From a virus: a DNA stretch of 25,052 nucleotides. The notes below the pieces were generated by a model. That model ran no database searches and was not told where the DNA came from. It saw only the letters and a list, made by a program, of their open reading frames with translations. The DNA lies in the IMG/VR virus record IMGVR_UViG_3300031758_000536, positions 1-25,052 of that record. One strand, given 5' to 3'. Below, in pieces: positions 1 to 25,052 of the stretch. A program made the position numbers and the translations under genes. How positions within the stretch are numbered: position 1 is the stretch's first letter; each line of letters begins with the position of its first letter.

Positions 1-8
1 GCGAAAAT

Positions 9-26
9 AAATTTTCATGAAAATTT
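9..26. promoter_or_regulatory. 18-bp perfect palindrome, candidate operator
   Basis: The sequence AAATTTTCATGAAAATTT reads the same on both strands over all 18 bases. It lies 36 bp before the chosen start of the ribbon-helix-helix-like gene at 62. Proteins of that family commonly bind short inverted repeats at their own promoter, so autoregulation is a reasonable inference. The palindrome also contains an in-frame ATG at 17, which is one reason not to use that ATG as the start. Confidence 0.5.
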
Positions 27-61
27 GCGCACTGGTGCTTTCGGTGCTACTAGTAGGAATC

Positions 62-301
62 ATGAAAGAGAAAACGCACAAGAAATTGAACATCTCACTG
101 CCTCTCGATCTGCACGCTTTTTGCGTCAAAAAGAAAAACGAGGAGCAGGCAAAAAACCCAATGGTAACGGTGCCCATCTCTAAAATCATTTCGGAAGCCG
201 TTAGAGAGATGAGAGATTCCGAAAAGAAAGCAAACGCCACTGCATCGAATGCCCGACCTTCCTCTCCTACATCTCTCCTTGGAAAAACTAGGCGTCAATA
301 A
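62..301 (+). CDS. small ribbon-helix-helix-like DNA-binding protein
   Basis: A 79-residue protein, starting at ATG 62, with the pattern of a CopG/Arc-type ribbon-helix-helix protein. There is a strand-like segment LNISLPLDLHAFCVKK (residues 9-24), then a basic helix, then VPISKIISEAVREMRDSEKK forming the second helix. The C-terminal tail is Ser/Thr-rich and probably disordered. The frame stays open back to ATG 17, but that would add a hydrophobic leader overlapping the palindrome at 9-26. ATG 62 has a weak AGGA upstream. It faces the integrase tail to tail, with 42 bp between the stops, and is the only convincing plus-strand gene in the window. Likely a phage repressor or accessory regulator; the exact role is inference. 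Confidence 0.6.
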   Translation: MKEKTHKKLNISLPLDLHAFCVKKKNEEQAKNPMVTVPISKIISEAVREMRDSEKKANATASNARPSSPTSLLGKTRRQ

Positions 302-343
302 AAAGCCGTTTTGCGCGCAGGTTTAAATGCGCCGCCAGCTTAT

Positions 344-1372
344 CTAAAGCGCCCAAAAAGCCTTTGCCTCTTTTCCCCGCACCGCTCGCGCATATCGTTC
401 TCCAACCATCTTTGGCGAGGAATGACCTAGATAGTAAGCCGTCTTCCCCGCATCCTGCCAAGCCGCGTAGTGCATCGAGGCCGCCGTATGACGCAGACAA
501 TTCTGCGGCCACTCGTCCCAGTTCATTTCTAAAGCCAGCGCCGTGCGCGCCCGCTTGATGTGATCCTCATCGAGGCAGTCCCATTTCTTCGGAAGGTGCC
601 GCTTGAGCGCCGGCAGGATCGGAACGAAGCGCGGCCGAGGATCTGGATCGGTGGACTTGGTTTGCGGCACGAAGATCTCCGTCTCCTCGATATGCTCCGG
701 CAATGCCCGCCCCACCTCCGAGATTCGCATCCCCCCAAAGACTCCCAGAACCAGCCACGCCCGCATCCTGTCATCGCCTGCCGTCAGCTCCAGCAACCGC
801 CGCACCTGCGGAACCGTCAAGAGATGGTGGACCGGCGCCGCCTGCGGCCTCTCCGCCCGCTGAACCGGCGAGCGGTCCAGATGCTCGTATCGCACCAGCC
901 AGTTGAAAAAGAGGCGAAGATAAACGAAGCCCTGCTGCCGCGTCGTGCCACTCCACTCCTTCCGCGCCAGAAACGCATCGATGTCCCGAGGTGAAACCGC
1001 CGCCAGCGGCATCCGCCCCTGAGCCTCGACATAGTGGCCGATCCACCAGCACACCAGCCGCGCATTACTCCCTCGGAGCTTCGGTAGCCGGAGCATCTGA
1101 AATTCGCGCCACCCCTCCGAGACCGTCTTGCCCGACTCGGCAAACGACTCCGTGCCCTTCGCCTGGAGCTGCCGCAAAATCTGATCGCGATAAGCCACCG
1201 CAGCCACCGCCTCATCAAAGAAAGCCCGCTTCCGCTTCCCCGAAATTTTCGTCCACACGCAGAACTTTTCCACCCCCCGCACGCTCGCCCGCTGAATCGA
1301 CACGGTGCTTGTGTTGCTCTGCGTTGCTAGGGCTGTTGGCACTGTTGGCACGATGTTGGCTCGTTTAGGCAT
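344..1372 (-). CDS. int: tyrosine recombinase (phage integrase)
   Basis: A 342-residue site-specific recombinase that would integrate and excise the phage at a tRNA gene. The N-terminal part carries an arm-binding-like basic region (to about residue 60) and a SAM-like core-binding domain (about 85-175). The catalytic domain shows R216 (GGMRISE), a probable lysine K239, the box LRHT with R294, H317 (YLGHSS) and the tyrosine Y327 (ERYAR). The first histidine of the usual HxLR box is Asn291 here, which also occurs in other integrases. The 5' end overlaps repeated TGTTGGCAC sites, so the first residues (VPTVPT) are encoded by the attachment-site arm. The gene starts about 90 bp from the tRNA-derived core, the usual arrangement of int and attP. 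Family assignment is secure. Confidence 0.93.
   Translation of the reverse strand: MPKRANIVPTVPTALATQSNTSTVSIQRASVRGVEKFCVWTKISGKRKRAFFDEAVAAVAYRDQILRQLQAKGTESFAESGKTVSEGWREFQMLRLPKLRGSNARLVCWWIGHYVEAQGRMPLAAVSPRDIDAFLARKEWSGTTRQQGFVYLRLFFNWLVRYEHLDRSPVQRAERPQAAPVHHLLTVPQVRRLLELTAGDDRMRAWLVLGVFGGMRISEVGRALPEHIEETEIFVPQTKSTDPDPRPRFVPILPALKRHLPKKWDCLDEDHIKRARTALALEMNWDEWPQNCLRHTAASMHYAAWQDAGKTAYYLGHSSPKMVGERYARAVRGKEAKAFWAL
1334..1362 (+). repeat. left arm-type integrase sites (three copies)
   Basis: Three direct copies of a nonamer lie here: TGTTGGCAC at 1334-1342 and 1343-1351, and TGTTGGCTC at 1354-1362. The last two, separated by 2 bp, match the pair on the other side of the tRNA-like core in sequence, order, spacing and orientation. 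This is the layout of arm-type binding sites of lambda-like integrases. Binding itself is inferred. Confidence 0.65.
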
Positions 1373-1408
1373 TTACAGCAATCAAGCGCAACGAATGGAA
1401 ACATCAAC

Positions 1409-1447
1409 AAAAAACCCGCAGAAGCACACTAGGAGCGCCTCTGCGGG
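1409..1447 (-). terminator. Rho-independent terminator after the tRNA-derived core
   Basis: On the minus strand an 8-bp stem (CCCGCAGA at 1440-1447 pairs with TCTGCGGG at 1415-1422) with a 17-nt loop is followed by six T residues (1414-1409). It lies 13 bp beyond the tRNA 3' end at 1461 and 37 bp before the integrase start. It can end readthrough from the late operon in the free phage, and would end the host tRNA transcript after integration. Confidence 0.75.
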
Positions 1448-1460
1448 CATTTAAGAAGGG

Positions 1461-1502
1461 AGCCGATGACGAGACTCGAACTCGTGACCTATCGATTACG
1501 AA
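1461..1502 (-). other. attP core: 3' half of tRNA-Thr(CGT)
   Basis: Read on the minus strand, this is the tRNA-Thr 3' half: anticodon loop TTCGTAA (anticodon CGT, 1502-1496), 3' anticodon strand, variable loop AGGTC, T-arm with stem ACGAG/CTCGT around loop TTCGAGT, and acceptor strand CATCGGC ending at 1461. The order resembles bacterial thrW-type tRNAs. A matching 5' half (expected to begin GCCGATG about 31 nt upstream) is absent, and the bases before the loop pair only partly. It is therefore not a working tRNA gene but the part a phage carries to restore a host tRNA on integration. Identity may extend 2-3 bases beyond 1502. Confidence 0.82.
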
Positions 1503-1523
1503 TCAAAAATCGGCCTTTGATTA

Positions 1524-1829
1524 TCATGGTTTTGCGTTGCTGTTGGCACGGCGTTGGCTCGCTGGCCTAAAAATTGCCACATCCCGGACGCCATTGGCAG
1601 ACATGCTCCTTATGATTTTTTTATCAAAAATGTTTTGGGAGGTGAGGTTTCTCATCTGGCTCTGAACCGTGTTGGGCGATTGGTTTGTTTCGGTGGCCAT
1701 GGTGGAAATAGTCTTCCACCCTTTGGCTTCGTAAGCACTTAATTTATCTTCCTTCGTGCTCGCGTAGTATTTCGCCCAGGCGCTTTTTAAATCGGGAGTA
1801 GCCAGGGCTGGCCTTTTTTTCGTTCGCAT
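1524..1829 (-). CDS. small putative winged-helix / helix-turn-helix protein
   Basis: A 101-residue protein starting inside the end of the metallophosphoesterase gene (43-bp overlap). The central part (about 35-75) has a helix-turn-helix look: a helix around SAYEAKGWKTISTMATE, a turn, then SPNTVQSQMRNLTSQN, followed by a short segment ending VRDVAIFRPA that could be a wing. The last residues are encoded by the right arm of the attachment site. It is the last gene before attP and precedes the terminator. A transcription regulator or a recombination directionality factor are both possible; position favours the latter only weakly. No family name can be given with confidence. Confidence 0.6.
   Translation of the reverse strand: MRTKKRPALATPDLKSAWAKYYASTKEDKLSAYEAKGWKTISTMATETNQSPNTVQSQMRNLTSQNIFDKKIIRSMSANGVRDVAIFRPASQRRANSNAKP
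1541..1560 (+). repeat. right arm-type integrase sites (two copies)
   Basis: TGTTGGCAC at 1541-1549 and CGTTGGCTC at 1552-1560, separated by 2 bp. The pair reproduces the 1343-1362 pair almost base for base in the same orientation, on the opposite side of the tRNA core. Arms on both sides are expected of an intact attP. Confidence 0.65.
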
Positions 1830-2518
1830 AGATTAACGGTGAGGGAATTTTCGCAGTAGTGGCCCCAGGCGAATCCCTGCGACCAGGCTAGCGTGGCGCG
1901 GCGTTCGGCGGAGTAGGCCATATCGAAGTTGGCGAGCATGCCGACGCAGTAGCCAGAGGCTCCGTCGATGTTGCGGGCGCGCTCCCAGCCGACTCGATGG
2001 AGGTGCGCCATGACCACATTGCCGTAGGTCTCGGCGTGGTCGCGGATGGCGCTGACATTGAACATCGAGCCGTGGACGAATTTGGTTCGGCCGAGTTCGA
2101 CATAGTTGCGGATGCCGTAGGGTGTGATCGGAGCGCGGAGTTTCTTGGCGGTCTCTTCGATTTTCTGGATGGTCAGGTTGGCCGCGTAGGCGAGGAGGGC
2201 GTTCGGGCTTTTGGAAAATTTCCAGAGGCGGGCTTCGTGGTTGCCGCAAAGGATTTGGTTGGGCTCGAGTTCGTGGAGGAACTCGATGCCGGCCATGAGG
2301 TCGCCCGCGACATCGGCGGCGTGGTCGGCGTCGTTGCTGTCGCGGACGGCTCCGGCGCGGAAACTGGCGAGGTCAATGAAATCGCCGAGGTGCAGGGTGG
2401 TCTGGGGCTTCCAGGCGGCTTTGAATTTCAGCACGGCGGCGCGGGCCTCGGGGTCGATCTCGGCGCCGTGCGAGCACCCGACGGCCATCCACTTTTTCCA
2501 TTTCTTTATCGGGGTCAT
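1787..2518 (-). CDS. calcineurin-like metallophosphoesterase
   Basis: A 243-residue protein with most signatures of metal-dependent phosphoesterases: SHG with H17, LGDFID with D46, CGNHE with N93/H94, FVHG with H149, and AHLH with H172/H174 matching the usual GHxH. The first metal-binding position, normally Asp in DxH, is Cys15 (GCSHG). Family members hydrolyse phosphodiesters or phosphomonoesters using two metal ions; the substrate is unknown. The start ATG overlaps the preceding stop by 3 bases; a longer open frame upstream has no support. As one of the last genes of the late operon, after lysis, it is accessory. Phage relatives act in nucleic-acid processing or host takeover, but nothing here decides. 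Confidence 0.8.
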   Translation of the reverse strand: MTPIKKWKKWMAVGCSHGAEIDPEARAAVLKFKAAWKPQTTLHLGDFIDLASFRAGAVRDSNDADHAADVAGDLMAGIEFLHELEPNQILCGNHEARLWKFSKSPNALLAYAANLTIQKIEETAKKLRAPITPYGIRNYVELGRTKFVHGSMFNVSAIRDHAETYGNVVMAHLHRVGWERARNIDGASGYCVGMLANFDMAYSAERRATLAWSQGFAWGHYCENSLTVNLCERKKGQPWLLPI

Positions 2519-2772
2519 GGGAGGTCGGGGATTTCGTTGTCTTTGCGGAGTTCCCAAATGTAGGAGCGGACTTTTTCGAGAGTGGCGTCGCAACCTTTTT
2601 GGGTCTGGCCTTCGTCGTCGCGCCATTCGCGGAACTCGCCGCTGCCGTGTTTAAGGAATGACCGGATTTCGTTAACGAGATCATCCAGTATTAAAACGGT
2701 ATCCATTCCCTTGACCGCGCAGATGTGCTCTGTGCGCTCCTCGGGCAGGGTAAATTCGAGCGTGGCCTTCAA
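2515..2772 (-). CDS. small conserved-type phage protein, TTG start
   Basis: An 85-residue protein starting at TTG 2772, overlapping the stop of the 79-residue gene (TTGA). AGGAGGAG lies just upstream, one of the few good ribosome-binding sites in the window. The N-terminus (KATLEFTLPEERTEH) resembles a common small phage protein family that opens with F-x-LPEE and continues with a helix around a LVNEIRSFLKHG-like segment. Here the rest is helical and ends in a proline-containing tail. No biochemical role is known to me for that family. Tight coupling with its neighbours (4-base and 3-base overlaps) makes it a real gene despite the unusual start codon. Confidence 0.65.
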   Translation of the reverse strand: MKATLEFTLPEERTEHICAVKGMDTVLILDDLVNEIRSFLKHGSGEFREWRDDEGQTQKGCDATLEKVRSYIWELRKDNEIPDLP

Positions 2773-3008
2773 GCGGTCTCCTCCTCGTCGTCCTCTTCCT
2801 CTTGGATTGGCCAAAGGATTTCGTCTGCTTCGCGGCAGAGGGCTCGGGCCGCGTAATCGTTTCCGAATTTGAAATCCATGTAATAGGTCTCGCCCTCGTC
2901 CTCCCACGAAACGATGCACAAGGAGACATCGAAATGCTCGGCGAGGAGCGCGCGGGCTTGGAGCATGACGGCCTCGCGGTCTTTGGGCGGGGCGGTTTTC
3001 TTTGCCAT
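2769..3008 (-). CDS. small acidic hypothetical protein
   Basis: A 79-residue protein of unknown function. It has a basic N-terminus (MAKKTAPPKDR), a helix over about residues 10-25, then alternating strand-like segments (VSLCIVSWEDEGETYYMDF) and a strongly acidic C-terminus of mostly Glu and Asp. It lies 3 bp after the amidase stop and overlaps the next gene. The acidic tail and small size would suit a protein-binding or DNA-mimic accessory role, but that is only a guess. Confidence 0.6.
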   Translation of the reverse strand: MAKKTAPPKDREAVMLQARALLAEHFDVSLCIVSWEDEGETYYMDFKFGNDYAARALCREADEILWPIQEEEDDEEETA

Positions 3009-3011
3009 ATA

Positions 3012-3611
3012 TCAGAGCACCCGGTTGAGGGCGGCGAGAAGGGCGGCGTGGGCGGCTGGGGAGCAATCGTCTTTGCGGCCGGGCGCGACATCGGCGTGGC
3101 GGATGATGTTTGAGAGAGGAATGTGATATTCATCCAAGAGAGGAAGGAGGTATTCCACCGCGCTTAGGATGGCGTCGTCGCTGAGTGGGACTTGATAGGT
3201 GTCACCTTCCCACGCGAGGCCGATGCTGAAGGAGTTGGCGTCTTTGCGTCCTTGCCAGCTTGAGACGCCGGCGTGCCATGTGCGCTGGCTGGGCGTGGCG
3301 AGCACGGTTCGCTTGCCGTTTCTGGCGACGATGCAGTGGTAGCTGACTTTGCTAATCGGGTCGAGGCACCACGAGACCGATCCAGCATAAGCGCCAGAGG
3401 TGTGGTGGAGCACGATGTGCGTTGGTTTGATGACGCGGCCTGCCGAGACATTGGGTGTTTTCCGGTTGGTCTGCGGGTAGTAGCGGACGGGGGCAGATGC
3501 CGTCGGGGCCGCCGGCGTTCCTGCGGGCTTCGACTTCGCCGGTGCTGGTGCTGGCTCGGCGGGAGGCTGGGCCATGGGGAACATCCGGCGGAGGAAGTCG
3601 AGGAAGTTCAT
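3012..3611 (-). CDS. N-acetylmuramoyl-L-alanine amidase (endolysin)
   Basis: A 199-residue peptidoglycan hydrolase of the Amidase_2 (T7 lysozyme-like) family, cleaving between N-acetylmuramic acid and L-alanine at lysis. The N-terminal 45 residues hold a hydrophobic stretch (NFLDFLRRMFPM) and a Pro/Ala-rich linker. The catalytic domain follows: HIVLHHTSG with zinc ligand at H69/H70, YHCIVARNG, TWHAG, and RHADVAPGRKDDCSP with H172 and a third ligand at D182 or C183. The start ATG 3611 overlaps the stop of the lipoprotein gene by 3 bases, which is why a longer in-frame extension to 3710 is rejected. No separate wall-binding domain is seen. It sits with holin-like and spanin-like genes. Confidence 0.9.
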   Translation of the reverse strand: MNFLDFLRRMFPMAQPPAEPAPAPAKSKPAGTPAAPTASAPVRYYPQTNRKTPNVSAGRVIKPTHIVLHHTSGAYAGSVSWCLDPISKVSYHCIVARNGKRTVLATPSQRTWHAGVSSWQGRKDANSFSIGLAWEGDTYQVPLSDDAILSAVEYLLPLLDEYHIPLSNIIRHADVAPGRKDDCSPAAHAALLAALNRVL

Positions 3612-3784
3612 TTGTCTTTGAGGGTGCGGCTGGGGACTTCGGGGAGCTGGTAGGTGAAGCGGCCGTAGTCGGTCTCGAAACTGATGCCGACCGGACCAAG
3701 GGCTGAGCACCCGGTGAGAAGCGCGAGGCCGAGGAATAAGAACGCTAGGACAAAAATAAACAGCGCAATGCGAGGCGCGTTCAT
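3608..3784 (-). CDS. small lipoprotein, candidate outer-membrane spanin
   Basis: A 58-residue protein with a lipoprotein signal: MNAPR, a hydrophobic core (IALFIFVLAFLFLGLALL), then lipobox LLTGC with the lipidated Cys at residue 26. The mature part is only about 33 residues. Its start overlaps the holin-like gene stop and its stop overlaps the amidase start. Short lipoproteins inside lysis cassettes are typical of o-spanins (Rz1-like) of phages infecting Gram-negative hosts. However, the mature part has few prolines and it is not nested in an i-spanin gene, so another small lipoprotein role is possible. Confidence 0.65.
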   Translation of the reverse strand: MNAPRIALFIFVLAFLFLGLALLTGCSALGPVGISFETDYGRFTYQLPEVPSRTLKDK

Positions 3785-3945
3785 TTCTCTTTTCGGAAAA
3801 CCTCGACCAGGCCGATGATGGCCGCCACGCCTGCGGTGATGGCGTTGACCGCTTGCGGATCGAGGTTGATTCCTACGAGACCGAGGAGAATGGCCACGCC
3901 GCGAATGGTGCTTGGCTCTTTGAGCTTGGAGAAGAGTGATTTCAT
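3781..3945 (-). CDS. small membrane protein, holin-like
   Basis: A 54-residue protein: MKSLFSKLKEPSTIRG, a hydrophobic stretch (VAILLGLVGI), a short polar turn (NLDPQAV), a second hydrophobic stretch (TAGVAAIIGLVEVF) and a basic end (RKEK). Size, two short hydrophobic helices, charged ends and position next to the amidase fit a holin, which would permeabilise the inner membrane for the endolysin. The start is ATG 3945, 24 bp after the stop of the coiled-coil gene; the stop overlaps the next start. No sequence-family name is claimed. Confidence 0.65.
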   Translation of the reverse strand: MKSLFSKLKEPSTIRGVAILLGLVGINLDPQAVNAITAGVAAIIGLVEVFRKEK

Positions 3946-3969
3946 CTCCCTTGCGGAGATGTCAAAGGG

Positions 3970-4227
3970 TCAACGGCGTTCGAGGGCGCGGAGGCGGCCT
4001 TCGTGGTCGGCGAGCAGGTGGTCGTGGCGTTTGTCCGTTTCGGCGTTGGCTTCCATGCGGATCAGGACGGCTTCGATTTTTTCAACGCGGCCGCTGAGTT
4101 TTTCGGAGGCGGCTTCGAACTCGGTGCGGCTGACGAATTGGCTTTGCAGGACGATGACCACGAGAATCCCGGCGGGGGTGACCCACCGGGATGCGAGGTC
4201 GAGGGCTTTCGCTAGGCTCTCACTCAT
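3970..4227 (-). CDS. membrane-anchored coiled-coil protein, candidate i-spanin or holin partner
   Basis: An 85-residue protein with a single predicted membrane segment (about residues 16-31, VTPAGILVVIVLQSQF), followed by a charged helix with heptad character (EFEAASEKLSGRVEKIEAVL onward) and a basic end (RLRALERR). An N-terminal anchor with a periplasmic coiled coil is the layout of inner-membrane spanins (Rz-like), and a small lipoprotein is encoded two genes on. Some holin accessory proteins look the same. The start overlaps the stop of the repeat fibre gene (ATGA). Confidence 0.6.
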   Translation of the reverse strand: MSESLAKALDLASRWVTPAGILVVIVLQSQFVSRTEFEAASEKLSGRVEKIEAVLIRMEANAETDKRHDHLLADHEGRLRALERR

Positions 4228-5294
4228 GAGTTGGCCTGAGCGAGAAGGGTGCCCAAAATGTTCACGGTCGGCACATTCGCCAATCTCTCGGTGTTCAGAG
4301 CGTCCGTCTTAGCTTTCACCGCATCGATCTTGGTCGATTCGCTTGCGGCCATGCGGCTGGAGATTGCGGCGTCGATGCGGCCGAGTTCGGTGCCGAGTTC
4401 GGTGCGGACTGCACCGGCGACCGTGGAGGCCGATGGGGCCGAGGTCGTCGGGATGCTGTCTAGTTTTCCGCCGTTGCGCTCGAGGTCGGCGCGGACGGCG
4501 GCGACGAGCGAAACCTCGGAGAGGTTCGTGTTTCCGATTGCGCCCACGATTGCGTTCAGAACGGCTTGGCCGTCGGCTTCGTTGAGGAGCGAACCTTCGA
4601 CTGCGGTGGCAATCTGAGCCGCTGTGGGTGGGGTTGTCGGGGCAGTGTAGGACGCGGATGCGAGACGCGATGACACGGAGGCATCCAATCGACCCAACTC
4701 CACGGCCAGCTCGGTGCGGATGTCGGCCACGCTTGGGGCCGAGGTCGGCGCGGTGTAGCCGGAAGTGGCGAGGCGGCTGGACACGGTGGCGTCGAGATTG
4801 GCGAGCTTGGTCGAGTTGCTGTCCAGCTCCTGCCTGATTGCTGTGACCGTTGGAGCGGCGCTTGGTGCGGTGTAATCAGCGGCGGCGAGTCTGCTTGAGA
4901 TGTTTTGATCCACCCGGCCAAGCTCCACCGAAAGCTCGGTGCGGACCTGTGAGGCTATGGCGCTCGCGGAGGGCACCGTGGGGGCGTTGGTCAGGGTTGT
5001 CGTGGTGGCGCAGAGGGTGACATTGGCCACGGTGTCGCTGGCGGCGTTGAATGTGCTGGCGGGGACTTCGGCGGTGCCGCTCCAGACGATGCTGCCGCTG
5101 CCGACATTGGCTCCGGCGCTGCGGAATGCGAGTTGGTAGGTGCCAGCGCTGCCGGTCATGGTGCCGCTGTAGAATCCGGTGCTGCCGACCTCGGTGAGCG
5201 AAATGGCAGACCCGACGGCGGAGCCGGATTGGTAGGGTTGCGCGGTGACGGTGAGGCCCGAAGTGGGCAGGGCGATATTCAGTTCGTTGGCCAT
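4224..5294 (-). CDS. repeat-containing tail fibre protein
   Basis: A 356-residue protein. The N-terminal 90 residues look like a beta-sandwich (SLTEVGSTGFYSGTMTG, GTYQLAFRSAG). The rest is built from a degenerate repeat with the core (I/V)RTEL-VELGR-D--(V/I)SSRLA---YTAPT, seen three to four times, with spacer units such as DSNSTKLANLD and ERNGGKLDSIP. The VRTELG...LGRIDA...SSRM version recurs near the C-terminus. Such helical repeats separated by TAP hinges fit a trimeric fibre shaft. It follows the small 138-residue gene by 4 bp and immediately precedes lysis. Likely a fibre or fibre-attached structural protein; the receptor is unknown. Confidence 0.7.
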   Translation of the reverse strand: MANELNIALPTSGLTVTAQPYQSGSAVGSAISLTEVGSTGFYSGTMTGSAGTYQLAFRSAGANVGSGSIVWSGTAEVPASTFNAASDTVANVTLCATTTTLTNAPTVPSASAIASQVRTELSVELGRVDQNISSRLAAADYTAPSAAPTVTAIRQELDSNSTKLANLDATVSSRLATSGYTAPTSAPSVADIRTELAVELGRLDASVSSRLASASYTAPTTPPTAAQIATAVEGSLLNEADGQAVLNAIVGAIGNTNLSEVSLVAAVRADLERNGGKLDSIPTTSAPSASTVAGAVRTELGTELGRIDAAISSRMAASESTKIDAVKAKTDALNTERLANVPTVNILGTLLAQANS

Positions 5295-5298
5295 GGGA

Positions 5299-5715
5299 TT
5301 AGGAGTTTAGAGTGGTGAGTGTTTCGGTGAGTGTCTCTTCAAACGAATGCGGAGCGGCGGGCCAATCGGCGGACGCTGGGGCGAGGCCGGAGGCGATCAT
5401 GCCATCGAGCCAGGCTTGGACGGCGTTGAGCTTGGGGGAGGATTTCGCGGCGGCATCGAGGCGGAGTTTTTGGTAAAGGAGTGTGGTCGAGCGGTTGCCG
5501 CCGTAGCCTTGCGAGTCTGTCCACTCTTCGGCGGTGTAGATAGGTGCGGCAGGCGTGATCCACTCGCCGTTGCCCCATGTGGCGTCTTCGCTGGGCTTGG
5601 GCGGCAGCGGGGCGTAGTCGGCGGCTTTGGGGTTGCCGTTCGCGGCCCATGCGGCGAGGGTTTCGGGCGCGAGGGTGACGAGTTCGTTGGTCTGAATGTT
5701 GTAATAATTAGGCAT
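5299..5715 (-). CDS. putative fibre-associated or fibre-assembly protein
   Basis: A 138-residue protein beginning MPNYYNIQTNELVTLAP, an opening often found in small phage proteins next to receptor-binding genes. The middle contains a Trp-rich segment (ATWGNGEWI, YTAEEWTDSQGYGG), and the C-terminal half is helical (KLNAVQAWLDGMI) with a TETLTTLNS end. It overlaps the lectin-like gene by 8 bp and precedes the repeat fibre by 4 bp. Comparable small proteins act as tail-fibre assembly chaperones or caps, but no signature proves that. Confidence 0.55.
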   Translation of the reverse strand: MPNYYNIQTNELVTLAPETLAAWAANGNPKAADYAPLPPKPSEDATWGNGEWITPAAPIYTAEEWTDSQGYGGNRSTTLLYQKLRLDAAAKSSPKLNAVQAWLDGMIASGLAPASADWPAAPHSFEETLTETLTTLNS

Positions 5716-6361
5716 ATACTCTTGGGTGGTTGGCCACGGTTGCGGTGTTGTTGTTGGTTATGGTGAGACCGCCTTTTTGGTCGATGAGATCGCGGACGAG
5801 TGGGGCGTAGAAAACGAGGTTCTGCGGGCGAATTTTGTCGCAGGTCATGCCTTTGGCGAGCGAGGCGACTTCGGCGGCGGTGAGTGCGGCGTTCCAGATG
5901 CCAACTTCAGCGATTTGACCCTCCATAAATTGAACTCCGTTTAAAGCACTTGGTCCTACTCGCCGCCCCCCTATTGATGATTGAATCAATCCCGATGTTG
6001 GCACATGGGTTGTGTTTGTTGCAACGCCGCCACCATTAAAATAAACAGAACGGCTTTCGTTAGAAGAAAAAACCCCGCAAGCATGGCCCCATGTATTTGC
6101 GCTAAATCCAGTAGTGGTAACTTCGTTTGCATTTGATGCTCCTGACTGCGAGAAAACATTAACAGGGTCTCCAGGGATATCTCCCCTTAATAATAAGCAA
6201 TGATGATTGTTTGTGGCTGTATCATTTATGCAAATTAAAGAAAGAGTGTTTGCAACATTGCTGGTTCTAAACCAACACGCCATTGTCAATGGGGCTGATG
6301 CAACGGGAGCCGAAGGCATTGAAAGAAACTGACTACTCGCTGCTGTAAAAGTTAAGGCCAT
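5708..6361 (-). CDS. LamG/concanavalin-like lectin domain protein (adhesin)
   Basis: A 217-residue protein that reads as a single laminin-G/concanavalin-A jelly roll. Typical pieces are FTAASSQFLSMPSA at the start, TMACWFRT, WGHACGVFSSNE then RSVYFNGG, and the characteristic C-terminal EGQIAEVGIWNAALTAAEV. These domains usually bind sugars, so a receptor-binding role on the tail is likely. The middle of the gene (roughly 5930-6361) is markedly more AT-rich than the surrounding fibre genes, suggesting recent acquisition. It lies 3 bp after the 170-residue gene and overlaps the next start. Confidence 0.75.
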   Translation of the reverse strand: MALTFTAASSQFLSMPSAPVASAPLTMACWFRTSNVANTLSLICINDTATNNHHCLLLRGDIPGDPVNVFSQSGASNANEVTTTGFSANTWGHACGVFSSNESRSVYFNGGGVATNTTHVPTSGLIQSSIGGRRVGPSALNGVQFMEGQIAEVGIWNAALTAAEVASLAKGMTCDKIRPQNLVFYAPLVRDLIDQKGGLTITNNNTATVANHPRVYA

Positions 6362-6364
6362 AAA

Positions 6365-6877
6365 TCAAGCGATTTGCTGCACTTCTACAGCGATCAATTC
6401 GGCATCTCCGGTCATTGTGTCGTTTGTGGCGTCGTCGGCATCGCGGAAGACTTTGATGCGAAAGGTGTCGCCAACGACGAGGGAGTCAATGGCGGTGGCG
6501 GTGATTTCGGCCACGGTGACGATGCCAGATGTTCCGTTTGCGGCAGATGTGGCAAGGGTCGCGGTGTCGAAGGAGTCGGCATCGAGGTCGGTGTTGCAAC
6601 GCATGATTTGTGCGCCCCAGCGGACATTGCCGGAGGTGGCGGTGGAGGCCATCCAGGCGAGGCGGATTTTGAGGCCGCTGGCGAGGTTGGCGTAGTCGGG
6701 GATGACGCCGGAGAAGATCGCGGCTTCGTCGGTGGCGGCGTCGAAATCGAGAACGGCGATGGAGTTTCGCGTGTCCAAGGTGGCGAAGGCGGTGGCGGGG
6801 GGTTGGTTGTCGCGGGCGGAAAATGCTGCGAGGGTTTTGACGGAGGTGCCCGAGGCGAGGATGGGTGTTGCGATCAT
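6365..6877 (-). CDS. putative beta-sandwich tail/virion surface protein
   Basis: A 170-residue protein predicted mainly beta: short strands such as SIAVLDFDAATDEAAIFSG, LKIRLAWMAST, DTFRIKVFRD and AELIAVEVQQIA. The WMA-SGNVRW motif and acidic turns resemble small jelly-roll proteins found in phage adhesion modules, but I cannot name the family. It sits between a short GEIA-domain protein and the LamG protein, with 3-bp gaps on both sides. A fibre subunit or decoration protein is most likely. Confidence 0.6.
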   Translation of the reverse strand: MIATPILASGTSVKTLAAFSARDNQPPATAFATLDTRNSIAVLDFDAATDEAAIFSGVIPDYANLASGLKIRLAWMASTATSGNVRWGAQIMRCNTDLDADSFDTATLATSAANGTSGIVTVAEITATAIDSLVVGDTFRIKVFRDADDATNDTMTGDAELIAVEVQQIA

Positions 6878-6880
6878 GTT

Positions 6881-7249
6881 TTAAGAAAATTGGAGTGAGC
6901 TGCGAGAATTCCACGCGCCTGTTGCCGAGGCTTCGCTGCTGGTGTTGCCGTCTGCGGAGAATTGGGTTCGGGAGATTTCCCAGTCTGGCGCGTCGTAGAT
7001 GGAGCCGGTGGCGGGGACATCCGAATACAGAAGGTATCCGAGGTAGGTGGTGTCTCCTGCGCTGTCGAAAACGAACACGCGGTCAGGGGCTTCGCCTGCT
7101 CCTGCTAGGCGATAGATTTCGCCTGTGGCCGGGTTGCGGCTGTATAGGCGGCGGTCGGCGTGGTTGATGGCGATCTCGCCGAGGGCGAGAGTTGGCGGAA
7201 CTGCTCCGCTCTGGACCGACTTTTTCGGGATGATGGTTGGATTTGGCAT
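6881..7249 (-). CDS. short tail fibre protein with two domains shared with neighbours
   Basis: A 122-residue protein. The N-terminal 50 residues match the start of the 305-residue fibre: a basic start, then LALGEIAINHADRRLYSR corresponding to LQVGEIAFDTTNKSFFIG. This GEIA beta-hairpin domain often begins phage receptor-binding proteins. The C-terminal 60 residues match the end of the 560-residue fibre, including the final EASATGAWNSRSSLQF against TASATGSWANRESLSF. It therefore looks like a minimal fibre made of an attachment domain and a tip domain. It begins 23 bp downstream of the hairpin terminator at 7272-7324. Confidence 0.7.
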   Translation of the reverse strand: MPNPTIIPKKSVQSGAVPPTLALGEIAINHADRRLYSRNPATGEIYRLAGAGEAPDRVFVFDSAGDTTYLGYLLYSDVPATGSIYDAPDWEISRTQFSADGNTSSEASATGAWNSRSSLQFS

Positions 7250-7271
7250 GGGCCGGATTTATTCAGCGGAG

Positions 7272-7324
7272 ATTTTAAACTCCCCCCGCTTGGCGAGGCG
7301 GCATGGGCCGCCCCGCCGGGGAGT
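7272..7324 (-). terminator. strong GC-rich hairpin with T-rich tail
   Basis: On the minus strand a long stem (ACTCCCC plus GGCGGGGCGGC pairing with GCCGCCTCGCC plus GGGGAGT, with one wobble and a small internal loop) closes a 4-nt loop and is followed by TTTAAAAT. It lies 12 bp after the stop of the 305-residue fibre gene and before the next start. It could attenuate transcription between fibre genes; on the plus strand GGGTTTTA also follows the stem. Confidence 0.55.
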
Positions 7325-7336
7325 GGGTTTTATCGA

Positions 7337-8254
7337 CTAGTAGCTGCCACCATCGATGACGCTCTCCATCGCGGAGATACGGCTTTCGTGGTCAGCGACA
7401 TCGGCCTCGACTTCGTCCAGGCGGCTGTCGGCGCTGGCGTTTTCGAGGGTGGTGATGCGGTTCGAGAGGCTGGTGTCGGCTGTCGCCCTGGTGGAGGCTT
7501 CGGCTGTGACCGAGTTTTGGACGCCGGTGATCGCTGAGGCGCGGGCTGTCTGCTCGCTGCTGATCGCGCTCTCACGAGCGGAGGTTTCGGCGGCGAGGTC
7601 GGTGCCGAGGTCAACGATGTCTTGCTCTGCTGCGGAGACACGAGTGGTCAGCGCGGTCGCTGCCGAAACGACGCCATCGATGCGCAGTCCCAACGCTGTG
7701 TCGTCGGCACCACGAGTGCTGATCTCGGAGGCGAGGGCGGCGTTGTTCGAGGTCACATAACCAGCGAAGGCTGTGTCGTTTGTGGAGTCTACGCTATTGA
7801 TGAGGGTGACGATTTCCGCGAAAGAATCGGCATTTGCTCCTGCGGCTGAGAGAATTGCGTCAACGCGATTTTTCTCGGTCGTGATCTTGCCGTCCAAAAC
7901 GGAGTCGGCTGAGGAACGAGCGGAAGCTTCCGAGGTGATCGCGGCAGCGCGGTCCGAAATCTCGGTTGCGAGGTTCGCAGCGATGACGCCTTCGGCTGCG
8001 GTGGCGCGGCTGATTTCGCTGTTGAGGTTCGAGGTCAGAGTCGAGTCGGCCGAGCTGCGGATCGAGGCTTCGGCTGCGACTGCATCGTTGACGAAGGTCT
8101 TTTTCGCAAAGACATGCTCGCCGCCGATTGGCAGAACGCCTTCGGCTGTTCCGATGAAGAAGGATTTGTTTGTTGTGTCGAACGCGATTTCGCCGACTTG
8201 AAGCGAGACCGGCGTGCCGGAACCGCGTTTGATTTTGAGGATGGGATTAGCCAT
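7337..8254 (-). CDS. coiled-coil tail fibre protein
   Basis: A 305-residue protein. The N-terminal 45 residues form the GEIA beta-hairpin attachment domain (LQVGEIAFDTTNKSFFIGT). Almost everything after residue 50 is a long coiled coil rich in Ala, Ser, Thr, Glu and Asp, with recurring (A/S)EASARSSADS-like units (ASIRSSADS, TSEASARSSADS, AEASTRATADT). The C-terminus is a regular heptad coil (LDEVEADVADHESRISAMES). This is the architecture of a trimeric fibre shaft. A C/A-rich leader without a Shine-Dalgarno site precedes its start. Confidence 0.75.
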   Translation of the reverse strand: MANPILKIKRGSGTPVSLQVGEIAFDTTNKSFFIGTAEGVLPIGGEHVFAKKTFVNDAVAAEASIRSSADSTLTSNLNSEISRATAAEGVIAANLATEISDRAAAITSEASARSSADSVLDGKITTEKNRVDAILSAAGANADSFAEIVTLINSVDSTNDTAFAGYVTSNNAALASEISTRGADDTALGLRIDGVVSAATALTTRVSAAEQDIVDLGTDLAAETSARESAISSEQTARASAITGVQNSVTAEASTRATADTSLSNRITTLENASADSRLDEVEADVADHESRISAMESVIDGGSY

Positions 8255-8302
8255 GGCTTTTTAGGTGGTGGTGGTTTGGGTTGGTGTTCGTGGGTGGGTG
8301 AT
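8255..8302 (-). promoter_or_regulatory. C/A-rich leader of the coiled-coil fibre gene
   Basis: The minus-strand leader reads as repeated CACCCACC, CCAACCCA and CCACCACCAC units and has no Shine-Dalgarno motif. It belongs to the leader pattern shared with capsid, tail tube, protease and tail-chaperone genes. Confidence 0.4.
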
Positions 8303-8304
8303 TG

Positions 8305-8532
8305 TCAAAAAGCACCGGCGTCGATGACCGGAATCATGAGCGCGTAGGCGGCTGCGGAGCTGCTCCAGCGGTAGGGCATGCCTTCGTCGAGGGCCATGTA
8401 GAGGCGGTCGGATTTTCCGATGCTTGGGAAGGCCGAGCGGGTTGGGTATTCGACGATGACGGAGGGGAGCGTGAGGTCGAAGGACGAGAGGTCGAGCGTC
8501 TGGGTGATGTTGCTCTCGGTGATTGTCGTCAT
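8305..8532 (-). CDS. small hypothetical protein between fibre genes
   Basis: A 75-residue protein with mixed strand and turn character (TQTLDLSSFDLTLPSVIVEY, DRLYMALDEGMPYRWSSSAA) and no membrane segment. It overlaps the stop of the 560-residue fibre by 4 bases and precedes the coiled-coil fibre. The motif GxPYRW/alanine with DRLYMA is similar to short segments at the ends of fibre proteins, where a small beta domain reports a parameter-like YRW motif. It may be a separated fibre tip or a fibre chaperone. Function unknown. Confidence 0.55.
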   Translation of the reverse strand: MTTITESNITQTLDLSSFDLTLPSVIVEYPTRSAFPSIGKSDRLYMALDEGMPYRWSSSAAAYALMIPVIDAGAF

Positions 8533-10211
8533 TGGAAGGAGAGGCTTTCCCGGTTAGCCCACGAGCCGGTGGCCGAGGCGGTTGAAAGCACGCGACCGGC
8601 GGCGTTGAGGGTGGTGCGTTTGATTGTCCAGGTGGTGGCGGTCTCGGGCAGGGCTGGCGCGACGGGGCGGTTTGCGTTGAGGAGGCGGCCGCTGTAGGTG
8701 GTGAGGCCGTCGAGGCTGGAGTCGAAGGCGAAGAGGTAGAGGGCCGGGTCGATGGGCGGCTGGACGGTGCGCAGGCCAAGGGCCGTGCAGGCGATCTGCG
8801 TGCCTGCGGCGGGCGGGGCGTCGAAGGTGATCGTGCCGCTGGCTTCGCTGACGGTGTAGTCGGTGACGGGTGTCTGCGTGACGCCGTTCAAGGCGACGAG
8901 GACATGCTCGGGGTCGTTGCCCGCGAGGCCGTCGATGGGAAAGGTGGTGGCGGTGCCGTCGCCGTAGCGGATCGTGGAGTTGATCGAGAGGCCGGGAGCC
9001 GAGGCGATGATGTAGGACGAGAGGCCGGTGATCTCGGTGGCGGCGTGCGTGTGGATCGCGTCGGCTTTTGAAAGATCGACCCACAATTTGAAGGCTGGCG
9101 AGGCGGCGGGGTCGAAGGCGGCCCAGTAGCTCGAGCCGGGGGGATATCCGGGGTTCGGCTCGCCGGTGCGGATGTAAAGCTCGCCGTTGTAGCTGACGAC
9201 TTGTCCGGGCCAGTAGTCCGCGCCGTTGTCGTAGGCGCCGCGATAGTCGGCGGCCTCGGGCTGGAGGGCGGTATCGGCGAGAGCACCTTGGGCGGCTGTG
9301 GCTTTGCCGTCGAGGGCGTCGGTGAGGCCGGTGACTTCGGAGATCGCGTGGGTGTGCGCGGAGGGAGCGAAGGTGGAGGGCTTGCCGGTTAGGCTGCTCC
9401 AATCGACGGGCGGGGAGACGGCGACGACGGCGCTGGCGAAGTCGGTGATGTCGGCGGCCGTGTGCGTGTGGGTGTCGAGTTGGGTCTGAAGGGTGCCGAT
9501 GCTGGCGGCTGCTTCCGCGATGCTGTCGAGCGCGGCGGGGTCGAGGTTCGCGGCCAGGTGGTCGATCCGCTGGCCGAGTGCGGTGTCTGCGGAAGTAAGG
9601 GCGGCGAGGTCGGCAGTCAGGCCGGTGATCTCGCCTTTGAGGTGTGTATGCGCAGTGGCTGGGAAGGTGGCGGGCTTGTTCAGCACGCTGTCCCAAGTCG
9701 GTGGCGGGGCGAGTTCCGCGATGGCCTGCGCCGTGCGGAGCGGAGTCATCCATTTCGCATTATCCGTTCCGGCTTCGGCTTCGGCTTGGGTGGCCTTGCC
9801 GTCGGGGATCGCGGCGGGCGTGGCTTCGTCTCCGGTGATGACGCTGTTTTGGAGTTCGACGGCTAGGGTGGCCGTTCGGTGGGCAGTGCTTGGCGCGCCC
9901 CAGCGGATCTCGAGGAGGGCGGAGATGCTGGCGGGGTTGGAAGAAAACGCGGCCTCGACGGGGATGGTATTTAAAACAAGTGTGGTCTCTCCCGGGGCCG
10001 CGTAAGCTAGGAAATTGGAATCGGAGAATTTGGCCTTGAGACCGACGGCGGCGGTGGTGCCTGCGGGGGGCGTGGCGACTGCGCCGTTCTCGACATACAC
10101 GACCTCGATGGGGAGCGTGTCGCGCCGTTTGAGGACGAGGCGGTCGAGCGCGACATTGCTCGCGGCGGACTTGACGAAGCGCCGGTTTTTGAGGTCGAGG
10201 AAAAGTTTCAT
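8529..10211 (-). CDS. long tail fibre/baseplate adhesin with HTH metal-site repeats and a carbohydrate-binding-like module
   Basis: A 560-residue fibre. Residues 1-130 form a beta-sandwich (MKLFLDLKNRRF start) resembling upper-baseplate (BppU-like) N-terminal domains. About 139-164 holds ATQAEAEAGTDNAKWMTPLR, a common fibre motif. The shaft carries four His-Thr-His sites (near 188, 248, 286, 387) each followed by a helix such as EITGL; in trimeric fibres these His pairs bind metal. Residues 323-366 (YDNGADYWPGQVVSYNGELY then W) look like a CBM5/12-type chitin-binding module. The C-terminal 60 residues are shared with the 122-residue protein. It is a paralogue of the 309-residue protein upstream, pointing to duplication in the adhesion module. 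Confidence 0.8.
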   Translation of the reverse strand: MKLFLDLKNRRFVKSAASNVALDRLVLKRRDTLPIEVVYVENGAVATPPAGTTAAVGLKAKFSDSNFLAYAAPGETTLVLNTIPVEAAFSSNPASISALLEIRWGAPSTAHRTATLAVELQNSVITGDEATPAAIPDGKATQAEAEAGTDNAKWMTPLRTAQAIAELAPPPTWDSVLNKPATFPATAHTHLKGEITGLTADLAALTSADTALGQRIDHLAANLDPAALDSIAEAAASIGTLQTQLDTHTHTAADITDFASAVVAVSPPVDWSSLTGKPSTFAPSAHTHAISEVTGLTDALDGKATAAQGALADTALQPEAADYRGAYDNGADYWPGQVVSYNGELYIRTGEPNPGYPPGSSYWAAFDPAASPAFKLWVDLSKADAIHTHAATEITGLSSYIIASAPGLSINSTIRYGDGTATTFPIDGLAGNDPEHVLVALNGVTQTPVTDYTVSEASGTITFDAPPAAGTQIACTALGLRTVQPPIDPALYLFAFDSSLDGLTTYSGRLLNANRPVAPALPETATTWTIKRTTLNAAGRVLSTASATGSWANRESLSFQ

Positions 10212-10283
10212 GCCGCTACGCGAGCGGCGGGTGTCAAATCACTCGGGCTTCCGAGTGGCTTCGGGAGCGGGTGGGAGCGGATT

Positions 10284-10306
10284 GACCACAGAGGACACAG
10301 GGGTCA
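10284..10306 (+). repeat. ACCACAGAGGACAC-type dispersed element (short copy)
   Basis: GACCACAGAGGACACAGGGG lies directly at the stop codon of the propeller-like gene; the same ACCACAGAGGACAC core begins the large inverted repeat at 13226. Such ACAGAGGACACAGAG-type elements are scattered between genes in several GC-rich bacteria. Here it may have supplied the stop codon of the upstream gene. Confidence 0.5.
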
Positions 10307-11485
10307 GGAATTGCCCTGCTGCGCTTTTAGGGCTAAAAAATGAAAATTTGATGTGAGGAATGGACGAGTGGAGTTCCCTGTTATTCCATTGATCAAATAC
10401 TTAAGCGAGCTGCCAAGATACAAAAGACCGTTTGATGAGATGCCGGAGTTTTGGGCTGGTATCTTGCTCGTAACCACTTCGACCCACTCCCCTGCGGTCA
10501 GGTCATAAATCCGGAGAACTCCTGCGGTGCGGCCGCCAGCATTGGAAACCACGAATATCCTGTCTCCACGGATCGAAACGGTAACTCCAACAATGGAGGT
10601 CGCTGCCCCAGTAAATGCCGTCTGCTCGACCCATGAGGCTCCGATTTTTTCAAAAATGGAAACCTTCCCGATTTTTTCTATGACACTATGTCCGTTAGGC
10701 AGACCGTAGTCTGGCGTTCCAACAATAATCTTATTGCCGGAGATGATTGCCCCGCCACGGCCAAAATACTGTTCATAGTGGGTTCCATTAAAGTCCATCG
10801 TAGGGGTCCAGGCGTTCGCGGACCACTCAAAGACTCTCACGCGCCCAGAATTATATTTAGGGGCATTACTATATGGAGATGGAGCCACGAGTGTGGAGCC
10901 GTCTTCCGACAACGAGAGACCTAACTCCCCAAAATACTCACCGAACGGGGAGTTGTATTGCGAAATATTTGACCACGAGGTGCCATTCCATTCGACCGTC
11001 CGAATGATCCCGGTTCCGCCGCTGCCGGTTTCCCCAAAGATTATTTTTTGCTCGTCGGGCGAGATCGTGAGGCTGTTCCCTGCTCGGCTGCCTGTTGTCG
11101 GTCCTATGGTCTGCCCCTTCTGAATCCACTCATCGCCATTCCACTCGTAGATTTTAACAGTCCCGCTAAAATTATTCGCTTTCGGATCACTGGTCGCCAG
11201 AAGATTACCCGAGGCGGAAAGGGCCACATTCGTAGCATTGTTAACGGTGGCCCCTTTTTGTTGAAAAATAGAACCAGAGATATCGTAAACCTTCACGCCG
11301 AGAGGGTCCGAGACCGCAGCGACGGCTCCTGAAGCGCTCAGCGCCGTGGAATAAATGTTTGAGCCAGTCTGAAGCTCGGCGACTGTCGGCCAGATTGGTC
11401 TTCTCCAAACGCGATTTGATCCGAGGTGGATGCTATTTAGTGTCCTGGTGCCGATGCTCGCCTCTGTGGCTGTGGCGAGGTTCAT
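10304..11485 (-). CDS. beta-propeller-like virion protein, putative receptor-binding
   Basis: A 393-residue protein built of repeated blades with WD/FG-GAP character: ALSASGAVAAVSDPLGVKVYD, ALSASGNLLATSDPK then GTVKIYEWNGDEW, SLSEDGSTLVAPSP then GRVRVFEWSANAW, and ISGNKIIVGTPD then GKVSIFEKIGASW. Each unit is 45-55 residues, and six or seven can be traced. The N-terminus (SIGTRTLNSIHLGSNRVWR) matches short phage tail-attachment segments in style. It lies between the two paralogous fibres and is more AT-rich than both. A propeller at a phage tail could bind host polysaccharide or protein; that is inference. It ends at a dispersed repeat element. Confidence 0.7.
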   Translation of the reverse strand: MNLATATEASIGTRTLNSIHLGSNRVWRRPIWPTVAELQTGSNIYSTALSASGAVAAVSDPLGVKVYDISGSIFQQKGATVNNATNVALSASGNLLATSDPKANNFSGTVKIYEWNGDEWIQKGQTIGPTTGSRAGNSLTISPDEQKIIFGETGSGGTGIIRTVEWNGTSWSNISQYNSPFGEYFGELGLSLSEDGSTLVAPSPYSNAPKYNSGRVRVFEWSANAWTPTMDFNGTHYEQYFGRGGAIISGNKIIVGTPDYGLPNGHSVIEKIGKVSIFEKIGASWVEQTAFTGAATSIVGVTVSIRGDRIFVVSNAGGRTAGVLRIYDLTAGEWVEVVTSKIPAQNSGISSNGLLYLGSSLKYLINGITGNSTRPFLTSNFHFLALKAQQGNS

Positions 11486-12415
11486 TTATTCGAGGACCAG
11501 GTAAAGAGTGAGAGGATCAGGTTCGGCCGGCATCGAGGTGACCACCGATATCGTCGTGACATCCAGCGAGGAGGCTATTGCGCCGATGCTGCTGGGCGTG
11601 ATCGGATCGGTGCCTGCGCTGGCGTGGCTGGCTGCGTGGGTGCTTGGAGTGCCTCCCCCTCCGCCGCCGCTTGGCGTTTGCGGCGACCATGCTGTGCCGT
11701 TCCATGTGGCAACCTGCCCAGCAGCTGCGCCACTCTGCGTGATCTGCGCGAGGGGATGAGTGTGCGGGCCTGCGCCTGAGGAGGAAATTGCTTCCGCTAC
11801 GAGGAGCGGAGTCATGATTTTGGTATTGTTTTCCCCGGCGATGGCCTCGCCGTAGGTAGCGCGTGTTGCCGAAATCGCCTGCGCGGTCCGCAGCGGCGTC
11901 ATCCAAGCTGTGTTATCGGCTCCCGCCTCTGCTTGGGCTTGCGTGGCCTTTAGGTCGCTTGTTGCTGAAGTGTAGAAGGCCGGAAGCTCGACAGGCTCTC
12001 CCTCGTCGCCTCGAATGACATCATTTATTAGAACCACAGGCAGAGTCAGCGAGGACGAGACGACGGTGCCAGTCGACCACTCGACCTCGAGCATGGCGTT
12101 GAAAGTGACCGGCTCCTCGGTGAAGGCCGTGGAGATGGCGGTGGTGTTTAGATTGAGCTCGCCTGAGTATACCGTGGCGGTGCCTGCTCCGCTTTGCGTG
12201 AGCGTCGTAAGGGCAAGGAAGTCGCTGTCGTAGTTCGCATTGGCCTTAATCCCGAGCCGCGCCGTGGTGCCTGCGGCGAGTTCCTGCACCTCGCCAGTGC
12301 GGAGGAATACCAGCTCGATAATGTCATTGTCGCGCCTTTTGAATTCCAGCTTAGAGAGCGGCCGGACGGTGGACGACATGAGCTTGCGGGTGTCGAGATC
12401 GAGGTAAATGCGCAT
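11486..12415 (-). CDS. tail fibre protein, paralogue of the 560-residue fibre
   Basis: A 309-residue protein. The chosen ATG 12415 gives MRIYLDLDTRKLMSS, aligning with MKLFLDLKNRRFVKS of the 560-residue fibre; the frame extends upstream but only as antisense to other genes. Further shared blocks are LEFKRRDNDIIELVF/LVLKRRDTLPIEVVY, AGTTARLGIKA/AGTTAAVGLKA and ATQAQAEAGADNTAWMTPLR. A HTH site (GPHTHPLAQIT) occurs near 219, followed by a Gly-rich hinge and a short C-terminal domain. It overlaps no neighbour; the propeller gene starts right at its stop. Likely a shorter fibre carrying the propeller protein or a chaperoned tip. Confidence 0.75.
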   Translation of the reverse strand: MRIYLDLDTRKLMSSTVRPLSKLEFKRRDNDIIELVFLRTGEVQELAAGTTARLGIKANANYDSDFLALTTLTQSGAGTATVYSGELNLNTTAISTAFTEEPVTFNAMLEVEWSTGTVVSSSLTLPVVLINDVIRGDEGEPVELPAFYTSATSDLKATQAQAEAGADNTAWMTPLRTAQAISATRATYGEAIAGENNTKIMTPLLVAEAISSSGAGPHTHPLAQITQSGAAAGQVATWNGTAWSPQTPSGGGGGGTPSTHAASHASAGTDPITPSSIGAIASSLDVTTISVVTSMPAEPDPLTLYLVLE

Positions 12416-12420
12416 GGTGG

Positions 12421-12666
12421 CTATTGTTGTGGCGCTGTCAAACTCTCCCACTTGCCGATCGGGCAACGCTCGGTGGCCATGCGGAGTTTTGCCCATGTCG
12501 AGCACCCGCACTTGCGGCAGCGGCCCGTTCCGTTGAGTGCCTGCGCGTCCCACTCGGGACACGCGCGGCAGGTGGCTTCTCGGGTGGCGAGGGCTTCGGG
12601 TGGGGTGGTGGCGAAGCCTTGGCCTGTAAATCTTGCCGTGGCTTTAAGGAAATCGACGAGCTTCAT
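12421..12666 (-). CDS. small zinc-ribbon-like protein in the tail module
   Basis: An 81-residue protein with seven cysteines in a fixed pattern: CRAC (about 33-36), then CRKCGC, then CP before GKW (ATERCPIGKW). Two CxxC pairs plus a final CPxxKW motif resemble small zinc-binding proteins that occur in phage tail modules next to receptor-binding genes. Zinc binding is likely; the role is unknown. The start overlaps the stop of the 182-residue gene (ATGA), and the paralogous fibre follows 5 bp later. Confidence 0.7.
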   Translation of the reverse strand: MKLVDFLKATARFTGQGFATTPPEALATREATCRACPEWDAQALNGTGRCRKCGCSTWAKLRMATERCPIGKWESLTAPQQ

Positions 12667-13211
12667 GAAAAAATAAATGAAGCGGTTGCGTTGTCTTTAA
12701 TTAAATTACTGCTATCCGGCCCACTCCAAAATGCAGGGAATGGCACTCCGTTAATAGACACAATTATATTTCCTCCACAGCCAAGGGAAAAGCCTCCTCC
12801 CGACGACAAGTGATTTGACCAAATCTGCGCGCAAATATTAGACGGATTTGCGATTCCCAAAATTGGATCTCCGCCTTGGACAAAATGACAAAAATCGAAA
12901 GGTAAGGGCGGCCCAAGCGGATCAGTAGGGTCAAGGCATGAAGTGTATTTCGCCAATGATACGCTTTGCGATTTTGCAGGGAGTTCAAAATACTCAACAG
13001 GATCGGTGTTCGGAGTTTCAGATTTCCATGCGGGCCATGTCCAATTCACAACAACATTTGTCCAATTTCCTAAAATCGTTTTAAGATTCGGGAATTTGTC
13101 TATGTAGTTCGGACAATTACAGCCAGTTGCACAACACGCGCATTCGACGGCGCGGAGGCTGCCGTCGGTCTTGATCTTGATTGCGCCGGAAGATGTGCGG
13201 CCGAGGGTCAT
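12663..13211 (-). CDS. cysteine-rich tail-tip protein of unknown family
   Basis: A 182-residue protein. The N-terminal 45 residues hold a Cys cluster (VECACCATGCNCPNY, six cysteines in 11 residues), with more Cys at about 92, 107, 127 and 144. The rest is Trp/Pro-rich with loops (NWTWPAWKS, LGPPLPFDF, SSGGGFSLGCGG). The cluster could bind metal or form disulfides. From about 12663 to 13130 the DNA is more AT-rich than the neighbours. It lies in the tail-tip position between a 97-residue gene and the zinc-ribbon-like gene. No family recognised. Confidence 0.6.
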   Translation of the reverse strand: MTLGRTSSGAIKIKTDGSLRAVECACCATGCNCPNYIDKFPNLKTILGNWTNVVVNWTWPAWKSETPNTDPVEYFELPAKSQSVSLAKYTSCLDPTDPLGPPLPFDFCHFVQGGDPILGIANPSNICAQIWSNHLSSGGGFSLGCGGNIIVSINGVPFPAFWSGPDSSNLIKDNATASFIFS

Positions 13212-13225
13212 GGGAGAAGCGGTTT

Positions 13226-13332
13226 AACCACAGAGGACACGGAGCACACGGAGAGGAAGGCAGAGGGCGGGTTTGGAATCATTTTAAACATTTCTCTTCT
13301 TGGCCTCCGTGCTCTCCGTGTTCTCCGTGGTG
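13226..13332. repeat. large imperfect inverted repeat of the ACCACAGAGGACAC type
   Basis: The left arm (13227-13260) starts ACCACAGAGGACACGG and continues with GGAG units. The right arm (13298-13332) ends CTCCGTGTTCTCCGTGGT, its near reverse complement. About 37 bp separate them. The element fills the gap between the 97- and 182-residue genes and could form a long hairpin. It resembles REP-like intergenic elements; a short related copy lies at 10284 and a different, GCAGAGGCGCGGAGACGC-type element at 24209. Confidence 0.7.
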
Positions 13333-13344
13333 AAAATTTGCATC

Positions 13345-13638
13345 CTAGCACTCCTCCGTGGCGATCCATTGCAGAGTGCCGCCCACGGCGCCGAGGACAT
13401 GGGTGCCGCTGCCAGGCACGGCGGGGATGCGAATCGCAAGCGCGACCTTGCGGTTCTGGTGGCCTCCGGCTCCGAGGGCATTGGTGACTTTAAAATCGTC
13501 CGTGTCGAAATCCTCGGTGGCGAAGGCGAAATTCTTGTCGAGGTCGCTGCCTTTGAGCGAGTAGGGGTAGCCGCCGCTAGCGGGGTTTGCGGCGGTTTTG
13601 GCGAGCGCGTCGAAAGAAATTGGAGGGTTGGAGGCCAC
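13345..13638 (-). CDS. small tail-module hypothetical protein
   Basis: A 97-residue protein starting at GTG 13638, 3 bp after the upstream stop. It begins ASNPPISFDALAKTAANPASGGYPYSLKGSDLDKNF and continues with strands (DDFKVTNALGAGG, KVALAIRIPA, HVLGAVGGTLQWI). A small beta-domain virion protein is plausible from position. No family recognised. It is separated from the next gene by the inverted repeat at 13226-13332. Confidence 0.55.
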   Translation of the reverse strand: MASNPPISFDALAKTAANPASGGYPYSLKGSDLDKNFAFATEDFDTDDFKVTNALGAGGHQNRKVALAIRIPAVPGSGTHVLGAVGGTLQWIATEEC

Positions 13639-13641
13639 GGC

Positions 13642-14340
13642 TTATGAGGGGCAATTTGTTATTTGGTAAAATGATCCAAAGCTTACATAAGGCACAGCTT
13701 GATAAATAACTTCTGTTTCTTTTACTGCTCCAAATACATTCTTTTTGATGTTCACCAACCTTTTTTCTATAATAATATTTGAGTCAAAAACCCCACTATA
13801 TAGTGACGGACTTACGCTTGGCTCAATGGAACCGATGTTTATCGAAACTGGAAGTTGCGTTCCGTTTGTATAAAAAGCTTTTAGAGTTGGCGAGCCTGGG
13901 ATTGTGTCTCCAATTTGTGCGATGTGAACGGTCTCTAAAATTACACTAATATTACGAACGACCGGAGTAATTGCTAAGATGCTGCCGCAGGGCTTGCCTT
14001 CGCCGCAACCATCAAGCATGGTGCATTTATCAATCAGTCTAAATGTAATAACTAATTCCCCCAATTCGTAGCCGAATGTGCTTGCCGAGGCGTTCGCATC
14101 CCACACGCCATAGCCGGTGGCGTTGATGCGCTCGAAGCCGTCCGTGCCGACGCTGACGGTCGGCTCGGGCCAGACATCGACATCGCCGATGCTGGTCTCA
14201 ATGACGTCGGGAAGGTCGGTATTCCCGACGGGGCGGATGAATTCGGCCGAAACATTGAAAAGGCCGCTTTTGAATTTCTGCTCGGTCTTGGACTGCAATA
14301 AAGGCCACTGGGAACTAGAGGCTGAATAAACGGTGGGCAT
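13642..14340 (-). CDS. tail-tip associated protein of unknown family
   Basis: A 232-residue protein immediately after the tape measure, the position of distal tail proteins in siphoviruses. It opens YSASSSQWPLLQSKTEQKF and is largely beta, with a Cys-containing turn (KCTMLDGCGEGKPC, about 110-123). The downstream half of the gene (about 13642-14060) is AT-rich while the start is GC-rich, a compositional break inside one gene. I cannot assign it to the Dit family by sequence; its position is the main argument. Confidence 0.6.
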   Translation of the reverse strand: MPTVYSASSSQWPLLQSKTEQKFKSGLFNVSAEFIRPVGNTDLPDVIETSIGDVDVWPEPTVSVGTDGFERINATGYGVWDANASASTFGYELGELVITFRLIDKCTMLDGCGEGKPCGSILAITPVVRNISVILETVHIAQIGDTIPGSPTLKAFYTNGTQLPVSINIGSIEPSVSPSLYSGVFDSNIIIEKRLVNIKKNVFGAVKETEVIYQAVPYVSFGSFYQITNCPS

Positions 14341-14342
14341 GG

Positions 14343-16811
14343 CTAGGCGAGGGCGTGGGTGGGGAGTTTATTGGAAAGCGTGGTCATCGTGGTTTTGATT
14401 TCGCCGAGCAAGCCTTTGAGATCGCCGAGGATTTTGGTGCCTTCGCCGGTGGTGATGGCGAGGTCGATGTTTTCCTTGAGCTTGCCTTTGATGGACTCGA
14501 TGGATTTCGAGGCGTCGAGGTTGAGGGTTTGCTGGGTAGAGCCGAGCTTAGTGATTTCGGCCTGGATATTTTGCAGGGAGTTCTTGCCGCCTTTTTCGTC
14601 AATCGGCTGAATGCCGGTGAGCTCGCCGCGCTTGCTGGCGATGTAGTCGAGGATTTGCTGCATCTGCTCGCTGCCGGTGGTGCCGAGGTTTTTAATGCCG
14701 AGCTCGCGGGCGATGTCGGGGAAGGATTTGTTTTTGAGGTCGGTGCCGATGTATTCGCCGAAGGCGGTGATTTCCTTGCGGGCATCGGCGGTCTTCTCTT
14801 TGAGGCTTTTCACGGGCGCGGAGGGATCCACGCCTTTGATGTAATCCAGCCAGGTGGCGAAGGACTTGGCGGCCTCGGCGGCTTTGCTGGCCTCGGCTTT
14901 GGCTTCGGAGACGGTCGTCTTGTCCACCTTCACGGCAGCGGCGGCGTTTTTGGCGTTGACGAAATTCGTGGCGAGGACTCCGGCTTCTTCTTTGGTGACG
15001 CCGAGGGTTTTCACATAGTCGTCGGTGAGCTTGGCGATCTCCTCGGTCGCCTTCTTGCGCTCAAGGTCTTTTTCGAGGGAGGCCACGAGTTCGGTGTTGC
15101 CTGCGGCTTTGGCAGCGTTTAGCTGGGTCTCGAGCTCGATGATGGCGGTCTTATTGGCTTTGGCTTCGGCGTCTGCGGCGGCTTGCTGGTCTTTGAGTGC
15201 TTGGCGTTTTTTAAGCTCGTCCTCGGTCTGCTTGGCTTGTGTCGCGCGCTCGGCGGTGGTGGCTGCGGTCGCGGCGGTGACTTGGCCCTCGAGTTCGGCA
15301 ACTTTGTTTTGCTGGGCGCCGAGGTCGGCGAAGAGAGGGGGGATTTTGGCGTAGTTCTCGGAGAAGGAATCCGGAAGGGCTTTGCCAGCGTTCACAAATT
15401 GCTCAGCGATGCGGCCGCCTGCGCCGGTCATGCTTTCCGAGATTTTGTCGGCAGCGCGCTTGGATTCTTCAGCAGCGGCGCGGAGATTGTCCGAGATGCC
15501 CTGCGTAAGCATGTTTCCCGATAGGGCGTCGGCGAGTTTGGATTGAATGGTCTCGGCGATGCGCGCTCCCAAAAGATTAAAGCCGTCCAAAACGGTCGAA
15601 ATGAGAGCGCCAGATGGCGAAAAAATTTCGGCGAGAAATTGACCGGCGGATTGAAAAGCGGCGATCAGTCTTTTGTAAATCTCATCGGCTGTCTGCATCG
15701 CCTGGAGTTTGAGGCTTTCCCAAAACACCTCGAAGGCGAGGCCGACTTGGCCGATGGAGATGGCATCCACCGCAGCTTGGAATCCTTTCATGGCGTCCTG
15801 CCCGCCGAGGAAGGCGTCGGCGAGGTTTTGGCCGATGGCGGCGGCGTCGATGCGCGAGAGGGCGCTGGTTATGGCGTCGATGGCAGGGAGTGCTTTGTCG
15901 AGGATGCCGGCGGCGAAGTCGCGGACCTTCTGCTGAATGATGAGAAAACGGTCGCCTACGGCGTCGAAGACATTGGCGCGGCGGTCCATGATGTCGGCCA
16001 TGGAGCCGACGGTGGCGCGGGCCTCGTTCATTTCGCCCGAGAAATTGGTGAGGAGCGGGAGGAGTTCCGCGCCGGATTTGCCGAAGACATCGATGGCGGT
16101 GGCGGCGCGTTTGCTGGGGTCTTGGATGCCGGAGATGCCGGAGGCGACGAGGGCAAGTTGCTCGGTGGGAGTCTTCCCTGCGAGTTCATCCATGGAGAGG
16201 CCCATGCGGCCAAAGGCGGCGACGGCTTCCTTGCTGCCTTCGCCTGCGCCGAAGATGTTGTTTTGGAGCTTGGCAATCGCGGGACCGACTTTGTCCGCAC
16301 CCGCGCCGGTATTGTCGAAGGCGCGCTGGAGAAGGAGGAGATTGCCGGCCGACTCGCCGGTGGAGGCGGATAGGTCGGAGAGGGTGCCGCCGAGGTCGAG
16401 GGCGTCGGTGAATCCTTGGATCGTGCCACGCACGGCGGCGAATCCGGCATCGAGCACGGCGGTGAAGGCTTTAGCGGCGAGTTGACCGACGCCGACAGCG
16501 GCGGCGAGTTTGCCGAAGCCAAGCCCGGCTTGGTCGCCCATTTTCTCGCTCTTGTCGCCCGCGCCTTTGATGTCTTTGCCGAGGGCGTCGACCTTCGGCG
16601 ATGCGGCTCCGGATTGGTCGCCCATGGCTTTGAGGCGTTTCTCCATGTTCTCGACCTGGCCGATGCGTTTCATCGTGGCCTCGAGTTCTTCCATGGAAAG
16701 CTCGCCGCTTTTGACCTTCCCCTGAAGGTTGCCCATCTCGCCTTGGATTTGCTGGAGGGCTTTCTCCAGCCCGACATCCTGTGCTCCGAATTCTACTGAG
16801 ACATCTGCCAT
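14343..16811 (-). CDS. tail tape measure protein
   Basis: An 822-residue protein, the longest in the window. It shows the tape-measure pattern: an N-terminal coiled coil (DVGLEKALQQIQGEMGNLQGK), a hydrophobic region (about 100-135, KLAAAVGVGQLAAKAF), the conserved-type core around DLSASTGESAGNLLLLQRAF and FGRMGLSMDELAGKTPTEQL, and a long Ala/Glu/Lys coiled-coil region (about 500-640, including a DELKKRQALKDQQAAADAEA segment). It sets tail length; at about 1.5 Angstrom per residue the tail would be near 120 nm (estimate). AGGAGG lies 12 bp before the start. It follows the 281-residue gene with a 4-bp gap. Confidence 0.9.
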   Translation of the reverse strand: MADVSVEFGAQDVGLEKALQQIQGEMGNLQGKVKSGELSMEELEATMKRIGQVENMEKRLKAMGDQSGAASPKVDALGKDIKGAGDKSEKMGDQAGLGFGKLAAAVGVGQLAAKAFTAVLDAGFAAVRGTIQGFTDALDLGGTLSDLSASTGESAGNLLLLQRAFDNTGAGADKVGPAIAKLQNNIFGAGEGSKEAVAAFGRMGLSMDELAGKTPTEQLALVASGISGIQDPSKRAATAIDVFGKSGAELLPLLTNFSGEMNEARATVGSMADIMDRRANVFDAVGDRFLIIQQKVRDFAAGILDKALPAIDAITSALSRIDAAAIGQNLADAFLGGQDAMKGFQAAVDAISIGQVGLAFEVFWESLKLQAMQTADEIYKRLIAAFQSAGQFLAEIFSPSGALISTVLDGFNLLGARIAETIQSKLADALSGNMLTQGISDNLRAAAEESKRAADKISESMTGAGGRIAEQFVNAGKALPDSFSENYAKIPPLFADLGAQQNKVAELEGQVTAATAATTAERATQAKQTEDELKKRQALKDQQAAADAEAKANKTAIIELETQLNAAKAAGNTELVASLEKDLERKKATEEIAKLTDDYVKTLGVTKEEAGVLATNFVNAKNAAAAVKVDKTTVSEAKAEASKAAEAAKSFATWLDYIKGVDPSAPVKSLKEKTADARKEITAFGEYIGTDLKNKSFPDIARELGIKNLGTTGSEQMQQILDYIASKRGELTGIQPIDEKGGKNSLQNIQAEITKLGSTQQTLNLDASKSIESIKGKLKENIDLAITTGEGTKILGDLKGLLGEIKTTMTTLSNKLPTHALA

Positions 16812-16815
16812 GGCT

Positions 16816-17661
16816 TTACGCGGCCTCCTGGAGTTTGGTGACTCGCTTTTTCAAGATCATCGCCATTTGCTTTTTCATTTTTTCAGCAACTACGGATTGC
16901 GCCATGAGTTTCTCGCTAATTGGCAAAACGCGGTCGGCGTATTTGCAGGTGTTTGTGAGGACAACTGTGGGGGCAAAAAGGTTTGCTGTTTTGTCTTGGA
17001 CATTTCCGAGCCCATAATCTCCGAGATGCCGGGTGACCCAGCCGGGGATGTCGCGTGTCATCGCTCCAGAAACTACTTTGCGGAGTTGGTTGGCGCAGTG
17101 CGCCCAGCCGGATTTGGCAATGCCGACTTTGGCATATTGGAGTTTTACGAAATCCTCTAGGGTTTGCTTTGGCACAAAGTATTTGTTGATGAATTTCCAG
17201 CGTCCGATGTTTTTTGTATCTCCTCCGGCAGCACTCATTTTCCCGTTAACAAAATTTGAGCGATGTATATTTATGAGGTCAGAAACATCTGCGCCTGGAA
17301 GAAAGTGGGCGCGGTCAACCCCGTAAACATCACCGCCTTTAGTAGCAAAAACAGAAATGTTGGCGCTGTCGTGGGTGTCGGCATAAGCCATTTGTCGCGG
17401 GGTGATGTGCGCGAATAATCCAGCGCGGCTTTTGCCTTTGCCGGTGCTTCGACGGCCTCCATAGATGTCGGTGGCGATCGCTTTCTCCCCAACTTTTTCC
17501 CCGCCTGTCTTGTTGCCGAACGGCTGCGTGCGGCGGGCCAACTCCACGCACAGAAGACGAGCATTCATGTGGACTGCGTCGGGGATCGTGGTTTCACGGA
17601 TCGTGGCGTAGTCCTTCATGATTTTCTCAAACTTGAGGTTGGTGAGTTTGAACTTGGGCAT
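16816..17661 (-). CDS. 281-residue tail-module protein between chaperone and tape measure
   Basis: An unrecognised protein of 281 residues. The N-terminal half is mixed (TNLKFEKIMKDYATIRET, HMNARLLCVELARRT); residues about 60-130 are rich in Gly/Arg/Asp turns (DIYGGRRSTGKGKSRAGLF, ITPRQMAY), and the C-terminus is basic and helical (KMKKQMAMILKKRVTKLQEA). It sits where the tape measure normally follows the chaperone directly, so its insertion there is unusual. The start shares one base with the stop of the frameshift product (TGATG). A minor tail or completion protein is most likely. Its N-terminus superficially resembles gp10/HK97 minor tail-type proteins. Confidence 0.6.
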   Translation of the reverse strand: MPKFKLTNLKFEKIMKDYATIRETTIPDAVHMNARLLCVELARRTQPFGNKTGGEKVGEKAIATDIYGGRRSTGKGKSRAGLFAHITPRQMAYADTHDSANISVFATKGGDVYGVDRAHFLPGADVSDLINIHRSNFVNGKMSAAGGDTKNIGRWKFINKYFVPKQTLEDFVKLQYAKVGIAKSGWAHCANQLRKVVSGAMTRDIPGWVTRHLGDYGLGNVQDKTANLFAPTVVLTNTCKYADRVLPISEKLMAQSVVAEKMKKQMAMILKKRVTKLQEAA

Positions 17662-18274
17662 CAGGTGATTTTTGCGAATGCGGCGTCTATGGCAGCGAGG
17701 GAGTCAAAATCCACCTTTCGGGAGTTTCGGGTCCAGGCGCGCTTGCGGCCGTGTGCGGCGTCGTCGGCGTGGATGATTTGGAGCCCTGCGGCGAAAGGGA
17801 GGTCTTCGAGGATTTCGCGGTAGCCCCAGCCGGTGGTCTTAGCGATGCGGTAAACATAGCCTGCGAGCCAGCCGGGGCCGTTTAGTTTCCCCCTGCGGAC
17901 TTTCCGCCGTGGGTCTCGGAGAAGCTGGCGAAGTATTCGTTCGTGCGCTCGAGGCAGAGCTTTTGGAGTTCGGCGATCTCGGAGGAGGTGGGGTTTTGTT
18001 TTTCCATCCAATCGTCCACGGCAGCAACGAAGCGGGCGTGGTCGTTTACGGTTGATCGGACCGAGGCTTTGGGTGCGCTGTGGATGAAGGCGAAGCCGCC
18101 GGATCGCCAGAGGATGTCCATGTCGGGGCTGAGGATTTTGTTGCGCTGCATCCAGGAGATTTCGAGCGCGGCGGTTGGTCGCATCTCCCAGCGGGAGAGT
18201 TTTTGCGGGCCGCTGGTCATGGCTTGCTCGCGCAGGGCTTCGTCGTCGGTCAGGAGGTCGTTGGTGTCTGTCAT
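17661..18274 (-). CDS. tail assembly chaperone, -1 frameshift product (gpGT-like)
   Basis: Shifting one base back at GGGAAAC (17885-17891) near the end of the 130-residue frame joins it to a 74-codon extension ending at 17661. That gives a 204-residue fusion, like lambda gpG-T. The extension LNGPGWLAGYVYRIAKTTGW then REILEDLPFAAGLQI is protein-like and closed by a stop coupled to the next gene. The extension has no start of its own between the shift site and its stop that would make sense as a gene. Such products carry tape measure protein to the tail tube and are not in the mature particle. Lambda's site is GGGAAAG. Confidence 0.8.
17823..17891 (-). other. programmed -1 ribosomal frameshift site
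   Basis: The minus-strand heptamer G GGA AAC (17885-17891) fits X XXY YYZ, with the zero-frame stop TAA immediately after. A short hairpin (GCGGA-AAG-TCCGC) lies just upstream. Downstream, GCCCCGGC (17871-17878) can pair with GCTGGGGC (17823-17830) through eight base pairs, a possible stimulatory stem. The pairing is by eye only. Confidence 0.75.
17882..18274 (-). CDS. tail assembly chaperone, short form (gpG-like)
   Basis: A 130-residue protein located between tail tube and tape measure, the standard place for the tail chaperone. It is mainly helical (TNDLLTDDEALREQAMTSG, TSSEIAELQKLCLERTNEYF) with a WMQRNKILSPDMDILW segment. It terminates at TAA directly after the slippery heptamer. The short form is the main product of such genes and acts with the frameshifted form during tail assembly. 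It is preceded by a C/A-rich leader with no Shine-Dalgarno site. Sequence similarity to named families is not evident; position plus shift site are the evidence. Confidence 0.78.
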   Translation of the reverse strand: MTDTNDLLTDDEALREQAMTSGPQKLSRWEMRPTAALEISWMQRNKILSPDMDILWRSGGFAFIHSAPKASVRSTVNDHARFVAAVDDWMEKQNPTSSEIAELQKLCLERTNEYFASFSETHGGKSAGGN

Positions 18275-18301
18275 GTGTTTGTCGTTTGGGTTGGTTGGTT
18301 A
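18275..18301 (-). promoter_or_regulatory. C/A-rich leader of the tail chaperone gene
   Basis: The minus-strand leader reads AACCAACCAACCCAAACGAC and ends ACACATG with no Shine-Dalgarno motif. It belongs to the recurrent CCAACC leader pattern before abundant structural genes. Confidence 0.4.
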
Positions 18302-18700
18302 GAGAAATTTGGCGAAGCGCTTCTTGTCTTCGTCGGTGGCGTTTTCGGAGATGCTCACGATCTTGCCGTTTCGCTCGAAAACGATCTGGCGGGGGATGGC
18401 TTTGATCGCGGTGAGGAGCTGGTCGCGGTTGCGCAGGGCGGCGATCATGTAGGACACGGGGGACTCTGGATTTTTTTCAATGAAATCCTCGCTGGCGAAG
18501 GCGCGCATGACTTCATCGGCTTGTTGGCCGGTGGTGGGGTGCGAGGCTTTGAAGTGGAAGACGGTGGACTCGTCGCCGCTCTCGCGCTTGATGCGAGTCG
18601 CGGGGGCTTTGTCGCTCTCGAACTCAAAGCCGAGGGCCGTGAGGATGCTGGCGAGCTTCAGGTCGCGCGTGTTGAAAATGGCGATATGTCGTGTGGTCAT
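18299..18700 (-). CDS. small tail-module protein of unknown family
   Basis: A 133-residue protein between the tail tube and the chaperone. It begins TTRHIAIFNTRDLKLASILTAL, with a charged middle (IKRESGDESTVFHFKAS) that looks like beta strands, and a helical second half (QQADEVMRAFASEDFIEKN, RNRDQLLTAIKAIP) ending KKRFAKFL. No motif identifies it. Given the position it may be a tail terminator partner, another chaperone or a non-virion regulator of tail assembly. Confidence 0.55.
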   Translation of the reverse strand: MTTRHIAIFNTRDLKLASILTALGFEFESDKAPATRIKRESGDESTVFHFKASHPTTGQQADEVMRAFASEDFIEKNPESPVSYMIAALRNRDQLLTAIKAIPRQIVFERNGKIVSISENATDEDKKRFAKFL

Positions 18701-18715
18701 TTCTCGTGGGGTGCG

Positions 18716-18745
18716 GCCGGGGAGCCGCTAGGCGACTACCCCGGC
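18716..18745 (-). other. very stable hairpin after the tail tube gene
   Basis: GCCGGGG-T-AGTCGC closes on the loop CTA with GCGGCT-CCCCGGC, a 13-bp stem with one bulged base and one wobble pair. No T-run follows on either strand, so it is not a classic terminator. Placed just 15 bp after the tail tube stop, it may protect the 3' end of an abundant message or act in processing. Confidence 0.5.
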
Positions 18746-18759
18746 GCGGCGGGTTGGGA

Positions 18760-19128
18760 TTAAGCGGCGGTCATCGCGGTGCCGTAGCTACGGAGCGTCG
18801 CGGAGACGGTCTCGAACTGCTCGGCCGCGAAGCTGGTTTCCAGCGAGGTGCAGATGGTCGTGCTGCCGAGGGAGGTTCCGGCGGGCATCGTGATCGAGGC
18901 GGTGCCGCCAACGGTCAGAGAAAAGCTGCCGGTGCGCATGCCTTCGACGCTGACCTCTTGGATCGGCTCGCCTACTGCCACCGCCACCACGCTACCCTGT
19001 GAGTCCTTAACTTCCTGAACATCGGCTGATTCCGAAATCGAAAAGCCGGTGACGATGAGGCCGGAAACTTCCGGTGTTCCATAAGTGGCCGAAGAGACGG
19101 CCGATGAGCGATAGATTGAAGCTGCCAT
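18760..19128 (-). CDS. major tail tube-like protein
   Basis: A 122-residue, mainly beta protein in the position of the major tail tube protein (after connectors, before the chaperone and tape measure). Features include IVTGFSISESADVQEVKDSQG, VGEPIQEVSVEGMRTGSFSL then a GTASITMPAGTSLGSTTICTS stretch, and a short helix. It is shorter than many tube proteins but fits small tube subunits. It has a C/A-rich leader and a very stable hairpin after the stop, both fitting high expression. Assignment is by position, size and secondary-structure look. Confidence 0.65.
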   Translation of the reverse strand: MAASIYRSSAVSSATYGTPEVSGLIVTGFSISESADVQEVKDSQGSVVAVAVGEPIQEVSVEGMRTGSFSLTVGGTASITMPAGTSLGSTTICTSLETSFAAEQFETVSATLRSYGTAMTAA

Positions 19129-19162
19129 GATTTTGAGTTGGTTGGGTTGGGTTGCGGGTTAC
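19129..19162 (-). promoter_or_regulatory. C/A-rich leader of the tail tube gene
   Basis: Minus-strand AACCCGCAACCCAACCCAAC followed by CAACTCAAAATC before the ATG. It has no Shine-Dalgarno motif. The CCAACC units repeat the pattern seen before the capsid and protease genes. Confidence 0.45.
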
Positions 19163-19178
19163 GGGAGAGGAGCGGGTG

Positions 19179-19574
19179 TCAAATCGCAGCGAGGCCGAGG
19201 GTGAGTTGAGCGGTGCAGAGCCAACGGTCGTCGGTCTGGGATTCGGTGAAGGTCTGGAGGTCGGCGCCGAGGAGCGTGGCGGTGGGGGCGAAGGCGTTGG
19301 CGAGGGCCGTTGCGGCGTAGAGGGACGAGCGGAGGGAATCGACGAGCTGGCGGTGCTGCTCGAGGTCTTGGGTGGATGGCGTCGAGAGGAGGATCGCGGC
19401 GGTGGCTTTGTGGAGCGTGGTGCTCATGGCCTCGACGGACTCGCAGGCGCAAATGATGGAGGGCGCGTCGCCGGGGATTTCGGCGTTGCTTTGGCCGGTG
19501 TGGATGGCGATGCCGTCGAAGGCGGGGAGGTTTTGCAGCCAGGTGGCGAGGGATTGCTCGACGGCGAGGTTCAC
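19179..19574 (-). CDS. putative tail completion / neck protein
   Basis: A 131-residue protein starting at GTG 19574, overlapping the stop of the 106-residue gene (GTGA). The N-terminal helix and strand (VEQSLATWLQNLPAFDGIAI, DAPSIICACESVEAMS) and central AILLSTPSTQDLEQH then LVDSLRSSL resemble tail terminator or completion proteins (gpU- or gp10-like), which have this size and place between the head-tail connector and tail tube. Similarity is by pattern, not a clear family match. The stop lies in a TTTGACAC motif. Confidence 0.6.
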   Translation of the reverse strand: MNLAVEQSLATWLQNLPAFDGIAIHTGQSNAEIPGDAPSIICACESVEAMSTTLHKATAAILLSTPSTQDLEQHRQLVDSLRSSLYAATALANAFAPTATLLGADLQTFTESQTDDRWLCTAQLTLGLAAI

Positions 19575-19891
19575 AGGCGACCTCCTGGGGCGATGGTGAC
19601 GATGTGCTCGGCGTCGCTGGTGGATTCGGCGATGTCGCGGATCGTGTAGGAGCGGCCGCGATAGGTGATGGCCTCGCCGCGCTGGGGCGGGGTGGCGAGG
19701 TCAGCGGCGAGAAGGTGGCAGCGGAATTGACCGCCTTGGGTGAGGCCGCCGGTGGCGAGATCGAGCGAGATGGCGACGGGGGCGAGGACGACGCGGAGGG
19801 TTTGACCACGGAAGCCGACTTCGACGCCGTGCGCGGAGTTGGCGACTCGGACGGATTGGTTTCGGAAAGCGGAAATCGCGGCGGCGGTCAC
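19571..19891 (-). CDS. head-tail joining protein (gpFII-like)
   Basis: A 106-residue protein starting at GTG 19891. It is mostly beta: SVRVANSAHGVEVGFRGQTLRV, an LDLATGGLTQGGQFRCHLLAAD segment, and TPPQRGEAITYRGRSYTIRD then AEHIVTIAP. The pattern of a short N-terminal helix, then a small barrel with a GEAITYRGRSYTI hairpin, resembles lambda gpFII-type head-tail joining proteins. It sits just after the terminator at 19909 and before the tail completion gene, as expected. Confidence 0.65.
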   Translation of the reverse strand: MTAAAISAFRNQSVRVANSAHGVEVGFRGQTLRVVLAPVAISLDLATGGLTQGGQFRCHLLAADLATPPQRGEAITYRGRSYTIRDIAESTSDAEHIVTIAPGGRL

Positions 19892-19908
19892 GCTGTTCGG
19901 GGAGTGTC

Positions 19909-19949
19909 AAAAAGCAGAACGCCCCGCCGGAGTGAGACGGCGAGGCGTT
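19909..19949 (-). terminator. Rho-independent terminator after the head genes
   Basis: On the minus strand AACGCCTCGCCG (19938-19949) pairs with CGGCGGGGCGTT (19918-19929) over 12 bp with one wobble; the loop is TCTCACTC, and CTGCTTTTTG follows. It lies between the 80-residue gene and the head-tail joining gene. It may lower transcription of connector and tail genes relative to capsid. Confidence 0.75.
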
Positions 19950-19984
19950 TGCGGGCTGGCGCGGGGAATCGCGCGGGTAGCGGG

Positions 19985-20227
19985 TTATTTCTTCTTTGGC
20001 TTTGGTGACTCTTGCTCCGGCTCGGCGATGACGGCGGGGGCGCTGGCTTTTTTGGCGTGGCGCTTGAGCGTGTCACCGAGGCTGACGACGAGGGTTTCGT
20101 CGGCAGTGAACTCGCCGGCGACTTGCTTGGCTTTGAAGTCGGCGAGTTGGTCGGCGAGCGGGACGCTCGGCAGGTGTGTGACCTGCCAATCGTTGCCGAT
20201 GCGGTTGAGTGTGAGGCCGAGGCGCAT
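19985..20227 (-). CDS. small protein following the major capsid gene
   Basis: An 80-residue protein, 5 bp after the capsid stop. The N-terminus is strand-like (RLGLTLNRIGNDWQVTHLPS), then LADQLADFKAKQVAGEFTAD as a helix, then VVSLGDTLKRHAK; the C-terminus is a Lys/Pro/Glu tail ending KPKKK. Position and size suit a capsid-associated, decoration-like or head-completion protein. No family recognised. A terminator follows its stop after about 36 bp. Confidence 0.55.
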   Translation of the reverse strand: MRLGLTLNRIGNDWQVTHLPSVPLADQLADFKAKQVAGEFTADETLVVSLGDTLKRHAKKASAPAVIAEPEQESPKPKKK

Positions 20228-20232
20228 CAGGC

Positions 20233-21138
20233 TTAGGCGCTGACGATGCGCTTGAGGGCGGCGGCGTGGCCGAGGGCGAAGCCGTAGTTGACTTCGATGA
20301 CTGATTTCTCAGTGTCGGTGTCGGGATCGCCCCATGAGCGGTATTCGATGGAGAGACCAGTCTCGGGATCGACTGCCACTTCGTAAGCAGTGAGGTTGTT
20401 GCGGACGCCGGGGCTTGGCTGCACGGGCGAAAAGGCGACCAAGATCGCCTCGGGGAGTGCGACCATACCGACGAGGTTTTCGCTGTTGCCGGGGATGAGG
20501 TTGGTGCCGACGACATCGAAGCCAGCGATCTGTGGCAGGCGGCCGTTTTGGATGGCGGATGCGCTGCCGACTGCGGCGGCGTTTTTGATGCCGGAATCCT
20601 TGAGGAGCGCGCCTTCATAGGCGTTGTCGAGGATCATGACGCGGCTGGATTTTGGCCATTTGGCAACATCGAGCGCGGTCTTGATGGTGATCATGTCGTC
20701 CGAATCAAACGCGGAGGCTGCGCCGGTGTGGATCGCTGCGCCGTAGTTGGCGAGGGTGACGACCGAAAGAACATCACGGAGGATGTCTTCGGCGAGCTTG
20801 CGGCCTTTCAAGAAGCCCAACTGTTCAGGATTGAAGTAGGGCTGGCGGGCGAGTTCCGAGCTAGTGAAGCTCAGCGCTTGATACTTGCGCTTATTGACCG
20901 TGATCTCGCGGCTGTTGATGGCGTTTGTGTCGCCGAAAGAATAAGTGCCGTTGAAGTCGCTCGTCGCGTCAGTGGCGAGAGGGTAGAACGGAACGCTGAT
21001 CTTGTCGGTGCCTTGGAGCGGAACGCTGTTGTAGACAGTCGAGAAGGAGTTGAGCGGGAGAAGCGCCTCACGCAGTGCGACGAGCGCAGAGTCGAGGACG
21101 ACATTCAGTTTGAGTTCGGATGAGATGGTTGTGGCCAT
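20233..21138 (-). CDS. major capsid protein (HK97 fold)
   Basis: A 301-residue protein with the order and motifs of HK97-fold coat proteins of the P22-like group. The N-terminal helix (LNVVLDSALVALREALLPL), a long flexible part (VPFYPLATDATSDFNG), then LAEDILRDVLSVVTLANYGA, the spine helix segment around MITIKTALDVAKWPKSSRVMILD, and the C-terminal AFSPVQPSPGVRNNLTAYEV and ATDPETG-like strand segment (VAVDPETGLSIEYRSWGDPD). It follows the protease/scaffold by 53 bp and has a C/A-rich leader. It builds the icosahedral head. Confidence 0.88.
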   Translation of the reverse strand: MATTISSELKLNVVLDSALVALREALLPLNSFSTVYNSVPLQGTDKISVPFYPLATDATSDFNGTYSFGDTNAINSREITVNKRKYQALSFTSSELARQPYFNPEQLGFLKGRKLAEDILRDVLSVVTLANYGAAIHTGAASAFDSDDMITIKTALDVAKWPKSSRVMILDNAYEGALLKDSGIKNAAAVGSASAIQNGRLPQIAGFDVVGTNLIPGNSENLVGMVALPEAILVAFSPVQPSPGVRNNLTAYEVAVDPETGLSIEYRSWGDPDTDTEKSVIEVNYGFALGHAAALKRIVSA

Positions 21139-21176
21139 TTGAGTGGGTGGTTTGGTGGGTTAGGTTTTGGGTTTCG
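21139..21176 (-). promoter_or_regulatory. C/A-rich leader of the capsid gene
   Basis: Minus strand CCTAACCCACCAAACCACCC followed by ACTCAA and the ATG. No purine-rich Shine-Dalgarno motif precedes this start, although the capsid must be the most translated phage protein. The CCAACC/CCCACC style is shared with four other leaders here. Confidence 0.5.
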
Positions 21177-21191
21177 TGGATTGCGTGGGTG

Positions 21192-21779
21192 TCAAATCGC
21201 GGCGGTCTTGGCGTGGGCTTCGAGGGCTTTGCGGTTCGCTCGGAAAATGCGGGTCTTCTCGGCTCCGGTGGCGTTGCGCCATTGGTCGTAGATGCTCGAG
21301 GGGTTGGCGGACTGATCGATTTCGGGAACGACGCGGGCGGCGGAGAGGCCGAAGGAGCGTTGCAACCGGCCGAGGTCTTCGCGGTCTTGAGCGAGTTCGC
21401 TGCGGAGGGTTTCGACTTCGCTGTTGAGAGCTTCAAATTTCGCGCGGTAGGCGGTGGCTTCAGCGAGGGCGGCGTCGCGATCGGCGATTGCGCCGTTGAA
21501 TTTGGCGAGGATGCTGTCAGCGGCGGAGACTTTGGCTTGAGGCTCGGCAGCATACTCTTCGTCGCCTTCTTTAGTTGCCTCTTCAGTGGTCTCCTCTTCG
21601 GGAGCACTCATCGCGGTGGCCATGGATTGCAGGCGCTCGGCGAGGGTGGATTTGCTTTCTTCGTCTAGTTCGGCGGATTTGGTTTCGACTTCGTCAAGGG
21701 AAGCCAGAATTTCAACGAGCAAGGGGGTCGGTTCGTTTTCGACTTTTTCGGTTTCGGTTTTTTCGGTTTCGGGATCCAT
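21192..21779 (-). CDS. possible nested internal-start scaffold protein (Nu3-like)
   Basis: Within the head protease gene an in-frame ATG at 21779 (residue 201) begins DPETEKTETEKVENEPTPLL, exactly where the protease domain ends and the helical region starts. AAGG lies 8 bp before it, and an internal copy of the TTTGACAC motif lies 20 bp upstream. A product from here would be 195 residues, acidic, coiled-coil rich (RLQSMATAMS, SEVETLRSELAQDREDLGRL) and scaffold-like. Lambda makes its scaffold Nu3 from such a nested start in the protease gene C. Translation from this start is inferred. Confidence 0.5.
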   Translation of the reverse strand: MDPETEKTETEKVENEPTPLLVEILASLDEVETKSAELDEESKSTLAERLQSMATAMSAPEEETTEEATKEGDEEYAAEPQAKVSAADSILAKFNGAIADRDAALAEATAYRAKFEALNSEVETLRSELAQDREDLGRLQRSFGLSAARVVPEIDQSANPSSIYDQWRNATGAEKTRIFRANRKALEAHAKTAAI

Positions 21780-22379
21780 AGATTTTGCCTTTGCGAAGGT
21801 GTCAAATCGGGCGCGGAGACTTTCCGGCGTGGCGGTGGCTGCGGCGGCTACGCCTTCCTCGATGGCGTCGGCGAATCCGAGGGCCACGGCTTCGACGGCG
21901 TCGAGCCATGTTTCCTCGTCCATCATTTGGGCGATGCGGTCGGCCTCCATGCCGGTCTTGCGGACATAGGCGTTGCGGAGGGAGTCTTTGAGTTTGTCGA
22001 GAAGAGCGGCTTCGCGGCGGAGCTGGTCCGAGTCGCCCATAGAGACGGTCCACGGATTGTGAATCATCAAAAGGGCGTTGTCGGCGATGTAGACGGGGGC
22101 GCCTGCCATGGCGATGACGCTGGCCATCGAAGCGGCGAGGGCGTCGATGTGGACGGTCAGCCCGCCTTTGTGCCGGCGGAGGGCGTTGTAAATGGCCGTT
22201 CCCTCAACCACGGACCCACCGGGCGAGTTGATGCGGAGGTGGAGATGTTGGCCGTCGAGCTTGCCGAGGTCGGCGAGGAACTCTTTTGAGCCTGAGCCGA
22301 AAGCACCGACCTCATCGTAGAGGTGAATCGTTGCTTCGCCGTTGTCGGATTTTTCCAGTGCATAGAATTTTTTGTTCAT
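21192..22379 (-). CDS. ClpP-type head maturation protease with C-terminal scaffold region
   Basis: A 395-residue protein. The N-terminal 180 residues form a ClpP/SppA-like serine protease: LRINSPGGSV (48-57), nucleophile S84 in ALAASMASV, H107 in MIHNPW, and a third acidic residue somewhat downstream (unassigned). Residues 201-395 are an acidic helical region with coiled coils, like the scaffold part of lambda gpC/Nu3 or of HK97-type delta domains. The protease cleaves scaffold during prohead maturation. ATG 22379 overlaps the portal stop (ATGA) and gives the normal start of the family; a longer frame to 22751 is antisense to portal coding and is rejected. Confidence 0.87.
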   Translation of the reverse strand: MNKKFYALEKSDNGEATIHLYDEVGAFGSGSKEFLADLGKLDGQHLHLRINSPGGSVVEGTAIYNALRRHKGGLTVHIDALAASMASVIAMAGAPVYIADNALLMIHNPWTVSMGDSDQLRREAALLDKLKDSLRNAYVRKTGMEADRIAQMMDEETWLDAVEAVALGFADAIEEGVAAAATATPESLRARFDTFAKAKSMDPETEKTETEKVENEPTPLLVEILASLDEVETKSAELDEESKSTLAERLQSMATAMSAPEEETTEEATKEGDEEYAAEPQAKVSAADSILAKFNGAIADRDAALAEATAYRAKFEALNSEVETLRSELAQDREDLGRLQRSFGLSAARVVPEIDQSANPSSIYDQWRNATGAEKTRIFRANRKALEAHAKTAAI

Positions 22380-23884
22380 GAGTTTTGTTGGGTGGGTTGA
22401 GTGGGTGCGCCGTCTTCCTCGTCGTCGCTGGATTCGGCGGGCTGTTGCGCGGCGAGGCCGCTGCGGAGGGAGTTCGGGAAGACCTGCGAGACATCGAGGC
22501 CGAGGGCTTCGCATTTTTGTTTGCGGCGGAGATAGGTCTCGATGACATCCGCCTCCTCTTCCTCGGCGCGGAGGCCGAGCATGTTGAAATAGCGGGTCGG
22601 CGACAGGTGGCCTTTGTCGAGTTGCTCGCTGAAGGCGCGGGCGTCGCGGCCGCTGTCCACCGTGATCTTTTTCGGTGCGAGCCATTCGTGGCGCCACCAA
22701 TCGTCGCCGGGGTATTCCAGACGACCGGCTTGCATTTCGTGCCAGAGCCAATACTTGTAAAAGGGTCGGCAGAACTGATCGATGACCTGTTGCTGAAGGC
22801 GCTCGAGGAAGTTCTGCGTGACCTCCAAAACGGCGCGTTGCTCGGTGCCTGCGAGGCCGACATTGACCATCATGGCCTCGGGCGGCAGGCCGACGGCGAA
22901 GGCGACATCGGAGCGGAGCGCGCGCATGACGGCTTCGTAGGTCTGGCCGGGAATGTCGTTCTTAAAGGCTTCGAGCTTTTCGCCTGGCTTGAGGCGTGGG
23001 AGGAGGATGCCGTTCGGGAGGTCGCTGGTTTGGAGGTCGCCGACTTCGTTGGTCGTGGATTTCAAGCCAGCGCCGAGGCCGATCTTGGCGACCTCGGTGC
23101 TGGTAACCATGTAGCCGATTTGCGCCCCGGCCTTATACGCTCCCTTCACAAATGAGTTGATTTCGGAGATGTCGCGGAGGTTGGAGACGGCGGAGTGGAA
23201 CCACGAAACGCCGCGCGGCTGGGCGTGGCGGCGGATGTGGCGGAAATGGAGGATGTCTTCGGCGGGAATACGAGTGCCGTTTTCAGCGTTGACGGTGTAG
23301 GCGACGGGCGCGCCGAAGCGGTCCATCGAAACGCCGTCGTGCGTCATGTCGTCCGGGTTGCCGTAGCCTGCCGAGCCGCCGATGGACTCACCGCCGATGA
23401 AGCGCACGCGGGCCGCGCCTTCTTTGGTCTTGAGGAATTGCGCGAAGAAATCGCCGTCGATGGCGACCTGGCGGAGGATGAGGCTTTGCGCGGTGTAGAA
23501 ATTAACCTGTGCGCCGGCATCGAATGCCCATGCCTCGGCGCAGTTCCGATCCTCAAAATACTGATCAACCTTTTTGTTCCAGGCTAAGTTCGAGGTTTTG
23601 GGTTGGACGACGATGCCGGTGCCGATGGCGCGTTGGGCGAGGTGCTCGACGATGTAAGTTGCCTGCGCGGCGTTGTTGTAGAGCCACCGCGAGAGGCGGA
23701 GGATTTCAAGTCGGGTGTGTGCCGTGAGTTCGCGCTTGGGATCGGTGGTCGGAACCCAGATGAGGCCGCGATTCAGCGAGGGCTGGGCGGCTTCAAAGGC
23801 GGCGGCTTTTGCGTCTGGCTTGCGCGGGCGGCCTGCTCCGGGGCGGGTTCCACCCCAACTTGATTTTTTGATTTTCGACGGCAC
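22376..23884 (-). CDS. phage portal protein (lambda gpB family)
   Basis: A 502-residue lambda-family portal, the 12-fold ring at the head vertex through which DNA enters and leaves. Typical segments are LEILRLSRWLYNNAAQATYI, GTGIVVQPKT, LILRQVAIDGDFFAQFL, GYGNPDDMTHDGVSMDRFG then PVAYTV, ILHFRHIRRHAQPRGVSWF, and VGLPPEAMMVNVGLAGTEQR. The start is GTG 23884 with no Shine-Dalgarno site, 15 bp after the gpW-like stop. The first 20 residues contain GGTRPGAGRPRKPD, an AT-hook-like basic segment usually found at the N-terminus of small terminases and not typical of portals. The C-terminus is acidic and Gln/Pro-rich. Confidence 0.9.
   Translation of the reverse strand: MPSKIKKSSWGGTRPGAGRPRKPDAKAAAFEAAQPSLNRGLIWVPTTDPKRELTAHTRLEILRLSRWLYNNAAQATYIVEHLAQRAIGTGIVVQPKTSNLAWNKKVDQYFEDRNCAEAWAFDAGAQVNFYTAQSLILRQVAIDGDFFAQFLKTKEGAARVRFIGGESIGGSAGYGNPDDMTHDGVSMDRFGAPVAYTVNAENGTRIPAEDILHFRHIRRHAQPRGVSWFHSAVSNLRDISEINSFVKGAYKAGAQIGYMVTSTEVAKIGLGAGLKSTTNEVGDLQTSDLPNGILLPRLKPGEKLEAFKNDIPGQTYEAVMRALRSDVAFAVGLPPEAMMVNVGLAGTEQRAVLEVTQNFLERLQQQVIDQFCRPFYKYWLWHEMQAGRLEYPGDDWWRHEWLAPKKITVDSGRDARAFSEQLDKGHLSPTRYFNMLGLRAEEEEADVIETYLRRKQKCEALGLDVSQVFPNSLRSGLAAQQPAESSDDEEDGAPTQPTQQNS
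22380..22402 (-). promoter_or_regulatory. C/A-rich leader of the head protease gene
   Basis: Minus strand ACCCACCCAACAAAACTC before the overlapping ATGA. These bases also encode the PTQPTQQNS tail of the portal. No Shine-Dalgarno motif is present; another example of the leader pattern. Confidence 0.4.
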
Positions 23885-23899
23885 GCCGAGGCGGGCGTG

Positions 23900-24172
23900 T
23901 CAAACGGCGGTGCCGTATCTGCTGCGGTCAGCGATGGCGAAAAGCTGGCGACCGTTCGGGCCTTCGCTGAGGATGTCTTCGATGGCTTCGAGGAGGAGCC
24001 ACTTGGGCATCGTGACCTGGCCGGATGAGGATGTTCCTTCGGTGCCGATGGAGGTAATCGTGACCTCCTCGGTGGCGCTGGCGAAGGTTGACGCGGCGAG
24101 GGCTTCCAGCTCCACCGTGGTCTTCGTGCGGCGGAGGAATGATTTGATGCCGGAAAGTTTTAGGGACTCCAT
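23900..24172 (-). CDS. gpW-like head-tail joining protein
   Basis: A 90-residue protein just before the portal, where lambda-like phages carry gpW. The N-terminal helices (MESLKLSGIKSFLRRTKTTV, ELEALAASTFASATEE) are followed by a short beta hairpin (VTITSIGTEGTSSSGQVTM) and a C-terminal helix (KWLLLEAIEDILSEG). This matches the helix-hairpin-helix layout of gpW, which completes the head and binds the tail. The match is by layout and position. The stop lies in a TTTGACAC motif and no clear ribosome-binding site precedes its ATG. Confidence 0.6.
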   Translation of the reverse strand: MESLKLSGIKSFLRRTKTTVELEALAASTFASATEEVTITSIGTEGTSSSGQVTMPKWLLLEAIEDILSEGPNGRQLFAIADRSRYGTAV

Positions 24173-24208
24173 GCCCGTGTGGGCGGAGTCAAACGCTGGG
24201 GCTTATCC

Positions 24209-24232
24209 CGCAGAGGCGCGGAGACGCAGAGG
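24209..24232 (+). repeat. REP-like element (GCAGAGGCGCGGAGACGCAGAG)
   Basis: The block CGCAGAGGCGCGGAGACGCA followed by GAGG has an internal direct repeat of GCAGAGG/GGAGACGCAGAG type. Similar CGCAGAGGCGC-GAGACGCAGAG strings are well known as scattered intergenic sequences in GC-rich bacterial genomes. It is likely host-derived; the phage copy sits 37 bp beyond the start of the gpW-like gene. Confidence 0.55.
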
Positions 24233-24456
24233 GGGGATTTGCAGGGACGGCGCGGCCGCACCTTTTCAGACGCCGGGTTTCCAAGGTTGACGCCGTGCGT
24301 TACGACTTGGCTCCTCGGTTCGCGCCCGATTCTTTTTTAAGCGCCTCCCGACCTCGATGTGGCGACGACCGAGATTCTCCGGTCAAGTCGCTCATCCGTG
24401 TCTCTCGTCTGCCTGCGAGGATTTGGGGGAGTCAAAAGCTACAGGCGAGAAAGATG

Positions 24457-24475
24457 CTACATTTGGCAAATGTAG
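24457..24475. promoter_or_regulatory. 19-bp dyad, candidate operator
   Basis: CTACATTTGGCAAATGTAG is a perfect 9-bp inverted repeat with a single central base. The symmetric TACA...TGTA ends resemble operators of winged-helix repressors. It lies about 285 bp before the gpW-like start and 100 bp downstream of the promoter-like pair. Confidence 0.45.
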
Positions 24476-24575
24476 AGTCCGGCTGTTTAGATTTTGCCTT
24501 AAAACTCAAAGCACGCTTGAGCTTTGGCGTAAATTTTAAGCAAAGCGTGTTATACTCGTGAGCGAATAGCCCGAT

Positions 24576-24605
24576 TTTATACCTCAACGCGGATAGTTTT
24601 GTCGG
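24576..24605 (-). promoter_or_regulatory. candidate promoter for the head operon
   Basis: Minus strand CCGACA (24600-24605), 18-bp spacer, then TATAAA (24576-24581), a partial match to sigma-70 elements. The -35 part overlaps the inverted repeat GTCGGAAA...TTTCCGAC (24601-24628), which could be an operator. Direction fits the head genes, although the start of the gpW-like gene is still about 400 bp away. Weak evidence. Confidence 0.25.
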
Positions 24606-24628
24606 AAATTCGGGGGTGTTTTTCCGAC
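24601..24628. repeat. 8-bp inverted repeat GTCGGAAA / TTTCCGAC
   Basis: Two perfect 8-base arms separated by 12 bases (containing CGGGGGTG). It overlaps the -35-like element of the candidate promoter. It could be an operator or a small RNA hairpin. Confidence 0.4.
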
Positions 24629-24690
24629 ATCGTGTTAAGGAAACGGCTTTTGTTTATCGCGTGCCGGGCGACATGATAAAAATCTGGCGG

Positions 24691-24954
24691 TTATTTTACA
24701 GGAATGAGGTGGATCGATTTGGCTTTGTGATCCATGACGACTTCATATTGGGGACCCTTGCCGCCGAATAATTTTGTCTCGATGTATTTCCCGCGACTCT
24801 GGTCGCCTCGGTCGCGGTCGAGCTTTTGCCAGCTCTCCGGTTGCATGGAGACGCTGCGGGTGATGGCCGTTCGGCCTTTGGCGTTTTTGTTTTTGCTGCC
24901 GGTTTTGCGGCCGGCACCTTTGCGTGGGCCGCCGTGGGTGGTGGGCTTGCTCAT
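24691..24954 (-). CDS. small basic DNA-binding-like protein
   Basis: An 87-residue protein. The N-terminal 30 residues are an AT-hook-like basic segment (HGGPRKGAGRKTGSKNKNAKG); then comes TRSVSMQPESWQKLDRDRGD and SRGKYIETKLF, which looks like a ribbon-helix-helix unit, and a C-terminal beta hairpin (YEVVMDHKAKSIHLIPV). It may bind DNA upstream of the head genes. Small terminases also often start GG-R-GAGR, but the rest does not look like one. The start overlaps the stop of the preceding gene (ATGA). Confidence 0.6.
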   Translation of the reverse strand: MSKPTTHGGPRKGAGRKTGSKNKNAKGRTAITRSVSMQPESWQKLDRDRGDQSRGKYIETKLFGGKGPQYEVVMDHKAKSIHLIPVK

Positions 24955-25052
24955 TTCGGGCGCGGGTAGTAGCCGGAGGGGGTGTCCACTTGGGTGAGGG
25001 TTGGATTCTGCTGGAGGATGACGGCGGCCTCGCCGGGCGTGATGTCTTTGCT
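24951..25052 (-). CDS. C-terminal 33 residues of an unidentified gene (cut by window edge)
   Basis: The open frame enters from the right edge and ends at TGA 24951, overlapping the next start by 4 bases. The visible tail is SKDITPGEAAVILQQNPTLT then QVDTPSGYYPRPK. The Pro/Tyr-rich end is compatible with many virion or replication proteins. The large terminase would be expected somewhere upstream, but this fragment does not show it. Confidence 0.7.
   Translation of the reverse strand, partial: SKDITPGEAAVILQQNPTLTQVDTPSGYYPRPK

Follow-up and report, generated by a model that had tools for sequence, protein, structure and literature searches.

Within the window, that is, the whole stretch of DNA analysed here (25,052 bases of an IMG/VR virus record), a gene of 130 codons ends directly behind a heptanucleotide of the slippery type, and a second frame of 74 codons, displaced by -1, continues from the same point. 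The question raised by this locus is whether the two frames are joined by programmed -1 frameshifting, giving the short and fused forms of a tail assembly chaperone of the lambda G/GT type, as a preliminary description of the DNA had proposed. This proposal is very probably correct, and it is supported by the slip heptamer, by the evolution of the -1 frame as a protein, and by a tape-measure homologue, which occurs in 72 of 76 sequences and lies downstream in each of the 68 loci where 1500 nt or more are available.

Layout of the locus and its relatives

The structural genes of the window all lie on the minus strand, in the order portal, capsid, putative tube, a gene of 133 codons, the G-like gene, the -1 frame, a gene of 281 codons and tape measure. 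The putative tail tube gene (18760..19128, minus strand, 122 codons) matches Pfam Phage_tail_2 at 15.9 bits (E 0.014), which is weak against the cut-off of 23.8, and is followed by the 133-codon gene (18299..18700, minus strand), which has no assigned function. The zero-frame gene, a candidate G-like tail assembly chaperone of 130 codons, occupies 17882..18274 on the minus strand and terminates as GCA GGG GGA AAC TAA AC, where the slip heptamer G GGA AAC (17885..17891) adjoins the stop TAA (17884-17882). Reading one base back yields GGG AAA CTA AAC GGC CCC GGC TGG and leads into the -1 frame (17661..17885, minus strand), a putative T-like domain, whose 74 codons run from CTA at 17885-17883 through 17664 and whose stop TGA (17663-17661) overlaps the ATG (17661-17659) of the next gene in the motif TGATG. 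The latter gene, of 281 codons (16816..17661, minus strand), is likewise without an assigned function, and it precedes the tape-measure protein gene (14343..16811, minus strand), which was recognized by PHROG tape-measure families (E 2e-7).

Every checked letter of the zero-frame ending in the preliminary description (minus strand, 18274-17882) is correct, and so are the length of the -1 frame and the coupling of its stop with the following gene. The interval that it assigned to the signal, 17823-18274, takes in the whole zero-frame gene and has its far limit precisely at the 3' arm of the stem discussed below, but the -1 frame itself runs on to 17661. Its placement of the pair between tube and tape measure holds as an order kept in relatives, although the 133-codon gene intervenes after the putative tube and the 281-codon gene before the tape measure.

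In the remainder of the window, the translations of 344-1372 and 3012-3710 (both minus strand) are taken by us to resemble a tyrosine recombinase and an N-acetylmuramoyl-alanine amidase, respectively. Neither an Rfam match nor a tRNA gene was found in the window. Almost no Shine-Dalgarno-like sequence was seen at the 22 gene starts examined in the window, and the tape-measure start (16811) carries a strong one, AGGAGG.

A scan with the zero-frame protein retrieved 35 viral contigs with homologues, and all 35 close relatives keep GGGAAAC and TAA, the two bases preceding the heptamer being GG, TC or GC. Remoter relatives were obtained from scans with alignments of the -1-frame protein, and from a single scan in which the zero-frame alignment was run against genome contigs; three of the -1-protein scans contributed the best 80 of 205, 211 and 208 relatives. 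The resulting 125 distinct sites comprise 120, from whose count one contig with the site at its end (L077, L142, L231) was excluded, and 5 further remote sites, which stand outside the tree and structure counts. The 76-row alignment and the structure counts exclude six remote sites (L186, L187, L188, L190, L192 and L194), and the tree of the 76 sites was built without the columns of the signal itself. One relative (L101) lies on a contig of a Verrucomicrobia MAG (G001), and among 213 genomes searched from the MAG's order, 12 gave a match. Neither window protein had a tblastn match in cultured phage records, and a literature search, judged by titles and abstracts, returned no paper treating this family or frameshifting in Verrucomicrobia phages.

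The gene neighbourhood is largely shared by the relatives. A homologue of the putative tube, whose identity as a tube is weak, lies upstream in 71 of 76 sequences (71 of the 74 with at least 1200 nt), and a homologue of the 133-codon gene lies upstream of the site in 74 of 76. As far as these matches assign the genes, the order tube, chaperone, tape measure is kept in the family. The 281-codon gene has a homologue in 59 sequences; in 49 it lies downstream of the -1 frame, whereas in the other 10 the match is placed some 2.6 kb upstream of the site, and by comparison of these sequences the gene seems to have moved.

Slip site and adjoining stop

Among the 120 sites, the heptamer is GGGAAAC in 65, AAAAAAC in 18, GGGAAAG in 16, CCCAAAC in 10 and GGGGGAG in 10, and one site (L186) has none; the 5 further remote sites carry CCCAAAC (four) or GGGAAAC (one). 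The form XXXAAAC or XXXAAAG, with X being G, A or C, stands exactly at the phase that joins the two frames in 114 of the 125 distinct sites, the near-canonical GGGGGAG in 10 and neither in 1, which brings the sites with a slip heptamer in the joining phase to 124. Homologues that keep both frames while lacking the heptamer, against which the preliminary description had staked its reading, are almost absent, L186 being the sole site among the 125 without a recognisable heptamer. The three X bases switch together (GGG, AAA, CCC) among relatives, and such a change as a block, in a codon for Gly, Lys or Pro, is expected of tandem slippage and not of selection on the protein.

Two departures were recorded. 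A clade of ten sequences (L230, L235, L239, L242, L243, L250, L252, L255, L256 and L302) reads G GGG GAG TAG and is placed beside the GGGAAAG group; it departs from the X XXY YYZ rule and retains the stem and the adjacent stop, and a literature search on GGGGGAG frameshifting in tail genes gave nothing relevant. The remote homologue L186 (around position 1500) retains the -1 domain, but its junction lacks a recognisable slip heptamer; decay of a prophage, or use of another site, may be the reason.

The position of the zero-frame stop directly behind the slip site, which had been pointed out for the TAA of the window, recurs in 120 of the 125 distinct sites, where relatives have TAA, TAG or TGA. 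In four remote sites (L187, L189, L192 and L195), the stop follows one codon later, as CCCAAAC TCC TAG. On the tree of 76 sites, the heptamer changed at least six times and the identity of the stop at least seven times, with the arrangement never lost. As a chance control, X XXA AAN or X XXT TTN directly before a stop was counted in 5 of 1987 other frames (stop-to-stop, at least 100 codons, in 76 non-redundant sequences). The first codon of the -1 frame, which shares its letters with the stop, is CTA, CTG or GTA in 76 of 76 sites: the 58 leucines are written as CTA (53) or CTG (5) and all 18 valines as GTA, whereas elsewhere in the same genes only 8% of leucines are CTA, 17% are CTG, and 9% of valines are GTA, a bias that reflects the stop being kept. 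On the evidence of these alignments, the conserved stop directly behind the slip site, maintained through changes of both, is the feature that stands out.

This conservation raises a refinement of the frameshift proposal, in which the adjacent stop would be a working part of the signal: slippage would follow translocation, while the stop occupies the A site and the tRNAs the E and P sites, and the proportion of short to fused chaperone would be set by competition with the release factor. Such a role is conceivable and on balance rather unlikely. It would fit the retention of the stop through its repeated changes of identity, as well as the comparison with the stop of lambda, 15 nt behind the slip site, and with the mean distance of 26 nt that a prediction paper gives for its SEA-PHAGES training set (PMC10885494). 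As described in PMC4373837, experiments in E. coli with a stop placed behind the HIV slip site pointed to slippage while the A site already contains the stop; frameshifting was lost when the cognate release factor was raised. The same paper also reports that changing the natural stop of Rous sarcoma virus had no effect, which counts against the refinement. Further points on the opposing side are the sense codon TCC between heptamer and stop in the four remote sites and the consideration that selection for a short tail of G would yield the same pattern. Were the refinement true, this route would be seen most clearly in the GGGGGAG clade, where re-pairing of the second tRNA would be poor.

The -1 frame and the downstream stem

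An open -1 frame of 70 codons or more is present in 75 of 76 sites, the remaining one (L100) being cut by its contig, and the zero frame, read past its stop, closes again within 70 codons in 71 of 76. Of the 465 differences that separate 16 relatives from the window in the -1 frame, 267 are at third codon positions. Judged by these substitutions, the -1 frame is under selection as a protein.

A protein under selection might also be produced by separate translation of the 74-codon frame, through reinitiation or an internal start, which would make the heptamer incidental. The window does have a TTG 42 codons upstream in the -1 frame, and gene overlaps in the cluster are tight, as illustrated by TGATG at 17661. 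However, ATG, GTG and TTG are absent from the -1 frame between the upstream stop and codon 9 in 41 of 76 sites and occur at scattered positions in the rest; the relatives do not share an open upstream part of the frame, its stops lying at varying distances; and the heptamer with its co-changing X bases would be left unexplained. Separate translation is consequently regarded as very improbable, and the frameshift proposal is retained.

With respect to the zero-frame product, an AlphaFold2 model of the G protein consists mostly of helices, with a mean pLDDT of 81.7. No PHROG or Pfam family names a chaperone for G or T, the matches being scattered, weak and of one or two members only, and the Pfam DUF6892 match to the window's proteins reaches 12.5 bits, under the cut-off. 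Fold searches with the G and T models returned no confident match to a solved fold, a result uninformative about the fold itself, and the best viral fold match of the G model is an uncharacterised protein (E 0.03). In L012 (2974-3384) and L230 (2582-2995), the N-termini of G are near-identical over about 25 residues in proteins that are otherwise divergent, and this sequence pattern suggests that the 5' end of the gene was exchanged by recombination.

The RNA 3' of the heptamer folds in the window into a long stem of -31 kcal/mol (z -2.4; 7 of 200 dinucleotide shuffles do equally well), whereas z is -0.95 for a longer stretch with the heptamer included. RNAalifold over the 76 sites recovers this downstream stem as well; it has 11 bp, 6 nt behind the heptamer, with the 5' arm GCCCCGGCUGG at 17868..17878 and the 3' arm CCGGCUGGGGC at 17823..17833 (minus strand), and this stem is present in the minimum free energy structure at 75 of 76 sites. 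Of all cells in the stem, 95.9% are paired, as compared with 24-62% when the partner is slid. Synonymous recodings were used as the control because both arms encode conserved Pro-Gly/Asn-Trp and Gly-Trp-Gly; on average 10.55 of 11 pairs are formed against 8.23 after recoding, with a mean energy z of -2.26, in a test that counts related sequences repeatedly, and the difference in pairs argues that pairing is kept beyond the need of the protein.

Two-sided changes occur at three pairs, as GC to CG in 11 rows, GC to AU in 28 and CG to GC in 3, and the GC to CG change accompanies switches of Ser TCC/AGC and Gly GGG/GGC among close relatives. The 42 double-change cells exceed the 17.9 expected (0 of 500 shuffles as high), whereas the numbers of pairs and of pair types are unremarkable (equalled in 48 and 325 of 500 shuffles, respectively), and a sign test of co-changes on independent lineages falls short of significance (columns 14/69: 7 pairs, median p 0.22). 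Since the covariation is not significant on independent lineages, the case for the stem rests on the synonymous-recoding test. The downstream stem is presented as a putative stimulating structure, of a kind that is common but not universal in G/GT signals.

Other RNA elements were considered as well. The preliminary description had envisaged stems on both sides of the slip site, of which the downstream one is supported and the upstream one is not: no consensus structure exists over the 76 sites and the energy z is 0.01 against codon shuffles, and the window clade has no more than a weak 4-bp stem there, although the upstream sequence of the window by itself folds at -12.9 kcal/mol. Pairing with the anti-Shine-Dalgarno sequence just upstream of the slip site averages -4.55 against -2.01 elsewhere in G; an internal Shine-Dalgarno stimulator is nevertheless unsupported, because the pairing follows from the residues encoded (mean z -0.22 against synonymous recodings, a median of 40% of which are at least as strong). 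AAC slips better when tRNA-Asn lacks queuosine. Loss of the queuosine enzyme in the putative host is not supported, as the MAG G001, which carries a close relative, has two Tgt-family genes (PF01702) by a search for the TGT domain alone. These two genes are separate, on contigs C57 and C60.

Transcriptional slippage on the run of G and A would give mixed mRNAs, and it might be entertained for the G5A3 of the window or the A6 of some relatives. Most sites, however, have G3A3 or C3A3 between other bases, which is established to be too short, and the second-codon pattern XXA AA(C/G) together with a stem 6 nt behind are features of ribosomal slippage, so that this explanation is credited with hardly any probability. 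Breakage of a single gene through sequencing error or through a natural -1 indel, as two adjacent frames that together make one protein might suggest, is practically negligible and refuted by the relatives, since 124 of 125 sites, drawn from many samples, show the identical frame change at one and the same position.

Proposed expression mode and known systems

According to the frameshift proposal, most ribosomes would stop at TAA and release the short form of 130 residues. A minority would slip by -1 on G GGA AAC, tRNA-Gly exchanging GGA for GGG and tRNA-Asn exchanging AAC for AAA, aided by the 11-bp stem, and would add 74 residues to give a fusion of about 204 residues that reads ...SAGG-N-LNGPGWLAGYVYR... 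across the junction. If both tRNAs decode the zero frame before the slip, the tryptic peptide SAGGNLNGPGWLAGYVYR would be expected; a shift before AAC would instead yield SAGGK and LNGPGWLAGYVYR. If the two forms act as in lambda, the short one would coat the tape-measure protein, and tube subunits would be recruited by the fusion.

The assignment to the G/GT type is drawn from position, size and arrangement together with the frameshift signal. The signal, its conservation, the stem and the protein evolution of the -1 frame were computed here; slippage itself, its rate and the chaperone function are inferred. As the second slip codon, AAC shifts poorly in E. coli in comparison with AAG (PMC5009743), and this is counted against the proposal along with the GGGGGAG clade, L186, the non-significant co-changes, and the absence of a match to a named chaperone family or a solved fold.

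Under the proposal, a known device for assembling tails would also operate in a phage family that has no cultured members and is present in at least one Verrucomicrobia MAG. The 125 sites constitute natural variants of one signal, with five slip sequences and three stops as well as a stem that differs among them and still pairs, and they would be beneficial as a test set for the function of XXAAAC on bacterial ribosomes and for the role of a stop directly behind the slip site.

The lambda G/GT pair and its conserved frameshift are textbook knowledge (PMC5009743). In lambda (NC_001416), an X XXY YYZ heptamer likewise stands near the 3' end of G, with the -1 frame T upstream of the tape-measure gene; the differences are that lambda has GGGAAAG, its stop lies 15 nt further on, and T and H have no gene between them, while the window has GGGAAAC and the stop at once. 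Slip sites of the XXXAAAC form (GGGAAAC/AAAAAAC) are described for tail chaperone pairs of the Caulobacter phages Colossus and phiCbK in PMC3556154, and GGGAAAC or AAAAAAC, with GGGAAAG in HCTV-5, for the haloarchaeal viruses HCTV-1, -2 and -5 in PMC5009743; in both groups, hosts and proteins differ from those considered here. A stop immediately behind the slip heptamer is also known from eukaryotic viruses, in genes that differ and are not tail chaperones.

The closest counterpart is the gp18/gp19 pair of Burkholderia phage KL1 (JF939047), for which the frameshift is likewise a prediction (PMC3483164). It has GGGAAAC, as confirmed in its sequence, directly before a stop (TGA in KL1) with a continuing -1 frame, a stable downstream RNA fold (z -3.4), and one gene between the pair and the tape measure. 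The -1 part of KL1 is longer, its RNA fold is placed differently, and the window proteins are without a tblastn match to those of cultured phages. Since KL1 has the same layout in detail, as published in PMC3483164, the layout of the window is not of a new kind.

Follow-up and report, generated by a model that had tools for sequence, protein, structure and literature searches.

In Bacteroidetes, initiation that does not use a Shine–Dalgarno (SD) sequence proceeds from an unstructured 5′ UTR, to which binding of S1 has been proposed (PMC3155529). The C/A-rich, G-poor leaders described in this study (C/A leaders) resemble that system in that SD sites are not enriched, the anti-SD is intact, the region before the start is unfolded, and S1 is the proposed binder. 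Different from Bacteroidetes, in which GC drops, the present leaders, in a genome of 58% GC, stay rich in C while being poor in G and mostly in T as well, and their strongest forms are found at highly expressed and virion genes. Akkermansia and another member of the Verrucomicrobia are reported to be SD-scarce with a conserved CCUCC (PMC10783764); the host lineage considered here belongs to the same phylum and is likewise SD-scarce with a conserved anti-SD. The main text of that paper, as searched, mentions neither A-rich, C-rich, or CA-rich leaders nor their use by phages. The ACA/CA-rich translational enhancers of enteric yifK, dppA, and gltI (PMC3879156) are also CA-rich RNA near the start for which S1 has been suggested, the increase in translation being a result of that study; those enhancers act beside an SD and need ACA, whereas the present leaders have no SD and are depleted in ACA. 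Similar to non-SD genes with reduced structure at the start (PMC5397173), the leaders have a composition bias against folding near the initiation codon, but here G is almost wholly excluded over 35–50 nt and this exclusion is conserved at specific phage genes.

The DNA analyzed is a 25,052-nt stretch of viral sequence (referred to as the window) with a GC content of approximately 58%, which belongs to a virus of Verrucomicrobia bacteria; related prophages were found in three Verrucomicrobia metagenome-assembled genomes (MAGs). Both strands were scanned for 35-nt segments in which A+C totals 28 or more and G no more than 3, which revealed nine such tracts on the coding strand and none on the opposite strand. 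Seven of the nine adjoin a start codon and the remaining two lie within coding sequence. Under a strict C/A criterion, five of 27 called starts were positive compared with four of 22,487 background positions (p ~1e-14). All five minus-strand leaders named in the initial annotation were recovered, each ending at its start codon and none containing an SD-like site, and two start-adjoining tracts (starts 14340 and 5294) were added to that list. The leaders and the genes behind them are as follows:

22380..22413, minus strand: C/A-rich leader of the head protease gene, within the 3′ coding end of the portal gene (tract scan)
21192..22379, minus strand: head maturation protease (PHROG 94, E 4e-76)
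21139..21190, minus strand: C/A-rich, G-poor leader of the major capsid gene (tract scan, composition, relatives)
20233..21138, minus strand: major capsid protein, HK97-like (PHROG 283, E 1.5e-22)
19129..19177, minus strand: C/A-rich leader of the tail tube gene (tract scan, composition)
18760..19128, minus strand: probable tail tube protein (position, AlphaFold model, Foldseek)
18275..18314, minus strand: C/A-rich leader of gene 17882-18274, without TTTGAC (tract scan)
17882..18274, minus strand: possible tail assembly protein, named from position alone (no PHROGs or Pfam match)
14341..14374, minus strand: C/A-rich leader of gene 13642-14340 (tract scan; newly listed)
8255..8303, minus strand: C/A-rich leader of gene 7337-8254 (tract scan, composition)
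7337..8254, minus strand: possible fibre-like protein (weak PHROGs matches to families of unknown function)
5295..5339, minus strand: C/A-rich leader of gene 4224-5294, overlapping the end of the upstream gene (tract scan; newly listed)

The capsid, protease, and portal names given earlier agree with PHROGs matches, whereas "tail chaperone" for the gene starting at 18274 and "fibre" for that starting at 8254 found no convincing family match. Gene 18760-19128 probably encodes the tail tube protein: nearly all top Foldseek matches of its AlphaFold model are tube proteins or baseplate and neck proteins of tube-like form, with the model at low confidence (pLDDT 63) and the best match at E 0.016 (none below 0.001).

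Over 35 nt, the capsid leader (ATG 21138) contains 33 C/A and no G, that of the gene starting at 8254 contains 32 C/A and two G, the tail tube leader (start 19128) 30 C/A and two G, and that of the gene starting at 18274 29 C/A and one G. The tail tube and capsid leaders are 75% identical over 55 nt. As had been proposed, the pattern persists where it overlaps coding sequence: the leader of the ClpP-type head protease (start 22379) lies in the 3′ coding end of the portal gene, whose last 12 codons have no G at third positions compared with 22% in the portal body, and which ends in ...DGAPTQPTQQNS. The leaders are also unstructured, with a minimum free energy of -0.9 kcal/mol compared with -7.6 at other starts and -11.4 in a further comparison set. 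They remain C-rich, the depletion is specific to G, and a drop in GC upstream of the start was not seen. SD-like 4-mers occur elsewhere in the window, at the tape measure gene (14343-16811), gene 19179-19574, and the called start 5926.

This composition is retained among relatives of the phage. The capsid leaders of 39 distinct relatives keep 0–2 G in 35 nt despite sequence divergence, and in a capsid family at 33–36% identity the leader is likewise A/C-rich and without an SD. Across 72 phage contigs, C/A-rich leaders precede 18.6% of starts compared with 0.2% of internal ATGs.

SD-like sites in the host MAGs were identified at 6–11% of starts and at 11–12% of internal ATGs, whereas the same pipeline applied to E. 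coli as a positive control gave 44% and 5%. The host genomes are MAG bins, and the 16S rRNA gene was taken from a single bin (G003), in which the anti-SD GGATCACCTCCTTT is intact and the 3′ end reads GGATCACCTCCTTTC. The host encodes an S1 with six domains. Only 1–3% of host starts have a leader that is C/A-rich in the strict sense. Host genes behind C/A-rich leaders include those for EF-Tu, GAPDH (twice), RpoC, S3, S8, S15, triosephosphate isomerase (TPI), three microcompartment shell proteins, and ClpP. Some host C/A-rich leaders precede genes without known high expression. Averaged over relatives, the 35-nt leader contains 2.7 G for GAPDH, 4.4 for EF-Tu, and 5.3 for rpsB, the starts of which are partly mis-assigned, compared with G-rich leaders of uvrB (11.8) and recN (10.1), which as SOS genes are imperfect low-expression controls. 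SD-like sites do precede EF-Tu in more distant relatives. Codon adaptation is linked to leader C/A content strongly in the raw data (Spearman 0.26–0.57) and modestly after controls for gene composition (partial correlation 0.14–0.20 in three of four genomes and absent in the fourth). Because many ribosomal-operon genes in three host genomes (G001, G002, and G012) have no C/A-rich leader, such a leader is not required for strong expression; starts of this kind may instead depend on translational coupling.

Counts of CA-rich leaders in phage and host against controls thus came out in favor of the SD-independent translation suggested initially, which is further supported by a host without SD enrichment, by similar host leaders, and by phage leaders that are unfolded and conserved in composition. 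The C/A leaders are probably SD-independent, unstructured ribosome entry regions used by both host and virus at strongly expressed genes. In a genome of this GC content, coding mRNA would be expected to fold in the absence of such a leader, and 30–50 nt of almost G-free C/A would hold the mRNA open as far as the start codon, so that the 30S subunit could load without anti-SD pairing, with S1 probably holding 30S and mRNA together at the leader. The Verrucomicrobia host would share this mode, such leaders preceding some of its most expressed genes, and the phage would represent its extreme form, serving high-copy virion proteins (capsid and tail tube) and several neighbors. Both an increase in translation caused by the leaders and their binding by S1 are inferences. 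An SD-scarce, GC-rich lineage may mark its strong starts by exclusion of G rather than by lower GC. This bears on how gene starts and expression are modeled in Verrucomicrobia and their viruses, whose genes SD-based models may mis-start, and the C/A leaders are candidate strong leaders for genetic tools.

A second, phage-specific element, TTTGAC(A), had been overlooked in the initial annotation and lies upstream of three C/A leaders and of other starts:

24188..24193, minus strand: TTTGAC, 21 nt to the ATG of gene 23900-24172
23899..23904, minus strand: TTTGAC, exactly 20 nt to the GTG start of the portal gene 22376-23884
21191..21196, minus strand: TTTGAC before the capsid leader, with the protease gene's TGA stop inside it
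19906..19911, minus strand: TTTGAC, exactly 20 nt to the GTG of the head-closure-like gene 19571-19891
19178..19183, minus strand: TTTGAC before the tail tube leader, including the stop of the upstream gene
10233..10238, minus strand: TTTGAC, 27 nt to the ATG of gene 8529-10211
8304..8309, minus strand: TTTGAC before the leader of gene 7337-8254

Because three C/A leaders sit behind TTTGAC, transcription could contribute as well. The C/A run might even be no more than the initially transcribed region of a transcriptional or processing element, with TTTGAC(A) and the sequence downstream setting the starts of phage transcripts. Consistent with this, TTTGAC(A) is found upstream of 32% of phage starts compared with 1.6% of controls and approximately 2% of host starts; it lies exactly 20–21 nt before low-copy connector genes and 33–61 nt before the C/A-led capsid, tube, and fibre-like genes; and at the head-closure gene it directly follows a hairpin resembling an intrinsic terminator (19949-19918 in the window) in many clades. 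We nevertheless regard this explanation of the leaders as improbable, since the leaders of the protease gene and of the genes starting at 18274, 14340, and 5294, as well as those of host EF-Tu and GAPDH, are C/A-rich without TTTGAC, and a C/A leader is absent from many of the starts that follow TTTGAC.

A sigma-70 promoter at TTTGACA was rejected: position logos contain no -10, no TATAAT-like -10 was found at 16–18 nt from TTGACA at these sites, and the total of sigma-70-like sites is not above shuffles. A hairpin at the start codon after TTTGAC was also discarded, being slightly stabler than in shuffles (Wilcoxon p 0.011) with covariation absent in 42 sequences. A search for a single-subunit RNA polymerase gave no match in 12 phage records, which are possibly fragments, and none in the controls either; a literature search combining TTTGAC, promoter, and phage retrieved no paper. 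It is conceivable, if doubtful, that two leader classes behind TTTGAC(A) set virion-protein stoichiometry, with TTTGAC as a new single-block late promoter or an RNA processing site. At the head and connector genes of low copy number (small terminase-like, portal, joiner-like, and head closure), where the start is often GTG, the 20–21-nt spacing would yield leaderless or start-occluded, weakly translated mRNAs, whereas the longer spacing with a G-free C/A leader would allow strong SD-independent translation of the capsid, tail tube, and fibre-like proteins. TTTGAC, with its two spacings, offers a signal for the control of late phage genes that can be tested directly.

Rho loads on C-rich, G-poor, unstructured RNA, a type that the C/A leaders match, and the tracts could in principle be rut sites that impose polarity between late genes. 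This is very unlikely, as the tracts end at the start codons of genes needed in large amounts, are short for rut at 35–60 nt, and are also present before EF-Tu and GAPDH in the host.

Still less credible is pairing of CCAACC, as an alternative SD, with the GGUUGG that lies in helix 45 of the 16S rRNA, on its 3′ strand and beside the anti-SD. GGUUGG is a conserved 16S sequence of which CCAACC is the exact complement, the 16S of the host bin G003 was examined as its complementary strand, and the window leaders contain more CCAACC and AACC than their mononucleotide shuffles. However, helix 45 is already paired in the mature 30S subunit, duplex energies of the window leaders do not go beyond dinucleotide shuffles (z 0.3), and those of host C/A leaders are marginal (z -2.0). 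The excess of AACC over CACA is also genome background, with a ratio of approximately 1.3–2.1 outside leaders, and a CCAACC sequence code was rejected accordingly. The repeated CCAACC and AACC units noted initially are present, but most of their signal is explained by composition and genome background.

A regulator specific to CCAACC, the other initial proposal, is not supported, given leaders that diverge freely within their C/A composition and the same signature at unrelated host housekeeping genes. Recognition by a GU-rich small RNA or RNA-binding regulator has a precedent in GcvB, which targets CA-rich sequences at enteric ribosome binding sites (PMC3879156), yet it is as hard to credit as helix 45 pairing given those same observations and the depletion of the enhancer motif ACA in the window leaders (5 observed, 16.3 expected); in host leaders, ACA was observed 75 times compared with 112 expected.

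Nearly all genes of this IMG/VR virus record (25,052 bases) lie on the minus strand, and the following products were assigned:

344-1372, integrase (PHROGs)
14343-16811, tape-measure-like protein (PHROGs)
18760-19128, tail tube (position and Foldseek on a low-confidence model)
20233-21138, major capsid protein (PHROGs)
21192-22379, head protease (PHROGs)
22376-23884, portal (PHROGs)

Nearly all top Foldseek matches of the low-confidence tail tube model were tail tube or related tube proteins, none passing E = 0.001. Capsids related to that of the window were identified in 75 IMG/VR loci and also in three MAGs of Verrucomicrobia; these MAGs were used as hosts (G001-G003). Start calls were computational throughout. 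A sequence similar to a tRNA 3′ half (GGTCACGAGTTCGAGTCTCGTCATCGGCTCC; about 1455-1510, minus strand) adjoins the integrase and is possibly the remnant of an attachment site; ARAGORN found no whole tRNA there.

A+C-rich, G-poor leaders directly precede the start codons of the capsid, tail tube and head protease genes and of genes 18274 and 8254 (named by their minus-strand start positions), where the initial annotation had placed them. With a criterion of 35 nt, A+C ≥ 28 and G ≤ 3, nine such tracts occur on the coding strand of the window, seven of them abutting a start codon, and none on the opposite strand. Under the strict criterion, 5 of 27 called starts qualified in the window versus 4 of 22,487 background positions, and across 72 phage contigs 18.6% of starts were C/A-rich, compared with 0.2% of internal ATGs. 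Although their sequence and length vary, 39 distinct capsid leaders contain 0-2 G per 35 nt throughout, and a capsid family at only 33-36% identity also has an A/C-rich leader without a Shine–Dalgarno (SD) site. In contrast to the C/A-led genes, 14343-16811 and 19179-19574 have leaders carrying AGGAGG-like sites.

The proposal that these leaders are unstructured was borne out by folding (mean MFE -0.9 kcal/mol, versus -7.6 at other starts and -11.4 at internal ATGs). Their reported extension over portal coding sequence likewise held: where the protease leader overlaps it, the last 12 portal codons lack third-position G (22% in the portal body), and the region before the protease start has the same composition in several relatives.

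On a 50 kb stretch of E. coli, our purpose-written gene caller made 34 calls, with 26 annotated starts exact, and SD-like sites preceded 44% of starts and 5% of internal ATGs. In the hosts the same caller gave 6-11% for starts and 11-12% for internal ATGs, and SD sites are therefore not enriched there. The anti-SD is intact in the G003 16S rRNA, and host S1 has six domains. Host C/A-rich leaders are rare (20 found), and about half of them lie before genes of highly expressed types, including EF-Tu, GAPDH (two genomes), RpoC, S3, S8, S15, TPI and three microcompartment shell genes. Among G001 relatives, mean G per 35 nt was 4.4 for EF-Tu, 2.7 for GAPDH, 11.8 for uvrB and 10.1 for recN, the last two being SOS genes and thus imperfect low-expression controls; for rpsB, the nearest-ATG rule mis-assigned some starts. 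Leader C/A content correlates with codon adaptation in all four genomes; once gene composition is controlled for, a weak link remains in three of the four. The EF-Tu leader is SD-like in several other relatives, which indicates that the initiation mode changes within the group. In most of the relatives' EF-Tu loci examined (L191-L206), a conserved tRNA-like 3′ end (GGTCATGGGCTCCA) is followed by a C/A-rich leader of about 30-40 nt. Leaders of uvrB and recN (L356-L405) carry GATACT/CATACT-like boxes 10-20 nt before the ATG, which may be promoters giving mRNAs with very short leaders.

The evidence best supports a reading in which 30S subunits load without SD pairing on a leader kept single-stranded by exclusion of G. 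Removing G would leave the RNA unpaired and open to the 30S subunit, probably through S1, and we infer that the leaders thereby affect translation. SD-independent loading via S1 on an unstructured leader has been proposed for Bacteroidetes (PMC3155529); different from that case, GC is not lowered here and G is removed instead. AACC is over-represented in the leaders relative to mononucleotide shuffles and is preferred over CACA everywhere in the genomes; the order of bases within the leader seems to be of little importance. Pairing of CCAACC with helix 45 of 16S rRNA was rejected, as it did not exceed dinucleotide shuffles in the window leaders.

A further element, TTTGAC(A), precedes 32% of deduplicated phage starts at a distance of up to 90 nt; the corresponding figures are 1.6% for internal ATGs and about 2% for host starts. 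It is phage-specific and, as a signal, absent from host genes. Its sites in the window, which lie 20-21 nt or 27-61 nt ahead of start codons, and an associated hairpin are:

23899-23904, minus strand, TTTGAC(A)
24188-24193, minus strand, TTTGAC(A)
21191-21196, minus strand, TTTGAC(A)
19906-19911, minus strand, TTTGAC(A)
19178-19183, minus strand, TTTGAC(A)
10233-10238, minus strand, TTTGAC(A)
8304-8309, minus strand, TTTGAC(A)
3961-3966, minus strand, TTTGAC(A)
19949-19918, minus strand, terminator-like hairpin (12 bp, T-run) immediately before TTTGAC and a head-closure-like gene

Two main spacings to the start codon were observed. In the first, exactly 20 or 21 nt separate the motif from a start codon that is often GTG; this class comprises small connector-like, terminase-small-like (HTH), portal and head-closure genes. 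In the second, seen at capsid, tail tube and fibre-like genes, the distance is 33-61 nt and is taken up by the C/A leader; here, in 19 of 21 cases, the upstream gene ends with the motif's TGA as its stop codon. A few genes show 26-28 nt. Before head-closure genes the motif often directly follows a terminator-like hairpin, a layout similar in many relatives. No sigma-70 -10 element is present at TTTGAC(A), and a search there for hairpin covariation found none; of the possible classes of explanation, a phage promoter or processing signal would be the likeliest. Some C/A leaders have no TTTGAC (those of the protease and of genes 18274, 14340 and 5294), and the two features are therefore separable.
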